Positions 1 to 64,000 of a stretch of DNA of 64,000 nucleotides are shown in pieces. Under the pieces are notes generated by a model. It searched no databases and was not told the DNA's origin. It worked only from the letters and a program-made list of their open reading frames with translations. Made by a program: the position numbers and the translations under genes. This stretch comes from Candidatus Melainabacteria bacterium. GTDB lineage: Bacteria; Cyanobacteriota; Vampirovibrionia; Obscuribacterales; Obscuribacteraceae. The stretch is taken from contig DAIDIP010000006.1 of assembly GCA_027451745.1 (NCBI GenBank), positions 1 through 64,000 on the forward strand. The letters are read 5' to 3'. Numbering within the stretch: position 1 is the first letter of the stretch; the number at the start of each line of letters is the position of its first letter.

Positions 1-45
1 AAAATTTTCCTATAAAAAGATCTCTCTGGCCCATCATTTATTCAA

Positions 46-1170
46 TTAATTTCCACCCGTTTTGCAGGGCGAACTATGTATAGTTTCCAAAATCTCAGTT
101 TGATCCTTACTAATTGGACCAAAATCCCCTTCAATCAAAAGCTTGACTGCCCTATTAGCAGCCAGAATAGGCGTTTTTAAATCATGTGTTAATGTAGCAA
201 CAAAGTCTTCACGCTGGCGCTGCAATAATATTCTATTAGTCACATCTACAAATTCGGCTACAATACCCGTAATCTCTCCTGATTCGTTTTTAATCGGCCA
301 AATACTCCAGTCCCAATATGAATCAGTCAGATCAGAGACATTTGAAAGATTTACAGGCACAGCAGTTTTTCTGTATGGTTGGCCTGTCTCAAGTATCTGT
401 TTGAATTCTTCCTGAGGCAAATAAGGACATATCTCAAACAAATTACGTCCGCTCAAAGTCTCATTTGACTGATCTTCCACCAATTCCATAAATTCCTTAT
501 TGAATTCAACACAATTGAAATTCGGATTAAGCCTCACTATACCTATAGGAGCATTTTCCAAAATATTTCTTGTAGCCCTACGATCGCTTTCCAGTTCTGC
601 AATTGAATCGCGATGCTTCCGTATAGCTTCTTCCTTTGCGCTCGTATAAGCATCTATGGCCAAACTCATGTCAAAGAAGGTAATCTTTGCTAGCGCATTC
701 ACGGTAGCATAAACTCTTTCTGGATCATCACCAAAATTTTCTACGAGTTTCTCTCTAAACCAAGACAGCACTAAGCGATAAGCACCTAAATACCAATGAG
801 GATCTAGTCCAATTCGATAATGAGTCCTGCCAACATGCAGTCGTTCTTCTATGTATTGCTTATCGTAATTACCTTTTGTCAGGCGAAGGAAATATCTAGC
901 TTGAGCAGCTTGAGCTCGCTTCAAAGTTGCCTCATCAGGAAAAAGCTTTTTCGTTTGAGGGAAAGAAAGAAAATGACTGTACATTTTCTCAATCAAATCA
1001 TCAATATTGTCTTGCAGCAATTGATCAATACCAGTGATCAACTTCTCATCGATTAAAGTTAGTTCTTGCCAACGCTTTCTAATTTCTATATCTTGTACAG
1101 AAGCTTCGTCCTGTTGCTCCAATGGCAACCCACTGTTTGGATTCATCGCTTGCCAACCACTAAAATGCAT
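46..1170 (-). CDS. Globin-coupled PAS sensor histidine kinase, truncated
   Basis: This is a sensor kinase that probably binds heme through an N-terminal globin domain (about residues 40-180). The proximal histidine is likely His117 in the VGRTHYRIGL segment, followed by PxWYLGAY, typical of globin-coupled sensors. A PAS domain follows (about 205-315), then a HisKA dimerisation domain with the H-box THDLKTP (His329). The protein stops about 40 residues after the H-box, so the whole ATP-binding HATPase domain is missing. The last residues (SPCKTGGN) do not look like a HisKA helix. All three minus-strand frames have stops between 38 and 48, so one simple frameshift does not restore a longer product. 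There are two possible starts, 1170 or the ATG at 1146; neither has a clear ribosome-binding site. It is divergent from the response regulator at 1275. It is either a decayed kinase or a sensor-only protein. Confidence 0.8.
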   Translation of the reverse strand: MHFSGWQAMNPNSGLPLEQQDEASVQDIEIRKRWQELTLIDEKLITGIDQLLQDNIDDLIEKMYSHFLSFPQTKKLFPDEATLKRAQAAQARYFLRLTKGNYDKQYIEERLHVGRTHYRIGLDPHWYLGAYRLVLSWFREKLVENFGDDPERVYATVNALAKITFFDMSLAIDAYTSAKEEAIRKHRDSIAELESDRRATRNILENAPIGIVRLNPNFNCVEFNKEFMELVEDQSNETLSGRNLFEICPYLPQEEFKQILETGQPYRKTAVPVNLSNVSDLTDSYWDWSIWPIKNESGEITGIVAEFVDVTNRILLQRQREDFVATLTHDLKTPILAANRAVKLLIEGDFGPISKDQTEILETIHSSPCKTGGN

Positions 1171-1274
1171 GCTAACTAAGATCTATTCTAAAGAATTCTA
1201 CTAGAATAATAAAAACTTGATATAAAGATAAGTTTTTAGACATTATTTAATTACTTCTTCACAAGGTACAGATT

Positions 1275-1988
1275 ATGACCGAAGAAACTATTTCCAATAA
1301 TCCTATATCACTTTTATTAGTTGAAGACCATCAATTAACTCGTATTGGACTCAAAACTATTCTCACTCGCACCCAAGATATCAAAGTAATTGCTGAAGCA
1401 AGTAATGGGCGCGAAGCTGTTAAGCAGGCTTGTGAACTAAAACCAGATATTATTCTTATGGACGTTGGTATGCCTCAAATGGATGGTATTGAAGCAACCC
1501 GTCTAATTAGAGAGAAAGAGCCAACTATTAACATAATTATGCTTACGTCTCATGACAATGATCGTGATATTTTCGCATCATTATCCGCTGGGGCTGCAGG
1601 CTATTGCCTCAAAGATGTAGCTCCCGATCGACTTTATGCCGCCATACGCTGCGTTAATGCTGGAGACGTTTGGCTAGACTCAGCTATTGCCAGCAAAGTG
1701 ATAAAAAAATACTCCTCTGGAAGTAGCTCTTCTTTCCAGGATTCTCGGAATGACAGTCCAAAAGACAAACCAGCAAATGTTTCTGCTGCATTAAATGAAC
1801 CGCTTTCTCCACGTGAGCTTGAAGTTCTAAACCTGGTTGTGGAAGGTTTATCTAATCAGCAGATTGCTGACAAGCTAATAATTTCTCTTGCCACAGCTAA
1901 AACTCATGTTCGCAATATATTAAACAAACTAGCTGTTGATGATAGAACTCAAGCAGCAGTAAGTGCCATGCGCAAAGGATTAGTCTAG
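1275..1988 (+). CDS. NarL/FixJ-family response regulator
   Basis: Two-component transcription regulator of 237 residues. The receiver domain (about 12-128) shows the acidic pair Glu17-Asp18, the phosphoacceptor Asp63 in ILMDVGMP, Thr91 and Lys113. A Ser/Asn-rich linker (about 147-172) leads to a C-terminal LuxR-type helix-turn-helix (about 175-235) with LSPRELEVLNLV and the recognition helix in SLATAKTHVRNIL. It is divergently transcribed from the globin-PAS kinase, suggesting a sensory unit. However, NarL-type regulators usually pair with HisKA_3 kinases whereas the neighbour has a classical HisKA H-box, so the pairing is not certain. UspA genes follow, separated by a hairpin and a promoter. 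Confidence 0.92.
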   Translation: MTEETISNNPISLLLVEDHQLTRIGLKTILTRTQDIKVIAEASNGREAVKQACELKPDIILMDVGMPQMDGIEATRLIREKEPTINIIMLTSHDNDRDIFASLSAGAAGYCLKDVAPDRLYAAIRCVNAGDVWLDSAIASKVIKKYSSGSSSSFQDSRNDSPKDKPANVSAALNEPLSPRELEVLNLVVEGLSNQQIADKLIISLATAKTHVRNILNKLAVDDRTQAAVSAMRKGLV

Positions 1989-2025
1989 TTATTTATTCTT
2001 TCTTTGGTCTAAAATAACTAGACTA
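1981..2025 (+). terminator. Hairpin at the end of the response-regulator gene
   Basis: A 14-bp perfect inverted repeat (1981-1994 with 2012-2025) has a 17-nt loop and overlaps the TAG stop at 1986-1988. The left arm begins TAGTCTAG. The stem is AT-rich and no T-run follows, so it is a weak candidate for transcription termination or mRNA end protection rather than a textbook terminator. Confidence 0.45.
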
Positions 2026-2029
2026 TAAT
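2024..2029 (+). promoter_or_regulatory. Consensus -10 box (TATAAT) before uspA genes
   Basis: A perfect TATAAT lies 24 nt before the start at 2053 and overlaps the right arm of the preceding hairpin. No good -35 is visible at 16-18 bp (best is TTTGGT at 2003-2008, spacing 15), which would suit an activator-dependent promoter. The RBS GAGGAG follows at proper distance from the ATG. Confidence 0.5.
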
Positions 2030-2052
2030 TGTTCGACTTCTGAGGAGAACTG

Positions 2053-2538
2053 ATGAAAATTCTGATTGCTATTGATGACTCTCCATGTTCAACATATGCA
2101 CTAGAGAATATTGCTCAAAGACCATGGCCAAAAGATACCAAATTTCAAATAATCATGGTCGTTGAACCTTTGCTTTATGATTATGAATATGCTCTTTCAT
2201 CTAAGTTAGCATCTGTTTTAGCAGAAGCCAAAAATGAATTCCGAAACTATGCACAAGAACTAATAAAGTCTAAGGTAGAGCAATTCAAGCAAAGATCAGG
2301 CATTTCTGATATGTCAGGTAAAATTATAGATGGTCTAGTTACTGACTCAATTCTCGAAGAAGCAAAAAACTGGGATGCAGATCTAATAGTATTGGGTTCT
2401 CACGGTCGCAAAGGTATACAGAAGTTAGTACTAGGAAGCGTAGCCGAAAATATTGCCAGCCATGCGCCCTGTTCAGTTGAAATTGTTAAAGAGAAACTGA
2501 CAAAGACAGCAAAAAAGGAAATTAGCCATGGCAAATAA
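2053..2538 (+). CDS. Universal stress protein (UspA family)
   Basis: Single-domain UspA-family protein of 161 residues with the Rossmann-like start MKILIAIDDSP. The ATP-binding signature G-2x-G-9x-G-S lies in the GSHGRKG...GSVAENI segment near residues 116-135. Family members bind ATP and help survival under hypoxia, starvation or oxidative stress. The start has a strong GAGGAG site six bases upstream. The 3' end overlaps the next UspA gene by 11 bp, so the two are translationally coupled. The last residues are Lys-rich. The position next to a globin sensor and a NarL-type regulator recalls hypoxia regulons, but regulation is inferred. Confidence 0.92.
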   Translation: MKILIAIDDSPCSTYALENIAQRPWPKDTKFQIIMVVEPLLYDYEYALSSKLASVLAEAKNEFRNYAQELIKSKVEQFKQRSGISDMSGKIIDGLVTDSILEEAKNWDADLIVLGSHGRKGIQKLVLGSVAENIASHAPCSVEIVKEKLTKTAKKEISHGK

Positions 2539-3016
2539 AAAAGTATCCACGACAAAAAAGACAAATACCAAAAAATTCACCAATGTCCTTGTTGCTCTAG
2601 CTGATGATAAATATGGATCAATTGTTGCCGACTTTGTCTCCAATTATCACTGGCCAGCAAACACACAACTACGTCTTTTGTATGTTTTAGAAGAACATGC
2701 AATTAGAAATATATTGCGCTTTTCACCACAGCTTGCTGAACAAATCGTAGAAAATGATGAAGAATATGGGGAAGAATTGTTAAAGCGCTGCAAAAAGCGC
2801 CTGCAAAAGTCTCTGCCTAATATAAAAATAGAAACTTATCTAGTTCGTGGTTCCGCTAAAGATGAGATCTTGTCTAATGCAAAGAATATGAAAGCTAATG
2901 TTATCGTTATGGGTTCTCATGGCCGTACCGGTGTCACTTCGGTGTTATTGGGCAGCGTTTCAATGTCCGTCGCATCACATGCGCATTGCTCAGTTGTAAT
3001 AGTACGATCTACTTAA
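2528..3016 (+). CDS. Universal stress protein (UspA family), second copy
   Basis: Second UspA-family protein of 162 residues, with a Lys/Thr-rich N-terminal extension of about 18 residues before the core begins at FTNVLVALADD. The nucleotide-binding motif GSHGRTG...GSVSMSV is intact near residues 128-147, so ATP binding is expected. It begins inside the end of the preceding usp gene (11-bp overlap) and its GGA-type site lies within that gene, so the pair forms one operon. The two copies are clearly diverged from each other, so this is not a recent duplication. A heterodimer is possible but not shown. Confidence 0.92.
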   Translation: MANKKVSTTKKTNTKKFTNVLVALADDKYGSIVADFVSNYHWPANTQLRLLYVLEEHAIRNILRFSPQLAEQIVENDEEYGEELLKRCKKRLQKSLPNIKIETYLVRGSAKDEILSNAKNMKANVIVMGSHGRTGVTSVLLGSVSMSVASHAHCSVVIVRST

Positions 3017-3046
3017 CTCTCAAAATTACATAATGAAATTAAGCCA

Positions 3047-3349
3047 TCATGCTTGAGTAGCTTTATGCAGCTTAACATGATTAGAAATATCATCCATATC
3101 AAACAATTTCAAATGTTCTACTAATCCATGTTTTTTTAGTTGATCTTTAGCAAAATTTCCCGGCATGAAAATCTCACATACAACCGGCTTCCATTTATTT
3201 CTGCCATCCAATAAATTTAGATCGGTCAAAGCTTCCCAAATTTCATCACTGTTACAATAACGTTCAAATCTTTTGCTTTGATTAGCCACGTTCAATTCAA
3301 AAGCTATATAACCAGATTTACTATCTACTATTACTGTACCTTTAATCAC
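3047..3349 (-). CDS. Conserved-looking hypothetical protein, 100 aa
   Basis: Small acidic/basic mixed protein of 100 residues that I do not recognise. It has no signal peptide or membrane segment. The N-terminal half reads as beta strands (GTVIVDSKSGYIAFELNV) followed by a helical region and a Cys-containing strand (PVVCEIFMP). It lies alone, convergent with the UspA pair and divergent from hypA. Support for it being a real gene is its clean length in a 600-bp gap with no better ORF on either strand and neighbour-like codon use. No function is proposed. Confidence 0.6.
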   Translation of the reverse strand: MIKGTVIVDSKSGYIAFELNVANQSKRFERYCNSDEIWEALTDLNLLDGRNKWKPVVCEIFMPGNFAKDQLKKHGLVEHLKLFDMDDISNHVKLHKATQA

Positions 3350-3535
3350 TTTTTAGCCTCATTTTAGTCAGCACTATTTCAACAATCAGTGTCCAGCGCT
3401 CATTGCCCAACTCTCTTATGGGATTAATGCAATTACAACATTTTCTGAGTCATCAGTGAATTAATCCGAAGGATGATATATAGTCCAACCAATATCAACC
3501 TTAGGAACGATCTTATTTTTAAATTCAATCGATAA

Positions 3536-3541
3536 TATAAT
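3536..3541 (+). promoter_or_regulatory. Candidate -10 box for the hypAB operon
   Basis: A perfect TATAAT sits 72 bp upstream of hypA in the 264-bp intergenic stretch 3350-3613. The -35 region is poor (TTATTT). The leader downstream contains an imperfect inverted repeat GCGCAT...ATGCGT. No other gene or RNA is seen in this stretch. Confidence 0.4.
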
Positions 3542-3613
3542 GCTAGTCTAAGCGCATTATGCAATGCGTAATTTTAAAGTAGTCAAACTGTTGCCAAGCG
3601 CCCACGAAAAGCT

Positions 3614-3994
3614 ATGCATGAAGCAACTATTGCTCAGTCAATTCTACAAATTCTTTCTGAGAAGCTTCTCCAAATTTGCCCCTCTGGCCAAATTGTAAAA
3701 GCTAGATTGCTGATAGGAGAATTCCGTAACATCGATGTAGATTCACTCAGTTTCAGTTTTGATACTCTTAAAAAATTTCACCTGGGTATCTCCTCATGCA
3801 ATCTTGAGTTTGAAACTATTCCAACTGAAGCAGTCTGTCAAAAGGAAAATCATATTTATCATCCAACCTTTGAAAATACTTTTCTATGTGAACAATGCCA
3901 AAGCGGAATAGGTAAGATAATTCGTGGAGAAGAATTAGACTTGGTCGGAACAACAATACTCAGTAGCTCTATGGAGAATGATCAGCATGCATGA
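3614..3994 (+). CDS. hypA: Hydrogenase nickel incorporation protein HypA (variant zinc site)
   Basis: Nickel metallochaperone acting with HypB to load nickel into [NiFe]-hydrogenase (or, in some bacteria, urease). The N-terminal nickel motif Met-His-Glu is intact and the HypA fold is clear over 126 residues. The structural zinc site normally uses two CxxC pairs. Here the second is present (Cys92-Glu-Gln-Cys95) but the first is reduced to Cys75-Gln-Lys-Glu78. His80 and His83 follow and could substitute as ligands. The last bases overlap hypB. No hydrogenase subunits or hypCDEF are in this window. The upstream RBS is weak. Confidence 0.88.
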   Translation: MHEATIAQSILQILSEKLLQICPSGQIVKARLLIGEFRNIDVDSLSFSFDTLKKFHLGISSCNLEFETIPTEAVCQKENHIYHPTFENTFLCEQCQSGIGKIIRGEELDLVGTTILSSSMENDQHA

Positions 3995-4643
3995 AACTGT
4001 AGATCAACATATGCTAGAAAGCATTCTGGGCCGAAACAATGAACTTGCTCATCACAACCGTGAACATTTTAATGAGCTAGGTTTAGTTGCTATTAATATT
4101 ATGAGCGCTCCTGGAGCGGGAAAAACAACTTTACTAGAAAAAACTTTGTCTTCGTTGTCGACAGACTATGATTGCTCAGTAATTGAAGGTGATATGATTG
4201 GCGATCTAGACGCTAAGCGCTTACAAAAATACATTCCCGCCGTTCATCAGATTACAACCGGTAAGAGTTGTCATCTTGACGCTCAAATGATTGCTCGTCT
4301 CTTGCATGCGCAAAAATTTGGCGGCACTGATTATTTGTTTATTGAAAATGTGGGTAATCTCGTTTGCCCTGCCGAATTTCCGCTAGGTGAACACAAAAGG
4401 GTGGTGCTTTTGTCTGTGACTGAAGGGGATGATAAGCCTTTGAAATACCCTGTAATTTTTCACAATTGTGATGTTGTTGTATTTACCAAATGTGACCTAT
4501 TGCCATATGTCACTTTCAATATGGTTAAAGCAAAAGATAGTATTCAGAACCTGAATCCAAAAGCACAGTGTTTTGAACTGTCGGTTCTAAATGATACAGG
4601 CGTAGATAATTGGCTCAATTGGATTAAAGGAATGCGCTCATAG
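3987..4643 (+). CDS. hypB: Hydrogenase/urease nickel incorporation GTPase HypB
   Basis: SIMIBI-class GTPase that powers nickel delivery from HypA to the apo-enzyme. The P-loop SAPGAGKTT is near the N-terminus, the metal-site Cys-His lies in GKSCHLDA, a further metal Cys is in NLVCPAEF, and the guanine-specificity motif is TKCD. It lacks the N-terminal CxxCGC high-affinity nickel motif and any His-rich stretch, like many minimal HypB proteins. An in-frame ATG exists at 3978, but GGAG at 3973-3976 is too close to it and well placed for the ATG at 3987, so I chose the latter. It overlaps hypA by 8 bp and is followed two bases later by the CoA-hydrolase-family gene. Confidence 0.9.
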   Translation: MHETVDQHMLESILGRNNELAHHNREHFNELGLVAINIMSAPGAGKTTLLEKTLSSLSTDYDCSVIEGDMIGDLDAKRLQKYIPAVHQITTGKSCHLDAQMIARLLHAQKFGGTDYLFIENVGNLVCPAEFPLGEHKRVVLLSVTEGDDKPLKYPVIFHNCDVVVFTKCDLLPYVTFNMVKAKDSIQNLNPKAQCFELSVLNDTGVDNWLNWIKGMRS

Positions 4644-4645
4644 TC

Positions 4646-5953
4646 ATGATTAATTCTGCTTGGGAAAAAGAATATGCAAAAAAATTGACTACTGCACTTG
4701 ATGCGGTAAAAACAATTAATTCAAAGGACACTGTCTACATTCATTCAAATGCTGCCGCTCCTCAAACACTTGTAGAAGCAATGGTAAATCGCGCCTCAGA
4801 ACTAAAAAATGTAAAAATACTCCATATTCTCACTCTAGGAAATGCCGATTACACAAAGAAAGAATATGCAGAATCTTTTAATGTGCACGCATTATTTATA
4901 GGCCCAAATGTAAGAGAAGCAGTAAACGAAGGCAGAGTCGATTATGTGCCAATATTCTTGAGTGAAATTCCAGCTTTGTTTACATCTAAACAGGTTCCTG
5001 TAGATGTTTGTTTAATTCAAGTCTCTCCGCCAGACGCGCATGGCTATTGCAGCTACGGCGTATCTATTGACTGCACAATTGCTGCTCGCAAAAATGCAAA
5101 AATAACAATTGCTGAGGTGAATAAACAAATGCCTCGTACTTTGGGCAGATCTTTTGTACATGTAAGTCGATTAGATCATATAGTAGAAGTTGATCGACCG
5201 TTACCAGAATTAACCCCAGCATTGCCTACATCAATAGAAGAAGCTATAGGAAAAAATGTAGCCAGCCTGGTCGAAAACGAGGCTACTATCCAGCTTGGCA
5301 TAGGAGCTATACCAAATGCGGTCTTAAAACATTTGGACAACAAAAAAAATCTCGGTGTTCATAGTGAGATGCTATCCGATAATATAATCGATCTAATTGA
5401 ACAGGGTATTATAACCTGTGATGCTAAAACTGTGTTACCCGGTAAAGTAGCTGTCAGCTTTGTTATTGGCACAAAACGACTTTACAATTTCATTGACAAT
5501 AATCCAATTATTGAATTTCAAACAAGTGACTATATTAATGACCCTTTTATAATCTGTCAAAATAGTAAGATGACAGCTATTAACTCAGCCTTAGAGGTTG
5601 ATATCACAGGACAAGTGGCTGCCGATTCAATAGGCAGTTATTTATATAGCGGAGTAGGAGGACAAGTAGATTTCATAAGAGGTGCTTCACGTTCAAAAGG
5701 CGGTAAAGCCATAATTGCTATGCCCTCTACTGCAAAAAATGAAAGTCTTTCTAGAATTGTTGCTACTCTTTGTACTGGTAGTGGTGTAGTCACCTCACGA
5801 GCAGACGTCCATTATGTAGTCACCGAATATGGTATCGCCCAACTATATGGAAAAACTCTAAAAGAACGCATGCAAGAATTAATAAATATTGCTCATCCTA
5901 AATTTAGAGACAAATTAAAGCATGATTGCCACTCTTTGCGATGGTTAAGCTAA
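4646..5953 (+). CDS. Acetyl-CoA hydrolase/CoA-transferase family protein
   Basis: A 435-residue member of the acetyl-CoA hydrolase/transferase family (Cat1/4-hydroxybutyrate CoA-transferase type). Such enzymes move CoA between acyl groups through a glutamyl-CoA thioester. The probable catalytic glutamate lies in GVHSEML, and the CoA-binding glycine-rich segments (QLGIGAIP, YSGVGGQVDFIRGA) are present. No signal peptide: cytoplasmic. It begins two bases after the hypB stop, so it is in the hypAB operon, an unusual partnership hinting at a fermentative or low-oxygen regulon. The substrate (acetate, butyrate, succinate or 4-hydroxybutyrate) cannot be read from the sequence. Confidence 0.88.
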   Translation: MINSAWEKEYAKKLTTALDAVKTINSKDTVYIHSNAAAPQTLVEAMVNRASELKNVKILHILTLGNADYTKKEYAESFNVHALFIGPNVREAVNEGRVDYVPIFLSEIPALFTSKQVPVDVCLIQVSPPDAHGYCSYGVSIDCTIAARKNAKITIAEVNKQMPRTLGRSFVHVSRLDHIVEVDRPLPELTPALPTSIEEAIGKNVASLVENEATIQLGIGAIPNAVLKHLDNKKNLGVHSEMLSDNIIDLIEQGIITCDAKTVLPGKVAVSFVIGTKRLYNFIDNNPIIEFQTSDYINDPFIICQNSKMTAINSALEVDITGQVAADSIGSYLYSGVGGQVDFIRGASRSKGGKAIIAMPSTAKNESLSRIVATLCTGSGVVTSRADVHYVVTEYGIAQLYGKTLKERMQELINIAHPKFRDKLKHDCHSLRWLS

Positions 5954-5983
5954 TAATCAGAACATTAAATAACATGGAGCTTG

Positions 5984-5989
5984 TATAAT
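5984..5989 (+). promoter_or_regulatory. Consensus -10 box upstream of the first di-heme cytochrome
   Basis: TATAAT, preceded directly by TTG, lies 57 bp before the cytochrome start. No matching -35 is seen at 17 bp. The RBS AGGA precedes the ATG at 6046. Confidence 0.4.
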
Positions 5990-6045
5990 AAACAGTTATT
6001 TCAATCAGCCAAAGAGTAAACAAGGGAAACAATTTAGGATATAAG

Positions 6046-6852
6046 ATGACCGCTAAGAAAAGCCTCTTATTTATAATTGTAGTCATTGCTTTTTTCGCAT
6101 GTACTATAGCTGGCACCATTAATCAAATTGTTTTTGCCACTAATCCTTTGCAAGCCAAAGACAAACGCACAATAGTTATTCCGGCCAAAGCATATACTCC
6201 AGAACCAACTAGCGAATCAAGCAAATTAGGCCAAGCCTTATTTGTCAAATACAATTGCACTAGCTGCCACTCTGTAGATGGGCATGGCGGCTGTTTGGGA
6301 CCACCCTTGGTAGGAGAAGGCGCAAGAAGAAGCAAGGATTTTATTTTAGCTAGAATTACGCAAGGAGCTAAGGCTGAGGCAAAGTTTCGACAAATTTATA
6401 GGGCTAGCGAATTAATGCCTCACCCGCGCATATCTAAACAAAGTGCCCAAGCAATCACTTCTTATTTGCTAACTTTGGAAGAGCCAAAATCGGGCTTTAT
6501 TATATCTAAACATCCAACAGTTATCCCTCAAGCACAAACTTCTGCTTTGCTTGAAAAGAAAAACACTTCTAAGACCTTCGTCGCTGAAGGCAAAAAATTA
6601 TTTTTTGAAAAGGGTTGTGCAGCCTGCCATACTGCTGGTGGGGTAGGAGGACAATTTGCTCCTGATTTGGATGGCTTAAAAACAAGACGTGATCGTGCTC
6701 AGATTGAAAGAGTTATAGACAATACTCAATTACTAACCATAGAATCAGCAGATGAATATAGTGAGCGCGGTACGATGATGCCGCCACTCAATCTTACTTC
6801 CGCAGAAGCAAGTAAAATTACCGATTTTCTCATGACTTTGCCGTCAAGATGA
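6046..6852 (+). CDS. Di-heme cytochrome c, first paralogue
   Basis: Exported electron carrier of 268 residues. An N-terminal hydrophobic segment (about 6-31) acts as signal peptide or anchor. Two class-I cytochrome c domains follow, with heme-attachment motifs CTSCH (71-75) and CAACH (191-195). Likely axial methionines are Met124 in ELMPHPR for heme 1 and Met244/245 in GTMMPPL for heme 2. Both domains carry the usual glycine-rich GP.L.G stretch after CxxCH. It is paralogous to the cytochrome at 8807, including the conserved GARRS and HPR segments. The following acyltransferase appears to be read from the same mRNA. Role is probably electron transfer between a quinol-oxidising complex and a terminal acceptor; partners are not in the window. 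Confidence 0.88.
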   Translation: MTAKKSLLFIIVVIAFFACTIAGTINQIVFATNPLQAKDKRTIVIPAKAYTPEPTSESSKLGQALFVKYNCTSCHSVDGHGGCLGPPLVGEGARRSKDFILARITQGAKAEAKFRQIYRASELMPHPRISKQSAQAITSYLLTLEEPKSGFIISKHPTVIPQAQTSALLEKKNTSKTFVAEGKKLFFEKGCAACHTAGGVGGQFAPDLDGLKTRRDRAQIERVIDNTQLLTIESADEYSERGTMMPPLNLTSAEASKITDFLMTLPSR

Positions 6853-6904
6853 TACCAGTTGTCCTGGTTCGCCGTATAATTCATTCAATTTTGGCTTAAA
6901 AACT

Positions 6905-8155
6905 TTGACAAAAGTAAACCCTTGCAACTTCAAACCACCTAAAGACTCTTCGGTTTTAATTTCTTTGGCCAAATTACTTTTACCCTTATTGATCAAATAT
7001 AAATATGGCGATCTCCAACTAAAAATTGTTGACAATGGTCTTGAAAGGTTTAAAGCGTTAAAAAACGTTCGCACTATAATATGTCCTAATCACCCCAGTC
7101 CTGCAGATATAGAGGTAGTCTCCCTTTTCTCGAAACTAGTCGGAGAAGAGCTCAATTTTCTTACTGCACGCGAACTATTTCACGCTCGTCCAGGACGCAT
7201 CAATTTACTCGAATACTTAGGCTGTTATTCTGTAGCCCGCGGCACAACAGATTTCAGTGCCTACCGAACCACTAGAAATCTTATTGTTAGCGGTAAAAAG
7301 AAATTGGTCATTTTTCCCGAAGGAGAAGTATCTTACCAAGCTGATAGTCTCTTGCCACTGAAAGCCGGAGCCATATATATGGCCTTTGCTGCTTTGCTTA
7401 AATTACGAACAATCGATAAATCGGCACCAGTAATGATATTGCCTGTGGCGCTCAAGTACTCTTACAAATCTAATATACGAAAAAACCTAGAAAAAACTGT
7501 CCGATTTCTCGAACATTCGTTGCACATTAAGACCAATAGAAAGTCGACTCTGCTTCAACGTATTCGTTTTCTCTCAGAAAGATTCATTACACAGTACGAA
7601 AAAGAATACAATTGCTCCTCAACAGAAAATACCTCTCTTAATAACAGGGTTCAAAATCTAAGAAAAACAATCTTAAATGAAGTAGCAAAAGCCCTCGGTT
7701 GCGAATTACCTAAAAATTATTCTTTGCTGGATCAAATTCATTTTCTCCAAAGCGTAATCTATGATCTGCGCTGGCGGAAGAAAGAGTACGCCCGATTTTT
7801 TCTCAAACATACTTCCAGCGCATCTCAATCTAAATTAAAAAAATGGGCAAAAGACTTACATCATGCCGTAAATATTATGGGCATTTACCAAGAATCATTT
7901 GCAGAGCCAGTCGCACAAGAAAAAATGGCCGCTCTCGTTGAAGTAATGGAATTAGACATGTTTAAACACGTTTCGCCTAAGGGTCCGTTACTCATTCATT
8001 GCGATATTGGCGACGCCCTCAACTTAGCAGATTACTATGATGAATTTCTGGCAGATAGAAGCAGCACTGTCGATAAGGTTAACAATCTGCTTGCTGCAAG
8101 GCTTTTTCAACAAATCGGAAAACTTGAATCCTACGCTCCCCATATCTACGTCTAA
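6905..8155 (+). CDS. PlsC-family acyltransferase
   Basis: Lysophospholipid acyltransferase-type enzyme (1-acylglycerol-3-phosphate acyltransferase family) transferring acyl chains for membrane lipid synthesis. The catalytic HX4D motif is NHPSPAD (62-68) and the substrate-binding motif is FPEG (137-140). At 416 residues it is far longer than typical PlsC (about 240); the C-terminal half is helical, charged and of unknown role. The start is uncertain: TTG at 6905 is the first plausible start in this frame, without a good RBS, and the frame is open back through the cytochrome gene end. An ATG overlapping the cytochrome stop (ATGA at 6849) is out of frame. Lies on the inner face of the membrane by family knowledge. 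Confidence 0.82.
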   Translation: MTKVNPCNFKPPKDSSVLISLAKLLLPLLIKYKYGDLQLKIVDNGLERFKALKNVRTIICPNHPSPADIEVVSLFSKLVGEELNFLTARELFHARPGRINLLEYLGCYSVARGTTDFSAYRTTRNLIVSGKKKLVIFPEGEVSYQADSLLPLKAGAIYMAFAALLKLRTIDKSAPVMILPVALKYSYKSNIRKNLEKTVRFLEHSLHIKTNRKSTLLQRIRFLSERFITQYEKEYNCSSTENTSLNNRVQNLRKTILNEVAKALGCELPKNYSLLDQIHFLQSVIYDLRWRKKEYARFFLKHTSSASQSKLKKWAKDLHHAVNIMGIYQESFAEPVAQEKMAALVEVMELDMFKHVSPKGPLLIHCDIGDALNLADYYDEFLADRSSTVDKVNNLLAARLFQQIGKLESYAPHIYV

Positions 8156-8181
8156 AGGACTTCAAAATCATCCTAAAGGTC

Positions 8182-8201
8182 CATAGAACAATTGTTCTAT
8201 G
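8182..8201. promoter_or_regulatory. Perfect 20-bp palindrome upstream of the hibernation factor gene
   Basis: A perfect 20-bp palindrome whose half-site is CATAGAACAA, so the core reads GAAC-AATT-GTTC. It lies 55 bp before the hpf start, around or just upstream of the expected promoter (AT-rich TAAAATAATAT near 8219-8229). It has no loop and no T-run, so an operator for a dimeric regulator is more likely than a terminator. The core resembles the Gram-positive LexA box GAACnnnnGTTC, but regulator identity is not established. Confidence 0.5.
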
Positions 8202-8255
8202 CATGTCAGAATTTTCCTAAAATAATATCTCTCAGCGCATAAGGGAATTCGCATC

Positions 8256-8726
8256 ATGAAATCACCACTACAAATAGTATTCCGCAATATGAAAAGGTCC
8301 CCCTGGGCGGAAGAATTAATTTTAAAGAGAGTGAGCAAATTGGACTCTTTGTACGACCAGATAATAAGTTGCCGGGTGGTTGTTGAGATTCCACACAAAC
8401 ATCACCAGCAAGGAAATTTTTTTCTCGTTCGCATTAAAATTGCCGTGCCTGGCAAAGAAATTATAGTCAACCAAGAATCTAGAGAGCATAATGCGTATGA
8501 AGACATTCATGCAGCATTCAAAGATGCTTTTGATTCCGCCAAACGACAGTTAGAAGACTATGTCCGGCTAAAACGCGGCGATGTTAAAACTCATGCCAAA
8601 AAACAACGCCAACATCAACTAGTGACCCCGGCTCCAAGCAATTACGAAACCAACGACTTTATTGGCAGTGATTGGTCTGAAGATCTAGCCAGCAACACTT
8701 TAGATTTTGTCACTGAACAAAATTAG
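8256..8726 (+). CDS. hpf: HPF/RaiA-family ribosome-associated translation inhibitor
   Basis: Ribosome hibernation factor of 156 residues. The first ~105 residues fit the beta-alpha-beta-beta-beta-alpha HPF/RaiA fold that binds the 30S decoding region and blocks tRNA/mRNA (MKSPLQIVFRNMKRSPWAEE start, then V.VEIPHKHHQQG and the Lys/Arg-rich helix ending YVRLKRGD). The C-terminal ~45 residues are low-complexity and lack the dimerisation domain of long HPF, so this is a short-type factor. AAGGGA gives a good RBS. A perfect palindrome upstream suggests dedicated control. Stress-related neighbours (Usp, cytochromes) fit a quiescence role. Confidence 0.8.
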   Translation: MKSPLQIVFRNMKRSPWAEELILKRVSKLDSLYDQIISCRVVVEIPHKHHQQGNFFLVRIKIAVPGKEIIVNQESREHNAYEDIHAAFKDAFDSAKRQLEDYVRLKRGDVKTHAKKQRQHQLVTPAPSNYETNDFIGSDWSEDLASNTLDFVTEQN

Positions 8727-8806
8727 TCATAGCCTCTAATATTTGACTCTCCAAATTTTTTCCCTGATAATTACAAGATAAACAGTATTAAATTGGAGAA
8801 GTAAAT

Positions 8807-9649
8807 ATGAGGACAAAAATTGCATTGATGCAAATTGTGTCTATCTCCTTTTCTTTGGGATTTTTTTGTTTTCTTCCCTTGAATGTGCAAGCAGAGCCAA
8901 TCAAAGAGCTTAAGAAAGAGGATATGCTTACTAAGGCTCCAAAACCATATATAATTCAACCATCAGGCTACCAAGCTAAAGCACCTACCCCTCAAAGTCG
9001 CCGTGGTGAAGAAGATTTCAAACAGCTAAATTGTATGGCTTGCCATTCAATCCATAATACCGGTGGCGTCATTGGTCCACTACTTGATGGTGTTGGCGCT
9101 CGCAGAAGCAGCGAATATTTATACGCACATTTAGCAAATACCCAGAAAGAAAAAGAACATTTTGCCAAGTTAACAAATACGGACATTAACCTACTACAGC
9201 ACCCAAGATTGACCGAAGCTACAGCAAAACTTTTGGTTGCTTATCTTGAAACAATACCCGAACCTCCTGGAGGTTTTGTTCTGTTTCCCCATATAAAATC
9301 AAGCCCCGCAGAAGAAAAACAAGACAATCCAGCCTTCAAACCTGCCGCCCAAAGTACTAATAGTCAAATTGGCAAACAACTCTATGATAAATGTGGTTGT
9401 ATAGCCTGCCATTCAATACATAACATTGGTGGCTGGCTTGGACCAAAACTAGATGGCATAGGTGGCCGCATGAACCGTACTGAAATTTCCAAGTACATAA
9501 ATAGCCCAGCAGTAAAGTTAAGAGAATCTACCGACGAGCAAGAAGTATGGCCTCAGATGCCTCATTTAGACTTATCAAAATCAGAAATTGACAAACTAGT
9601 AGATTATCTTTTGACTTTACCAAATTCAGAAAGCAATAAACCCAAATAA
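8807..9649 (+). CDS. Di-heme cytochrome c, second paralogue (one axial Met missing)
   Basis: Exported protein of 280 residues with a cleavable-looking signal peptide ending VQAE (about residue 29). Two class-I heme sites are CMACH (76-80) and CIACH (198-202), both followed by SIHN.GG. Domain 2 has the expected distal ligand Met251 in WPQMPHL. In domain 1 the segment aligned to ELMPHPR of the first paralogue reads NLLQHPR, so the axial methionine is gone; His132 nearby or an open site may replace it. An extra Cys196 sits just before the second motif. GGAG eight bases upstream supports the start. It probably works with, or substitutes for, the cytochrome at 6046. Confidence 0.88.
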   Translation: MRTKIALMQIVSISFSLGFFCFLPLNVQAEPIKELKKEDMLTKAPKPYIIQPSGYQAKAPTPQSRRGEEDFKQLNCMACHSIHNTGGVIGPLLDGVGARRSSEYLYAHLANTQKEKEHFAKLTNTDINLLQHPRLTEATAKLLVAYLETIPEPPGGFVLFPHIKSSPAEEKQDNPAFKPAAQSTNSQIGKQLYDKCGCIACHSIHNIGGWLGPKLDGIGGRMNRTEISKYINSPAVKLRESTDEQEVWPQMPHLDLSKSEIDKLVDYLLTLPNSESNKPK

Positions 9650-9653
9650 AGCA

Positions 9654-10268
9654 TTATCGCTGCATTTTAGATTCAGCCATGCCCAACTGAGGCATGTCCA
9701 TAACTTTGCAACCAGTTGGTATTTGAAATAAACTTGCCGTGGGAGCTGCATTAGACCAAGATTTCAATGCCATGACAATTTTTCCACTTGGAGTATTTAC
9801 CTCAGAATGGACCATATAATGAATATCATCGCCTATCCAAACTTGGCTGACCGTGTCACCATCTTTTGTTTCATAACCATGGCAGGGATGTCCATCCATA
9901 ACTTTTGCTCCAAGAGATTTAGCATTTGCACGTTTTGCAGAAGCTTCATCAGTGATCTTTGTTGAGTTAGTCTTCATTGGCATTTTCATAGCCAAATGCT
10001 GTGCATCCATTATGGTTATCATTGTCTGGGCAGGATAGTCTAGGATAGCAACATTTTTACTGCCATTAGCAGTCATTTCATGGCGCATATGTCCCTTGCC
10101 GTCTGAGATCATACGCATCGAGCTATCACCAAGACCAGGATTTATATACTTATAAGTGGCATCGAATATTTCTGCAGGAAAATTAGATAATGCCATTACC
10201 GATGAACATAGAACAATGCTTCCAGTAAACCCCATTAACACTTTCAATGTGCCTATTGTTTTTTTCAT
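9654..10268 (-). CDS. Exported DUF4412-like protein
   Basis: Secreted or periplasmic protein of about 204 residues with signal peptide MKKTIGTLKV...VMA. The body is beta-rich, Met-rich and rich in Lys/Asp, with MRMISDGKGHMRHEM and TMITIMDAQHLAMKMPMK segments, resembling the DUF4412/LolA-like type of lipoprotein-carrier fold; this assignment is tentative. A longer frame begins at 10325, but GGAG seven bases before the ATG at 10268 and the perfect signal peptide from that Met decide the start. It is convergent with the second cytochrome (4-bp spacing). The Met/His content might bind copper or heme, which is speculation. Confidence 0.6.
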   Translation of the reverse strand: MKKTIGTLKVLMGFTGSIVLCSSVMALSNFPAEIFDATYKYINPGLGDSSMRMISDGKGHMRHEMTANGSKNVAILDYPAQTMITIMDAQHLAMKMPMKTNSTKITDEASAKRANAKSLGAKVMDGHPCHGYETKDGDTVSQVWIGDDIHYMVHSEVNTPSGKIVMALKSWSNAAPTASLFQIPTGCKVMDMPQLGMAESKMQR

Positions 10269-10423
10269 AGTCATTCTCCATAAGATCAGGGTGTTCTGCA
10301 ACCACTGATAAAGCCATAACGGCAAAGCCCTCTGATCAAGAGCAAAAACTCGAAAACCATAACTGTTTCCTTAATTGCAAAAATTTTGCCTAAGCTATTT
10401 TACTCTCTTGTTTTCTTCTTATA

Positions 10424-10457
10424 AGAAAGACCTTGCTTAAAAGCAAGGTCTTTCTTG
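10424..10457 (-). terminator. Strong hairpin terminator after the aldolase gene
   Basis: A perfect 16-bp inverted repeat (10424-10439 with 10442-10457) has a core ACCTTGCT...AGCAAGGT and outer A/G and T/C tracts (AAGAAAG paired with CTTTCTT). It lies 21 bp beyond the aldolase stop. The U-rich half of the stem serves as the tract on either strand, so it may work in both directions. Confidence 0.8.
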
Positions 10458-10477
10458 AACATTCATATTTTCAATAT

Positions 10478-11545
10478 TTATGCAGGTTTTACTTCAGAGC
10501 ATAAATAAACGTCTTGAATAGCATTGAGTATCTCGATACCTTCTTTCATCGGTCTTTGGAACGCTTTGCGTCCTGATATCAATCCCATTCCGCCAGCTCT
10601 TTTGTTGATAACTGCAGTTGTAATGGCCTCATCTAAATCATGCTGACCAGATGCTCCACCGGAGTTGATCAATCCAGCTCTACCCATATAACAATTTGCA
10701 ACTTGATAGCGCGTTAAATCAATTGGGTGATCACTGCTTAATTGTGAATAAACTCGTTCATCAGTTTTGCCAAATTTGACAGCATTATAGCCGCCATTAT
10801 TTTCTGGCAATTTTTGTTTGATAATATCAGCTTCTATTGTCACGCCTAAGTGATTTGCTTGCCCAGTCAGGTCAGCTGCTACATGATAATCTTTGTCACC
10901 TTGCTTAAAGGCAGGATTACGCAAATAACACCACAAAATTGTAGCCATACCTAATTGGTGAGCCTCATGAAAAGCTACAGCAATTTCTTGAATTTGTCTG
11001 TCTGATTCTGGTGAACCAAAATAAATAGTGGCCCCGACAGCTGCGGCGCCCAATTCCCAAGCTTGTTCGACTGTGCCAAATAAGATTTGGTCATAGTGAT
11101 TTGGATAGCTAAGAAATTCATTGTGATTGATTTTGACAATGAAAGGAATTTTGTGCGCATACTTGCGTGACACAGAACCAAGCACGCCAAAAGTAGAAGC
11201 AACTGCATTGCACCCACCTTCAATAGCTAGTTTTACTATGTTCTCACCATCAAAATAGATTGGATTTTTAGCAAAAGATGCTCCAGCCGAGTGTTCTATT
11301 CCTTGGTCTACTGGCAGAATAGAAACATATCCTGTTCCAGCCAAACGACCAGTACTCAAAATTCTTTGTAGATTAGCCAAAACACGTGGCGAGCGATCGG
11401 TTAGCCCATATATGCGATCAACATAATCTGGACCTGGCAAATGTAAGTTCTCTTTTGGAATAGTTGTACATTTGTGATCTAGGTAATAAGCTGCTTTGTT
11501 ACCCAAAGCTTTTTCAATTTTTGATAATTCTGTCATGACCGGCAT
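10478..11545 (-). CDS. fbaB: Class I fructose-bisphosphate aldolase
   Basis: Glycolytic/gluconeogenic enzyme interconverting fructose-1,6-bisphosphate with glyceraldehyde-3-phosphate and dihydroxyacetone phosphate through a lysine Schiff base. It is of the DhnA/FbaB type, 355 residues, and closely resembles E. coli FbaB along its whole length: [44 protein letters not shown]-type region and the DIIKQK segment that holds the likely catalytic lysine. The N-terminus [12 protein letters not shown] may start at either Met; no strong RBS. It stands as a single gene with its own terminator. Confidence 0.95.
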
Positions 11546-11871
11546 AATTTAGGGTGCGCCTCCAACATATCTATATAGAACCTCTTTAGGGTAGCAAATT
11601 CTATAAAAGAAGCCGTGAAAGACGCTAGAAATATTTAATTAAGTGAAGAAATTCTAGTTAAGCTTATAGGGACTTCATCAATAAAGACTTTGCTTACTGC
11701 TTAACCGTCACACCAAACAGAAGCAATTGTAATTAAAAAGATCGTCTATAAAGAAGTAAAGGTCTGGGTTAGACTTTACAGTCTAATAAAAATAGATGAG
11801 ATTCTATACAACAATTGATGATTGTGTCCGACTTGATTCAGTGAATGTAGATAGCGCTAAGGATATAACAA
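11546..11871. other. Intergenic region between fbaB and the TPR gene
   Basis: A 326-bp gap between divergent genes with no supportable ORF or tRNA. It must hold both promoters. Two mutually exclusive hairpins lie at 11756-11785, and a 27-bp stretch at 11745-11771 resembles 27168-27195. AT-rich -10-like strings (TCTATAAA, CTATACAA) occur, but none has a convincing -35. Confidence 0.6.
11756..11785 (+). promoter_or_regulatory. Two overlapping, mutually exclusive hairpins in the leader region
   Basis: Hairpin 1 pairs GTAAAG(G)TCT at 11756-11765 with AGACTTTAC at 11771-11779, with one bulged G. Hairpin 2 pairs TAGACT at 11770-11775 with AGTCTA at 11780-11785. They share bases and cannot form together, an attenuator-like arrangement 87-116 bp before the TPR gene. 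It could also be an operator cluster. Confidence 0.35.
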
Positions 11872-14085
11872 ATGAAATTTGACAAAAAAATGAAAGTACA
11901 GCTTCCCCTGGCATTAGGACTTTCCCTTATATCTGGTTATTCGACAATATTCTCAGTCAATGCTGCTGAGACAGCTTCCACCGAACAACCGAGTGCAAGC
12001 ATCACTGCCAATGACCAAAATATTGCCATTCGTAATATCTATCTGAATGACAACAAGCAATTGGTTATCGAATTTGACAATCCAGCCCACATCAGTCCTC
12101 CATCACCCCAAGTTCGTGACTATCCAGGACTTCAACATGATATTGTCCTTGAATTTCCTCAAGCCTCTTTTGCCGTGGACAAAGCACCTAGGGCAAAAGC
12201 TCTGCTCGATGATTTGATGAAAGTATACCCAGAATTAAATAGCATTGCCTACGCTACAGCAAATAATGGTAAAAGAGCTAGAATCCGTATTGGCGTATCA
12301 CCGAAAGCCACAACTCATCCTGAGTTGGTAGCAATAGGGGAAAATTCTGCCGTTATCAATTTAGATTTAAGCGCAAAAACTGAAATAGCTAGCTCGGCAC
12401 CAATACAAGATGCAGCCGTCAGTACTCCTGCAGTGGAAACTAAAACTGAATCAACCGCTGCTGAATCTCCTAAAGTCGTCGACACTAACAAAGCAACAAA
12501 AACTGTTAAGAATATAAAAGGCGCTTGGCACTCCAGCCTGAAAGCTGGGCAAAGTCAGGTCAATAAATTAGGCCAAATTGCCAAGATAAATCCATTAGCT
12601 AAATTAAAACACAATAAACAAAACACCAAATTAAGTACTCCTGCTAACACTGATATCGCCAATGGTGCTGGACCTAATGAGTCAGCAAATACCGCAGACA
12701 CAAAAGCTGCTGCAACTCCAGCTCAAACAACATCCCAATCTAATGATAAATCCACACAAACAACTGCAGACGCTACTCCGTCCAATGCTAATCCATTTCC
12801 TAATGCCATGGACTTCGCAAATCCTGTCGCTAATACTCCAGCTCCATTAACTCCTGAACCTGCAACAACTGTCGCTAATACTCCAGCTCCATTAACTCCT
12901 GAACATACAAGTGAACTTAAACCAGAAATAAGCACTGTCCAAGCTGAAGCATCGACTGCTTTAAAAACCGAATCAGTATCTACTGCACCAGTTCAAACTG
13001 AATCAGCAAGCGAAAAAGCTCAACCTTCTTTGCCGAGAATTTCAGTTGACCCCACTAGTGACATGCTGGACAAAGTAAATAACGAATCAATTGTTACCCC
13101 ATTATCAATTGAGCAAGTATTAAAAGAAAAAGCCAATTTGCCAGTTGATAGCTCCAAAGTTAGTGCATCTGCCACCGAACCAGCTCTACCAGTTTCCAAA
13201 GAAGTTGAGGGTGACAATTCAATTACAAACGATTTGAAAACTAGTTTTTCTCAACCAAAAATTGAACCATTAATCTCCAACCCTGAAGCAAAGGGAAAGG
13301 GCTCCAAAGAAGAAACAGACAAAGTAGCTAGCATTCCAAAGAATTCTCTTGACATTCTAACTAGTGCGTCCGTAGCTATTAATGCCGCTACAGATACAGC
13401 CTCAACTGAGGCTAGTGCTACGCCATCAGCCAAAGAAGATATAAAACTCAAATCACAAAAAGCAAGAGTAGGTGGAAAAGACTATTTTCCGCCTAAATTC
13501 GCTGATGAAGCTATTGAACATTATAATGCAGCAGTTCGTTTGCACTTAAGCGGTAAATTAACTGAGGCTGCTGCTGAGTACAAAGCTGCCGCAGAAGCTG
13601 ATCCAAAAATCGCAGAAGCTTACAGCAATCTTGGTCTTATTTATAATCAGCAGCGCAAATATGATCAGGCGATGGGCGAATTTCACAAGGCCCTAACTAT
13701 AAATCCAAAGGATGCTATCACTTACAATGGCATTGGTGCTGCTATGCGCGCGAAGAATAATATGGTGGCTGCCATTAAAAACTGGAAAACAGCTATTACT
13801 TTAGATCCTAATTTAGCCAGTGCTCATTACAATTTAGGCACAGCCTATGAATTGGAAAAAGACCTTGAGAAAGCTTTGTCCGAATACAAAGAAGCAGTAA
13901 AGCATGACCAAAAGCTTGGTGAAGCTTATTATCGTATGGGCCTAATTCTTCAAAAAATGAACAATAAAAATTTAGCTCTTGAAGAATACAAAAATGCTAT
14001 AAAAATTTCACAGCAAGCTACTTATGCAACAGATGCCAAACGAAGAATAAATCTGCTTTCGCAAACCAAAAATCAGTCTATGTAA
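11872..14085 (+). CDS. Large exported TPR protein with AMIN-like N-terminal domain
   Basis: A 737-residue exported protein. The signal peptide ends near VNAAE (about 31). Residues about 45-165 are beta-rich with alternating LVIEF...HDIVLEF...ARIRIGV strands, resembling an AMIN-type peptidoglycan/polysaccharide-binding domain (tentative). A long Ala/Thr/Ser/Pro/Glu-rich low-complexity spacer (about 170-535) follows, including two exact copies of VANTPAPLTPE. The C-terminus (about 545-725) has about five TPR units (for example AEAYSNLGLIYNQQRKYDQAMGEF) for protein-protein contacts. The layout suggests a periplasmic scaffold tethered near the wall. It is convergent with rfaE2, seven bases apart. 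Confidence 0.82.
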   Translation: MKFDKKMKVQLPLALGLSLISGYSTIFSVNAAETASTEQPSASITANDQNIAIRNIYLNDNKQLVIEFDNPAHISPPSPQVRDYPGLQHDIVLEFPQASFAVDKAPRAKALLDDLMKVYPELNSIAYATANNGKRARIRIGVSPKATTHPELVAIGENSAVINLDLSAKTEIASSAPIQDAAVSTPAVETKTESTAAESPKVVDTNKATKTVKNIKGAWHSSLKAGQSQVNKLGQIAKINPLAKLKHNKQNTKLSTPANTDIANGAGPNESANTADTKAAATPAQTTSQSNDKSTQTTADATPSNANPFPNAMDFANPVANTPAPLTPEPATTVANTPAPLTPEHTSELKPEISTVQAEASTALKTESVSTAPVQTESASEKAQPSLPRISVDPTSDMLDKVNNESIVTPLSIEQVLKEKANLPVDSSKVSASATEPALPVSKEVEGDNSITNDLKTSFSQPKIEPLISNPEAKGKGSKEETDKVASIPKNSLDILTSASVAINAATDTASTEASATPSAKEDIKLKSQKARVGGKDYFPPKFADEAIEHYNAAVRLHLSGKLTEAAAEYKAAAEADPKIAEAYSNLGLIYNQQRKYDQAMGEFHKALTINPKDAITYNGIGAAMRAKNNMVAAIKNWKTAITLDPNLASAHYNLGTAYELEKDLEKALSEYKEAVKHDQKLGEAYYRMGLILQKMNNKNLALEEYKNAIKISQQATYATDAKRRINLLSQTKNQSM
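12824..12904 (+). repeat. In-frame direct repeat in the low-complexity spacer
   Basis: Two identical 36-bp copies (12824-12859 and 12869-12904) with a 45-bp period encode VANTPAPLTPE twice. Nucleotide identity shows a recent tandem duplication inside the spacer. Confidence 0.9.
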
Positions 14086-14092
14086 ACCGCTG

Positions 14093-14578
14093 CTAAGAAA
14101 GGGTTTTGATCTTATCGATCAAACCTGTAGAGCTCTTTCTTGGCAAAAATTCGATAAATTTGATCGTGCCACCAATTGCACTTACTGTTGGCGCTTCTGG
14201 CAAATTGTCTAAATTGTAATCGCCGCCTTTGACATAAATGTCTGGTTCTGCAGCCTTAATGAGTTCGATTGCAGTATCTTCGTCGAAAATACTCACATAA
14301 TCGACCATTCTTAGACTAGAAATTATTTCTGCTCTTTCCTTCTCATTAACTATAGGACGCTCTTTACCTTTCAACTTTGCCACCGAACGATCGCTATTTA
14401 TACCAACCAATAAAACATCGCCAAACAATTTTGCTTTATTGAGCAAATACAAATGGCCAATATGTAAAATATCGAAACAACCATTTGTAAGAACCACAAT
14501 TTTGTTTTGTTTGCGCCACTCAAGTACCGCAGCAGCAAGCTCTTCACGCGTCAATATTCGATTTGTGTTTTCAGTCAT
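14093..14578 (-). CDS. rfaE2: D-glycero-beta-D-manno-heptose 1-phosphate adenylyltransferase (RfaE domain II)
   Basis: Cytidylyltransferase-fold enzyme that forms ADP-heptose from heptose-1-phosphate and ATP for lipopolysaccharide core synthesis. It shows the nucleotidyltransferase motif NGCFDILHIGHLYLL, the loop VGINSDRSVAKLKG and the C-terminal signature KSSTGLIDKI. At about 161 residues it corresponds to the stand-alone second domain of HldE; the kinase domain is not fused. A longer frame starts with GTG at 14587, but the ATG at 14578 (MTENTNRIL) is the more natural start. It follows the MerR-type gene by 19 bp on the same strand and is probably co-transcribed. Confidence 0.92.
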   Translation of the reverse strand: MTENTNRILTREELAAAVLEWRKQNKIVVLTNGCFDILHIGHLYLLNKAKLFGDVLLVGINSDRSVAKLKGKERPIVNEKERAEIISSLRMVDYVSIFDEDTAIELIKAAEPDIYVKGGDYNLDNLPEAPTVSAIGGTIKFIEFLPRKSSTGLIDKIKTLS

Positions 14579-14597
14579 AGCAAACACAAGCCATAAA

Positions 14598-15533
14598 TCA
14601 AGCCGTCTTTCCTTCGTAAAAGCCAGCCAAATGATTAATCAGATTTTCTGCTTCACTGCGGCCTAATTCATCCCAATGAGCTACACCAAAATTCTTACTT
14701 GAATAGCTATCAGCTTGCTCATCAGTCCAAGCCACAAGATCTAAAGCTCTTCCTAAAACAGTTAAATAGTTTTGATCCGTAATTTCGCCCAAACCCATTG
14801 GCGTAGAATGAGCCGGTGCACTTTCTACTTTTTCCGACATTTTTGCTATTTCAGGCTTAATTGGAATAGCAACTGTAGGCTCTTTTTCTTTATAATCTTC
14901 CTCTTCTTCACCTTCCAATTCGAGAGGATCCGAATAATCGGTTGATTGAGAACCAAAGGCCGATACGACTGGATTTGTACTAACAACTGGCTGAGGCATA
15001 GTGGGAAAACCAATATTTATATTGGGTCCGATTTCAATCTCTTCTGCCTGACTCTGACGAGTGTCGTTTACCAATTCTTTAGACAAAGGTTGCCATGGGG
15101 ACTCTAATTCACCTTGCAATTCTTGTCTTAGACTAATGGTGATAAAGAGTTGCCTCAATTCTTCTATTTGTTTAGAAAGATCGATAAATTTGCGTTCTAC
15201 GAAACTACGTAAACCCACAACCGACTCAACCAAGATTTCTTGGTCACCTACTGGTGAGGGCAAACCAATTAATTTAGGCGTCAGCAAACCTTCAGCTTCT
15301 AATTGGGGCCTTATTTGTGAAGTTGGCCAACCTTGCTCAACTAATTCTTTAATCCGTTCTAAGACTGATACATCTTCAGCTCTATACTGACGCTGTTGTC
15401 CTCTTCCCCGCCTGATTTCCAGCGCAAACATTAGTTCCCAACGTCTCAACTGATGCACAGAAAGCCCAAGTCTGTCGGCTACTGAGTTAATTGACATTAA
15501 GTCCATCGGCTGAAGTGACACCCCTGATTTCAA
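14598..15533 (-). CDS. MerR-family regulator with long acidic C-terminal region
   Basis: DNA-binding protein of up to 311 residues. Residues about 12-80 form a MerR-type winged helix (INSVADRLGLSVHQLRRWE, then the RGRGQQRQYRAEDV wing). A short helical/coiled region (about 105-150) may dimerise. The rest is low-complexity, acidic (LELEGEEEEDYKEKE) and ends in a small helical domain with WTDEQADSY and HWDELGRSEAENLINHLAGFYEG, not a known ligand domain. The start is unclear: TTG at 15533 is the longest; the ATG at residue 10 (MDLMSINS, 15506) is plausible. A perfect hairpin/palindrome lies 16-41 bp upstream and could be its own operator. Confidence 0.78.
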   Translation of the reverse strand: MKSGVSLQPMDLMSINSVADRLGLSVHQLRRWELMFALEIRRGRGQQRQYRAEDVSVLERIKELVEQGWPTSQIRPQLEAEGLLTPKLIGLPSPVGDQEILVESVVGLRSFVERKFIDLSKQIEELRQLFITISLRQELQGELESPWQPLSKELVNDTRQSQAEEIEIGPNINIGFPTMPQPVVSTNPVVSAFGSQSTDYSDPLELEGEEEEDYKEKEPTVAIPIKPEIAKMSEKVESAPAHSTPMGLGEITDQNYLTVLGRALDLVAWTDEQADSYSSKNFGVAHWDELGRSEAENLINHLAGFYEGKTA

Positions 15534-15548
15534 TTACTCATTTATACC

Positions 15549-15574
15549 GCAACTAGCGCAGCTACGCTAGTTGC
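15549..15574. promoter_or_regulatory. Perfect inverted repeat upstream of the MerR-type gene
   Basis: Arms GCAACTAGCG (15549-15558) and CGCTAGTTGC (15565-15574), 6-nt loop CAGCTA. It lies between the dodecin stop and the MerR-type start. No T-run follows on the minus strand, so a MerR-type operator or an mRNA hairpin is likelier than a terminator. Confidence 0.55.
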
Positions 15575-15635
15575 TAAACCGTCTTGACTAGCCAATCATT
15601 CTTGGAGCTTAATTTACTTACATGAAACTCTGGCT

Positions 15636-15842
15636 TTAGTCTTCTAATTTAAAGCCAACTTTAATTGTCACCTGAAATTCTGCCACCTGCCCGTCCTTAA
15701 TTAAGCCTCTTTGATCCACTACTTCAAACCATCCCATATGACGAATTGTCTTGGATGCTCGGCTAACGGCATCTTTTACAGCCTCATCAAAACTATGCGA
15801 CGAAGTACCAACCAATTCTGTCATCTTGTATACGCTCGACAT
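15636..15842 (-). CDS. Dodecin flavoprotein
   Basis: A 68-residue dodecin that assembles as a hollow dodecamer storing or buffering flavins. The family pattern is complete: VYKMTELVGTSSHSFDEAVKDAVSRASKTIR, then the flavin-stacking Trp in MGWFEVV, and the C-terminal VAEFQVTIKVGF strand. A strong AGGAGG-type RBS precedes the ATG. It is divergent from the zinc-ribbon gene at 16001 and followed on its own strand by the hairpin at 15549-15574. Cytoplasmic. Confidence 0.95.
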   Translation of the reverse strand: MSSVYKMTELVGTSSHSFDEAVKDAVSRASKTIRHMGWFEVVDQRGLIKDGQVAEFQVTIKVGFKLED

Positions 15843-15946
15843 ATCTTCCTCCTAAATCGTGCTTAAAATTTTCATTACCGGGAAAGTAAAGAGTAGGGTA
15901 AATCTCACCGCTAAGAACCTGGTGGGCTTCCCTTAGCTATCAATCA

Positions 15947-15955
15947 TGTTATACT
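15947..15955 (+). promoter_or_regulatory. Extended -10 promoter element for the zinc-ribbon gene
   Basis: TGTTATACT (TGn plus TATACT) gives an extended -10 45 bp before the ATG at 16001. No good -35 is present, as expected for this promoter class. The same nonamer occurs at 38942-38950. Confidence 0.55.
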
Positions 15956-16000
15956 CGAATTAAGGTGAAATTAGATTAGACGAAGGTTTGTGCAGTAGCT

Positions 16001-16228
16001 ATGCATTATTTTTCCTGTCCACGTTGTAAATTTGTCATGGTCGCAACAAAGCAGCTTTGCCCAACTTGCGGCTTTAAAATACCTCGTCAAAACAAAAAAG
16101 CAGACCAGGTAAAGAAAAACGAAGATACTCAAGCTCCAACAAGCCTTTGGTCAAAAATCGTCAAATGGGATTTTGCCTCCACTTCTCATTCCAAAACAGA
16201 ACAAGATAAACCAGCCGTAATAAGCTAA
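16001..16228 (+). CDS. Small zinc-ribbon protein
   Basis: A 75-residue protein whose N-terminus carries two CxxC knuckles, CPRC (6-9) and CPTC (20-23), spaced like a zinc ribbon. The remainder is Lys/Gln-rich and probably disordered, with a short WSKIVKWDF segment. No function is recognised; such ribbons often mediate protein or nucleic-acid contacts. An extended -10 promoter lies 45 bp upstream. It ends convergently over murQ (4-bp overlap of the ends). Confidence 0.7.
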   Translation: MHYFSCPRCKFVMVATKQLCPTCGFKIPRQNKKADQVKKNEDTQAPTSLWSKIVKWDFASTSHSKTEQDKPAVIS

Positions 16229-17139
16229 TCTGCCAAAGCTTTGCGCAACGAGCCATTGCACTTAGATAAAAGTTTACGGGCCTCTATTAACTCTATTTTT
16301 CTTTTGCTCATTAATACGGCCGTTTTAACATTATTATTGGCCCGCCCTAGAACCTCCTCAGCTTCACTTTGGGACAGTCCACATAAAAGTGAAGTCATTG
16401 TTCTTGCTCTTTGTTTAAGCTTATAACTAGTCGGTGTTAAATCAACCATCAAGTTTTCATAGACCTTTCCAAGCCTCACCATGCTACAACTTGTTAGTAA
16501 ATTAAGAACCATTTTCTGAGATGTGCCAGCTTTCATTCTTGTTGACCCAGCAATTGCTTCCGGTCCAGTAATAACCACTATTGCCACATCACTAACCGCG
16601 GCCAATTTATTGTCGTCCTTAGCTTTATTATTAGATATCGATATCGTATAAGCACCCAGTGATTTAGCTTTTCGTAAAGCACCAATCACATAGGGCGTTC
16701 TGCCACTAGCTGTAATACCGCAAACAATATCGTTTTTATTTATATTGGCACTTACAGCATCTTGTTCGCCCAACTCTTCGTGATCTTCGGCTCCTTCAGA
16801 AGTTTGAAACACAGCTTGCTTTCCACCTGCTATATAACCTGATACCAAAGACAAATCCACACCAAAAGTTGGCGGACATTCCGAAGCATCAAGAATGCCC
16901 AATCTTCCACTTGTTCCCGCTCCAAAATAAATTAATCTACCACCTTTGCTCAATCCATCCACTATTAAATTCACCGCTTCAGCTATCTTTGGTATAGCTT
17001 TTTGCACACTTTCAGCTACAGAAAAGTCCTCTGCTTGCATACGGCTTACAAGCTCTAATGTATCGAGAATATCCAAATCGTATGTACGAGGATTTCTTTC
17101 TTCCGTTATAAGATTTTCTAATTGCTCTGATGAACTCAT
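16225..17139 (-). CDS. murQ: N-acetylmuramic acid 6-phosphate etherase
   Basis: Cleaves the lactyl ether of MurNAc-6-phosphate to GlcNAc-6-phosphate and D-lactate during cell-wall recycling. It is 304 residues, the family length. An SIS domain has RLIYFGAGTSGRLGILDASECPPTFG, and the catalytic glutamates lie in the SEGAEDHEELG region. The start ITEERNPRTYDLD matches the family. Cytoplasmic. It is divergent from dnaG and stands alone; no PTS transporter or kinase (anmK) is next to it. Confidence 0.96.
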   Translation of the reverse strand: MSSSEQLENLITEERNPRTYDLDILDTLELVSRMQAEDFSVAESVQKAIPKIAEAVNLIVDGLSKGGRLIYFGAGTSGRLGILDASECPPTFGVDLSLVSGYIAGGKQAVFQTSEGAEDHEELGEQDAVSANINKNDIVCGITASGRTPYVIGALRKAKSLGAYTISISNNKAKDDNKLAAVSDVAIVVITGPEAIAGSTRMKAGTSQKMVLNLLTSCSMVRLGKVYENLMVDLTPTSYKLKQRARTMTSLLCGLSQSEAEEVLGRANNNVKTAVLMSKRKIELIEARKLLSKCNGSLRKALAD

Positions 17140-17292
17140 ATACTTTGTTTACTGATTTAAATACATCTTGACGACTATGCTGAACTTTTTGCAAGCTTTA
17201 GCGTACTATGAAGTGAGGGATATTATTGAATTTTATCAGCGCTGTCTCATCCTTTGTTTTCAAAGACGACAGTAGCAAGGAGAAAACACTTT

Positions 17293-19224
17293 TTGATCAA
17301 CAGTGAAGTCATTGCTAGCGTACGAAACAAGGCTAACATCCTGGAAGTTGTTTCTCAGGTGGTAGTCCTCAAGCGCATAGGCAAGGACTATAAAGGACTT
17401 TGTCCTTTTCACAAAGAAAAAACTCCATCCTTTCATGTGCATCCAGAAAAGGGTATTTATAAATGTTTTGGTTGCGGCGAAGGAGGCGATGTTTTTACTT
17501 TTGTACAAAAGGCAAAAGGACTGGGATTTCTGGATGGCGTTAAAGAATTAGCCCATCAATTCGGCATTAGTTTAATAGAGACCGAACAAGAAAAAACAGA
17601 ATATAAAAGACGCACTTTATTTCTATTGCTCTATGAACAAGCTTGCGAATTTTATAGCAAGCTTCTCAAAGATCCCGCTGCCGGGGCAGTAGCACAACAA
17701 TATCTATCTGGTCGCGGCATAGACGAAAATACAATCCAAAAATTTAGACTAGGCTATGCTCCAGCCAGTTGGGATGCTTTAACTAATTATCTTTGTACAA
17801 ATAATAAGGTAAGTGCTGCTACACTCGAAGAAGCCGGGCTGTCCAGAGAAAAGACTGACGGACATGGTCATTTTGATCTTTTTCGCCATCGCTTAATTAT
17901 TCCCATTGCTGACGAACAAGGACGCATAATTGCTTTTGGTGGCAGAACCCTAGGCAATGATCAAGTCAAGTATCTAAATTCACCTGAGACATTGATTTAC
18001 AAAAAGAGTGAGCATCTCTTTGCCTTTAATCTGGCAAAAGATGCCATTAAAGCTGCTGATGCTGTTATTGCTGTGGAAGGATACTTTGATGCTATCACTG
18101 CCCACTTATCCGGTTTCACCAATACTGTTGCTACCCTAGGCACCGCTTTAAGTAATGAACAAGGGAAATTACTTATTCGCCATACCGAATCAAAACGAGT
18201 TTATTTAGCCTTTGATGCTGACAACGCTGGCATAAAGGCCACCGAGAAAGGTGCTCATATGTTGGAGCAACTAGCCTCTGGCGTAGGTATTGATTTACGA
18301 GTAATTAAAGTCCCAGGAGGCAAAGATCCAGACGAATGTTTACGCTCTCCAAATGGTATGTCCCTCTTTAGAGACGCTCTGAATAATTCGCTATCTTTAA
18401 TTGAGTATGAACTTAAGCAGGCTACTGCTGGTTTTGATATTGCCACGCGTGACGGTCGTATTGAAGCTGCTCGCAAAGCTGTACCTCTACTGGCGCGCAT
18501 AAATAATGCCGTCGCCCGTAGCGAATATATCCGGCAATTGGCAAATAAATTCGATATACAAGAAGATAGTTTATTAGCCGATGTTGCCTCTCAGCGCAAA
18601 ATTAACCGCAATTTGGAACCCAATCGCGGTCGGGAAACTAATCCAAATAATAAGCCTGGTTTAGCAAATGACCGTTATCGTCCAGCTGACGGCTTAATAG
18701 AAGCAGAACGCTTATTAATAGCTTCATTTCTTTCGGATCGAGCTAATTATGAGCTCGCTATTAAATCTTTAGCCAATGAACAATTGATGACAAGTTCTCA
18801 CAATAAAATTATTAAAACTATCTACGAATTAAATAACGATCTTAATGAAACAACTAACTTAGGCTCCAAACTTCTGGATTATTTTGCCCATGAGCCCGAA
18901 ATGTCAGCCGCTTTGGTAGAAATCATGCTAAAAGCCGAAGAGATAAAAAAGCAGAACATTCCTTTGCCTGTCTTATTATTACAAACCAGGGTAAAACTTA
19001 CTAAGGAACGGATTACAGCTTTAACAAAAACAATACGGAATCTTCCAACTTCTAGTGATGACTCTAACAAGACCTGTCTATTACAGAGTAAAATAGCAGA
19101 ATTGAACCGCTTAGAAAGATTGACCTTGCCAACAATAAAAACAATGGCTGAAATCGACGACCTAAACGAGAAGATTAAAGAAATTCAGCTAAGCCTCGAC
19201 AATCAAAATGGAGAAAATTCTTGA
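17293..19224 (+). CDS. dnaG: DNA primase
   Basis: Makes RNA primers at the replication fork. The CHC2 zinc finger (CPFH...CFGCG) is at the N-terminus, the TOPRIM core has [12 protein letters not shown] and AFDADNAG, and a helicase-binding helical domain ends the protein. The reading frame can be opened at TTG 17254, but TTG at 17293 is preceded by AGGAG with ten-base spacing and gives [19 protein letters not shown], the usual DnaG N-terminus, so I start there (643 residues). It overlaps rpoD by 4 bp (TTGA), forming the dnaG-rpoD part of the classical macromolecular-synthesis operon; rpsU is not present. Confidence 0.95.
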
Positions 19225-20282
19225 GTCCAAGAAAAGATAAAGAAGATACATTCATTGACAAGCTCGATAGATTAGAAGAAGCGGGCAAAAATCGAGAACG
19301 CTCAGATTTAGAAGATCTTCTCCTGCCAGGCGGTGCTGGGATTGATGAAGACTTGCCTGCTTTGCCGACTGGCGAAATAGCTGAATTTGAAGAGAAAGTA
19401 GAAGCTAATCCTGTTGAATTTGAAGAAGAAGTCTCTAAAGGCTTATCTTCTGATGATCCTGTCCGCATGTATTTGCGCGAAATTGGCCGAATCTCGCTTC
19501 TGTCTGCCGATCAAGAAATAGATTTGGCAAGAAAAATAGAAAGTGGCGGTGCTGAAGGAGCCTTAGCCAAGCGAAAATTGGTGCAAGCCAACTTGCGCCT
19601 CGTAGTTTCTATAGCAAAAAAATATGTTGGCCGAGGCATGCTCTTTTTAGATTTAATCCAGGAAGGAAATTTAGGACTGATTAGAGCAGCTGAAAAATTC
19701 GACTATGAGCGGGGCTATAAATTTAGCACTTATGCCACATGGTGGATTCGCCAAGCCATTACAAGAGCAATAGCTGATCAAGCACGAACAATTCGTATAC
19801 CAGTACATATGGTAGAGACAATCAATAAATTAAAAAAAATCACCAGAAAATTGTCCCAAGATAAAAGTCGCAAACCTACCGAAGAAGAAATAGCGGCTGC
19901 CATGGAAATCTCGCTAAGCAAACTCCGCGATATAGTCAAAATTGCCCAAGATCCTATATCGCTTGAGACTCCAGTTGGCACAGAACAAGATAGCCGCCTT
20001 GGTGACTTTATTGAGGACAGGGACACAGAAACCCCTTCTACATCAGTCACTCAAGAACTATTGCGTGAAGATATTATTGATATTATGCGCTCATTGTCTC
20101 CGCGAGAATGCAATGTTTTACGCTTACGCTTCGGACTTGATGATGGCCGCCAAAGAACCTTAGAAGAAGTTGGTCAGCTTTTCGGTGTTACACGCGAACG
20201 TATTAGGCAGATCGAAGCCAAAGCTTTACGCAAGCTAAGGCACCCTAATCGTAGTCGCAGATTACGTGAATACATAGACTAA
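19221..20282 (+). CDS. rpoD: Primary RNA polymerase sigma factor RpoD (SigA)
   Basis: Housekeeping sigma-70 factor, 353 residues. After an acidic N-terminal section of about 75 residues (a shortened region 1.1) come region 1.2 ([13 protein letters not shown]), region 2 ([44 protein letters not shown]), region 3 and region 4 with the helix-turn-helix [20 protein letters not shown]. It starts with TTG at 19221 sharing TTGA with the dnaG stop; GGAG at 19210-19213 is correctly spaced by seven bases. An efflux-adaptor gene follows 12 bp later. Confidence 0.97.
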
Positions 20283-20303
20283 TAAGCGATTTATGTGCAA
20301 GTG

Positions 20304-21725
20304 ATGTACAAAACACTAGCTCAGTTTAAAAACTACCTTGGGCTATCTTTAATGGTTACATTGTCGGCTTGCTCGGTCGACAAAAGTCAACTTGCTGTTT
20401 CTACTAAAACAGCATTTGTACAAAGTCCAATAAATGCAAAATTAAACCAAGTCATTAGACTTCATGATTTAGCAATCATCAAAGCCAATGCTCAAAAACA
20501 AAACAAACTTGGCGTACAATTTGAAACTTTGACTTTGCGCACGCTGCCAATTCTTTTGAAATTGAAAGGACAAATTGAACCAGACTTTGGCAAACAAGTT
20601 GATATCAGTTCTAGGATTTTAGGACGTGTCGTCAAAGTTTTTGTTCACCCCGGAGATTATGTGAAAGCAGGCCAATTACTGGCTATTATCGATAGCCATG
20701 AAATTAGTGAAATGGAAGCCGAACTAATTGAAGCTAAAAGTCATCTAGTAATTACCAATGCCCAAAAAGAGCGCGAGAACCAGATATACAAAGAACAGCT
20801 TTTACGTCCTAAATCGCTCATTGAAGCAAAGTCCAAATTATCCGAGGCCCGGTCTCAGCTTGAATTAGCAAATTCTGAATTTCGGCGACAACAAAGTTTA
20901 TATGAAGAAAAGATTTCTTCTCAAAGAAGTTATACCGCTGCCAAAATAGCTTTTGAACAAGCAAAGAACAATTATGATACTGCCAAACTAAATTACCAAC
21001 GTGAAGAGCATTTATACAATAACCAAGCCCTGCTAAAAAAAGATTACCAATTAGCTGAAGCTGCACATGAACAAGCATTACGTCATCTTGACACTTTGCG
21101 CCAGCGTCTAATTTTTCACGGCATGAGTCTGGACAACGTAACATCAGTAATTGAAAAAAATCATATAAGCGGTAGCTTGCAGATCAAAGCACCTATATCC
21201 GGAATTGTAACTTCTGCCGATATAGCAATTGGTGAGATGGTGCACAATACAGACAGTATTTTTAGAATAGTTGATTTAGAAAAAGTGATAGTTAAAGCTG
21301 ATTTGCCAGAAGCAGATTTAGCTCTTGTCACTTTGGGAAGCTCTGTAGAAGTAATTGTACCCAGTTATCCAAAGCGTATTTTTCAGGGCACAATTAATTT
21401 TATTAGCGAATCTATAAATAAAGACAGTCATACCATACCAATTAGAGCTCAACTAAATAACGATGATCATATTCTCAAGGCAAATATGTCAGCCCAGATT
21501 CTCTTAGAGGGAGAAGAAAGAACAATTTTTGCCTGTCCAAGAACAGCTATATTTTTGCACGGTGATCATCAATGTGTTCTTGTAGACAATAATCCCAACA
21601 TTGCCATCCGTGAAATAGTCCCGGGTGCTGAAGCCAAAGATTATGTTGAAATTCTAGATGGGATAAAGCCAGAAGAAAAAATCGTTGTGAAAGGCATTAA
21701 AGAACTGCTTTCATCAAAATACTAG
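20304..21725 (+). CDS. Periplasmic adaptor lipoprotein (HlyD/RND membrane-fusion type)
   Basis: Membrane-fusion subunit linking an inner-membrane pump to an outer-membrane channel. A lipobox LSAC (lipid-anchored Cys23 from this start) follows a short signal sequence. The order is a split lipoyl/barrel-sandwich domain (VDISSRILGRVVKVFVHPGDYVKAGQLLAIID and SGSLQIKAPISGIVTS), a long coiled-coil hairpin (about 130-275), a beta-barrel (VIVKADLPEADLA) and a membrane-proximal domain. A GTG start nine bases upstream (20295) is possible. No RND or ABC pump is adjacent; a TolC-type gene lies about 2 kb away on the other strand. Its stop overlaps that of the convergent esterase. Confidence 0.85.
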   Translation: MYKTLAQFKNYLGLSLMVTLSACSVDKSQLAVSTKTAFVQSPINAKLNQVIRLHDLAIIKANAQKQNKLGVQFETLTLRTLPILLKLKGQIEPDFGKQVDISSRILGRVVKVFVHPGDYVKAGQLLAIIDSHEISEMEAELIEAKSHLVITNAQKERENQIYKEQLLRPKSLIEAKSKLSEARSQLELANSEFRRQQSLYEEKISSQRSYTAAKIAFEQAKNNYDTAKLNYQREEHLYNNQALLKKDYQLAEAAHEQALRHLDTLRQRLIFHGMSLDNVTSVIEKNHISGSLQIKAPISGIVTSADIAIGEMVHNTDSIFRIVDLEKVIVKADLPEADLALVTLGSSVEVIVPSYPKRIFQGTINFISESINKDSHTIPIRAQLNNDDHILKANMSAQILLEGEERTIFACPRTAIFLHGDHQCVLVDNNPNIAIREIVPGAEAKDYVEILDGIKPEEKIVVKGIKELLSSKY

Positions 21726-22663
21726 CCGTGCTTTTTTAATACCAAATCAAAAAACTGAATTACTCGATTTATTGTTTTGGGGCTAGCAAAATTATGATTA
21801 GCTCCCGGGATGATTTCTAAAGTACAATTCGACCGAGCAGATTTCAGCGCCTTTGCTAGCTCCTGACTTTGCTCTACAGGAACGATAGTGTCGTCCGCTC
21901 CATGCATAATGAGAAATGGCGGACATCCCTTATGCGCATGCGTAACAGGACTAGCTTCGTCTGCTAGCTCAGGTTTTTCTTCTGGATTGCCCCCGAGAAA
22001 GATCTTGACCGGACGTGAAAGAATATAGCTTGAACCTGCTTGTTGGGCAATAGTTTTAAGATCACTTGGACCACACCAATCACAAACAGCCTGCACACTA
22101 CTAGAAATCTTTTCCGGAGATTCCCACGAAAAATGTTCAGTATCACAGGTGGTACCAAGCAAAGCGGCCAAATGTCCACCTGCTGAAACACCCCAAACGC
22201 CAATACGATTTGGATCTATTTTCAATAAATGTCCATGAGAGCGCAACCAACTGATTGCTCGTTTGCAGTCCTCAATTTGCGCAGGATGCGGTGCTTCGTG
22301 AGTAAGGCGATAGTTTATTGATGCCACTGCGTACCCGCTATTATTAAGTTGTCCCTGGCAAGTCATATATGACTTATCACCTGCCTCCCAAGCACCACCA
22401 TGAATGAAAACGATCAAAGGATAACTGGTACTGCTAGGAGCACTGTCTGCATACGGCGGTAACCATAAATCGAGTAAATTGGACTGATTATTAATGCAAG
22501 GTCCATAAACAGCTGTCAAACACGGGTTAGTATTTTGAAATGAAATGTGTCTAGATAAATTCTTATGAGTACTTGACTGATGCATTTGCATTTTCACTGC
22601 AAATATAATTACAGCCAACCATAAGACAGCGATGATTACTAAAAGATTTTGATTGCGCACCAT
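21722..22663 (-). CDS. Membrane-anchored alpha/beta-hydrolase (esterase/BD-FAE type)
   Basis: Esterase-like enzyme of 313 residues, with an N-terminal hydrophobic anchor (about 7-23) that places it on the periplasmic side. Oxyanion motif HGGAW, nucleophile elbow GVSAGGH (Ser), acid in ADDTIVP (Asp) and catalytic His in GANHNF form a complete triad. The pattern fits HSL/BD-FAE carboxylesterases that act on acyl or feruloyl esters; substrate unknown. Its 3' end overlaps the adaptor gene by four bases (shared CTAG), and it is divergent from the unknown exported protein at 22827. Confidence 0.85.
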   Translation of the reverse strand: MVRNQNLLVIIAVLWLAVIIFAVKMQMHQSSTHKNLSRHISFQNTNPCLTAVYGPCINNQSNLLDLWLPPYADSAPSSTSYPLIVFIHGGAWEAGDKSYMTCQGQLNNSGYAVASINYRLTHEAPHPAQIEDCKRAISWLRSHGHLLKIDPNRIGVWGVSAGGHLAALLGTTCDTEHFSWESPEKISSSVQAVCDWCGPSDLKTIAQQAGSSYILSRPVKIFLGGNPEEKPELADEASPVTHAHKGCPPFLIMHGADDTIVPVEQSQELAKALKSARSNCTLEIIPGANHNFASPKTINRVIQFFDLVLKKHG

Positions 22664-22811
22664 AACAATTTGAAATGCTACAATTATTCCCTGTGGCGAT
22701 TTTCATAGCCCTAACTGTTCACATCTTAAATGATAGCGTAAGTGTAATGGTTAATGTAATAAACATACGATGTCATGAACACAGAACTTTCAAAAACTAA
22801 GATTTTTCAAC

Positions 22812-22817
22812 TATAGT
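22812..22817 (+). promoter_or_regulatory. -10 box TATAGT close to the start of the unknown exported protein
   Basis: TATAGT lies only nine bases before the ATG at 22827. If it is used, the transcript would have a leader of about three to four bases, that is nearly leaderless. A weak -35 (TTTCAA) lies about 18 bp upstream. Confidence 0.35.
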
Positions 22818-22826
22818 GACCGAACC

Positions 22827-23726
22827 ATGAAATTGAATCCAAATGATAAAAAAGTGCCGCTTAGTTTTTGGCGTGGACTAGCTTTAAGCCTAAGTACCAC
22901 ATCTGTAATTACGTCTTTCTTCCCTCTTACAGTTTTAGCTAATTCAATAATTTATTCTGCGCCCTCAGATACTCAAAACGCGAGCTTTAACGGGGAGATG
23001 CCAATCAAGCAAATAGGTCCGTTGTTATTACCCCGTGCAGTCGTACAGTTCTCCGGCATGGATGTAAATGTTCTGGCTGTTCCAGACTGGCTTTTTGATC
23101 GTAATACTGTTTTAGCTGGAACTTTGGTCAATGCCCAAATTGATATGAGCAGTAAAACCGGAGATTTACGCGGCTTAGTTTATTTTTCGGATGGTCTATG
23201 GTTAGGCAATCTGGCTTCAGTAAATGCGCCCGATGTAATATCAATAAATTCTGGCGAAATGCTGCGCGGCAGAATACGAGAGCGCTTAAATAATGGCTTT
23301 GCGTTCAAACCTGATACAGGAGCAATGCGCAAAATACTTTTTACTGAGATAAAAAATATAAATTCGCCTCGTGCTTATATTTTCACTATACCAAGTGACT
23401 CCACAAAAGTTTTGCCCGAAAATAGCTCAGTTAAATTTGATGCTAACACTATCTCTTTTGCTCCTACATTTGGACACGGCTTTATATCACGGTCTGCAAG
23501 AATACCAAAATCCACTTTAGCTGGCACAGAACCAGGTATCTCTAAGAACCAACTAGCCGCAATGATCGGCGTGAATGTTGTAACTGAACTAGCACCCGCT
23601 ATTGCTATACCTCTGGCTCTAAATCCGGGTACAAACGCACAGGCACAACGGGAATTAAGTTATTACAATCAAGTCCAAACACGTTTGCAAGGAATTCCTG
23701 TACCTATTAATTTCACCAGTCATTGA
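22827..23726 (+). CDS. Exported protein of unknown function
   Basis: A 299-residue protein I do not recognise. A basic N-terminus and a hydrophobic segment (about 14-38, ending VLANS) predict export. The body is beta-rich with two similar stretches: TVLAGTLVNAQIDMSSKTGDLRG and MLRGRIRERLNNGFAFKPDT, both reading like a strand-turn-strand unit. The end contains a hydrophobic helix-like part (LAAMIGVNVVTELAPAIAIPLALNPG) that could insert in a membrane. It has no obvious catalytic motif. It is convergent with the TolC-family gene (65-bp gap) and might belong to the envelope-transport group around it. Confidence 0.6.
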   Translation: MKLNPNDKKVPLSFWRGLALSLSTTSVITSFFPLTVLANSIIYSAPSDTQNASFNGEMPIKQIGPLLLPRAVVQFSGMDVNVLAVPDWLFDRNTVLAGTLVNAQIDMSSKTGDLRGLVYFSDGLWLGNLASVNAPDVISINSGEMLRGRIRERLNNGFAFKPDTGAMRKILFTEIKNINSPRAYIFTIPSDSTKVLPENSSVKFDANTISFAPTFGHGFISRSARIPKSTLAGTEPGISKNQLAAMIGVNVVTELAPAIAIPLALNPGTNAQAQRELSYYNQVQTRLQGIPVPINFTSH

Positions 23727-23791
23727 GGCATTGAGGATACCTTAATAGCTGAACAGGATAATGCCACGCAACAACACTTGATTGTGACGAT

Positions 23792-25447
23792 CTACTGTAG
23801 CGGCAGTCCGCTGGATTGTTCAAGATCTGTAAAAGCTAAAGCATAAGACATAACAGCGTCTAAGTATTGAGTACGAATTTGTACGTTTGCTTGCTGGGCT
23901 TGCAATGTTGAAGTGATATCAGATTGTCCCACTTCATAACTACGTCTAGCTAAACGAGCAACTGCATAAGAATCCGACAAAACGTGATCTTGATAGGCTC
24001 TGATTTTTTCTCTCTGAGCAACAAGATTTTGGTAGGCGCTGGTCACTTCAGACATTATCTGATTGCGCATAGCACCAATCTGATAATGCAATTGCTTAGC
24101 TGTAGCCTTGTAAGTAAAAATATCTCCCTGATGCCAATTGCTAAAAGGTGTTTCAGCATTTAGTGTAAAGAAGGTGGCGCTCAACTTTGGACCAGTCGGA
24201 GCATTACCAGATGAAGATTTACCAAAAGTCAACATTGGGTTAGGAATGATATTTCCATAAGCAGTGCGCAAATTAGCAGCATTAACACGCATCTGCGCGT
24301 TTAAACTTTTCAATTCTAAACGATGCTCAAATGCCAGATCTATAAAATCCTGCAAAGGTGGAATAGGGCGATCAAAGTCTGGCAATATATCGCTTTTTTC
24401 TCCAGTTAAACGAAAAGCTGCTGACTGTCCAGTAAATCCAGGCAAGCCTGGAACGTTCATTAGATCATCAACACCCCTGCCCATAATTACATTTAACTGT
24501 TGATATGAACGCAATACCCGCTTCTTACCTACACTTAACTCAACTTCGTTTTGTGAGTTGGCCAGTCTGGCTTTAAGCAAGTCAAGTTCAGGCACATCAC
24601 CAGCATGAAAACGCTTTGAGGCAACACCAAGCAACTTAGAAGACAAATCATATAATTCTATTAAAGTCTTTAAAGTTTCTTGCGCTACTACAACTTCAAC
24701 ATAAGCTTTCCTGACATCTGCACGCAAATTCCATAATGCCGCTAATAGATCAATTTTAGTTTGTTCAACCAATCTTTTTGCTGCCAATAATCTGAATATA
24801 AGTTTCCAGGGCGGCTCAATTGTTAGAGTTGGTCCTAAGCGGAAAACTTGTTCTGCAACCATACCCCTATCCATAAAAACAATAGGATTCGGTCCTTGAG
24901 TAGCATAAGCATAATTGGCCCGCACAATAGCAAACTGGGCTCTCACCGCTGCTGCTCTTGGGCTATTCATTAAAGCTTCGTTCATAGAGCGAACTACTGA
25001 TAACCCAGGCTGACTTGAGATCGGTGCTAATGAAACATCATATTCAATTGTGACTTCTTCTTTCTTCTTTTCTTTTTTTTGTTCCCCGCTGGGAGTTGTG
25101 CTAGCTTGGACCTGATCAGTTTCTTTTCCCTTGTTAAGACTGGGAAGCTTTTCTGTTTTAAGAGGTACTTCGCTATTGTCAGGAACAACTGTAGGCATTA
25201 AGGCTGGCGACTGCGGCATGCTGGTGCTGGGTCCGCTAGGTGAAACTACCGGTCGAGGAGAAGGGAGAGAGGGGGCAGGTTGCATAGGGTAGCCAGCTGC
25301 AATTTTTAAGCCCGTAATATCAGACAAGTTCTTGTCATTGGTAGACTTGGCTAAAGATCTATCACAGAAAAAAAACACAATACAGTATGCCGCGCTCATA
25401 GTTAGCACAAATAAAGTCGTACATTTCGCTTTTAGTATTAATTTCAT
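23792..25447 (-). CDS. TolC-family outer-membrane efflux protein
   Basis: Outer-membrane channel component of a tripartite efflux or secretion system, 551 residues. It has a signal peptide, then a Pro/Ser-rich segment (about 50-125), then the two repeated helical halves typical of OEP/TolC proteins (for example AAVRAQFAIVRANYAYATQGP, LLKARLANSQNEVELSVGKKR and, in the second half, RLARRSYEVGQSDITSTLQAQQANVQIRTQYLDAVM). A TATACT box 11 bp upstream on the minus strand may drive it with almost no leader. The adaptor gene at 20304 could be its partner, though separated and on the other strand. Confidence 0.9.
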   Translation of the reverse strand: MKLILKAKCTTLFVLTMSAAYCIVFFFCDRSLAKSTNDKNLSDITGLKIAAGYPMQPAPSLPSPRPVVSPSGPSTSMPQSPALMPTVVPDNSEVPLKTEKLPSLNKGKETDQVQASTTPSGEQKKEKKKEEVTIEYDVSLAPISSQPGLSVVRSMNEALMNSPRAAAVRAQFAIVRANYAYATQGPNPIVFMDRGMVAEQVFRLGPTLTIEPPWKLIFRLLAAKRLVEQTKIDLLAALWNLRADVRKAYVEVVVAQETLKTLIELYDLSSKLLGVASKRFHAGDVPELDLLKARLANSQNEVELSVGKKRVLRSYQQLNVIMGRGVDDLMNVPGLPGFTGQSAAFRLTGEKSDILPDFDRPIPPLQDFIDLAFEHRLELKSLNAQMRVNAANLRTAYGNIIPNPMLTFGKSSSGNAPTGPKLSATFFTLNAETPFSNWHQGDIFTYKATAKQLHYQIGAMRNQIMSEVTSAYQNLVAQREKIRAYQDHVLSDSYAVARLARRSYEVGQSDITSTLQAQQANVQIRTQYLDAVMSYALAFTDLEQSSGLPLQ

Positions 25448-25457
25448 TAGCAGGTCT

Positions 25458-25463
25458 AGTATA
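25458..25463 (-). promoter_or_regulatory. -10 box TATACT close to the TolC-family start
   Basis: On the minus strand TATACT sits about 10 bases before the ATG at 25447, predicting a leader of only a few bases. No good -35 is visible. Confidence 0.35.
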
Positions 25464-25610
25464 TACGGTGTAGTAAATTAAATGATTTTGCCATTATCAA
25501 AAGCAAATAAGATTTGCAGATTTACGCTAAACTCAGCTCTTATTGCTAATTCCTACGAAATCAAACCCTTCGTAATTTTTACAATAAAGTTTAAATAGGA
25601 AACTCTTTCC

Positions 25611-26927
25611 ATGCCGCGTCAATTCAAAATTATCCGTATACTACGCCTAAAAGTCTTGGATAAACCTGGCTATCTCGGACGTATCGCTACAAAATTGGGC
25701 GAATTACAAACCAATATCGGAGAGATATCCATCATCAATCAAGGCCCTGATTTTATCATTCGCGAAATAAGCCTGGCTTTAGTAGATGAGAATCATTTGA
25801 ATTTGGTCGTTGACGGTATTGACAAACTCGAAGGGGTAAAAATTGAAGCTGTAATTGATCCAGTTCAAGTAATCCACGAAGGTGGAAAAATCGGTATTAA
25901 GAGTCGGGTTAATTTAGATAGTCTCTCTGTCATGAGGAATGTTTATACACCAGGCGTAGCGGAAATATGCAAATTGATTGCCAAAGATCAGCAAAAGGGA
26001 CTTAAATATACTGCAATACCAAATACAGTGGCAATCGCAACAAATGGTTCAGCAATTCTCGGACTAGGAAATATCGGACCAGTTGCAGGTATGCCTGTGA
26101 TGGAAGGTAAGTCCGTTATTTTTGAACAAATGGTTGGAATTAGTGGCATACCTATTTTGATTGACTCATCAGACAGCAACACAATAGTAAACACCATAAA
26201 AAACATAGCTTCAACTTTTGGCGCTATTCAGCTAGAAGACATTGCCGCCCCCCTTTGTTTTGAAGTAGAGGAACGTTTACAAAAAGAGTGTTCCATTCCA
26301 GTTTTACACGATGATCAACATGCAACTGCTGTAGTTGTTCTCGCCTGCTTAATGACCATAAGCGCTCGCACTGATCTGAGATTGCGAGACTGTCGTGTAG
26401 GTGTGATTGGCTTAGGTGCTGCTGGCATTGGCATTAGCAAACTCTTATTAGCCTATGGTGTTAAGGATGTTCATGGTACAGACTTGCGCGATGAGGCTAT
26501 GCAAAGATTAGTCAGCACTGGCGGCAAAACAGGTTCGCTAGATGAAGTTATGGGGGCTGCGGATATTATCGTTTGCACAACGGGTGTCCCAGGATTATTA
26601 AAACCAGAAATGATTCGTTATGGACAAGTCATACTTGCCTTGTCCAATCCTGATCCAGAAATTGATCCTGAACTGGCAAAAAAGAGCGGTGCCCGTTTTG
26701 CTGCAGACGGTAGAACTATCAATAATGCTCTTGCTTTTCCTGGATTATTTAAGGGGGCTCTAGAAGCAGGCTCTAACAAATTTACCGATGAAATGAAAAT
26801 TGCTGCAGCCGTAGCAATATCAGGTCAAACAAAAGCAGACAATCTGGTACCCAGTATTCTCGATAAAGAATTACATATAGCTGTTACAAATGCAGTATCA
26901 GCCGCATGGCTCAAAGGATCTGTATAA
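25611..26927 (+). CDS. NAD(P)-dependent malic enzyme with N-terminal ACT domain
   Basis: Decarboxylates malate to pyruvate with NAD(P) reduction. Residues about 5-75 form an ACT regulatory domain (LRLKVLDKPGYLGRIATKLGE), suggesting allosteric control by a small ligand such as an amino acid. The catalytic part (about 100-438) has VYTPGVAEICKLI, the metal site FGAIQLEDIAAP, DDQHATAVV and the Rossmann motif GLGAAGIGISKLL. It is the short bacterial type (about 400 residues plus ACT). Single gene; an AT-rich 268-bp spacer follows. Confidence 0.93.
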   Translation: MPRQFKIIRILRLKVLDKPGYLGRIATKLGELQTNIGEISIINQGPDFIIREISLALVDENHLNLVVDGIDKLEGVKIEAVIDPVQVIHEGGKIGIKSRVNLDSLSVMRNVYTPGVAEICKLIAKDQQKGLKYTAIPNTVAIATNGSAILGLGNIGPVAGMPVMEGKSVIFEQMVGISGIPILIDSSDSNTIVNTIKNIASTFGAIQLEDIAAPLCFEVEERLQKECSIPVLHDDQHATAVVVLACLMTISARTDLRLRDCRVGVIGLGAAGIGISKLLLAYGVKDVHGTDLRDEAMQRLVSTGGKTGSLDEVMGAADIIVCTTGVPGLLKPEMIRYGQVILALSNPDPEIDPELAKKSGARFAADGRTINNALAFPGLFKGALEAGSNKFTDEMKIAAAVAISGQTKADNLVPSILDKELHIAVTNAVSAAWLKGSV

Positions 26928-27195
26928 GCTCCTCTAGATAAGAAAAAAGATAAAGAAGGAATCACCGATTAGGAATCGATCTACACATCGCATATTTAGT
27001 CTATCTATTCTATAAAACTAAGAGGATACTTTTCTACAGCTGCGAAATAGACAATCGCCGAATATGCAGATATAGCGGATTTGCCAAGAGTTAAGACATG
27101 TCTTTTACACAGGTTTTGCACATAGCATTCCTGCGTAGATTAGACATACAAATTATCTATAAACTGCTCTATAAAGAAATCAAGATTTGGGGTTA
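26928..27195. other. AT-rich spacer between malic enzyme and rmlC
   Basis: The two flanking genes are convergent, so no promoter is needed here, yet there are 268 bp without a gene. It holds a 12-bp palindrome AAGACATGTCTT (27093-27104), a TATAAA-rich stretch, and a 28-bp copy (27168-27195) related to 11745-11771 right at the rmlC stop. A small RNA or 3' untranslated control element is possible. I see no tRNA or ORF. Confidence 0.5.
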
Positions 27196-27753
27196 TTAGC
27201 CTTTTTTTATTTCCCAAAAATCATCGCCCAGCGTATCCCAGGGCAAGCGATGTTCATCTGGGTTTTCAGGATCAAAATGCTGATTGACCATATAGATCAT
27301 ATTAGCTGGCTGCAACCAAACATTCGCTACCCCATGAGCAACTCCTCTAGGAATATAAAGTGCTTGCGCACGCCCAGCACCTAAAACGAAACGCATACTG
27401 TTTTGGTACGTTGCAGAAGTTTTCCGTGCATCTACTAACCCAACCAGGACTCGATCATATGGCATCACAACCCATAAGTCTTCTTGATTGTAATGCAAAT
27501 GAAATGCCTTGATAGTGCCCGGCATAAGCAAAGACAAATTGCTCTGCCTTACTTTGAACTCAGGCAAAGCTTGCACATTGCCATTCTCATCTAGCCTGAC
27601 AATTTCCGCCATCGCCCCGCCATCATCAACAAACAAATTTAACGGAATTATTTTTACCCCGTCGATATTAGGCTTTTTTCCATAATCTTGTACCGATAAA
27701 TCACTGACAAAGTCTTTACCAATTGCATCTTTTGTCAATGATTTAAGTGTCAT
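27196..27753 (-). CDS. rmlC: dTDP-4-dehydrorhamnose 3,5-epimerase (divergent RmlC)
   Basis: RmlC-type cupin that inverts C3 and C5 of dTDP-4-keto-6-deoxyglucose in dTDP-L-rhamnose synthesis. The catalytic His lies in KAFHLHYNQ and the partner Asp in GLVDARK; IPRGVAHGVANV is the family cupin segment. It is more divergent than the second RmlC-like protein at 47608. A longer frame begins at 27780, but the ATG at 27753 has an AAGGG site about 11 bases upstream. Last gene of the rmlA-B-D-C run, read right to left. Confidence 0.85.
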   Translation of the reverse strand: MTLKSLTKDAIGKDFVSDLSVQDYGKKPNIDGVKIIPLNLFVDDGGAMAEIVRLDENGNVQALPEFKVRQSNLSLLMPGTIKAFHLHYNQEDLWVVMPYDRVLVGLVDARKTSATYQNSMRFVLGAGRAQALYIPRGVAHGVANVWLQPANMIYMVNQHFDPENPDEHRLPWDTLGDDFWEIKKG

Positions 27754-27835
27754 AATCGAAATTTCCCTTGCTGGAGGCATTTATATAGTCTCGTGCTATC
27801 AATCCATTAGATTATAAAAGGGCTGAAAGACTTAC

Positions 27836-28699
27836 TCAACTATATGCAAGATTCTCCTTACTCATCCTTAACTGTAAATAGTCTTGCAGTGAATTTTCCC
27901 ATTTAGGCAATGAACGACCAATCGTGGTTGTCAAGGTATCTTTATCTAAAGCTGAATATTTTGGTCTGGTAGCTGGTCTTGGCATTTCCCTGGTAGATAT
28001 CGGCACAATTTCTGTTCCTAAATGTTTAGTAATGGCGCAAGCAAATTCAAACCAATTTGTTAACCCTTCATCACTAGCATGATAAATACCAAAACGCTCC
28101 GTTTGGATTAAATCAGCAATAATAGAAGCTAAGCTAATAGTATAGGTTGGCGAACCGACCTGGTCTGATACCACCTTAAGTGGCTTACCCTGTTGAGCTG
28201 AATTTAGTATAGTCTCAACAAAATTCTTTCCATACGGACCATACAACCAACTGGTTCTAACTATATAGAAATCTTTCAAATGTCGCTGAACTGAAATTTC
28301 ACCAGCTAATTTAGACTTACCATACACTGAAAGAGGATTCGTTGCATCCCACGGAGTATACGGTCTTGTTTGTTCACCATCAAACACATAATCTGTACTG
28401 ACATATAGCATTGGTATGCCGAGTTTATTGCATAATAATGCCACATTCTCAGTTCCGTAACCGTTCACTAAGTATGCTAATGCTGGCTCGGTTTCAGCCT
28501 GATCAACTTTAGTATATGCCGCACAATGTATAACAAGGTCTATTTTTTTTATAGAAGAACAAACTTCTTTTACTAGCGCAAAATTAGCTACATCAAGATC
28601 TTCTTTTGTAAAGCTGTGAATTTCATGGCCGCATTTTTTTAAATGTGGTGAAAGAACGCTGCCTAGCATGCCACCAGCACCGGTGATAAGAATTCTCAT
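27836..28699 (-). CDS. rmlD: dTDP-4-dehydrorhamnose reductase
   Basis: Final step of dTDP-L-rhamnose synthesis: NAD(P)H-dependent reduction at C4. Short-chain dehydrogenase fold, 287 residues, with the Rossmann motif ITGAGGMLG, STDYVFDG, and the catalytic Tyr-x3-Lys in VYGKSKLAGE. The C-terminal RPxxSALD motif (ATRPKYSALDKD) is diagnostic of RmlD. Cytoplasmic; in series with rmlB (about 30 bp upstream) and rmlC. Confidence 0.95.
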   Translation of the reverse strand: MRILITGAGGMLGSVLSPHLKKCGHEIHSFTKEDLDVANFALVKEVCSSIKKIDLVIHCAAYTKVDQAETEPALAYLVNGYGTENVALLCNKLGIPMLYVSTDYVFDGEQTRPYTPWDATNPLSVYGKSKLAGEISVQRHLKDFYIVRTSWLYGPYGKNFVETILNSAQQGKPLKVVSDQVGSPTYTISLASIIADLIQTERFGIYHASDEGLTNWFEFACAITKHLGTEIVPISTREMPRPATRPKYSALDKDTLTTTIGRSLPKWENSLQDYLQLRMSKENLAYS

Positions 28700-28729
28700 T
28701 TTGCTTCTTTTATCATTAACAAATCACAT

Positions 28730-29785
28730 TTATTTTACTGAACAAGTTGGCTTAGGAGTTGTTTTAATCGGAGTGCTCTTGGCGCTCACAGCTTTTAGCC
28801 AGTTCTGGTTTTCTTGATACCACTTGATTGTTTCTCTAATACCGGTTTCAAAATTATATTTTGGTTTCCAACCAAGTTCGGAAGTGATTTTCCTTGGATC
28901 AATAGCATAACGACGATCGTGCCCAAGTCTATCTTCCACGTAATTAATCAGTGTTTCAGGCTTACCCAATTCTTTCAAAATCAACTTGGTAATATCAATG
29001 TTTTTTCTTTCATTATGTCCACCAATATTGTATACCTCACCAGCCTTTCCTCTTTGGTAGGCCAAATCAATTGCCTGACAATGATCTTCCACATGCAGCC
29101 AATCGCGCACATTAAGGCCATCACCGTATACAGGCACTGGTTTATCGTTTATGGCATTATTTATAAAAAGAGGAATAAGTTTTTCTGGATTTTGATAAGG
29201 ACCATAATTGTTCGAGCAACGGGTAATAATTACAGGAAGCGCAAATGTGTGAAAATAAGCGCGACACAATAAATCTGCACCAGCCTTACTTGCTGAATAA
29301 GGACTATTAGCAGCTAATGGCGTGTCTTCTGTAAAGTAACCTTCGGGTCCAAGCGAACCATATACTTCGTCAGTTGATACTTGCAAATAGCGGATTGAAT
29401 ACTTAGCTCCAGTGCCACTTTCGCTTCTGCCATAATTGAGAGCAGCATCAAGTAATACCTGCGTACCCATTACATTTGTATTCACAAAAACAAAAGGATC
29501 AGTTATTGAACGATCAACATGCGATTCCGCTGCTAAGTTGATGATTCCATCAATTTTTCCAAAACGCTTTCCGCTAACAATATCATCTACCAATTGCTTA
29601 TCGGTGATTGATCCTTGCACAAAAGTATAGTTGAGATTGTTTTCGACATCAGAAAGATTTTCTGGATGAGCAGCATATGTCATAGCATCAAGGTTGATAA
29701 TTTTGTACTCTGGATATTTCTTCAAGAAATAACGCACCAGATTACTTCCAATAAAACCTAGCCCCCCAGTAACTAATAGCTGCAT
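28730..29785 (-). CDS. rmlB: dTDP-glucose 4,6-dehydratase
   Basis: Converts dTDP-glucose to dTDP-4-keto-6-deoxyglucose with bound NAD. Motifs: VTGGLGFIGSNLVRYF, LAAESHVDRSI, STDEVYGSLG with catalytic Asp-Glu, and YSASKAGADLL (Tyr-x3-Lys). A longer frame runs to 29818, but GAAGAGG six bases before the ATG at 29785 and the MQLLVTGG start decide it. The last ~20 residues are Lys/Pro/Thr-rich. Middle gene of the rml operon. Confidence 0.96.
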   Translation of the reverse strand: MQLLVTGGLGFIGSNLVRYFLKKYPEYKIINLDAMTYAAHPENLSDVENNLNYTFVQGSITDKQLVDDIVSGKRFGKIDGIINLAAESHVDRSITDPFVFVNTNVMGTQVLLDAALNYGRSESGTGAKYSIRYLQVSTDEVYGSLGPEGYFTEDTPLAANSPYSASKAGADLLCRAYFHTFALPVIITRCSNNYGPYQNPEKLIPLFINNAINDKPVPVYGDGLNVRDWLHVEDHCQAIDLAYQRGKAGEVYNIGGHNERKNIDITKLILKELGKPETLINYVEDRLGHDRRYAIDPRKITSELGWKPKYNFETGIRETIKWYQENQNWLKAVSAKSTPIKTTPKPTCSVK

Positions 29786-29831
29786 TTTTACCTCTTCTGT
29801 TTGTGTTCTCGAATCCAAAAATTATAAGTCA

Positions 29832-30905
29832 TCAAACCACTTCTACTTTGCTGTCGTCACCGAGCATAAGGCGATAAGCCACTGGTTTTTGTTGTCCTCT
29901 TGTAATTTCTACATTTGCGCCCAACAAACTATCCTCAATTCGTCCGTGAAGATCAATAATTTGGCAGTTTTCACGCACAATACAATATTCTAATTCAGCA
30001 TAACTGACTTTAGTTTGATCTCCAATTGAAGTAAACGGTCCAACATAGCTGTGTTCAATTAGACAATTGTCACCAATCATCGCTGGTCCACGAATTGTAC
30101 ATCCCTTAATAACCGTCCCTTTACCCACATGTACTCTGCCCGAAAGCTTTGAATCCTCAGATACTGCACCAAGCATACTGACATCATGCATTTCATCAAG
30201 AACCACTCGATTAGCCTCGAGCATGTCATCCTTTTTCCCAGTATCCAACCACCAACTCTGTAGTACATGGCTTCCAACATGAAAGTTTTTTTCGATTAGC
30301 TTTTGAATAGCATCAGTAATTTCTAATTCACCGCGTTTGCTTGGTTTTATTTCATCAATTGCTGTGTGAATATTCTTGTTAAATAAATAGACGCCCACAA
30401 GAGCTAAATTAGACTTCGGTTTGGCTGGCTTTTCTTCCAAACAAATTATTCGTCCGTCACTGCCTAAATGGGCCACTCCAAAAGCACTGGGGTTGCTGAC
30501 TTCTCTTAATAAAATAAATGCATCAACATGAGATTCTTCAAAACGCTTTACTAGAGGAGCAACACCATCTTTAATAAGATTGTCGCCTAAATACATAACA
30601 AAAGTATCATCTTTAAGAAAAGGACGCGCTGTTTTTACTGCATGTGCCAAACCAAGCGGTTCTTCCTGCAAAATATATTCAATTTTTATGCCCCAACGAT
30701 CACCGTTGCCCACTGCAGTCCTTACAGCTGGACCTGTTTCTGGAGAAATAATTATGCCTATTTCTTTAATCCCAGCATCAACAATTGCTTCAATTCCATA
30801 GAATAAAATTGGTTTATTTGCTACAGGCAACAATTGTTTGGCTGCAGTATGCGTAATCGGACGCATCCGTGTACCTTTACCACCACTTAAAATAAGTCCT
30901 TTCAT
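29832..30905 (-). CDS. rmlA: Glucose-1-phosphate thymidylyltransferase, long type
   Basis: First enzyme of dTDP-rhamnose synthesis: glucose-1-phosphate + dTTP to dTDP-glucose. The N-terminal nucleotidyltransferase (about 1-240) has GGKGTRMRPIT and MYLGDNLI; the C-terminal third (about 250-350) is a left-handed beta-helix of hexapeptide type (GRVHVGKGTVIKGCTIRGPAMIGDNCLI), which marks the long type found in actinobacteria, archaea and cyanobacteria rather than the short RmlA. The GAGG that serves as RBS lies in a direct repeat of an unusual spacer (30907-31070). Confidence 0.93.
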   Translation of the reverse strand: MKGLILSGGKGTRMRPITHTAAKQLLPVANKPILFYGIEAIVDAGIKEIGIIISPETGPAVRTAVGNGDRWGIKIEYILQEEPLGLAHAVKTARPFLKDDTFVMYLGDNLIKDGVAPLVKRFEESHVDAFILLREVSNPSAFGVAHLGSDGRIICLEEKPAKPKSNLALVGVYLFNKNIHTAIDEIKPSKRGELEITDAIQKLIEKNFHVGSHVLQSWWLDTGKKDDMLEANRVVLDEMHDVSMLGAVSEDSKLSGRVHVGKGTVIKGCTIRGPAMIGDNCLIEHSYVGPFTSIGDQTKVSYAELEYCIVRENCQIIDLHGRIEDSLLGANVEITRGQQKPVAYRLMLGDDSKVEVV

Positions 30906-30906
30906 A

Positions 30907-31070
30907 TGCGCTGCCTCATAGCTTCAAGTTCGCAACGGCGTAATTTATACGCCTTTTGCTCCTTGTCTCGTCTCAACGCGCGTCCAGACACTCCATTTCG
31001 GACGCCTCGCACGTTTTCGGCGCCCTTCATTCCGCTAAAACTCATGTTCTCTATCAATGTGCGCTGCCTC
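30907..31070. repeat. GC-richer 153-bp element bounded by 11-bp direct repeats
   Basis: TGCGCTGCCTC occurs at 30907-30917 and 31060-31070, giving a 153-bp period. The interval is visibly richer in CpG and GC than its neighbours, with strings such as GCGCGTCC and CGGCGCCC, and contains a hairpin GGCGTA-ATTTA-TACGCC (30937-30953). It fills the gap between the priming sugar transferase and rmlA. The left repeat supplies the GAGG ahead of rmlA on the minus strand. It may be a dispersed repeat unit (one unit plus partial copy) inserted in the operon; it codes for nothing convincing. Confidence 0.6.
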
Positions 31071-31078
31071 GCCTTGTA

Positions 31079-31708
31079 TCAAATCGCTCCCCGTCTGCTC
31101 AGAACTGCTCTGACTGTTGCAAAAATAATTTTCCAGTCTAAGAAATAGTGCCAATTATCAACATACCATTTATCAAATTCAACTTTGGTAATATCAGACA
31201 ATTCGTCTCGACCATTAATTTGCGCCCAACCCGTAATACCAGGCGCAAAATCAAGCACCCCAGCTTGCAGCCGTTGAGACGTCAATTCTATCTGATTATA
31301 CAAGGCTGGTCGAGGTCCCACCAGACTCATCTCCCCTTTCAGTATATTGATAAGCTGTGGCAATTCATCAAGACTGGTCCTTCGCAATATTTGACCAAAT
31401 TTAGTTATTCGACTGGGTAGCAATTGCATTTCATTGGTAGGCAACTCCGGTGTTCCTATATGCATGCTGCGAAATTTGTATATTTGAAAAAAATTGCCTT
31501 TTTTCCCCACTCGTTTTTGTCTGTATATGGGCGCTCCGGGCGAATCCAAACAAATCAATGCAACAATTACTACACATAGGGGTAATAAAACCACTAAAGC
31601 AAATACAGATACTGCTATATCAGTAATTCTTTTCATCAGGAGCTGGATTAGCTTAGTTGGCAACTCCTTCTCCAGTCTTGGTTCAACTATGGTTTCTTTC
31701 CCGGTCAT
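31079..31708 (-). CDS. Priming sugar-phosphate transferase (monotopic phosphoglycosyl transferase)
   Basis: Begins glycan synthesis by moving a sugar phosphate from a nucleotide sugar to undecaprenyl phosphate. It is the small monotopic type of 209 residues: one N-terminal hydrophobic re-entrant helix (about 28-54), then VGKKGNFFQIYKFRSM, LRRTSLDELPQLINILKGEMSLVGPRPA with catalytic Asp-Glu, and a C-terminal GITGWAQINGRDEL. It lacks the extra transmembrane helices of WcaJ. Upstream of rmlA in the same direction and divergent from a GT2 gene. Confidence 0.95.
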   Translation of the reverse strand: MTGKETIVEPRLEKELPTKLIQLLMKRITDIAVSVFALVVLLPLCVVIVALICLDSPGAPIYRQKRVGKKGNFFQIYKFRSMHIGTPELPTNEMQLLPSRITKFGQILRRTSLDELPQLINILKGEMSLVGPRPALYNQIELTSQRLQAGVLDFAPGITGWAQINGRDELSDITKVEFDKWYVDNWHYFLDWKIIFATVRAVLSRRGAI

Positions 31709-31816
31709 TAGGCAATTTTACGAGGTATTTCTTTTGCTTCAGCAATAAAAAATACTATTTAACATTTTTCATAGAATGTGATTTTTTTCTTTAGCCCTAT
31801 TTTTACATGACTCAAG

Positions 31817-31835
31817 GATATTAATATGTAATATC
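31817..31835. promoter_or_regulatory. AT-rich inverted repeat between divergent glycan genes
   Basis: GATATTA (31817-31823) pairs with TAATATC (31829-31835) around a 5-nt loop, just upstream of the GT2 start and between it and the priming transferase. It may be an operator; function unknown. Confidence 0.3.
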
Positions 31836-31855
31836 AACCACAAAAGGTTCTCTTG

Positions 31856-32734
31856 GTGCGCTTATCAATAATTATCGTTAACTGGAATACCTGCCAATTA
31901 CTTGACAGGTGCCTTAATACTCTTCAAACAGAGCTGCAGGCACAGAATCTCTTTGAAAAAGATAGTGAAGTCTTTGTTATAGATAATGCTTCTCAAGATG
32001 GCTCCGCACAGATGGTCTCCCAAAAGCATAATTGGGTACATTTGATCAAAAACCAAAAAAATACTGGCTTTGCCCATGCTAATAATCAAGCCTTAAAACA
32101 AGTAAAGGGAAATTACATTTTACTTTTAAATCCTGATACTGAAATTTATCCAGGAGCAATTAAGCATCTAATAGATTTCATAGAAAGTCATCCCCAGGCA
32201 GGTATAGTCGCCCCTCAGTTAATTAATACCGATGGTAGTATCCAAGCTTCTTGTCGTGCTTTCCCCTCATTTCTTGGCTTGTTTTGTGAGCTGATAGGAA
32301 TAAGTCGCATAATGCCTCAGGGTTCTAAAGCTCGCAGTTACAAAATGCTGGATTGGGGACACAATGATGTACGGCAAGTAGATCAACCAGAAGGTGCATG
32401 TTTACTGATAAAGCGCGATGTCTTCTCTCAAATAGGTTTATTTGACGAAGCATATTTCATGCTCTTTGAGGAAGTTGATTGGTGTTATCGCGCCAAACAA
32501 GCTGGTTGGGAAATTTGGTTTACCCCCGAAGCGCGTGTTCTTCATCATCTTGGACAAGCAATCAAACAAATAAAAACAAAAATGATTCTCTCGTCACACA
32601 GAGGCATGTATCGTTACTGGCTTAAGCACCATAGTCACGGCAATAAACTTCTTGAGCCTATAGTTTATGGTAGCTTGCTATTACTTGCCTATCTACGAAT
32701 AGCAACTTATTCAATGCGCAAAGCTTTATCTTGA
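31856..32734 (+). CDS. Glycosyltransferase family 2 (rhamnosyltransferase-like)
   Basis: GT-A-fold transferase of about 292 residues, similar to WbbL-type rhamnosyl/glycosyltransferases: RLSIIIVNWNTCQLLDRCL, donor-site LLLNPDTEI, the SCRAFPS segment and the acceptor-side signature EEVDWCYRAKQAGW. A hydrophobic stretch near the C-terminus (LLLLAYLRIATY) may anchor it to the membrane. GTG at 31856 is better spaced from AAAAGG than the overlapping TTG at 31853. It probably uses the dTDP-rhamnose made next door; that is inference. Confidence 0.88.
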   Translation: MRLSIIIVNWNTCQLLDRCLNTLQTELQAQNLFEKDSEVFVIDNASQDGSAQMVSQKHNWVHLIKNQKNTGFAHANNQALKQVKGNYILLLNPDTEIYPGAIKHLIDFIESHPQAGIVAPQLINTDGSIQASCRAFPSFLGLFCELIGISRIMPQGSKARSYKMLDWGHNDVRQVDQPEGACLLIKRDVFSQIGLFDEAYFMLFEEVDWCYRAKQAGWEIWFTPEARVLHHLGQAIKQIKTKMILSSHRGMYRYWLKHHSHGNKLLEPIVYGSLLLLAYLRIATYSMRKALS

Positions 32735-32760
32735 ATTCATTCTTCAACTAATAGAAGCTT

Positions 32761-34656
32761 TTATCTAGCATTACTGGCTCGCACAACAACAAAGTCACCA
32801 CTTTTAGACTGCTGTAAAGCCTTTTTGGTAAGTACAATAAGTGATTCTAAAGTCGTCCCATCACGAGGTATATTGCCAACGCCAAAAGATAGTTTTAGTA
32901 AATCAGGTTTCAATTCCGCCGATAATGGCTGGCTTTTTAAAATCTCCGCCATTTGCTGAGCTATTTGACAGGCAGTCTCAACAGTTGTATCCGGCAATAA
33001 CAATGCATAATCGATCGTTTCAAAATGCCCAAATAGGTCTAGTGGTCTTTTTATCGCCACAATTTTACGCAAAGCAACCAGTGTTTCTTGCTTATTAATT
33101 AGATCCAGTCCACCTAAAGGAAGATTGCTTGCTTTGTTCATTCCAAAAATAATCAAGCTCAAAGGTGTATCATTTGCTTGAAACCGTAAATACTCATATT
33201 GCAAAAAATACAAGAAGGCCGGATAGCTCAATATTCCAGTTTCTTGTCTTGTAAAACTGGCTTTAAGATTTTGCACCGCTGCTTTAGCATCACCCAGAAA
33301 ATCAAGCGATATTTCATTCACCGCCAGTGGTGTCCTGATTTCGATTAAACCATTGGCAAATAAGCTAAATACAATAGGTAACCATTCTGACTTGGATACT
33401 TGTCCTCTCTGAAATAATTGATTAACTGTAAATCTTTTGGGAAGATTTCTATAAACGGAAATCATTGGTCCTGCATCAGTATCAACATTTTTGCTCAATA
33501 AAAGCCTCAGTTCATTATCACCTAAATTTTCTTGCTTTTTGACCATTAAAGACTGCGGCTGTAGTCCCGCTTTTTCCAAATGGACCAATTGATCGCGCAA
33601 TGAAAGAGCATGATTGATTATTGCATCAAGACCATTACTCACATCGTGTGTTATCGCATGCTCTTCCACAAAAAAACGAAAACTACTGCCAGTCCACAAA
33701 ATCATTTCGACGATTGCTTCATCCCCTTTGATTTCGATACTTTGTCCATCTAGTGTTGAAACGCTGGCATTATATGGTGTGCCTTCCTCAAAGAAAATTT
33801 CTCCTGAACCATGAACTTGATTAATCAATTCAAGTTTGCCCGTAATTTTATTAATCGCCATTAGCTTGATAAGGTGCTTATTTTGCACATTTGACTGTTC
33901 AAGACTGCCGCTCACAACCGTGTTGGATACAGCATAGACAGGTAGATTACCGTGTCCACCTGTTATGCTCGCTAAGCCTTCAATTATCATTTGTTTAATA
34001 GCTAAAGCCGGAGCATCATGTCTTATTGTCTCTCCACTAGCCTGGTGCACCGTACCAGGAAATGCTGCCTGATTATCTGAGACAATTGGTAATGTCTCGC
34101 CAGATGCAGAAGGCACCTTTTGCTGGCTATAACCTGGGTTCGCTGGAAAACCGCTCCCACTTGCTATATCTCCTCCTGGAGAATATGGGGGACGCATCCT
34201 AGTCAATGACTCCCTTAAACTACTTTGCAGTGAAGCTTTAATACCATGGTAAGAAGCAGAAAACATTCTGCGATAAGGACTGTCTGGTTTAGATTGCCCT
34301 TGATGAGGATATGAACCTGACATTGTATCTATAATGTCTTTGGTTGTTGGATCTAATATAGCTATTTTCTGCTCAATACTTTCAAGATCAGAAGTTTCGT
34401 CAGACCAAAGCAACTGCGATCCCTGGCTACTCTCTTCCCAAAGTGTCCAATAAGGGTGATTTTTTTCACGCTCCGCTTTAAGAATTAAGCTAAATAATCG
34501 CGAAACACTGTAATCAGTCCATGTAATCTCGACTTCTTTATCGCGATACTGAAATGCTTGATTAAAAGCAAACTCTAAGTAATCCTTAGTCGGCGGCATA
34601 CTGCGTCTGGGCAGCCGGATTCTAGTATTATCGGAATCTTGTCTTTGTCTAAACAT
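32761..34656 (-). CDS. DUF4388 protein with degenerate GGDEF-like domain
   Basis: A 631-residue cytoplasmic protein. The N-terminal ~110 residues are of unknown type; residues about 110-215 are a Ser/Pro/Gly-rich linker. Residues about 265-350 match the DUF4388 pattern (TGKLELINQVHGSGEIFFEEGTPYNASVS, then EAIVEMILWTGSSFRFF). The C-terminus (about 475-625) has the fold signature of a GGDEF domain but the active-site motif is replaced by GHFETIDYALLLP, so it should not make cyclic-di-GMP. It may be a signal sensor or scaffold. It lies inside the glycan locus as a single gene, convergent with the GT2 gene. Confidence 0.7.
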   Translation of the reverse strand: MFRQRQDSDNTRIRLPRRSMPPTKDYLEFAFNQAFQYRDKEVEITWTDYSVSRLFSLILKAEREKNHPYWTLWEESSQGSQLLWSDETSDLESIEQKIAILDPTTKDIIDTMSGSYPHQGQSKPDSPYRRMFSASYHGIKASLQSSLRESLTRMRPPYSPGGDIASGSGFPANPGYSQQKVPSASGETLPIVSDNQAAFPGTVHQASGETIRHDAPALAIKQMIIEGLASITGGHGNLPVYAVSNTVVSGSLEQSNVQNKHLIKLMAINKITGKLELINQVHGSGEIFFEEGTPYNASVSTLDGQSIEIKGDEAIVEMILWTGSSFRFFVEEHAITHDVSNGLDAIINHALSLRDQLVHLEKAGLQPQSLMVKKQENLGDNELRLLLSKNVDTDAGPMISVYRNLPKRFTVNQLFQRGQVSKSEWLPIVFSLFANGLIEIRTPLAVNEISLDFLGDAKAAVQNLKASFTRQETGILSYPAFLYFLQYEYLRFQANDTPLSLIIFGMNKASNLPLGGLDLINKQETLVALRKIVAIKRPLDLFGHFETIDYALLLPDTTVETACQIAQQMAEILKSQPLSAELKPDLLKLSFGVGNIPRDGTTLESLIVLTKKALQQSKSGDFVVVRASNAR

Positions 34657-34830
34657 CTTTTATGAAACTACTGTCAAACAGAATCGCTAACTTGTTAGGT
34701 TTAGCTAATTTGACAACCAAAGTCCTTACTATTTCTAATATACCGGAAAATTGGTATGAATAACCGTCTCATTTATTCTAGAGGCAATTTTAGGCATAAG
34801 CACCTTTACCGATTGCTTTAAAATGAGAAA

Positions 34831-35595
34831 CTAGGCAGTCACTGCTTCCAAATGGACAATATTTTTCATATAAAACTCTTCCATTTCAGCAGGCTCACCA
34901 TGAGCAACAATTGAACCTTTATGTAAAACAATTGCTTCATTGCATAGAAGTTTAATTTGCTCCAGATTATGAGAAACCAATACTACTATCTGTGATGCAT
35001 TTAAAAGCTCGGTCAATCTTTTCATCGCCTTTTGTACAAAATGAGCATCACCAGCAGCAAAAATTTCATCTAACAATAAAATTTCAGGATCCACAATTGC
35101 CCCAATAGAAAAGGCAAGTCGCCCCTGCATACCAGAAGAATAATATTTTATTGGCAGATCTATCATTTCGCCTAATTCAGAGAACTCAATAATTTCAGGT
35201 TCTAATTGCTTCATTTGTTTATATGAGCGGCCAAGTAAGGCACCGTTCAAATAAATATTTTCTCTTCCACTCAATTCATAATCAAAACCGGTCCCTAGTT
35301 CGATCATTGGTGTTATTTTGCCTTGTACATGAATATCTCCAGCATAAGGCGGATAGATACCAACTATCATCTTAAGCAAAGTCGACTTCCCCGCCCCATT
35401 TAAGCCAAGTATTCCCAGTCGGTTGCCACCGCACAAAGACAGGTTGATATTTTTTAGAGCATCAAATTCTATAACAGATTGGCTGCTTTGATTTTTTGTA
35501 AAACGTCTAATTACTGTTTCTTTCAAACCTGGCGACGGATTTCTATATATGCGAAACTTTAACGAAGCGTTTTCAATAATTATTTGTGCAGACAT
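34831..35595 (-). CDS. ABC-2 polysaccharide exporter, ATP-binding subunit
   Basis: ATPase of a Wzm/Wzt (TagGH) exporter that moves lipid-linked glycan across the inner membrane. It has Walker A (GLNGAGKST), signature YSSGMQGRLAFS, Walker B (EILLLDEIFA) and the KpsT/TagH hallmark VMVD-type spacing. At 254 residues it lacks the C-terminal carbohydrate-binding domain of Wzt, so it is of the KpsT/TagH-like minimal kind. It follows its permease by 19 bp on the same strand. Confidence 0.94.
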   Translation of the reverse strand: MSAQIIIENASLKFRIYRNPSPGLKETVIRRFTKNQSSQSVIEFDALKNINLSLCGGNRLGILGLNGAGKSTLLKMIVGIYPPYAGDIHVQGKITPMIELGTGFDYELSGRENIYLNGALLGRSYKQMKQLEPEIIEFSELGEMIDLPIKYYSSGMQGRLAFSIGAIVDPEILLLDEIFAAGDAHFVQKAMKRLTELLNASQIVVLVSHNLEQIKLLCNEAIVLHKGSIVAHGEPAEMEEFYMKNIVHLEAVTA

Positions 35596-35614
35596 ATCTA
35601 TACCGCTCTATATC

Positions 35615-36553
35615 CTAAAGTCTAAAAATAATATCGCGCTCTTTGAGTCTAAGAATCAAGAAGCCAATACACAGTGCAATCACTGCAAACCCAGAGGGAA
35701 TTAACCATTCTTTCAAAGTTGGCACTGTACCATAATAAATAATCTCTCTAAAAAGATTGATAAAGAAAGTAAATGGATTATTTTCAAAACAAAATTTGTA
35801 CTTACTAGGTACCGCTGACAGTGGATAAACAACTGGAATTAGATAGAAGAAACAAGAGAGTACTACGCGTGTTAAATGAGCAATATCACGGAAGTACACA
35901 GTACTTACCGCCATTGCCAAGGCAATACCAAAAGTAAATAGAAAAGTAATACCCAGTGCTATTGGTAATAAAAGCAATGTCCAATGTAATTTTAATCCCA
36001 ACAAAACAGCAAGCCCTACCATGCTGATAAGACTCAAGCCAAAATTTATCAACTCAGTAGAAACAGTAACTAATGGAAAAAATATTTTGGGAATATAGAC
36101 CTTTTTCATAAAGCTTTCTGCTGAAGTGATCGATCCGCAACCTGTAGCAATACTTTCAGAAATAAAAGTCCAAGGCAAAAGACCCGTAAAAACAAAAACA
36201 CCAAAAGTTTTTGGATCACGTTGAAAAATTATAGAAAAAACAGCTGTGAGCACTATCATCATCAAAAGCGGATTGAGCAAGCTCCAGGCAAAACCTAAAA
36301 CAGATCTCTGATAGCGGCGTCTCAAATTATTAACAACAAAACTTGCCAATGCAAATTTTACATACCTTAGCTCACTTACTGTTCGCCACGTATAAGCAAA
36401 GAACGATTCTTTACTCGGCTTAGAAGTAATGTCTACAGTATCGTTAGTAATTTCATTATGATCGATTGGCTGCAAATGCTCAGGCGTCATAATTCCCTGG
36501 CTGTCCACAGCATTAATTTCTTTGGGGTCAGTAGTGATTTCTTTTTGTAGCAT
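35615..36553 (-). CDS. ABC-2 polysaccharide exporter, permease subunit
   Basis: Integral membrane protein of 312 residues, ABC-2/Wzm/TagG type, with about six transmembrane helices after an unusual soluble N-terminal extension of ~65 residues. Family features include RRRYQRSVLGFAWSLLNPLLMMIVLTAVFS and the C-terminal RLKERDIIFRL. It precedes the ATPase gene and belongs to the O-antigen/capsule export step. Confidence 0.93.
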   Translation of the reverse strand: MLQKEITTDPKEINAVDSQGIMTPEHLQPIDHNEITNDTVDITSKPSKESFFAYTWRTVSELRYVKFALASFVVNNLRRRYQRSVLGFAWSLLNPLLMMIVLTAVFSIIFQRDPKTFGVFVFTGLLPWTFISESIATGCGSITSAESFMKKVYIPKIFFPLVTVSTELINFGLSLISMVGLAVLLGLKLHWTLLLLPIALGITFLFTFGIALAMAVSTVYFRDIAHLTRVVLSCFFYLIPVVYPLSAVPSKYKFCFENNPFTFFINLFREIIYYGTVPTLKEWLIPSGFAVIALCIGFLILRLKERDIIFRL

Positions 36554-36688
36554 CAGTTAAGGGTTTATAGTCTATCAGCCAATACTCTGCTGGCCAACAA
36601 AGGTTGATTATACTTGACGACTGCTCGATAATGTCTTTGATTATGCCTCTGTAATATGATTCGCAATATAATTTGAGAAACGCGCTTG

Positions 36689-37708
36689 TCAACCAATCAG
36701 GCAGCAATCAGTCTGGCAAAAATCCTGTTTTAGGGCTATTTCTGACTGCCCATCTCCAATTCTATATTGATCAATTTTCTCATCAACCAATTTTCGAATC
36801 ATAGAAATAAATTTAGGATGACTGCCTGCCGTTTTCGCTCTGTGGTAGCCAATGCCAAGCTGCTCGCATAATTGCTTAGCTTGCGTATCCAAATCAAATA
36901 GTATTTCCATATGATCAGATACAAATCCTATCGGCGCTATCACTATATCTCTGACACCTTCTTTTGCCAGTCCTTCTATAACATCGTTTATATCTGGTTC
37001 TAGCCATGGCTGAGTAGGGGGTCCACTTCGACTCTGATAAGCTATTTGCCACGCATTAGTTACATCTACTGTCTTAATGACTGACTTAGCTACTTCCTGT
37101 AGTTGTTGTGCATAAAAACAACCATTAGCCATAGATAAGGGAATACTGTGGGCCGTAAAGACTATTTTTGCCTTTGCTCTACGATCTTCAGATATAGAAG
37201 CCATGGCAGTCAGTAATTGACCAGCATTAGCCGCAATAAAATCAGGATGATTATAAAAAGGTCGTATTTTCTCAATCACTGGTGCCGCGTTTCCTGCTGC
37301 CAAGCAAGCTTGTTCAATATTTTCTAAATACTGCCTGCAACTAGAATATGAGCTATAACCAGTTGTTGCAAAAGCAATCACCCTCTTTATCCCATCAGCA
37401 GCCATTTGTTTAACTGTATCAGTTAAAAGAGGATACCAATTGCGATTCCCCCAATAAATAGGCAGCTTAGGTCCACTTGACTCTACAACAGGTTTTAGAG
37501 CAGCTATTAATTTACGATTTTCTTCATTTATAGGACTTACACCATTAAATAATTGATAGTGTTTGGAAACTGCTAGCATACGCTCACGAGGAACATTTTT
37601 ACCCCGCAAAACATTTTCTAAAAAGGGCATTACATCATCAATTCCCTCTGGCCCCCCAAAGGAAAGAAGTAAGAAAGCATCATATTTGGTACCAAGCTGC
37701 TTTTGCAT
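36689..37708 (-). CDS. hemH: Ferrochelatase (actinobacterial/coproporphyrin type)
   Basis: Inserts ferrous iron into a porphyrin in the last part of heme synthesis. The 339-residue protein resembles actinobacterial HemH/CpfC: LLLSFGGPEGIDDVMPFLENVLRG, the VSPINEENR segment, the catalytic His in FTAHSIP, and the glutamate site in VSDHMEILFDLD. The C-terminal CQTDCC may bind an iron-sulfur cluster as in some ferrochelatases. Heme supply fits the di-heme cytochromes and the globin sensor. It is divergent from the SGNH gene. Confidence 0.94.
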   Translation of the reverse strand: MQKQLGTKYDAFLLLSFGGPEGIDDVMPFLENVLRGKNVPRERMLAVSKHYQLFNGVSPINEENRKLIAALKPVVESSGPKLPIYWGNRNWYPLLTDTVKQMAADGIKRVIAFATTGYSSYSSCRQYLENIEQACLAAGNAAPVIEKIRPFYNHPDFIAANAGQLLTAMASISEDRRAKAKIVFTAHSIPLSMANGCFYAQQLQEVAKSVIKTVDVTNAWQIAYQSRSGPPTQPWLEPDINDVIEGLAKEGVRDIVIAPIGFVSDHMEILFDLDTQAKQLCEQLGIGYHRAKTAGSHPKFISMIRKLVDEKIDQYRIGDGQSEIALKQDFCQTDCCLIG

Positions 37709-37845
37709 AGCTAAACCATTACCGCCTAAATAACTAATTGCGTATCATACATTTTGACACTTTCAGTAAGGAGCCCGGGGCAAGTAAGAAATAGTGTTAA
37801 CTTTTTTATTTTTCTCATCTAACTAAAATACTAAAATAGTGATCT

Positions 37846-38901
37846 ATGTTACCAAATATCGCCATAGCTGAAAAGCTTCCATATGCACGTGCTGAACACG
37901 TTTCAAGTAAAGTACGGTCGTCTTTTATTTTCGCACTTATAATTTTCCTCATTTTTCTCGTAATTACGCTTTCAATTCCGCCCCGCAGTGGCAGATTAGG
38001 ATATTTTGCTGCCTTAAAGGATAAACATCATCATCTAGAGACATTGAAATCTCCCAAAATTGTATTTATCGGCGGATCTAATTTAGCTTTTGGCTTGGAT
38101 AGCACTTTCATTGAAAATAAATTTCACATTCCTGTAGCGAATATGGGCATTTGCGCTCCCTTAGGGCTCAGATACATTCTTGAAGAAGTAAAAGATAATA
38201 TTAAGGCCGGTGACGTTGTGGTACTGGTGCCTGAATACGGGATCTTGCAAAATACTATAGACGGCACTCCAGATCTCATACATGCCGTTGAGGTCTATCC
38301 TCGTTCAGCGCTTTTTTTGATAAGAGCCTATACGCAATCGCCTCAAGCATTTTTCAATTTTCTAGCCATAATTCGCGAAATCCCTACAGCAAAATGGTCT
38401 GCTTTTTATACAATTTTGACCAATATGTGGCAAAAAGGACATTACGACCCAGACCTAATTGAGAACTGGGAAATAAAAAATCAATTAGGAAAAAACACAC
38501 GATTCTATTTCGATAAACATGGGGATTATTTTGGACACTTCGCTAAACCAAATATGTCTTTTGAGCCTGCCTGGGGACTAATTAAGGACATGGGAAAAGA
38601 GGCGGCCAATTTGATTAACGATTTTGATCAATTTGCGCGAAAACGAAATGTACAAGTAATCATAATACCACCACCGATACCACGTGAAGACATTTCACCA
38701 AGTCATTGTTCAACCATAAGTGTTGCCTCCTGGCCGGATCAAAAACTAACTGTTCCCATTCTGGGCAGTCCACAGCGATATGCGTTTGACGCTAATCTTT
38801 TTTATCAACCACCATATCATCTCAATGCCTCTGGGCGCTCCATTAGAACAAAGCTATTATCAGAAGATCTTGATAGATATTTTAGAAAAACACATAAATA
38901 A
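37846..38901 (+). CDS. Membrane-anchored SGNH-like (AlgJ/DltD-type) protein
   Basis: A 351-residue protein with one N-terminal transmembrane helix (about 25-45) and a periplasmic domain. It shows an SGNH-like block I (FIGGSNLAFGLDS with Ser), a Gly/Asn block (NMGICAPLG) and a block V-like His near the end (YHLNASG). This fits the family of AlgJ/DltD-like proteins that take part in O-acetylation of surface glycans. The start has no clear RBS. It overlaps nothing; a membrane glycosyltransferase-like gene follows on the same strand. Assignment to the family is by motif only. Confidence 0.7.
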   Translation: MLPNIAIAEKLPYARAEHVSSKVRSSFIFALIIFLIFLVITLSIPPRSGRLGYFAALKDKHHHLETLKSPKIVFIGGSNLAFGLDSTFIENKFHIPVANMGICAPLGLRYILEEVKDNIKAGDVVVLVPEYGILQNTIDGTPDLIHAVEVYPRSALFLIRAYTQSPQAFFNFLAIIREIPTAKWSAFYTILTNMWQKGHYDPDLIENWEIKNQLGKNTRFYFDKHGDYFGHFAKPNMSFEPAWGLIKDMGKEAANLINDFDQFARKRNVQVIIIPPPIPREDISPSHCSTISVASWPDQKLTVPILGSPQRYAFDANLFYQPPYHLNASGRSIRTKLLSEDLDRYFRKTHK

Positions 38902-38941
38902 AGCTATGACGTTGCAGAAGGATATCGTTATACTAAAATTT

Positions 38942-38950
38942 TGTTATACT
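38942..38950 (+). promoter_or_regulatory. Extended -10 promoter, with a repeated TATACT 16 bp upstream
   Basis: TGTTATACT at 38942-38950 is an extended -10 identical to 15947-15955. A second GTTATACT lies at 38927-38934. TTGCAG (38912-38917) with TAAAAT (38934-38939) is an alternative pair. It lies 25 bp before the membrane protein start at 38975 inside the 3' end zone of the SGNH gene region. Confidence 0.45.
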
Positions 38951-38974
38951 GAACTGGACTTCCGTAGGCCCAAT

Positions 38975-40678
38975 ATGAGTATTGCCAATCAAAATTATAT
39001 TGAAGCAAAATCTTTAACTATATCGAACAATAGTCATTCTCAAGCATACCTTAATCTCTACCTGCCATTTATTTGTTTATTCCTTATCGAGCTCATTACA
39101 TTTGGTATCCATGCTAAAGACGTTGGCGTCTATCAAGACGAGTGGATTTATTTAAGCAAGCTACACTTTGTCCCACAATCTTTAAGTGGCTTTATTTCGA
39201 CGTACTTTTGGGACCCTAGAATATTGGTTCGTCCGATTGAGGCACTCCATTTTGGACCTCTGTTTTATTTTGTGCATGAGAATCCTCTCTGGTATCACAT
39301 TATCTGTTATGTCTTTGAATTTTTTGGCGCTTGGTTTTTATTTTTAGCCGTTTCTAGACTGGTCAATGATCGCTCAACGGCTTTAACTGCTGCAATTCTA
39401 TTTCTATTATATCCAACTCACGACGTTACTCATTATGAAATAGTCGCTTCTTCACTTGCCATTAGTATGTCTTTCTTTACAGGTAGCCTATGGCTGTACT
39501 TAAAAGGTATAGACGAAAATCGTTATGGACTAATAGCCTGGTCCGCATTCGCTTATTTTTTAAGCCTTTACAATTACGAGCTTTGTCTGCCCTTAGCACC
39601 TTTGTATGCACTCATATACTTATCGAGACAAAATCCACTTACCAAAGTTCTTAGCAATGTAAAACAATTTATTGCTTATCAGATTCCACCATTCGGCGTT
39701 GCTTTCAGCATGATTTTATATCGACGCTTACTTTTCAATATGCAACTGGGTTATCGCTATGCTCTAGTCTACGATTTAGTCAATTTTTCCTCAGTCATTT
39801 GGTCTGGACTTATTGTCAGCCTCTCTCCCTATACAGTTACATTCAGCATCTCTATGCTGTTCGAAGCACTAAAATCGGGATTTTCGATATTTTCATTAAT
39901 ATGTTTATGTGCTATAGCAAGCTCAGTCTTTTTCACTCTAAAAGCACCAGCAACACTAAGCACATCCAAAAACAAAATGCTTTTATTGGTCACTCTTGGA
40001 TTAATAACGATAGTTCTTTCTTACACCATTTACGGACTAAGCCCAGAGCACAAACCAGTAATAGATGCCTGGCTAAATCGTGTCAATGTCGGCAGCTCTT
40101 TAGGGTCCTGTTTTGTAATTGCAGGACTGTTTGCTCTCTTTAAGGATCACTTTGAGCCTTTAAAGGGGGTCCTAAAATCATCATCAGCAAGACAAAGCCT
40201 ATACGCTTTGATAATCTCATTGTTAGCCGCAGCTCTGATAATTATCGATTGGCAATTTGCTAAACCTTGGATTGTCTCATGGCAGGCCCAGAAAGAATTA
40301 ATGAATGTCCTAAGAATAAAGTCAAACGAAATCAAGCCTGGTGATTCTATCATCCTCGGCGGCATCATCCGCTATGCCAGCAAATGGGTTCCAGTAGTTG
40401 ATGGTATCTGGGATTTTGGAGGTATTATATGCACAACCTTAAATGATCAATCAATTAAGGGCACTGTTGTTACTGATCGTTTGGTCATAGAAAAAGACCT
40501 ACTGGTTGATAAGTATGGCGATATAGTTTTAGGAACATTTCCTTTCAAACAAATGATTTTGTATGCTCCTAATAAAAATGTATGGAAACGCATATCATCG
40601 CGTCAAGAATTTATCAAAGAGGCTCGAAAGCTTGGTTGGAGCATTCCAGAAAGTAAATCTAGTTCACCGTCCAGCTAA
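38975..40678 (+). CDS. Multi-spanning membrane protein, glycosyltransferase-like
   Basis: About 567 residues with around ten or more transmembrane segments. The first external loop carries VYQDEWIYLSK, an acidic Asp-Glu pair typical of GT-C (GT39/GT83-like) enzymes that use lipid-linked sugars; this is the main clue. The frame is open back to 38780, overlapping the SGNH gene, but ATG 38975 with a TAGG site six bases upstream and an extended -10 promoter before it is preferred (an ATG at 38906 is the alternative). Its stop overlaps that of the convergent GT4 gene. Confidence 0.75.
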   Translation: MSIANQNYIEAKSLTISNNSHSQAYLNLYLPFICLFLIELITFGIHAKDVGVYQDEWIYLSKLHFVPQSLSGFISTYFWDPRILVRPIEALHFGPLFYFVHENPLWYHIICYVFEFFGAWFLFLAVSRLVNDRSTALTAAILFLLYPTHDVTHYEIVASSLAISMSFFTGSLWLYLKGIDENRYGLIAWSAFAYFLSLYNYELCLPLAPLYALIYLSRQNPLTKVLSNVKQFIAYQIPPFGVAFSMILYRRLLFNMQLGYRYALVYDLVNFSSVIWSGLIVSLSPYTVTFSISMLFEALKSGFSIFSLICLCAIASSVFFTLKAPATLSTSKNKMLLLVTLGLITIVLSYTIYGLSPEHKPVIDAWLNRVNVGSSLGSCFVIAGLFALFKDHFEPLKGVLKSSSARQSLYALIISLLAAALIIIDWQFAKPWIVSWQAQKELMNVLRIKSNEIKPGDSIILGGIIRYASKWVPVVDGIWDFGGIICTTLNDQSIKGTVVTDRLVIEKDLLVDKYGDIVLGTFPFKQMILYAPNKNVWKRISSRQEFIKEARKLGWSIPESKSSSPSS

Positions 40679-42789
40679 ATACTTACTGAATCGCCCAACA
40701 CAGAACTTATCTGGTTTTCTATTTGCAGCATATATTTCTTAAAGTCGAATTTTGTAGCCACAATTTCAGCGTTTAATTTTCCGTCTTTAACCCGCTCATT
40801 ATCCTTTACAAGATAGTTTTCGATTGCGTTAGTAAATGCAAGAATATCTCCATAACAAACTATTTTGGCACCACCGCCAGCAAGCATTTCTGGAACACCA
40901 CCAGCACTGTTAAAAGCAACTACTGGTAAATTAGCCGCCATGGCATTATGCACCACACAAGGAAATGGGTCTTTTCTAGAAGGTAAAGCAAACAAATCAG
41001 CCCCATGAAAAACCGGGCGCAAATCTTTTCTGGATGAAAGCAAGTGGATATTGCTTTGAAGATCGCCTTGTTTGACATCCCAATCTACATAATAGTGTGG
41101 TGAAAATCGCTCTATTTTGTCTGCGCCCACCCAAACAAAATGTATCGGTCTATTAGAAAATTTTGCTGAATCTTCGTGCCACTTCGACAAAATTATCCTT
41201 GCAGCAACTACAAACAAATCCATACCCTTGCGCATTTCAGGAGAGCCACAGCCAAGAACTATCAATGAATTTTCTGGAGCCTGAATTTCTCTAAGTAAGG
41301 CACTGCGGGCCAATTCGCGATCATAGTCGCCAAATTCGGGTTCCAGAAGAGCATTAGGAATTATAGCTTCCTTTGACCTTTGTAAAACTCCTGGAATTGT
41401 TTTTTCCGCAAATTCTCTAACGTATTCTGCTGGAAAAATGAGTCTGTCACTACGTTCGAAAACATCCTTAAGAAATTCATGGGGATATGTATCCACCAGC
41501 TCATGGACAAGACTTATAATTTCAATACCATTTTCTTGCATTGCTTGAGCATAACCACCAGTCTCAAGACTATTTAACAAACAAATTTTCGGTCTTGCAA
41601 AATGCATGTCATCGAAAAGCAAAGACATGTACTGACCGCATTTTTTCTCTCTACCTAATGCCTCGTGAAAATTAATAATATGTGCACAATCATTGAAATC
41701 TTTTTCTATTTCCCCAGTTCTTTCTAAGAACAATAAACATTCCCAACCTTTTGCAGTTAGATTCTTTGCTATATGCAACAAAAGCAACGGCGCACCACTA
41801 AGATTAGCTTGATGTGAAGCAAGAATTATCGTCTTGTCGCTATGCATAAAATCATAGGCATTTCTTTTTATCGTGAATGATTGTACAAGCTCTTTATATA
41901 GCTGATATTTTTCTTTCGATAAATTTGCTTTAGCAGCCTGCCTGACAAAACTAATAAATTGTGGCTGCACCGATTCATAATCACTAAGATCGCGAGGTAT
42001 AACTCGCCAGTATTTTTTATTCTCTTTTACTGACTTAAACTGTTCTCTAGCTTGAACTTCATATAAAAGTTCAAAACTGGGAAAGGGTAATACTTTTTTC
42101 TTTAGTCCTTCCGACAAAAAATAAGTAAGTAGGTTCTCTCGCCGAGTTAGAATCAATCTAAGTTTATTCCATTCGCTTATTTTGTTGGCTTTACCATCTT
42201 TTTGAATCTTTACTTTTCCTACACCACGAACAACATTCAGCTTTTTGTTGGCACTAACATGGTAATACAGAGCATCCTGAAGATCAGCATCCTGCGCCTT
42301 TGACCGATATTTTTTTGGATCAAAAATTGGTGAGGGAGTTCGTCTTTCTTTTGCTCCAAAATTAAGATAGTGTGCAAGAGGATTTATTGTTGCTCTGCGT
42401 ACATCCACATACTCGTTTATATAAAACTGTACATCAAACAAAGGATTAGGGTCTCTACCTTCTCGCCCCCCCTTGGTAATAAAATGCACCAGTGGATTAT
42501 TTATAGAAAAATCAATGTCTTTATTTGTGCTCTTATAAAATGCCGTGTCGAACAAAGGATGCAAGTCTAGATTCTGAGCAGCTCCTGTATTCAAATAATG
42601 AGCAATCGCAGTTGAAAGACCAGAACAAGACTCTTCTAATTGTGTATTGTAGAATTCCAGATCAAAAATTCCAGACTCTCTAATAATTTTGATATTTTCT
42701 ACTACATCCTTACCATTAGTTAGTCCTAACGCTGCATTAGCTGAAGCAGTACGTAAGGCATTAAATGTAGAAGTTAAGGTCTTAATCAA
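40675..42789 (-). CDS. Glycosyltransferase family 4 with N-terminal repeat region
   Basis: A 704-residue cytoplasmic/membrane-associated glycosyltransferase. The first ~190 residues hold three to four repeats of about 40 residues with FD..FY...PL.HYL..GA..R.P.PLFD (for example PLFDTAFYKSTNKDIDFS then PLVHFITKGG), a domain often found before glycan enzymes. The C-terminal half is GT-B: first lobe ASHQANLSGAPLLLLHIAKNL, second lobe with VLGCGSPEMRKGMDLFV and the nucleotide-sugar motif PSRKDPFPCVVHNAMAANLPVVAF. Read after the methyltransferase gene, which it follows by 15 bp. Confidence 0.9.
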   Translation of the reverse strand: MIKTLTSTFNALRTASANAALGLTNGKDVVENIKIIRESGIFDLEFYNTQLEESCSGLSTAIAHYLNTGAAQNLDLHPLFDTAFYKSTNKDIDFSINNPLVHFITKGGREGRDPNPLFDVQFYINEYVDVRRATINPLAHYLNFGAKERRTPSPIFDPKKYRSKAQDADLQDALYYHVSANKKLNVVRGVGKVKIQKDGKANKISEWNKLRLILTRRENLLTYFLSEGLKKKVLPFPSFELLYEVQAREQFKSVKENKKYWRVIPRDLSDYESVQPQFISFVRQAAKANLSKEKYQLYKELVQSFTIKRNAYDFMHSDKTIILASHQANLSGAPLLLLHIAKNLTAKGWECLLFLERTGEIEKDFNDCAHIINFHEALGREKKCGQYMSLLFDDMHFARPKICLLNSLETGGYAQAMQENGIEIISLVHELVDTYPHEFLKDVFERSDRLIFPAEYVREFAEKTIPGVLQRSKEAIIPNALLEPEFGDYDRELARSALLREIQAPENSLIVLGCGSPEMRKGMDLFVVAARIILSKWHEDSAKFSNRPIHFVWVGADKIERFSPHYYVDWDVKQGDLQSNIHLLSSRKDLRPVFHGADLFALPSRKDPFPCVVHNAMAANLPVVAFNSAGGVPEMLAGGGAKIVCYGDILAFTNAIENYLVKDNERVKDGKLNAEIVATKFDFKKYMLQIENQISSVLGDSVSI

Positions 42790-42804
42790 AGCGATTCTCC
42801 AGAA

Positions 42805-44070
42805 TCAAGCATAAATAGAAGCCAGCTCAGCACAAGCATTTAAAATGCGAGGACGGGGGACAGGAGTAATGAATTGTCCACCAAGCTTTATGTATTCTTC
42901 TTGTTGCTTCAATATCTCTTGGGCAAAATTCCAAGTAAGCAATAATACGTAATCGGGCTTTTGCCTAATGAGTTCGACAGGATCATAAATAGGTATTTTT
43001 ACACCTGGCATAAAGAATCCTTGTTTTGCAGTACTACGATCCACAGCAAAGTCAAAATACTCATTATCCAATTGACAAAAATTTAAAAGGGTACTACCTT
43101 TGGCCGATGCTCCATAAACGGCTAATTTCTTTTGCTCATTTTTTAACTTCTTAACTAAATTTACTAGCTCTGATTTAAGAGCGTTTACTTCTTTGGCAAA
43201 ATTTTCATATCCGTTTTTACTATCAAAACCTTTCGCCTTTTCCTCTTGCAAAAGTACTTTCACATTATTAGATTGTTCGCCATTCTTAGATACAAAAAGT
43301 CTCAAAGAACCACCATGAATTTCTATCTGTTCAACATCCTCTAAAACAAGACCATTCTTTTTAAACAAATTGTCCAAAGCAATAACCGAAAAATAGAATA
43401 CATGCTCATGATAAATAGTATCGAATTCCAATCGGTCAACCATTTTGACAGCGTAGGGAACTTCTATTACCGCTATACCAGTATCTTTTAGTAGTATGCT
43501 CAGTCCTTGCATCATGCTGTTAATCTCTGGAACATGTGCCATCACATTGTGAGCATGAACAATATCAGCTTTCCCTCTTTCGGACACTATTTTTTGAGCT
43601 AAGTCGAAATTGAAAAACTCGCTAATAGTTTCTACACCACGCTCTCTAGCTACCTCAGCTACATTACGCGCAGGCTCAACTCCCAAAGCGGGCACTTTGA
43701 GCTCATTATAATTTTTGAGTAGGTAACCGTCCCCGCTCGCTATTTCAACTACGAGAGAATCATTATTTAATTGTCTCTCTGTATTGAGTCGCAAGCAAAG
43801 CTCGCGTGCATGCTTAAGCATCGTTTCAGAGAATGACGAAAAGTAAGCATAATTTCTGAACAATTGCCCTGGAGGAACAGTACAACTTATTTGGGCCAAC
43901 GCACACGATTGACATACAAGTACTTCTAAAGGTGCAACAAATTCTTTTTCGTTTAATTGTTCTTTCTTCAATAATGAATTAGCTAAAGGCGTGGAGCCCA
44001 AATCAAGAACCATGACCAAATCATGACTTCCGCAAGCACGGCAATTTTTTATTCTTTCCATAATTCCCAT
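42805..44070 (-). CDS. NDP-hexose C-methyltransferase (TylC3/NovU-like)
   Basis: SAM-dependent C-methyltransferase of 421 residues that puts a branch methyl on a 4-keto-6-deoxy sugar nucleotide. It has three parts: an N-terminal zinc-binding domain (CRACGSHD and CQSCALAQ, four Cys), a Rossmann SAM domain (VVEIASGDGYLL, VEPARNVAEVARERG), and a C-terminal domain (KKLAVYGASAKGSTLLN, then FAVDRSTAKQGFFMPG). The stop/start spacing with rfbG is zero (44070/44071), so they are coupled. It probably acts on the CDP-4-keto-6-deoxyglucose that rfbF/rfbG provide. Confidence 0.9.
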   Translation of the reverse strand: MGIMERIKNCRACGSHDLVMVLDLGSTPLANSLLKKEQLNEKEFVAPLEVLVCQSCALAQISCTVPPGQLFRNYAYFSSFSETMLKHARELCLRLNTERQLNNDSLVVEIASGDGYLLKNYNELKVPALGVEPARNVAEVARERGVETISEFFNFDLAQKIVSERGKADIVHAHNVMAHVPEINSMMQGLSILLKDTGIAVIEVPYAVKMVDRLEFDTIYHEHVFYFSVIALDNLFKKNGLVLEDVEQIEIHGGSLRLFVSKNGEQSNNVKVLLQEEKAKGFDSKNGYENFAKEVNALKSELVNLVKKLKNEQKKLAVYGASAKGSTLLNFCQLDNEYFDFAVDRSTAKQGFFMPGVKIPIYDPVELIRQKPDYVLLLTWNFAQEILKQQEEYIKLGGQFITPVPRPRILNACAELASIYA

Positions 44071-45084
44071 CTACCTACGTACTGTAGTTTTAGCTAATTC
44101 ACCAGTATAGCTCAAAAATTCTCGATACCAATCAATAGTCTCAGCCAACCCTTCTTCCAAAGAAAATTGTGGCTTCCACTTGAGTAATTTTGTCGCTTTA
44201 GTGGAGTCCAAATATTGCGAATGAATTTCGCCACATGCTTTATCTTCAATCACTGGTTTCAAGTGTTGTGCGGACATTTTTTCTTGAATCAATTTCACCA
44301 ATTCAAGCACGCTCACAGGACGTTCGGGGCTAAAATTGAAAGCCTCACCTAAACACCTTCCTTCATACACAGCTTGCGCCAAGCTCAAATAAGCTTGTAC
44401 TGTGTCTTTTACATAAATGTAATCTCTTACAAAAGTTCCGTCACTACGGATTTGCGGGCGCTCGCCCAACAACAATGATCTAATAGTACCTGGAATTATG
44501 CGACTAAAGTTCAAATCGCCGCCCCCATAAATATTGCCACAACGAGCTACAGCTACAGGTGTTGAATAGCTTTTATAATAGCTTTGGCAAATTAAATCAC
44601 CGCAACTTTTCGAGACTTCGTAAGGCTGTTCGCCTGCTAATGGCATATCTTCAAAATAAGGCAAATTTGGAGCAGCACCATAAGCTTTATCGCTAGAGGC
44701 AAAAACAACCGCTTTGACATAATCGCGATGTATGCGTGCTGCTTCCAAAACATGATAGGTGCCACGAATATTAGATTCAAAAGTAAGCAATGGTGAACGT
44801 CTGGCCGTAGATACAATAGCTTGTGCTGCTAAGTGAATAATAGAACTACATTCACTTTGACTAATGGCTCGTTCCACTGTCTCATACGATTCCAATCCAC
44901 CACGAATAATTTGTACTTGTTTGTATTGTCCGCTTAAAACAAGTTCGGATTGTGGACTGAGATCACGTGTTAAAGCAGTCACTTTAGCGCCATTAGCCAA
45001 AAGCTCTTTAGTAAGCCAGCTACCAACCAAACCAGTTGCACCGGTCACTAATACTCTTTGTCCTTGCCAAAATGAATTTTGCAT
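44071..45084 (-). CDS. rfbG: CDP-glucose 4,6-dehydratase
   Basis: SDR enzyme forming CDP-4-keto-6-deoxyglucose from CDP-glucose. Rossmann motif VTGATGLVGSWL, the SSDKAYG triad (Lys in place of the usual Glu of the dTDP enzyme, seen in CDP dehydratases) and the Tyr-x3-Lys in YEVSKSCGDL. A longer frame begins at 45108 (TTG), but ATG 45084 fits the protein start. Divergent from rfbF, whose product is its substrate, and coupled to the C-methyltransferase downstream. Confidence 0.9.
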   Translation of the reverse strand: MQNSFWQGQRVLVTGATGLVGSWLTKELLANGAKVTALTRDLSPQSELVLSGQYKQVQIIRGGLESYETVERAISQSECSSIIHLAAQAIVSTARRSPLLTFESNIRGTYHVLEAARIHRDYVKAVVFASSDKAYGAAPNLPYFEDMPLAGEQPYEVSKSCGDLICQSYYKSYSTPVAVARCGNIYGGGDLNFSRIIPGTIRSLLLGERPQIRSDGTFVRDYIYVKDTVQAYLSLAQAVYEGRCLGEAFNFSPERPVSVLELVKLIQEKMSAQHLKPVIEDKACGEIHSQYLDSTKATKLLKWKPQFSLEEGLAETIDWYREFLSYTGELAKTTVRR

Positions 45085-45258
45085 TACTTTCTTACAGCGC
45101 CTCTTCAATATTAATGAGGACTAATCCACACATCAATAAAAACCGTTCAGTATCTCCGTTTACTTAGACTAAAATTTGCATCTTACGCTAAGATCTGCCA
45201 ATACAATGCGTTACCTCAAACAAGATTATCCCTCACCCCTGCATAAATTAGGAGAGCA

Positions 45259-46128
45259 ATGAATATCAAAGCAGTCATATTAGCAGGTGGATTTGGTTCA
45301 CGCATCAGTGAAGAAACTCATTTGAAGCCAAAACCTATGATCGAAATCGGCGGTAAGCCAATTTTGTGGCACATTATGAAAATTTATTCTCATTGGGGTA
45401 TTAACGACTTTGTTATTTGCTGTGGCTATAAAGGCTATGTAGTCAAGGAGTACTTTTCCAATTATTTCCTCCATACATCTGACGTTACATTTGACATGGT
45501 TAAGCAAACTACTGAAATCCATGAAAATGTATCCGAACCTTGGCGGGTTACTCTTGTAGACACTGGCGAAAGTACTAATACTGGCGGCCGACTTCGTCGC
45601 ATAGCGCGTTATCTCAAGAACGAGCGCTTTTGCCTCACTTATGGGGACGGGCTGGCTGATATAAATATCCCTAAACTTATAGCTTTTCATGAAAAGCAAA
45701 AATCAATGCTCACACTGACTGTCGCTCAGCCACCTGGTCGTTATGGCTCTGTCTCATTAAATGACAATGGTCATGTAGAAGAATTTATCGAAAAGCCTCA
45801 AGGCGATGGCGGCTGGGTTAACGCCGGCTTTATGGTAGTGGAACCCGGCTTTATAAATAAATATACTTCTAGCGATCAATCTTCTCTAGAAAATGAAGGA
45901 TTACATTCTGCAGCTGCTGCTAAAGAATTGTGTGCATTCAAACACCAAGGTTTCTGGCATGCCATGGACACTCTTAGAGATCATAATCATCTCAGCAGTT
46001 TATGGTCCAATGGAACAGCTCCTTGGAAATTATGGGACGATAATAATCAACGGTCACTTCCGCAGAACGCTTCAGAATCGCCTAAATCACTTACAAATCA
46101 ATCACTTTTAAAAACTACGTCGCGCTAA
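45259..46128 (+). CDS. rfbF: Glucose-1-phosphate cytidylyltransferase
   Basis: Makes CDP-glucose from glucose-1-phosphate and CTP, the entry to CDP-6-deoxysugars. A 289-residue nucleotidyltransferase: ILAGGFGSRISEETHLKPKPMIEIGG, LTYGDGLADIN and the C-terminal GFWHAMDTLRDHNHL are diagnostic of RfbF. RBS GGAG is strong. The last ~25 residues are a Ser/Asn-rich tail absent from most homologues. Divergent promoter region with rfbG; no rfbH (dehydrase) is present, so this is not the classical CDP-3,6-dideoxyhexose route. Confidence 0.95.
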   Translation: MNIKAVILAGGFGSRISEETHLKPKPMIEIGGKPILWHIMKIYSHWGINDFVICCGYKGYVVKEYFSNYFLHTSDVTFDMVKQTTEIHENVSEPWRVTLVDTGESTNTGGRLRRIARYLKNERFCLTYGDGLADINIPKLIAFHEKQKSMLTLTVAQPPGRYGSVSLNDNGHVEEFIEKPQGDGGWVNAGFMVVEPGFINKYTSSDQSSLENEGLHSAAAAKELCAFKHQGFWHAMDTLRDHNHLSSLWSNGTAPWKLWDDNNQRSLPQNASESPKSLTNQSLLKTTSR

Positions 46129-46148
46129 GATCAAAACAAATAAAGATA

Positions 46149-47438
46149 TCAATTCAGATTTTTCTTCATCATGCGCAAAGGAGCTGTGAGCTTCCAGGAC
46201 TGACTAGTGAGCACCGCATCTAGTTTGTGTGACAACTCGTCGATACGTTCTTCCAATACTTTTTTCTCAGCCTGCATTTCGTCTATCATTCGTGTATGGC
46301 GACGAAAACTATTTTGGTCTAAAGATCCAGACCGAAGCTCTTTGCTTTGCGAAGTACTATTGGGATCAGACTGATTTCCTTTCCCATTTCCATCACCTTT
46401 AATTTCTTCATATTGCTGCAAAAGGTCATTGTATTCGCCGGACAACCAATCTCTTTCTTTTCTGAGCTCTAAAGCGTGAAGCAAAGCTAAATAACTAATT
46501 CTTTTATAGTCACGCAGGTCATTTTTAATCTGCTCGATTTCTTCAGCTTGATCATCTGCATTATCAATAAATCCTTTACTTGCTTTAGATTCAGACAATG
46601 CGCCAAGAAAAGAATCATAGTTTAGCTGCAAAAAATTAGTAGCATAATCAACCATATTGATAAGTTTCTCGGTCACAATTTTGTATGGTTGTGTATCCGA
46701 TTCATTGGAATCAACAAGATATTTTTTATGTCTTTCTGCAGTCCTTAGTAGTGTCGGAATGAATTCTAAATTGTTCAGCCGAGCGGTAGTTTCTGAAACA
46801 GGGTGAACCCTATAGTTAAATAAAATTTGGTCTATATAATACAAATCGCCGTGCGCAAGAATTTGTGCCCAATAATCAAGATCACAATAAATACCTAAAG
46901 GCAAATCAAAACCGCTCCCCTTATATTTTGCTCTGAACATAACTGGCGAAATAATCCAATTGGTAAGCGTGCGCATATTACTGGCGATTGCTTCTTGTGA
47001 AGGCATCAGTTGCGAGCTGCTATAAGGTCTATCTTCGCGGATCAATTTTCCATTTTCATCGATATGTCTTTTAGCGCTAGTGACTAAAACCACGCTTGGA
47101 TTATCGTTTAAAATGTTCACGAATTTTTCTAGACAGTCTGGCTCAAAAATATCATCAGCGCCAAAAAGTTCTATGTATTCCCCGGTAGCTTTTTCAATAC
47201 ACTTATTGTAATTGAGCCCTGATCCTATATTTTTCTCATTACGCCAATATTTAATACGCTTGTCTTGCTCAGCATATTTACTAGCGACTGCAGCAGTATT
47301 ATCAGTAGAGCAATTATCTGAAACTAAAAGTTCCCAGTTTTGGTAACTTTGACCAATAACACTTTCTATAGCCATAGGCAGGTAATGCTCACGGTTATAG
47401 ACAGGTAACAGGATTGAAACTTTTGCTTTTGAATCCAT
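46149..47438 (-). CDS. Glycosyltransferase family 2 with C-terminal coiled coil
   Basis: A GT-A transferase of 429 residues. Catalytic part about 1-245: VSILLPVYNREHYLPMAIESVIGQSY, SDNCSTDNT and the metal-site-like FGADDIF. Residues about 285-415 are charged heptad repeats (coiled coil) with a short linker, and the protein ends with SQSWKLTAPLRMMKK, a tail seen in several glycan enzymes. The same tail occurs in the GT2 at 51858. Convergent with rfbF; divergent from the RmlC-like gene. Confidence 0.88.
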   Translation of the reverse strand: MDSKAKVSILLPVYNREHYLPMAIESVIGQSYQNWELLVSDNCSTDNTAAVASKYAEQDKRIKYWRNEKNIGSGLNYNKCIEKATGEYIELFGADDIFEPDCLEKFVNILNDNPSVVLVTSAKRHIDENGKLIREDRPYSSSQLMPSQEAIASNMRTLTNWIISPVMFRAKYKGSGFDLPLGIYCDLDYWAQILAHGDLYYIDQILFNYRVHPVSETTARLNNLEFIPTLLRTAERHKKYLVDSNESDTQPYKIVTEKLINMVDYATNFLQLNYDSFLGALSESKASKGFIDNADDQAEEIEQIKNDLRDYKRISYLALLHALELRKERDWLSGEYNDLLQQYEEIKGDGNGKGNQSDPNSTSQSKELRSGSLDQNSFRRHTRMIDEMQAEKKVLEERIDELSHKLDAVLTSQSWKLTAPLRMMKKNLN

Positions 47439-47607
47439 ATAAAAACGTTATTGCCTCGGGCTAGAATCCTATACAATTCCAGCATTGCTTTACAGCTTCG
47501 CCTTGATAAACTAAGTACTATTTTAAATACGATTAAAGATCAGCGCATGAAATAGGCATAAGCTTCAATAAAGTACTCGATAGTCCTGAACTGGTAATTT
47601 AAGACAA

Positions 47608-48171
47608 ATGAAATTCTCCCAAACGAATCTTCCCGGAGTCATATTGATAGATATAGAGCCTATCAACGATGAGCGCGGTATGTTTGCTAGGGTTTGGTGC
47701 AAAGACGAATTCAAACAAGCTGGACTTTCAACAGAATTATCTCAATCTAGCATTTCTTATAATAAGTTAAGAGGTACTTTGCGTGGCATGCATTATCAGC
47801 TACCCCCACATGCTGAAACTAAAGTGATCCGTTGTACTCAAGGGTCCGTATATGATGTGGTTATAGACCTAAGACCCAATTCGCCAACCTATAAACAATG
47901 GTATGGTTGTGAACTTAGCGCTCAAAATCACCGCATGCTTCATATACCAGAAGGGCTTGCTCACGGTTTTATTACCCTGGTAGACAACACAGAAATGTTG
48001 TATCAAATATCAGTACCATATGCAGCTCAATCCGCCCAGGGTGTAAGATGGAATGATCCTAGCTTTAATATAAACTGGCCACTTTTGCCTATGATTATTT
48101 CTGCTCGTGACACCAGTTATCCCGATTTTGACTCAGAACAATATTCTAAAACTGCTAGTACAATTTCGTAA
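47608..48171 (+). CDS. rfbC: dTDP-4-dehydrorhamnose 3,5-epimerase family protein
   Basis: RmlC-type cupin of 187 residues with all catalytic residues visible: His in LRGMHYQ, Asp in VVIDLRP, Tyr in EMLYQIS, plus HIPEGLAHGF. The position next to the CDP-sugar genes and before a DegT aminotransferase suggests it epimerises the CDP-linked or another 4-keto sugar rather than serving dTDP-rhamnose, which has its own rmlC at 27196. The aminotransferase gene follows 17 bp later with a good AGAGG site. Confidence 0.92.
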   Translation: MKFSQTNLPGVILIDIEPINDERGMFARVWCKDEFKQAGLSTELSQSSISYNKLRGTLRGMHYQLPPHAETKVIRCTQGSVYDVVIDLRPNSPTYKQWYGCELSAQNHRMLHIPEGLAHGFITLVDNTEMLYQISVPYAAQSAQGVRWNDPSFNINWPLLPMIISARDTSYPDFDSEQYSKTASTIS

Positions 48172-48188
48172 CAATTTAAAGAGGCACT

Positions 48189-49334
48189 ATGAAAAATATC
48201 CCGGTAGCAGGTCCTTGGATCACACAAAAGGAAATTGACTATGTAACCGACGCAGTTAGCAATGCATGGTATGGCGATGCAAATATGTTTCATGACCGCT
48301 TCGAACGCGCTTTTGCCAGTTATGTAGGAACAAAGTATGCAATTACTCTTCCCTCCTGCACCTCCGCTATTCACCTATCTTTGCTCGCTTTAAATATAGG
48401 ACCAGGTGATGAAGTAATTGTTCCTGATGCTACCTGGATTGCTTCAGCTGCACCTATTAATTACGTGGGCGCTACTCCAGTATTTGCCGATGTTGATCCT
48501 AAGACCTGGTGTATCGATGCTAAGTCTTTTGAACAAAACATCACAAAAAAAACCAAAGCCATTATTCCAGTGGATTTATATGGCAACATGCCAGACATGA
48601 ATGAACTTACGGCAGTAGCCAAAAAGCATGGCATCGTAATTATAGAAGATGCTGCCGAAGCAATTGGTTCTCTGTATAAAGGCAAAAAAGCAGGTAGTTT
48701 TGGCAAAACTGGCGTCTTTAGTTTCCATGGTTCTAAAACCCTCACCACCGGCGAGGGCGGCATGTTAGTGACCGATGACGAAGCTCTTTATAAGCGCATA
48801 CTTTTCTTGAGAGATCACGGACGTCAACCAGGCGATCGTCTGTTTTGGAATACAGAAGTTGCCTACAAGTACAAAATGTCTAGCATGCAAGCAGCCTTAG
48901 GTTTGGCACAATTAGAACGCATCGAAGAATTGCTGGCTAAGAAGATTGAGATTTTTAATTGGTACAAAGAAGAATTAGCTAACTGCAGCGAATTTGAGCT
49001 CAATTTCCAATCACCTGAAACACGTAATACTTATTGGATGGTAACTGTTATTCTCAAAGAAAGTTCTGGTTTGAACAAAGAAGATGTAATTACAGAATTG
49101 AAAAAGCGTCACGTGGATTGTAGACCCTTTTTCTACCCTCTAAGTTCTTTACCGGCCTATAGTCACTTAACCTCGGCACAGCAAGCACAAATTAAAAATA
49201 CAGTTAGTAAGCGCCTAGGCAATTACGGTATAAATCTACCGTCCGCTCTTAACCTGACAAAAGAGCAAGTGCAATATGCTTGTGCACAGCTAAAAGAAGT
49301 AGCCGCCATTGCTACTACTGCAGTAACAACTTAA
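48189..49334 (+). CDS. DegT/DnrJ/EryC1/StrS-family aminotransferase (perosamine synthase-like)
   Basis: PLP enzyme that converts a 4-keto (or 3-keto) NDP-sugar to the amino sugar. The 381 residues include the cofactor lysine in FSFHGSKTLTTGEGGM, the substrate pocket DATWIASAAPINYVGA and the EDAAEAIGS aspartate. It resembles GDP-perosamine synthase and related 4-aminotransferases. It is coupled to the epimerase upstream and convergent with the CmcI-like gene. GNAT and NeuD-type acyltransferases in the locus could acylate the product. Confidence 0.93.
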   Translation: MKNIPVAGPWITQKEIDYVTDAVSNAWYGDANMFHDRFERAFASYVGTKYAITLPSCTSAIHLSLLALNIGPGDEVIVPDATWIASAAPINYVGATPVFADVDPKTWCIDAKSFEQNITKKTKAIIPVDLYGNMPDMNELTAVAKKHGIVIIEDAAEAIGSLYKGKKAGSFGKTGVFSFHGSKTLTTGEGGMLVTDDEALYKRILFLRDHGRQPGDRLFWNTEVAYKYKMSSMQAALGLAQLERIEELLAKKIEIFNWYKEELANCSEFELNFQSPETRNTYWMVTVILKESSGLNKEDVITELKKRHVDCRPFFYPLSSLPAYSHLTSAQQAQIKNTVSKRLGNYGINLPSALNLTKEQVQYACAQLKEVAAIATTAVTT

Positions 49335-49346
49335 TTTATCCGTTAA

Positions 49347-50084
49347 CTAGTCAGAAACACACCGCAAATAACCATCCGGTGCAACAGTAATCTGCAATTT
49401 ATCTGTTATAGGTCTATCTATAACAAACCTTTTATTGCTCTTCAAAAACTCATGCACTGCCGTATATGGATTGTCACCCGGGCCCCAAGGTTTACCTGGA
49501 TAAAGTTCAACAGGCAAGAATTCGATCACAGTATCTAAAACAACGAGATAACACCCTTTACTTACTAAAGGTGAGTATAGTTCTAATTCTTTTAAAACAT
49601 GTTCATGGCTGTGCATAGAATCTAATATCACCATGACAGACTCTTTTCCTTGAGCATATTTGCCTGCTTGAGCGACAGTATTTTCATCCACGGATGACCC
49701 CTCAACCATAGCAATTCGTTTATATAAAGGGTGTTTTTCAATTTCACTTCTATTGTGAGAGCGAATATCTATGTCGATACCAACTACTTGCCCTTTGCCA
49801 CCTAGCAATTCCAGTATCGAGGCATGAAAAATCAAAGAGCCACCATGAGCAATACCAGTTTCAATAATTAGATCTGGTTTTGTATCCCAAATAATTTCCT
49901 GAATGGCTACCATATCTTGGGGATATTGAATAATCGGGCGCCCTAACCATTTGAAATTATATGAGTATTTTTGTTTAACACTCGCTTGCAGCCATTTAGC
50001 AGACTCCTGACAAAAATCTTTGTCTTTGCCCATTTGCTCTATTTCAATTTTTCGCTCTTCTTCAAATGCTTTAACCGGATTCAT
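49347..50084 (-). CDS. CmcI-like (cephalosporin hydroxylase family) methyltransferase
   Basis: A 245-residue member of the CmcI family, SAM-dependent O-methyltransferases despite the hydroxylase name. Motifs: DLIIETGIAHGGSLIFHASILELLGGKGQVVGIDIDIR for SAM binding, and VILDSMHSHEHVLKELELYSPLV with the metal/catalytic Asp-His. Such proteins methylate sugars in surface glycans and glycolipids. AAGGA eight bases before the ATG supports the start. Last gene of a four-gene minus-strand run beginning at 53123. Confidence 0.88.
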   Translation of the reverse strand: MNPVKAFEEERKIEIEQMGKDKDFCQESAKWLQASVKQKYSYNFKWLGRPIIQYPQDMVAIQEIIWDTKPDLIIETGIAHGGSLIFHASILELLGGKGQVVGIDIDIRSHNRSEIEKHPLYKRIAMVEGSSVDENTVAQAGKYAQGKESVMVILDSMHSHEHVLKELELYSPLVSKGCYLVVLDTVIEFLPVELYPGKPWGPGDNPYTAVHEFLKSNKRFVIDRPITDKLQITVAPDGYLRCVSD

Positions 50085-50130
50085 TTTTACATCCTTGGGT
50101 TCAATACCTTATGGTTCAACAAAAACCTGA

Positions 50131-50694
50131 TTATAGCGAATATCGACTAGTAAAAGAAGCTTCCTTGTCATTATTAGTTAAGGTCAATTTCATAGAATTG
50201 AAACCCTCTTTTGCCCCGCTGACTTCAAAACCAAGTCTGTTGTATAGCCGTATTGCTCTTCTATTGTCAGCTTTTACTTCAAGGAAATAATCCGATATGC
50301 CGTAAGTGCGTTTCCAGAATTGGAACAACAAACAAGAAGCTTCATAAAATAGTCCTTTTCCTTGCGCAACCCTATTTCCGGCCAAGATGCGTCCATATTC
50401 TGCCCTTTTCTTTTGCCAATCAATATTGTAAATGCCTACTTGACCAATTGCTTGGTTTTCGAAATCGCTTGACTCCAGTATGTACAAATAATCAGTGCTC
50501 AAATTTTTATATTTTTGATACCATGCTGTATGCTCTGCAGCATCCAAAATTCGACTATTTTTAAACCATATCCTGATATCATCTTGATTGCGCCAAAAAC
50601 GAATTTGATCAATGTCCCTTTCTTCAAGCAATCTAAGAGAAACTCTCTTGCCTTTGATCGGTTCATGCTTCAATTTGTTGCCTGGTTTGTCCAT
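50131..50694 (-). CDS. GNAT-family N-acetyltransferase
   Basis: RimJ/RimL-like GNAT enzyme of 187 residues: VSLRLLEERDIDQIRFWRN start, acetyl-CoA-binding beta-bulge AGNRVAQGKGLFYEASCLL and the C-terminal VKADNRRAIRLYNRLGFEVSG motif. Sits in an operon with an aminotransferase and probably N-acetylates the amino sugar that enzyme makes. It overlaps the aminotransferase end by 32 bp. Confidence 0.9.
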   Translation of the reverse strand: MDKPGNKLKHEPIKGKRVSLRLLEERDIDQIRFWRNQDDIRIWFKNSRILDAAEHTAWYQKYKNLSTDYLYILESSDFENQAIGQVGIYNIDWQKKRAEYGRILAGNRVAQGKGLFYEASCLLFQFWKRTYGISDYFLEVKADNRRAIRLYNRLGFEVSGAKEGFNSMKLTLTNNDKEASFTSRYSL

Positions 50695-51868
50695 TTGTAT
50701 TTAAACCTGTTCGATAGGGCACTTCAACAATATTGTTGTGGCTTTGAAATTCGTTTATTGCAAGACTAATTCTTTTCACATCTTCATATGTAAGCTTAAG
50801 ATGAATAGGCAATGACAAAAGCCGCTCACAGGACAAAGTGGCTCTAGGACAACTATTTTTAGCATAGGCATACATGCGGTATTGAGTATTGTCTGTATAA
50901 TGCACACCTGGATAAATCCGCTGTCTGTTTAGTGCAATTAACAACTCATCTCTTTTGTCAGACAATATTTGATAGAGATGCCTTGACGAATCACAATTCG
51001 GTGCAATCCTGACCCTCTCAACACTACTATCAATAAGTTCATCATACCAAGCAGCAATTTGTTTTCGATAGTCGTTGTCAGACTCCAGATATCTCAATGC
51101 CACTATGCCAAGCGCAGCCATAACCGAATTGCCATGATATTTAAAACCCACGTTTTCTACATCGTAGCGCCACTTATATAAACTATCCGAGGAGGTCCGC
51201 TGATACGTATCTTTGGTAATACCTAACCATGTCCATTCCCTTACCAATTTATCAAGTTCTTTATCTTTAAAACAAATCATGCCTCCATCAGCTGTCGGCA
51301 AGTTTTTAACTGAATGAAAACTAAATACCGAAACATCGGCTTCACTTCCTATATGACGGTCAAAAAGCTTGGTACCGGCCATATGAGCTGCATCCAGAAT
51401 CAGTGACAATCCATATTCTCGACAAATATCAGCAACTTCAATCAACTGTCCCGAATTCCCCCCTAATCCAACAAACATTACTGCTTTTGTTTTTTTAGAA
51501 ATTTTTTGTCGAACAGAATCAGGGTCTAAACAAAGATACTCATCAACATCAGCAAATATCGGCTGCAGGTGCTCGTACAAAATAGAATGATTGGTTGAGA
51601 CAAAAGTTAGTGGTGTGGTGATTATTTCATCACCAGATTGCCAATTATGTTTTTCTTTCAGTAGTTTTACTGCCAAATGTAATCCAGCAGTTGCTGATGA
51701 AATAAAATGGGCGTAAGACAATCCTGTATAGGTACACCAATTCTTCTCGAATGTAATTGTTTTATATCCCAGCCCAGTCCAGCCGCTCTCAAGGCACTCT
51801 CGAATTTCATCAAGACATTCTTCACTGCGATAATATGGAGAAAAAAGTTGAATTTCTTTATCGACCAA
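50663..51868 (-). CDS. DegT-family sugar aminotransferase, second copy
   Basis: A 401-residue PLP aminotransferase acting on keto-sugars: ATAGLHLAVKLL, ILDAAHMAGTKL (Asp), and Lys in FSFHSVKNLPTADGGM. Start is TTG at 51868 with AGGAG eight bases upstream inside the preceding GT gene. It differs from the aminotransferase at 48189, so two amino sugars are likely made. Its 3' end overlaps the GNAT gene. Confidence 0.92.
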   Translation of the reverse strand: MVDKEIQLFSPYYRSEECLDEIRECLESGWTGLGYKTITFEKNWCTYTGLSYAHFISSATAGLHLAVKLLKEKHNWQSGDEIITTPLTFVSTNHSILYEHLQPIFADVDEYLCLDPDSVRQKISKKTKAVMFVGLGGNSGQLIEVADICREYGLSLILDAAHMAGTKLFDRHIGSEADVSVFSFHSVKNLPTADGGMICFKDKELDKLVREWTWLGITKDTYQRTSSDSLYKWRYDVENVGFKYHGNSVMAALGIVALRYLESDNDYRKQIAAWYDELIDSSVERVRIAPNCDSSRHLYQILSDKRDELLIALNRQRIYPGVHYTDNTQYRMYAYAKNSCPRATLSCERLLSLPIHLKLTYEDVKRISLAINEFQSHNNIVEVPYRTGLNTNGQTRQQIEA

Positions 51869-53123
51869 CTTTCATTCTCCTTAAAGGACGGACTAAAGAT
51901 TTGCCTACTTGATAAATATATTTATTGGAGCGACAAATTCTTTTAAGCTCGCGTAAAGGCTTAGTAAGCCTCCAAGAGAAACTACGCATCAGCATATTAT
52001 GTTGTGAATCAATTTGGGAATACTTATTCACCATATCGTAAAAACTATCACTGAGTTTATTCTGATAATTCTCAAGGTGACCATAACAAACCTGTAGCGT
52101 ATTATAAGCGCTCAAAACACCACTCAATTTGTATGCAGATTCACATGTTCTTTTGCATGAATATCTTGTTTCGGCTAGATAGAGATTGAACGCCGCAGCA
52201 AGAGCATCAATCTCATTGTTTCCTGTTCTAACGTCAGTCTGATTTTGTTCAACAAGCCATTCTTTAGCCAAATCAACAGCATTACCTATGTCTGAAGTGC
52301 GCAAATAATGTTCAAAGGTCAAAATTCTCAATTGTTTAACTTCTTCTCGACTCATCCAATCATAAGAATTAAACATGGATGCTTTATCACTTACAATCGA
52401 ACTAGGCTGAAGCAAATGATCACGTTCGGTGGCAAGATATTTTCGAGTAAGGTCGTCATACAAACTGACAGACATGCCAATGGAATCATTTTGTAATGCT
52501 CCGTTTTCATGAGCAATTACAGAATTACAACGTACAGTTTGAATTTTTTTCTTACCAATGCGCAGCCAAAGATCCCAATCGCAACACCGCTTCACTAGAA
52601 TATGAGGATCGTACCACCCTACATTTTCAACAGTGCTGCGCCGAATCATCACACCACAATTGCCTATGTAATTATATTCCACCAACCGCGGCAGATCAAA
52701 ATTCTTTTCACCAAGTATAAAAGTCTCGCCGCCAGGGACTTCTATACTAACGCCGCCATATGCCATGCCGGCATCAGGATTATTTTCCAAGCAATCAGCC
52801 AACAGTCTCAAATGGTTAGGAAACCACTCTGTATCATCAAATGCGAATGCCAATAGTTCACCCTTAGACTGCAAATAGGCGTGTGCTAATGTACGAGCAG
52901 GCAATCCGACATTTTTCTCAAAACGCATGTGTTTAACCCGTCCATCTTTTTTAGCGAGATCGCCTATATAAGCTGCCGCACCATCGGCAGAGGCGTCATC
53001 CACTATTAACAATTCAAAGTTTCTATAGCTTTGCGCCAATACACTCTCCACAGACTTCGATAAAAGTCCACTTTTAAAACGTGCATGGGTTGGTAAAAAA
53101 ACTGAAATTAGCGGCTCAGACAT
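51858..53123 (-). CDS. Glycosyltransferase family 2 with helical C-terminal part
   Basis: GT-A transferase of 421 residues. Catalytic part about 1-240: ISVFLPTHARFKSGLLSKSVESVLAQSYRNFELLIVDDAS, donor-metal site AFDDTEW, and CCDWDLWLRIGKKK. The helical C-terminal region (about 290-420) ends in SFSWRLTKPLRELKR, a tail matching the GT2 at 46149. It begins the minus-strand run GT2, aminotransferase, GNAT, CmcI. Divergent from the GT39-like membrane protein. Confidence 0.88.
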   Translation of the reverse strand: MSEPLISVFLPTHARFKSGLLSKSVESVLAQSYRNFELLIVDDASADGAAAYIGDLAKKDGRVKHMRFEKNVGLPARTLAHAYLQSKGELLAFAFDDTEWFPNHLRLLADCLENNPDAGMAYGGVSIEVPGGETFILGEKNFDLPRLVEYNYIGNCGVMIRRSTVENVGWYDPHILVKRCCDWDLWLRIGKKKIQTVRCNSVIAHENGALQNDSIGMSVSLYDDLTRKYLATERDHLLQPSSIVSDKASMFNSYDWMSREEVKQLRILTFEHYLRTSDIGNAVDLAKEWLVEQNQTDVRTGNNEIDALAAAFNLYLAETRYSCKRTCESAYKLSGVLSAYNTLQVCYGHLENYQNKLSDSFYDMVNKYSQIDSQHNMLMRSFSWRLTKPLRELKRICRSNKYIYQVGKSLVRPLRRMKVGR

Positions 53124-53257
53124 ACATCAAATCAACATCATTCTATGCGACCATATGCTGTCATAGGAAAAATCAAATTACAAGATGGACTATTTAAGAG
53201 ACGTCCGTCCATTATTTGCAGTTAATATCGCTTGCAGCGATGATAGAATTATTACTT

Positions 53258-54925
53258 ATGTCAAACCCTGTACTCGCACAAAATAGCCCGTCTTCGCAAG
53301 AAGAAATAAAGAGATCTACCAGCAAAAGAGGCTTTGTTTTTTTTGCTTTGGCTTTACTCGCAGTAAATATTTCAATGATTATATGGTCGCTCTTTGATCA
53401 TTCCTTACCGGTATATGACATGGCGTGCCATATCCTTAGCGGCTTTGCTTGCTGCGATTTGTTACAACATATTCACTTGAGAAGTATGGACTGGTGGCAA
53501 CAATTATTAGCAGTGAATCCTCTCTACCCACCCTTTGTTTATTTTATTTATGGGACTTTCAAATTACTTTTAGGTCCTCAGCATTGGGTCGATAGCCTAG
53601 TACGCTTAACTTTTGCCAATATTCTTTTTTTCAGCGTATATGGACTGGGCAAAATTCTATTTAAAGACAAAAATATTGCCCTAATGTCAAGTTTGCTTGT
53701 TTTCTGCGCTCCCATCGTTTTCAATTTAACTCATTACGACATGCTAGACATTCCAGGACTAGCCATGGTTTCGCTAGCTATATTTTGTTTAGCCTGGTGG
53801 CAAGAGCAGCCATCTATTTTGTCAAGTTTATCCTTAGGTGTTGGCTGTGCTCTTGCTGCTTTAACCAAAAACAATTGCATAGCATTCTTAGTAGCACCAC
53901 TTTTGATATCACTAATACAGGCTGCCTATACAAAGAACTGGCTAAAAATTAGGCTTTTAGTACTAGCTGGTGCGACTGCATTTATAACTATGCTTCCTTG
54001 GCTAACAATTGCTGCTCCCACAATGTTTAAGATGGTTGGTTCCTATCAGCAAAAGAAATACAATTACGATTTAATCTCTAGTGCCAATTACTACATATTT
54101 GGCTTGCCTGCTTTAGTGTCTTATTTTTTGTTTGCAATGTTTTTAATAGTGTTATGTACAGCTCCTACAGAGATACATAAGCGACTCTTTCTCGTTATGT
54201 CATCAATACTGGGAGGACTTTCTGTTTTAATCCTTTTTCCTTGGAATGAACAAATAAGATACGCTTTGCCAGCCGCAATTCCAATCGCCCTATATACAGC
54301 TTGGGGCTTCAAACATTATTGGACCCTACTCAAAACTCGTGGTCTGATTGTGATAGCCGCTCTAACCCTTGCCTTTGCTTTTATAGAAAATAATTTCACC
54401 CCATATCCTCTGCCCAGAATTCAAATACCTTGGCAAATTGCCGGCTTTATCGGTATTGAACCAGCCAGAAAAGATGAGCATCACGGCGCTGGTGGCACAT
54501 CAATGTATCCAACTCCGCCAGCTGATTGGGGCTACAGTTGGGTTATCGATACTATAAAGCCTCATTTGGGATCCACCAAACAGCAATTCTGTATAATGCC
54601 TGATTGCGAAGAAGTGAGCTCCACAATTTATTCTTATTTAGTCCGCTGCAACAATCTCAATCTTCATGCATTCACTCCTCGTAATTGGACAATGATTGGT
54701 GATGATGTGAGTTTTAATCAAAAGACAGCCCTATTTGTTCATTGGTATTTATTGAAGACCGGCAGTAATGTTTCTCCTGCTTCTCACTTTTCCGGCAAAG
54801 CAAGTGAGGAGGCATATATTCAGTGGTGTAATTTTGTCAGAAATTCCGGACACTTTAAACTAATTGGCACGAAACTTCTGCCAGATAACACTCAGTTGGA
54901 ATTGTATAAAAATTCGTCCTACTAA
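53258..54925 (+). CDS. GT39-like membrane glycosyltransferase, paralogue A
   Basis: About 555 residues with an N-terminal helix, a large first periplasmic loop holding DHSLPVYDMACH, then LLAVNPLYPPFVYFI and about nine more transmembrane helices; C-terminal soluble domain. The Asp-His and NPLYPP features fit GT-C/ArnT-like enzymes that transfer sugars from polyprenyl phosphate. The longest frame starts with TTG at 53216, but alignment with paralogue B at 61427 (both MSN...) supports ATG 53258. The paralogues match closely across the first loop. Confidence 0.82.
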   Translation: MSNPVLAQNSPSSQEEIKRSTSKRGFVFFALALLAVNISMIIWSLFDHSLPVYDMACHILSGFACCDLLQHIHLRSMDWWQQLLAVNPLYPPFVYFIYGTFKLLLGPQHWVDSLVRLTFANILFFSVYGLGKILFKDKNIALMSSLLVFCAPIVFNLTHYDMLDIPGLAMVSLAIFCLAWWQEQPSILSSLSLGVGCALAALTKNNCIAFLVAPLLISLIQAAYTKNWLKIRLLVLAGATAFITMLPWLTIAAPTMFKMVGSYQQKKYNYDLISSANYYIFGLPALVSYFLFAMFLIVLCTAPTEIHKRLFLVMSSILGGLSVLILFPWNEQIRYALPAAIPIALYTAWGFKHYWTLLKTRGLIVIAALTLAFAFIENNFTPYPLPRIQIPWQIAGFIGIEPARKDEHHGAGGTSMYPTPPADWGYSWVIDTIKPHLGSTKQQFCIMPDCEEVSSTIYSYLVRCNNLNLHAFTPRNWTMIGDDVSFNQKTALFVHWYLLKTGSNVSPASHFSGKASEEAYIQWCNFVRNSGHFKLIGTKLLPDNTQLELYKNSSY

Positions 54926-54927
54926 AG

Positions 54928-55872
54928 TTAGCTTTTTTGGACAGCAGTACTCGCTTTATCTCGATACCATTGTGCTGTTTTTGCCAAACCATCTTTAAAC
55001 GAATAAATAGGCTTCCAATCTAGCTCACGACAAATTTTTTCGTTATTAGCTACCCAAACAGATGTATCCCATTTGCGATTTGGCATTGAACCCCATTGAG
55101 GCTCTTCTTTAATCGAAAACAATTCTCGTGCAGCTGCAACAACTTCACGCAAAGTTGTTTGTTTACCTGTACCTAAATTATAAACAGCCCCAGGTTTGAT
55201 TTCTTGCGTAGCTGCTGCAATAAATGCTGAAACAGTATCGTCTATATAAATGAAATCACGAGCAATAGTTGGATCCACAAGAGGCGGCAATTTGCCTTGC
55301 AAACCATGTTCAATAATTGTCGGAATTAGCCTACCTTTATCTTCGTATGGACCATAAACTGAATATAGGCGCAGAACTACGGTAGGCAATTCCCGCTTTT
55401 GTGCATATAGCCGACAAAAATGTGTTGCAGCTGCCTTAGCAATGGCATATTCACTATTTGGCTCTACCCATTCATCTTCTTTTGGAGCATGATCTTTATA
55501 ACCATATTCTGAAGATGATCCAGCACTTACAAATGCTTCGCAACCAGTCTTCGCACATGCATGCAGTAAATTAGCCGTACCTAAAACATTCGTTGAGAGT
55601 ATGCGCTCAAGATCATTTTGCCAAGAATATGCACCATGCGCTGCAAGATGAAAAACCCAATCAGCTTTTATTTTTTCCAAAGAAGAAGTCAATACCTCTT
55701 TATCTGTCAAAGGTATTTTATGCATGATTAGGTCATTTTTAATATCATCTATTCGCCACAAATCACTTTCTGGACGACAAATAATATGCACCTGATGACC
55801 ACTGGTTAATAAGTGTCTAACTAAATTAGCACCTACAAAACCAGCAGCCCCGGTAACTAGAGCACGCTTCAT
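54928..55872 (-). CDS. NAD-dependent epimerase/dehydratase
   Basis: SDR-family sugar nucleotide enzyme of 314 residues. Rossmann motif VTGAAGFVGANLVRHL, active site SAGSSSEYG and the Tyr-x3-Lys in EYAIAKAAATHF. It may be a 4-epimerase or a 4-ketoreductase finishing one of the unusual sugars; substrate cannot be set from sequence. It shares an ATGA overlap with the sulfotransferase gene. Last gene of a six-gene minus-strand operon from 60518. Confidence 0.88.
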   Translation of the reverse strand: MKRALVTGAAGFVGANLVRHLLTSGHQVHIICRPESDLWRIDDIKNDLIMHKIPLTDKEVLTSSLEKIKADWVFHLAAHGAYSWQNDLERILSTNVLGTANLLHACAKTGCEAFVSAGSSSEYGYKDHAPKEDEWVEPNSEYAIAKAAATHFCRLYAQKRELPTVVLRLYSVYGPYEDKGRLIPTIIEHGLQGKLPPLVDPTIARDFIYIDDTVSAFIAAATQEIKPGAVYNLGTGKQTTLREVVAAARELFSIKEEPQWGSMPNRKWDTSVWVANNEKICRELDWKPIYSFKDGLAKTAQWYRDKASTAVQKS

Positions 55873-56813
55873 ACACGCACTGGTGATTTACTTAGAATAT
55901 TCTCGTAATTGAATACTTTCAAATACTGATTGGTCAGCAATTGAATTTCCAGTTGCTCGTCAGCAGACAATTCGTTAGCAGTAGCAATATTGGCTTTTGT
56001 GCTAGCTTCACGAATCGTTCCCCAAGGGTAAACTTCTTTCAAAGGTTCACCATTCCAGCTTGGCTGACTAAGAGAATCAGTTACTTCTAAGCCTAGCTTT
56101 TTGCATAGCTCGCCCAAAGTTTTCTTAGGATCTGCCATTACATCTTCAGTGCGGATAATATGAAAACGATCTGGATATTTTTCTTTGAACATTAAGGCGT
56201 AGTACTGGTTCATTGTCCAGCCTAACATGTAATGCTGCAAAGAAAGAGGTACAGGACGTTTCTTTGTGTCAGCATATGCAGACCAAGGATTGCGGACAAT
56301 ATGCAAGAAATGAGCTTCTGGCATATCATCAAGTATTTTATTAGCATCAACAGTAATGATTGGGCTATAGCCAACATACATTACTTCTTTGCCTGTACGC
56401 TTATAGTCTTTCCAAGCTTCAAAAGTAGCTTTGAAAAATGCGGCCATATTATTGGCGCGACTGCGTCCGGTCTTCTTTACATGTGCAACATATTTGGCCA
56501 TGCGATCATCGTCTGAAAAGTCAAAAGGCATATGACGGAATTTGCTCACATTAGGGGTGCGGGCTCTTACTTTGCCTTCTTCATCGATAATAGCTTTATA
56601 ATCCTGCTCAGGTGTAGCTTCTAAAGCAAACGTTGGCCAGCGATATTTCAATGGATACATTGAGCTCAAATAATCATTGACATATTTGGTTCCTGGCTGA
56701 GATTCAAACGGATAAACAAAAAGTTGTGGGTGCCCATCCAAAAAGCGGTGCGATGTATTACCGCCGTTTTCATACATTGCCCCAATCATTAACAAGCGAA
56801 AATTTTCAGTCAT
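55869..56813 (-). CDS. Sulfotransferase-family protein
   Basis: A 314-residue PAPS-dependent sulfotransferase-like protein. The 5' phosphosulfate-binding region is near the N-terminus (MIGAMYENGGNTSHRFLDGHPQL), variant from the usual GxPRSGTT; the 3'-phosphate motif IVRNPWSAYADT is good. No membrane segment. AGGAG six bases before the ATG supports the start. It probably sulfates the surface glycan, but with the altered 5' loop activity is not certain. A PAPS synthesis pathway is not in this window. Confidence 0.8.
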   Translation of the reverse strand: MTENFRLLMIGAMYENGGNTSHRFLDGHPQLFVYPFESQPGTKYVNDYLSSMYPLKYRWPTFALEATPEQDYKAIIDEEGKVRARTPNVSKFRHMPFDFSDDDRMAKYVAHVKKTGRSRANNMAAFFKATFEAWKDYKRTGKEVMYVGYSPIITVDANKILDDMPEAHFLHIVRNPWSAYADTKKRPVPLSLQHYMLGWTMNQYYALMFKEKYPDRFHIIRTEDVMADPKKTLGELCKKLGLEVTDSLSQPSWNGEPLKEVYPWGTIREASTKANIATANELSADEQLEIQLLTNQYLKVFNYENILSKSPVRV

Positions 56814-56846
56814 CTACTACTCCTGAGTGTTAGTACGTAATTATCA

Positions 56847-58076
56847 TTACTGGGCGCCATTTCTTTTTGGTTGGCCTATAGAGAAACTATAGAAGAGATT
56901 TTGTTTTTGGCCCTTTGAATGGCTTGATTTGTAAACAAAAGGAAAACCAGTAGTGATTTTTTGCGAAATTGCTTCTATGGCAAAAATCTGATTACCTGAG
57001 GGCCAAATCAGGCTACCCACTAATTTACCAGTTTTCATATCAATAGCATGAATTCCACACTGGCTTTTATTTACATCTAATCCAGGCGCATATTGGCTGA
57101 AGCGAGGAATAACTCTTGATGTACCAACAAAAGCTAAAGAAGAGCTAAAGCACAGACCTCTTGTCCAGCCTGACAGCTTCAAAACTGGCTCAAATAGCCC
57201 ATCTTCGGCATAGCCAAATTCTCCATACCCACTATTGTCAACCCATACTTTGTTTTTATAGAGTCGAGCTGAATGAGGACGAGTTAATCCACTGGCATAA
57301 ACTTCTCTACTTTTGCCTGAAAAAATTACACCGCGCTTATCCACAGGAAAATTTTTATGCCCCGGACGGCGCTTGGAAATCTCATCACAGGAGGCAGAAA
57401 AATAAGATTCTTTAATGTTGTCACCAGCGGCTATTGAATTAAGTTGAATATGATTTTGGCCAAATACGGGTCCGTCCTCTGTCTCTATACACTTTGGCCA
57501 CCAGACTCGCTCATAACCAAATTGTGAATCTAGTCTTACCACAGCATTTTGCCCCACAGCATTTGCATGTAATTGTCCACCAATCATGGCCAAATCATGA
57601 ATGTATAAACAACCTGGATAGAATCGCGATCGTACTGGAATTAATGGCTTTCCAATCAATCTAGCTTCATCTCTATCGAGCCTGTCTATGAGTCTATTTA
57701 CTACAGCCAGATCATATATTTGATTAGGGTTGCGCGTACTGGCAATATATACCAATTCTTTTTTGGCATCAAATGCAATACCAGATGGATGTGGCATACT
57801 CAAATAAGTTACTTGTGGCCGTCCATCAATTACGGTTAAAGCCAACAGCATATGTTCGTATTCACGACCGACAAGCAAAGTTATACCTTGCAATGCCTCC
57901 CAAAACTTACCCGTCACTCTAAATTGAAGTAACGATAAATCTATTTCGGCCGCTTGTCTCCATTGACTAGTAACCTGCTCAGGTTCTCGCCATTCTCCAT
58001 GGTGATGCGCCCAAAGCGTCTGTAAGTCTGAACTTCCCTTTTTTAAGCGGGATTTGTTTTTTTGAATTGTCGCCAA
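56847..58076 (-). CDS. DUF4915/TIGR03032-family protein
   Basis: A 409-residue protein of the TIGR03032/DUF4915 type, predicted beta-propeller, often seen in glycan and secreted-polymer clusters. Recognised by HANAVGQNAVVRLD, VWWPKCIE, the SYFSASCDEISKRRPGH region, VDKRGVIFSG and the HSARLYKNKVWVDNSGYGEFG segment. No signal peptide. Start is TTG at 58076 with AGGAG ten bases upstream; it lies within the GT2 gene end (34-bp overlap). Function unknown. Confidence 0.78.
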   Translation of the reverse strand: MATIQKNKSRLKKGSSDLQTLWAHHHGEWREPEQVTSQWRQAAEIDLSLLQFRVTGKFWEALQGITLLVGREYEHMLLALTVIDGRPQVTYLSMPHPSGIAFDAKKELVYIASTRNPNQIYDLAVVNRLIDRLDRDEARLIGKPLIPVRSRFYPGCLYIHDLAMIGGQLHANAVGQNAVVRLDSQFGYERVWWPKCIETEDGPVFGQNHIQLNSIAAGDNIKESYFSASCDEISKRRPGHKNFPVDKRGVIFSGKSREVYASGLTRPHSARLYKNKVWVDNSGYGEFGYAEDGLFEPVLKLSGWTRGLCFSSSLAFVGTSRVIPRFSQYAPGLDVNKSQCGIHAIDMKTGKLVGSLIWPSGNQIFAIEAISQKITTGFPFVYKSSHSKGQKQNLFYSFSIGQPKRNGAQ

Positions 58077-58735
58077 AGAAACAGTGCTCCTAAGTACATT
58101 TTTATAGCAGAACCATAATTAGTAGTAGATTTGCCCCCATGTCGACGCGTTGAAAGAAGGGGGACTTCTAAAATTGGATAATCATATTGTCTACACACAG
58201 CTACAAATTCAGCATCAATCAAATCATCTTCGCGAGAAAGTTTGAGTAAAGGCGCAAATTTGGCTGGGAATACTTTTGGAGTACCGTTAATATCCCAGAC
58301 CGGTGAATCAAACAGCATTCGACACTCAAGATTGTAAAGTAAAGAACCAAGTCTTCTTCTAAAGCTGTCTCTTATTTTTCTATTTGCTTTTACTACAACA
58401 TTAGGATAAATAAGTCCATAACCCAATACTGTTTTTAATTGCTCAGGGCTTGTTCTAGCAGAATTTGTATAGCAAATCAAATCACCGCTTGCTTGCTGCA
58501 AGCCAAGTTTGACCGCATAACCCCATCCCCCTCTTTTTGTATCAACCACTTTTATATGTGGATCTTTACGCGCTAATTCCTGGCACACACTAACTGAATT
58601 ATCTGTGCATGCATTGCAAACAAGTACGAATTCATAATCTTGTGCTACACCAGAAAATTCATTTATATAGCCTTGAATTATCGCGCCAATGTGATCAGAC
58701 TGATTATGGACAGGCAAAATGATTGAAACTAACAC
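58043..58735 (-). CDS. Glycosyltransferase family 2 (dolichol-phosphate mannosyl-type)
   Basis: Short GT-A transferase of 230 residues: LVSIILPVHNQSDHIGAIIQGYI, CNACTDNSVSVC, a KVVDTKRGGWGYAVKLGL donor segment, and TRRHGGKSTTNYGSAIKMYLGALFLWRQ near the end. It resembles DPM1-like transferases that load a polyprenyl phosphate, which would feed the GT39-like membrane enzymes of this locus. GTG start; overlaps the transketolase C gene by seven bases. Confidence 0.85.
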   Translation of the reverse strand: MLVSIILPVHNQSDHIGAIIQGYINEFSGVAQDYEFVLVCNACTDNSVSVCQELARKDPHIKVVDTKRGGWGYAVKLGLQQASGDLICYTNSARTSPEQLKTVLGYGLIYPNVVVKANRKIRDSFRRRLGSLLYNLECRMLFDSPVWDINGTPKVFPAKFAPLLKLSREDDLIDAEFVAVCRQYDYPILEVPLLSTRRHGGKSTTNYGSAIKMYLGALFLWRQFKKTNPA

Positions 58736-59658
58736 GTAACCCCCGACAATTTCATTACATCACTAACTTTTTGAGCAATTGCCTGAGGTGAAAGACCATA
58801 TCGTCCATAAAGAAAATCATGATCACCTGTAACTGAATCCGGTGGGCGAGTGAGCCCTATTCTTGTTAGTTTAGCCTTCACAGCATTGTCGGCCATACAT
58901 TCACTAACAAGTGAACCTAAGCCTCCTTGTATGTAGTGGGCTTCTACAGTAAAAATATTGGAATAATTAGAAAGCAACGACACTATATTTGGCGCCGGAT
59001 TAATGCTAGCTATTACAGCGTGAGCACAAGACAGACCAGCTTCTTTCAGTTGAGCAGCAGCCAAAGCTGTTTCATTGCTTACAGCGCCCATACTCAATAA
59101 TAGGCAGTCTTTACCTTCGCGAATCAACTGAGCTTCGCCCTCGATAAAACTCCCTTCTAGTCCAGGAACAATTGTTCTGTCATCCTTTCCTAAGCGATAG
59201 TAAATGGGTCCTTTAGCATCGAAAGTGGCTTGTAATATGCTTCTAGTTTGATTAGCATCAGCTGGTGCATAAACCGAAAGACCCAGCTGTGTACGCATCA
59301 CGCCAATATCTTCTACACCAAAGTGAGTCAATCCATTGTGACTATATTCCATTCCTCCACCAACTCCTGCTATACGCACAGGCAATTGATGAGCAATCGG
59401 TCCATTTCTAATAAACTCATATGGCCTTAAACTTGCAAAAGTGACTATCGAATAAACAAACGGTATAAAGCCTGCTTCAGCCAAGCCTGTTGCAACGCCA
59501 ACCATATTTTGTTCAGCCACACCTACATTGACATATCGATCGGGAAATTGGTCCCGAAATGGCTCTAGAGCACTGTATCCCAAATCAGCAGTTAATAAAA
59601 CAATCCGGGGATCTTTATGTGCTAGTTCAACCAAAGTTTTTATAAAAGTAAGTCTCAT
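58729..59658 (-). CDS. Transketolase, C-terminal subunit (split type)
   Basis: 309 residues covering the pyrimidine-binding and C-terminal domains of transketolase: GVAEQNMVGVATGLAEAGFIPFVYSIVTF with the glutamate of the cofactor site, then SHNGLTHFGVEDIGVMR and a C-terminal AHYIQGGLGSLV. It forms the second half with the N-terminal subunit; start and stop overlap by one base (TAATG), so equal amounts are expected. Presence in a glycan operon suggests a role in making an unusual sugar rather than central metabolism. Confidence 0.93.
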   Translation of the reverse strand: MRLTFIKTLVELAHKDPRIVLLTADLGYSALEPFRDQFPDRYVNVGVAEQNMVGVATGLAEAGFIPFVYSIVTFASLRPYEFIRNGPIAHQLPVRIAGVGGGMEYSHNGLTHFGVEDIGVMRTQLGLSVYAPADANQTRSILQATFDAKGPIYYRLGKDDRTIVPGLEGSFIEGEAQLIREGKDCLLLSMGAVSNETALAAAQLKEAGLSCAHAVIASINPAPNIVSLLSNYSNIFTVEAHYIQGGLGSLVSECMADNAVKAKLTRIGLTRPPDSVTGDHDFLYGRYGLSPQAIAQKVSDVMKLSGVTC

Positions 59659-60518
59659 TAGCCTTTATTCACATCATTGAGTGCTTGGGACAATTCGGCT
59701 TCAGACAAAGGGCTATAGTGCCACTTGATTTGTCCTTCCATGAAAGAAACGCCTTTGCCAAAAACAGTATGCGCAAGAATAACATGAGGGCGTCCATTGA
59801 CAAAGTTTAGTTCATTTACAGTAGTAACTATTTGCTCTAAATTATGTCCATCTACTTCATGCACATCCCAGCCAAAACTCTGCCATATTTCTCTAAGACG
59901 CGGCAGGTTAATAACATCTTTCGTATAACCAAAAGCCTGTTGCTTATTTAAATCCAAAATGGCACATAAATTTGCTAATTTATGATGAGCAGCAAACATT
60001 GCTGCCTCCCAAGTAGACCCCTCATTACATTCTGCATCACTCAACAGAGCAAAAACACGTCGCTTCGACTTTTGCCATTTGGCAGCTAGGGCAGCCCCAG
60101 TAGCAAAAGATAGCCCTTGTCCTAAAGAACCAGTACCAAAGTCTACTCCCGGTGTGTGCGGCTCAGGATGCACACCGAATGTAGTATCGTTCCCACAAAA
60201 CGTTGAAAGCTGCTCAGCACTAATCCAGCCCTTGAAATATAGAGCAACGTAAAGTCCAAGGGCCGCATGTCCCTTAGAAAGAACAAATCTATCACGATCT
60301 GGATTATTAGGTTGATCCGCTTCAAGTATGTATCCGTACAGTGCTTCTAATATCTCGACAACACATAGTGCAGAGCCTATATGCCCGACATGAGCACGAA
60401 ATGACTCTTTCAGTATTGCTTCGCGCATAGCGCGCGCTGACCCAAACCAAGCTTGATTAGAGGCAAGAATACTGCCACTTGGATACACTATTTGGGGACT
60501 TCCTTTTTTTTGCACCAT
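59658..60518 (-). CDS. Transketolase, N-terminal subunit (split type)
   Basis: 286 residues with the thiamine-diphosphate-binding domain: GHIGSALCVVEILEALYG, SKGHAALGLYVALYF, GTGSLGQGLSFATGAALAAK, and the cofactor motif SDAECNEGSTWEAAMFAAHHKLANLCAILDLN (GDG-type motif read as SDAE...N). First gene of the minus-strand operon. Together with the C subunit it could transfer a two-carbon ketol unit; its donor and acceptor are unknown. Confidence 0.93.
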   Translation of the reverse strand: MVQKKGSPQIVYPSGSILASNQAWFGSARAMREAILKESFRAHVGHIGSALCVVEILEALYGYILEADQPNNPDRDRFVLSKGHAALGLYVALYFKGWISAEQLSTFCGNDTTFGVHPEPHTPGVDFGTGSLGQGLSFATGAALAAKWQKSKRRVFALLSDAECNEGSTWEAAMFAAHHKLANLCAILDLNKQQAFGYTKDVINLPRLREIWQSFGWDVHEVDGHNLEQIVTTVNELNFVNGRPHVILAHTVFGKGVSFMEGQIKWHYSPLSEAELSQALNDVNKG

Positions 60519-60725
60519 TTAGACTTAATTTACACCAGCCACAGGTTGGGGAGCGATTCAATTAATAGAGTATCAAAAGATACCCCAATAAAGATGTCAA
60601 CGTTTTGCTAGAATAACAAAACAAATCTAAGCAAGCTGAAAATGCCGTTTGATTTTGTCAATACCTAAAGTATTCTAATCTAAATTACATTTTGTTTTCA
60701 ATATATTCTAGGGATATGAGCATAC

Positions 60726-61418
60726 GTGAATAAGCAACCAATGATTTTCTGGGGCGCTAAAGGCCAAGCAAAAATGCTCCACGAGTGCATGCTTAATACT
60801 GAATTTCAATTAGTAGCTCTTTTTGATTCAAAAAAAGATATAACATCACCTTTTACTAATATTCCTATATTTCACAATCAAAATGAGTTTTTGGAGTGGA
60901 TCAAACAAAACTTCAAAAATCAGACCGTGTCTTGCTTAGTTGCTATTGGGAACGGTGGTGAAGAACGGTTGCGCATACAAGAGCTTCTAAAAAAAGAAGG
61001 GCTTAAACCCATTATCGCCCAACACCGTACCGCTTTCGTAGCTGACAATGTAACTATTGGTGAGGGATCTCAAATTTTGCCGATGGCTTGCGTAAATACA
61101 GAAGCATCTATAGGACGAGCCACCATTATCAATAGCGGCGCCATAATAGAACACGAAACAAAAGTAGGCAATGGTGTACATGTAGCGCCAGGAGCCCGAT
61201 TAGCCGGATGCATAGTTGTAGAAGACTTTGCCACTATTTACACTGGCGCTGTCATAGGCCCGAGGATAAAAATAGGCCAAGGCTCAGTAGTTGGTGCTGG
61301 GGCTGTAGTACTCAAAGATGTACCGGCCTATTCACTAGTAGCAGGAATCCCTGCAAAAATAATTAAGAATCTCAAAAATACACAATCTTCAAATCACTCC
61401 ATAGCTACGAGCAAATAA
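60726..61418 (+). CDS. NeuD-family sugar O/N-acyltransferase
   Basis: A 230-residue left-handed beta-helix acyltransferase of the PglD/NeuD type. An N-terminal Rossmann-like domain (MIFWGAKGQAKMLHECM) is followed from about residue 100 by hexapeptide repeats (IGEGSQILPMACVNTEASIG, IGQGSVVGAGAVVLKD) and the end motif VAGIPAKIIKN. It transfers acetyl or another acyl from CoA to an amino sugar or sialic-acid-like sugar. Starts with GTG at 60726. Divergent from the transketolase operon; followed by GT39 paralogue B. Confidence 0.9.
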   Translation: MNKQPMIFWGAKGQAKMLHECMLNTEFQLVALFDSKKDITSPFTNIPIFHNQNEFLEWIKQNFKNQTVSCLVAIGNGGEERLRIQELLKKEGLKPIIAQHRTAFVADNVTIGEGSQILPMACVNTEASIGRATIINSGAIIEHETKVGNGVHVAPGARLAGCIVVEDFATIYTGAVIGPRIKIGQGSVVGAGAVVLKDVPAYSLVAGIPAKIIKNLKNTQSSNHSIATSK

Positions 61419-61426
61419 GATAGCCC

Positions 61427-63136
61427 TTGAGCAACAGTAATTCTAATCTCTCGATAGAATCAGTCTCCAGAATGCGACTAGACGTTCTGGCAATATTTTT
61501 ACTGGTAATAATAGAATCACTTGTCTTAGTATGGACTAGTTATGATCACTCCATTCCGTGCTGGGACACAGCAGCACACAAGATCAACAGTTATCATGTA
61601 TTTGAACTTTTAAAGCATCCTCATTTGAGATCTATTGAGTGGTATAGAAGTATTTTTGCCGTAAGTCCACTCTATCCACCTTTTTTCTATTTTCTAAGCG
61701 CCATCCTCAAATTTTTTCTAGGAATAAATGCTAATACCGAATTAGTAGTCAATCTGATTTTTATAGTTGTACTTTTTTACTCAGTTCGGTACATAACAAA
61801 AACAATTTATCAAAACAGACTGGCCTCTCTTATAGCACCCGTTTTGATTTTTCTATATCCAGCAGTTTTCTGGTCTACCCACAGCGCCTTGCTCGATTTT
61901 CCTGCCAATGCCATGATTGCCCTGGGACTGGCTTACTTTATTTACTGGAACGAGAACCCTCAATTAAGCAGATCTATTATTCTTGGGATTGTATTAGGCT
62001 TGGCCCTTCTAACTAAAAACAATACACCCATCTTTTTTGTCGGACCTTTATTAGTTGAATTATTAGGACTATATTCCAAAAAACAACACAGAATAAATTA
62101 CAGTCGACTTAAACATCTCTCTATTGTGGCGTTGGTTGGACTAATTGTAATTACTCCGTGGCTCATTTTAGCCGGCCCAAAAGTATCAAAATTCATTTCC
62201 TCAATCCAAGCTCAAAATTTTCAGATACATAACTATCAATCTCAAAATAACATTGCGTCATCTCAGCTTCCTATACTAGAATTCTTCTCACATTTTCAAC
62301 TTTTTTCTTTCGTCGATCTTCCCCTAATTTTGTCGCCATTGCTCTTTGTCTGCTTTCTAATCGCGCTCCATACGAGTAAGCCTTGGGATAAAAGAAAGTT
62401 ATATTTACTCACATCGATTATATTTGCTCTATTTACAGCAAGCGCTTTTCGTTGGCCTCATCAGTTCAGATATATTGTGCCTGTGACTATTCCCATAGCT
62501 GCTATAACATCAAAATTATTTTCTGAACTCTGGACAAGTAAAAAAATAACGCCGCGTTTTCTTCTAGGCACAATTATTGTTTTGTCATTTGTTCAATTTG
62601 TATACGAGGACTTCAGTCCTTTTCCTATTCGTTTACCTACCTGGATGAATATTTCCATGAACAATATAGGCGAACGATTTAAAGTCCGATTATGTAACCC
62701 GCAAAATCCGGGCGTAAGTGTCAATCCCTTACCAGATTATGATACGGGAATAATGTGGTCTCTTGAAAAAATTGAAACAGCCTCTGTTGGGAAATCCACA
62801 TCATTAATGATTATGCCTAATGCCAATCCAATAAACTGTTCGCCTTTCTATTATTTGGCAGAAATTAGAAATAACAAAATCGTAATTGGCAGCCCCAGAG
62901 AACATACCGAATTAGGAGACAAAGTTAATTTTGATCGCACTAAAGCCTTGTGGTATGAATGGTACCTACTCAAGTCGGGGGATCAAGGTCTGCCCTTGTG
63001 TGACACCGATAGCTCTATTGCTTACAGTAAATGGCTGAATTTTGTGCTACATTCTCATTTCTTCGACCTCGTTGAGAGCAAATCTTTACCAGATGGCTCA
63101 AGTTTGGGACTATATAGACGAAACACAAAGCAATAA
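61427..63136 (+). CDS. GT39-like membrane glycosyltransferase, paralogue B
   Basis: 569 residues with about ten transmembrane helices, very similar in layout to paralogue A: DHSIPCWDTAAHK in the first loop, HLRSIEWYRSIFAVSPLYPPFFYFL, then a helical core and a C-terminal soluble domain ending GSSLGLYRRNTKQ. Predicted GT-C enzyme using polyprenyl-phosphate sugars at the periplasmic face. Starts with TTG at 61427, eight bases after the neuD-type stop. The two paralogues probably add different sugars or serve different acceptors. Confidence 0.85.
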   Translation: MSNSNSNLSIESVSRMRLDVLAIFLLVIIESLVLVWTSYDHSIPCWDTAAHKINSYHVFELLKHPHLRSIEWYRSIFAVSPLYPPFFYFLSAILKFFLGINANTELVVNLIFIVVLFYSVRYITKTIYQNRLASLIAPVLIFLYPAVFWSTHSALLDFPANAMIALGLAYFIYWNENPQLSRSIILGIVLGLALLTKNNTPIFFVGPLLVELLGLYSKKQHRINYSRLKHLSIVALVGLIVITPWLILAGPKVSKFISSIQAQNFQIHNYQSQNNIASSQLPILEFFSHFQLFSFVDLPLILSPLLFVCFLIALHTSKPWDKRKLYLLTSIIFALFTASAFRWPHQFRYIVPVTIPIAAITSKLFSELWTSKKITPRFLLGTIIVLSFVQFVYEDFSPFPIRLPTWMNISMNNIGERFKVRLCNPQNPGVSVNPLPDYDTGIMWSLEKIETASVGKSTSLMIMPNANPINCSPFYYLAEIRNNKIVIGSPREHTELGDKVNFDRTKALWYEWYLLKSGDQGLPLCDTDSSIAYSKWLNFVLHSHFFDLVESKSLPDGSSLGLYRRNTKQ

Positions 63137-63170
63137 GCGTACGAACTTTCTCGTACTATAAGATCTAAAG

Positions 63171-64000
63171 ATGGCACAGACTTCCATGTCTATAAAAGCT
63201 CAGATGATAAAAACACAAACTCAAAAAGAATCAAGACCAATTGAAGGAATGTCTGACACGCCATCCTCGATCATCAGTACTTCGTCCCCTAAAAAACAAT
63301 TAGATGCTTTAACCTCTCTACGTTTTTTTGCTTGCGCTGCAATTATTTTTCTCCACTCAGCCTGGTTTTTTGTAGACATCGACTTCATGAAAAACTGGCA
63401 ATTGGACGAAGGAGTTGCATTTTTCTTTGTATTATCGGGCTTCATTCTTACATATGTTTATCCTAATTTGCGCGGCGCCGAAAACATCAAAGAATTTCTT
63501 GTTAATAGACTTGGAAGAATGGTACCAACCCACATTCTTTTAACTTTCGCCACTCTGTGTGTTTTGCCTTGTTCCTGTGCAACATTCGGGATTTTTATTG
63601 CCAATTTATTCCTCATCCAATCTTGGATACCTCGACGTGACTATTATTTTGGTTTGAATGCACCGTCCTGGAGTATTTGCGTTGAAATCTTTTTTTCGTT
63701 TGCTTTCGTCTATCTGATTAGACCATGGCGCTGTGAGCAGTTCGACCAAAAGGATATGTATCCCCTCACGTTAAAAAAAGGGCAACTCTGGACACAAACT
63801 ATATATATGCCTTCAAGCTCAGAACAACGCGCTAGTTGGAATAAGCTAGGTTTACGCCTTTCAATTCACGTCAAAGATCCAAAACACCTTCATCAATATC
63901 GAATTTTAGCCCCTGCTACAGATAGCATTTCAAATAATCCAGGCAGCATAGATTGGTGGTCCACACGACTAACTATTCCCCTAACTGCAAAAGTCTTATA
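63171..64000 (+). CDS. Acyltransferase-3 family membrane protein, partial at window end
   Basis: Open to the window end (at least 276 residues). Start ATG at 63171 (or 63186); an in-frame TAA lies at 63159-63161. The hallmark LDALTSLRFFACAAIIFLHSAWFF with the catalytic His, GVAFFFVLSGFILTYVYPNL, RLGRMVPTHILL and APSWSICVEIFFSFAF identify an acyltransferase-3/OafA-type enzyme that O-acylates glycans in the periplasm. After about residue 195 the sequence departs from the usual transmembrane pattern into a polar, beta-like region (LWTQTIYM, LGLRLSIHV), which may be an embedded extra domain. The C-terminus is outside the window. Confidence 0.82.
   Translation, partial: MAQTSMSIKAQMIKTQTQKESRPIEGMSDTPSSIISTSSPKKQLDALTSLRFFACAAIIFLHSAWFFVDIDFMKNWQLDEGVAFFFVLSGFILTYVYPNLRGAENIKEFLVNRLGRMVPTHILLTFATLCVLPCSCATFGIFIANLFLIQSWIPRRDYYFGLNAPSWSICVEIFFSFAFVYLIRPWRCEQFDQKDMYPLTLKKGQLWTQTIYMPSSSEQRASWNKLGLRLSIHVKDPKHLHQYRILAPATDSISNNPGSIDWWSTRLTIPLTAKVL

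Follow-up and report, generated by a model that had tools for sequence, protein, structure and literature searches.

The window, meaning the whole stretch of 64,000 nucleotides that was analysed, is itself a large O-antigen-type locus. It contains an operon of six genes, all on the reverse strand, the first two of which encode the parts of a split transketolase. TKT-N (59658..60518, 286 aa) is the ThDP-binding subunit and matches Transketolase_N (PF00456; 142.8 bits, E 1.7e-41). TKT-C (58729..59658, 309 aa) is the pyrimidine-binding and C-terminal subunit and matches Transket_pyr (PF02779; E 5.4e-27) and Transketolase_C (PF02780; E 3.6e-13). Transketolase_N on one chain, with Transket_pyr and Transketolase_C together on the adjacent chain, is the domain layout of split-gene transketolases. 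The two reading frames overlap by one base in the sequence TAATG, and the spacings along the operon, counted from TKT-N, are -1, -7, -34, +33 and -4 bases. The original prediction had placed such an overlapping pair at the head of an operon with GT2, DUF4915, sulfotransferase and epimerase genes, and both reading frames and the four following genes were found as described. The subunits are 77% and 76% identical to those of a same-genus genome (G001) and their gene order is kept in other phyla, so the pair is not a chance arrangement. Judged by sequence, it is a dedicated split transketolase heading a glycan operon, as had been proposed.

Proteins encoded downstream of the pair

The third gene (58043..58735) encodes a 230-aa GT2-like protein (PF00535, E 1.7e-12). 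GT2 glycosyltransferases carry a DXD motif that binds metal and nucleotide. The window protein lacks it; at the expected place the alignments show an invariant N-x-A-R-T, as TNSART or SNAART, in 12 of 12 members. The fourth gene (56847..58076) encodes a 409-aa DUF4915/TIGR03032 protein (PF16261, E 3.1e-53) that scores 114.8 bits with TIGR03032, below the cut-off of 251.5. Its structural model (mean pLDDT 82.0) is a predicted beta-propeller, for which a fold search matched numerous generic propellers without pointing to an enzyme. A PDB sequence search gave no significant relative (best E 0.33), and a search of the open-access literature for TIGR03032 or DUF4915 returned no paper with either word.

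The fifth gene (55869..56813) encodes a 314-aa protein with a sulfotransferase fold (Sulfotransfer_3, PF13469; E 1.8e-12; 48.4 bits against a cut-off of 27). The PAPS 5'-phosphosulfate loop of sulfotransferases is PRSGTT-like and bears Arg or Lys. An invariant GAMYENGGNT takes its place in 12 of 12 members, and the Arg/Lys is missing from the window protein. The segment VRNP(W/F)SAY, which corresponds to the 3'-phosphate-binding Arg/Ser segment of sulfotransferases, is present in all 12. The fold matches of the model (pLDDT 78.6) are led by TPST2, and the PDB sequence search gave no significant relative (best E 0.011). APS kinase had no match in the genome of the window (96.48% complete); among the 15 genomes of the order with the sulfotransferase-fold gene it had no match in eight and was present in seven, and it was present in all seven genomes of other lineages that were searched. 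Since the sulfotransferase-fold and GT2-like proteins are without their defining motifs, neither a sulfated glycan nor ordinary NDP-sugar transfer should be assumed. The last gene (54928..55872) encodes a 314-aa extended SDR of the NAD-dependent epimerase/dehydratase family (PF01370, E 7.8e-53), with SxEYG and YAxxK motifs invariant in a 13-member alignment; it is a candidate ketoreductase or sugar-nucleotide oxidoreductase. In sum for the earlier reading, a glycan-dedicated split transketolase stands and the two-carbon branch gains indirect support, whereas the sulfotransferase and GT2 labels are weakened.

Acceptor pocket and related enzymes

The genome also encodes a full-length transketolase elsewhere (C6:108686-109507, a 629-aa ORF, locus L001), in which the acceptor His and Asp are both present; weaker transketolase-like matches lie at C2:99022 and C7:37053. 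The earlier idea was to be abandoned if the split pair were the only transketolase of the genome, which the separate full-length copy shows it is not. The same copy rules out a housekeeping identity for the pair.

Relatives were collected from 80 of 150 confirmed loci in a scan of genome contigs and from nine plasmid regions hand-picked among the best 40 of 830 plasmid records. A TKT-N match was found in 108 of the loci in hand, a TKT-C match in 99 and a close pair in 98; the close pairs and that of the window, minus L025 (identical to L107) and L122 (identical to L001), gave an alignment of 97 sequences. The positions of EcTK H461 and D469 are occupied by His and Asp in 57 of these and by neither in 35. 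TKT-C of the window has Gly100 and Asn108 there, and so lacks the acceptor-site His and Asp of pentose-phosphate transketolases; Gly at the H461 position is shared by 33 of the 97 sequences, the window's included. The catalytic Glu is kept in 97/97 (E49 in the window), and H46, H84, H117 and H267 are kept at the ThDP/donor site. In this alignment, then, the acceptor pocket of TKT-C is altered and the catalytic residues are kept. The roles of some of these residues are described in PMC5073344 and PMC7661550. TKT-C likewise keeps S29, the Ser that contacts phosphate, and both Arg residues; this is compatible with a phosphorylated acceptor and counts against a keto sugar nucleotide. PMC5073344 describes substitutions in E. 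coli transketolase, D469T, S385Y and R520Q, that turned the enzyme from phosphorylated aldehydes as acceptors towards bulky ones that carry no phosphate.

The best solved relatives are the N component 6yak for TKT-N (201.8 bits) and 6yaj for TKT-C (169 bits), from the split transketolase of Carboxydothermus hydrogenoformans, which is described with the same two-chain division and was assayed with aldehydes (PMC7661550). In the alignment the acceptor His and Asp are still present in the Carboxydothermus enzyme, in contrast to the Gly and Asn of the window TKT-C in its glycan cassette. A split pair named as apulose-4-phosphate transketolase AptA/AptB (L125) is 42% identical to TKT-N in its N subunit; its AptB-named protein retains both His and Asp, whereas TKT-C has neither. 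The Apt name is that of the record itself, and the neighbouring genes are named as ligase, methylase and aminotransferase. Loss of the pocket residues also occurs in the L129 and L130 pairs, which have Ser or Asn instead of Gly and adjoin importer and sugar-kinase genes, and this counts against reading the loss as a sign of glycan branching. In the Streptomyces pairs L126, L127 and L133 the His is kept and the Asp is replaced by Tyr or Leu; two of the three adjoin LysW genes.

TKT-C also matches a DXP synthase model (130.5 bits), though less well than the best transketolase model (165.5 bits). The pair falls with the transketolases and not with the dehydrogenase-like branching pairs: TKT-N scores 21.7 bits with E1_dh, just below the cut-off of 22, versus 142.8 bits with Transketolase_N; a pyruvate-dehydrogenase-like acetyl transferase is ruled out on the same scores. 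AviB1/AviB2 and Pau11/Pau12 are of the alpha-keto-acid dehydrogenase type. These two-protein antibiotic-pathway systems are proposed to build C-4 branched octoses using pyruvate (PMC4753412), and differ in this from the window pair with its PF00456 match.

YerE-type decarboxylases carry pyruvate-decarboxylase/acetolactate-synthase domains on one chain, and no Pfam family of that kind was found in either TKT protein at E values up to 0.001. YerE is a ThDP enzyme that adds a two-carbon branch to an O-antigen CDP-keto-deoxysugar, ketoreduction then giving yersiniose A, as summarised in PMC12247030 and PMC4753412. It is a pyruvate-using member of the decarboxylase group; the window pair is a transketolase, and a hydroxyacetyl branch would therefore be expected instead. 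Split transketolases are proposed for miharamycin and amipurimycin in Streptomyces secondary metabolism, a setting that differs from the glycan cassette of the window; PMC12247030 counts 13 putative sequences of this sort, every one of them from a Streptomycete and uncharacterised in vitro. Section 9 of that review gives no in-vitro ketone acceptance for the transketolases it names, which counts against a keto-sugar acceptor. Among the matches listed in an open-access literature search, none carried a title linking a split transketolase to O-antigens.

Cassette conservation, glycan neighbours and possible keto-sugar supply

Ten distinct loci, spread over the Melainabacteria family of the window, alphaproteobacteria and WPS-2, hold all six genes together; the operon is a cassette conserved across distant bacterial phyla. 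In a set of 53 genomes from the order, 14 have TKT-N (>400 bits), 15 the sulfotransferase-fold gene and 14 the SDR (>400 bits); each two of these genes share 13 genomes, and 12 genomes carry all three. The transketolase, SDR and sulfotransferase-fold genes co-occur even where they are unlinked, for example in genus g23 of this order. In a plasmid collection, the sulfotransferase-fold protein had no match and DUF4915 had distant relatives only (12 records, with query coverage of 80% or less).

With the window set aside, at least one glycan-type gene lies within 8 kb in 30 of 32 Gly-type loci versus 1 of 56 His/Asp-type loci. The queries were window proteins, including the GT2 and SDR of the cassette, so that a cassette locus is bound to score; with the 14 cassette-clade loci left out, the count is 16/18. 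The supported tree has 59 rows, covers 20 of the 57 His/Asp-type sequences, leaves out L073 and comes from a quick search with SH-aLRT only. The rfbF, rfbG or rfbH gene is present in 7 of 34 non-His/Asp loci versus none of 56 His/Asp loci, so that some relatives have the supply genes of the YerE route, but all seven lie outside the cassette clade. The order on plasmid pHY1 is rfbF-rfbG-SDR-rfbH-TKT-N-TKT-C, and of the glycan proteins of the window, the one that the pHY1 SDR resembles most is the cassette SDR (32%, 145 bits; next 73). A strict SDR motif scan (11/35, 0/56, 0/5) is given no weight, since TSSEYG forms escaped it and one of the SDRs that it counted (L108) was a different one.

No dedicated dehydratase was found among the six cassette genes. 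Elsewhere in the window, RfbF, a glucose-1-phosphate cytidylyltransferase (45259..46128, forward strand; TIGR02623, 410.8 bits, over cut-off), is a possible source of CDP-sugar in this genome. Possible sources of 4-keto sugar are a CDP-glucose 4,6-dehydratase-like SDR (44071..45108, reverse strand), whose best NCBIfam match is TIGR02622 at 226.4 bits, below the cut-off of 278.45, and the dTDP-glucose 4,6-dehydratase RmlB (28730..29818, reverse strand; TIGR01181, 471.3 bits, over cut-off). Of the 15 genomes holding the cassette clade, eight gave no true RfbF match (>200 bits), which excludes CDP-glucose as a general source of the acceptor. RmlB, present in 13 of the 15, is uninformative because 41 of the 53 genomes of the order have it.

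Proposed function and alternatives

In the preferred reading, the pair would work in surface-glycan biosynthesis as a dedicated ThDP-dependent transketolase of two subunits. With a ketose phosphate or another ordinary compound as donor, it would transfer a C2 ketol (hydroxyacetyl) unit onto a nucleotide-bound keto sugar, giving a two-carbon-branched sugar. The cassette SDR would then most likely reduce the branch or ring ketone, and the GT2-like, DUF4915 and sulfotransferase-fold proteins would act on the product or transfer it. Donor, acceptor, branching and order of steps are those that we infer from sequence comparison, and the probability of the whole proposal is put at about 0.45. The branched-sugar idea of the original prediction gains from the loss of pocket residues in a glycan-linked subgroup and from the rfbF-rfbG-rfbH relatives, and loses from the position of those relatives outside the cassette clade.

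Aldehydes are the usual transketolase acceptors, and a serious though improbable contender is that the enzyme acts on a non-standard aldehyde (an unphosphorylated, amino or carboxylated aldose) to give a linear chain-extended ketose with no branch point. The retained S29 and Arg residues agree with this, and the Asp-changed Streptomyces pairs fit split transketolases recruited to odd substrates. Nonetheless, losing both His and Asp exceeds the change in those pairs, and the keto-sugar-making operons around relatives outside the cassette clade argue for a different acceptor. It is rather improbable that the cassette yields a non-polysaccharide metabolite, for instance a small glycoside, from a non-sugar acceptor and that its glycan surroundings are partly coincidental. 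Wzm/Wzt-type exporter genes lie near the cassette in L105, L108 and L139, among the stretches examined around the loci, and the O-antigen-type character of the window likewise stands against it, whereas Pfam finds no polymerase, flippase or nucleotidyltransferase among the six genes, the GT2-like and sulfotransferase-fold proteins are atypical, and two Streptomyces pairs adjoin peptide-type (NRPS, LysW) genes. An accessory metabolic transketolase supplying pentose or heptulose phosphates to glycan synthesis would explain the ordinary domains and catalytic residues, but it is very unlikely given the full-length copy in the genome, the loss of the His/Asp found in that copy and in other His/Asp-type relatives, and the patchy distribution of the pair together with the SDR and sulfotransferase-fold genes.

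A wider form of hydroxyacetyl transfer to a keto sugar nucleotide is speculative but keeps some chance: a cross-phylum pathway to C2-branched surface sugars, combining keto-sugar-nucleotide-accepting split transketolases, an SDR and a three-gene module with new chemistry of its own. The module would comprise the DXD-less GT2, the DUF4915 propeller and the sulfotransferase-fold protein, which may not use PAPS. For two nucleoside antibiotics, transketolases that accept ketones have been proposed, and the candidates listed in PMC12247030 are from Streptomycetes only. A common non-metabolic acceptor-pocket signature in 33 of 97 aligned sequences, mostly adjoining glycan genes, makes the question of ketone acceptance directly testable. 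Both DUF4915 and an atypical sulfotransferase-fold family are placed in context by the subgroup, which could also explain branched sugars of bacterial envelopes that lack YerE.

The split pair and its surroundings

The two halves of the split transketolase, identified by ORF and domain searches, lie on the minus strand, the N half (TKT-N) at 59658-60518 and the C half (TKT-C) at 58729-59658, and overlap by one base (TAATG). Genes for a GT2-like protein (58043-58735), a DUF4915 protein (56847-58076), a Sulfotransfer_3 protein (55869-56813) and an extended SDR (54928-55872) follow 3' of TKT-C on the same strand, with spacings of -7, -34, +33 and -4 bases. Since the neighbouring genes at either end, 60726-61418 and 53216-54925, are encoded on the plus strand, the transcription unit probably consists of these six genes alone. 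The genome, most likely that of a non-photosynthetic cyanobacterial relative, comprises 2,995,819 bases (76 contigs; completeness 96.48%). The original prediction, of a split transketolase heading a glycan operon and possibly yielding a two-carbon-branched sugar or unusual ketose, would have failed had the pair been the genome's only transketolase and a close match to pentose-pathway enzymes. It is not the only one, because a separate full-length enzyme of 629 amino acids, with all three transketolase domains present, is encoded ~48 kb away on the same contig; TKT-N is 35% identical to it over the matched part.

From ~28 kb on, the window is an O-antigen-type locus, as judged from a scan of some of its genes, containing Wzm/Wzt-like transporter genes, glycosyltransferases, a C-methyltransferase, a glucose-1-phosphate cytidylyltransferase, a CDP-glucose dehydratase-like SDR and rml genes. 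A ferrochelatase-family gene (36689-37708; PF00762, E 9.8e-87) adjoins the Wzm/Wzt genes, and a 65% identical gene in genome G001 (L105:16929-17951) lies between Wzm and the large glycosyltransferase gene adjoining the cassette. No Pfam match was obtained for two ORFs, of 351 and 632 amino acids, that overlap each other (37846-38901 and 38780-40678). At 42805-46128 the C-methyltransferase (Methyltransf_13/14), the dehydratase-like SDR and RfbF adjoin one another, which suggests that a methyl-branched CDP-sugar is made from the same locus.

Acceptor pocket and phylogeny

Residues were mapped by alignment with the human and Carboxydothermus transketolases and the genome's own full-length copy, with positions converted between the human, E. 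coli and yeast numberings. The catalytic Glu is kept in 97/97 aligned sequences and the four counted N-subunit His positions in nearly all. The equivalents of E. coli H461 and D469 are His and Asp in 57 of the 97 sequences (His/Asp type); 35 have neither residue, and the remaining 5 are mixed or have gaps. Window TKT-C carries Gly100 and Asn108 at these places. Three Streptomyces pairs (L126, L127, L133) and a Phaeobacter pair (L131) keep the His and have Tyr or Leu for the Asp, a third pocket type; two of the Streptomyces pairs adjoin LysW genes and presumably belong to a vazabitide-type pathway, and the L126 record is without annotation.

The roles of E. coli D469 and S385 are taken from PMC5073344. 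The phosphate-contacting position, S385, is Ser in 56/57 His/Asp enzymes and 13/35 others. Window TKT-C keeps this Ser (Ser29) and both Arg, which argues against complete loss of phosphate binding. One homolog (L111:8729-10489) has a natural Tyr here, the same change as S385Y, described in PMC5073344 as laboratory-evolved for bulky acceptors.

A 59-row tree was computed by quick search after removal of the three acceptor columns, with SH-aLRT support and no bootstrap. The 15 rows from cassettes and from loci with TKT-N, TKT-C and SDR form one clade (SH-aLRT 99.9), in which the two kinds are intermixed and which, by record titles, spans the window's Melainabacteria family, Pseudomonadota, WPS-2, Chloroflexota and Fibrobacterota. 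In all 15 the first acceptor place is Gly, and the second is variable (Asn, Ala, Gly or His). The 33 Gly-type rows also group together (SH-aLRT 97), in a tree several rows of which have unusual composition.

Cassette conservation and partner proteins

All six genes occur together at 10 distinct loci: the window, four more genomes of its family (L105, L106, L107 = L025, L109), L027, Mesorhizobium (L028, L029), an Acetobacteraceae MAG (L030) and a WPS-2 MAG (L031, in permuted order). L108, L110 and L139 hold the other five genes with no SDR beside them; the SDR lies elsewhere in the genomes of L110 (G014) and L139 (G062) and was not found in a search of G013, the genome of L108. Two partial copies are present in G061 (L137, L138), of which one lacks DUF4915 and the other is cut off by the contig end. 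Because TKT-N, TKT-C and SDR occur without the other three genes (L032, L111 and L026, where the contig ends), and six genomes of one genus, g23, have the GT2-DUF4915-sulfotransferase-fold triad without transketolase (L134-L136, L140-L142; L140 near a contig end), the cassette splits into these two modules of three genes each.

Of 53 genomes searched in the order, 15 carry the sulfotransferase-fold gene, 14 a cassette-type TKT-N (>400 bits) and 14 the SDR (>400 bits); G005 has a weaker SDR, at 298 bits. The pairwise overlaps are 13, 13 and 13, and 12 genomes hold all three (Fisher tests 1.7e-9, 2.3e-10 and 1.7e-9, kinship ignored). Cassette-type TKT-N is lacking in two holders of the sulfotransferase-fold gene, G065 and G067, G069 shows the reverse, and among holders the SDR is absent from G013 and G067; these four genomes are 82-90% complete. 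At these thresholds each gene is held by the same 7/25 genera.

Of the cassette proteins, the sulfotransferase-fold protein shows the highest conservation (62 to 93% identity). Tyrosylprotein sulfotransferases come closest to its predicted model (the top ten matches have query TM-scores of 0.40-0.55), and the 3'-phosphate segment VRNP(W/F)SAY is kept. The 5'-phosphosulfate loop of sulfotransferases is expected to carry Arg/Lys; here it reads MYENGGNT in 12/12, without either. Searches for APS kinase gave no match in the window genome or, counting it, in 8/15 holders of the order, five of these being 93-96% complete; the enzyme is present in the other 7/15 and in 7/7 searched genomes of other lineages. 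The loop and the missing kinase matches make PAPS use doubtful. As APS kinase was found in only 20/53 genomes of the order, sulfotransferase annotations there need care. Where DXD is expected, the GT2-like protein reads TNSART or SNAART. The DUF4915 protein is a predicted propeller; the open-access literature searched yielded no mention of DUF4915 or TIGR03032.

Neighbourhoods and the candidate sugar

At Gly-type loci, the window aside, at least one glycan-type gene lies within 8 kb in 30/32 and at least two in 24/32; with the 14 cassette-clade loci removed, 16/18 have at least one (none at L033, L089). Only 1/56 His/Asp loci does (L088). rfbF, rfbG or rfbH is present at 7/34 non-His/Asp loci, none of them cassette-clade members, versus 0/56 His/Asp loci. 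On Methylovirgula plasmid pHY1 (L132:3749-9724), rfbF, rfbG, SDR, rfbH, TKT-N and TKT-C are annotated consecutively, a row that would place the supply genes expected for CDP-4-keto-3,6-dideoxyglucose before a split transketolase; pHY1 is the clearest candidate locus for a branched CDP-sugar built by a transketolase, and would be easier to test than the window cassette. Loss of His and Asp is by itself no proof of a glycan role, since the non-His/Asp pairs L129 and L130 adjoin sugar kinases and ABC importers. Further Gly-type split pairs in the window family (L113 in G021, there a second pair besides the cassette, and L114 in G011) adjoin a zinc alcohol-dehydrogenase-like gene.

CDP-glucose was ruled out as a general acceptor source, since RfbF above 200 bits was found in just 7/15 clade-holding genomes (G000, G014, G016, G021, G023, G044, G045) and not in the other 8; it exceeds the curated cut-off in four of the 15. 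RmlB is present in 13/15, but also in 41/53 genomes of the order. The cassette SDR may reduce the branch, by analogy with paulomycin, in which, according to PMC4753412, ketoreduction follows branching, although by an aldo-keto reductase. Alternatively, the SDR may itself supply the ketone. Its best profile match is UDP-glucose 4-epimerase 4zrm, with GDP-6-deoxy-4-hexulose reductase 2pk3 seventh, a ranking that does not decide between the two roles.

Taken as a whole, the pair is a genuine split transketolase, dedicated and belonging to a glycan-linked subclass. Two-carbon branching is the best supported single mechanism, to which the residues and neighbourhoods lead us to assign a probability of roughly 0.45. 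No description of the six-gene cassette was found among the open-access search results viewed. The enzyme family is already known, and section 9 of PMC12247030 already proposes that split transketolases build hydroxyacetyl branches. New here are a pocket signature shared throughout the class, the spread of the cassette over several phyla and the doubts about how its partner proteins are labelled.
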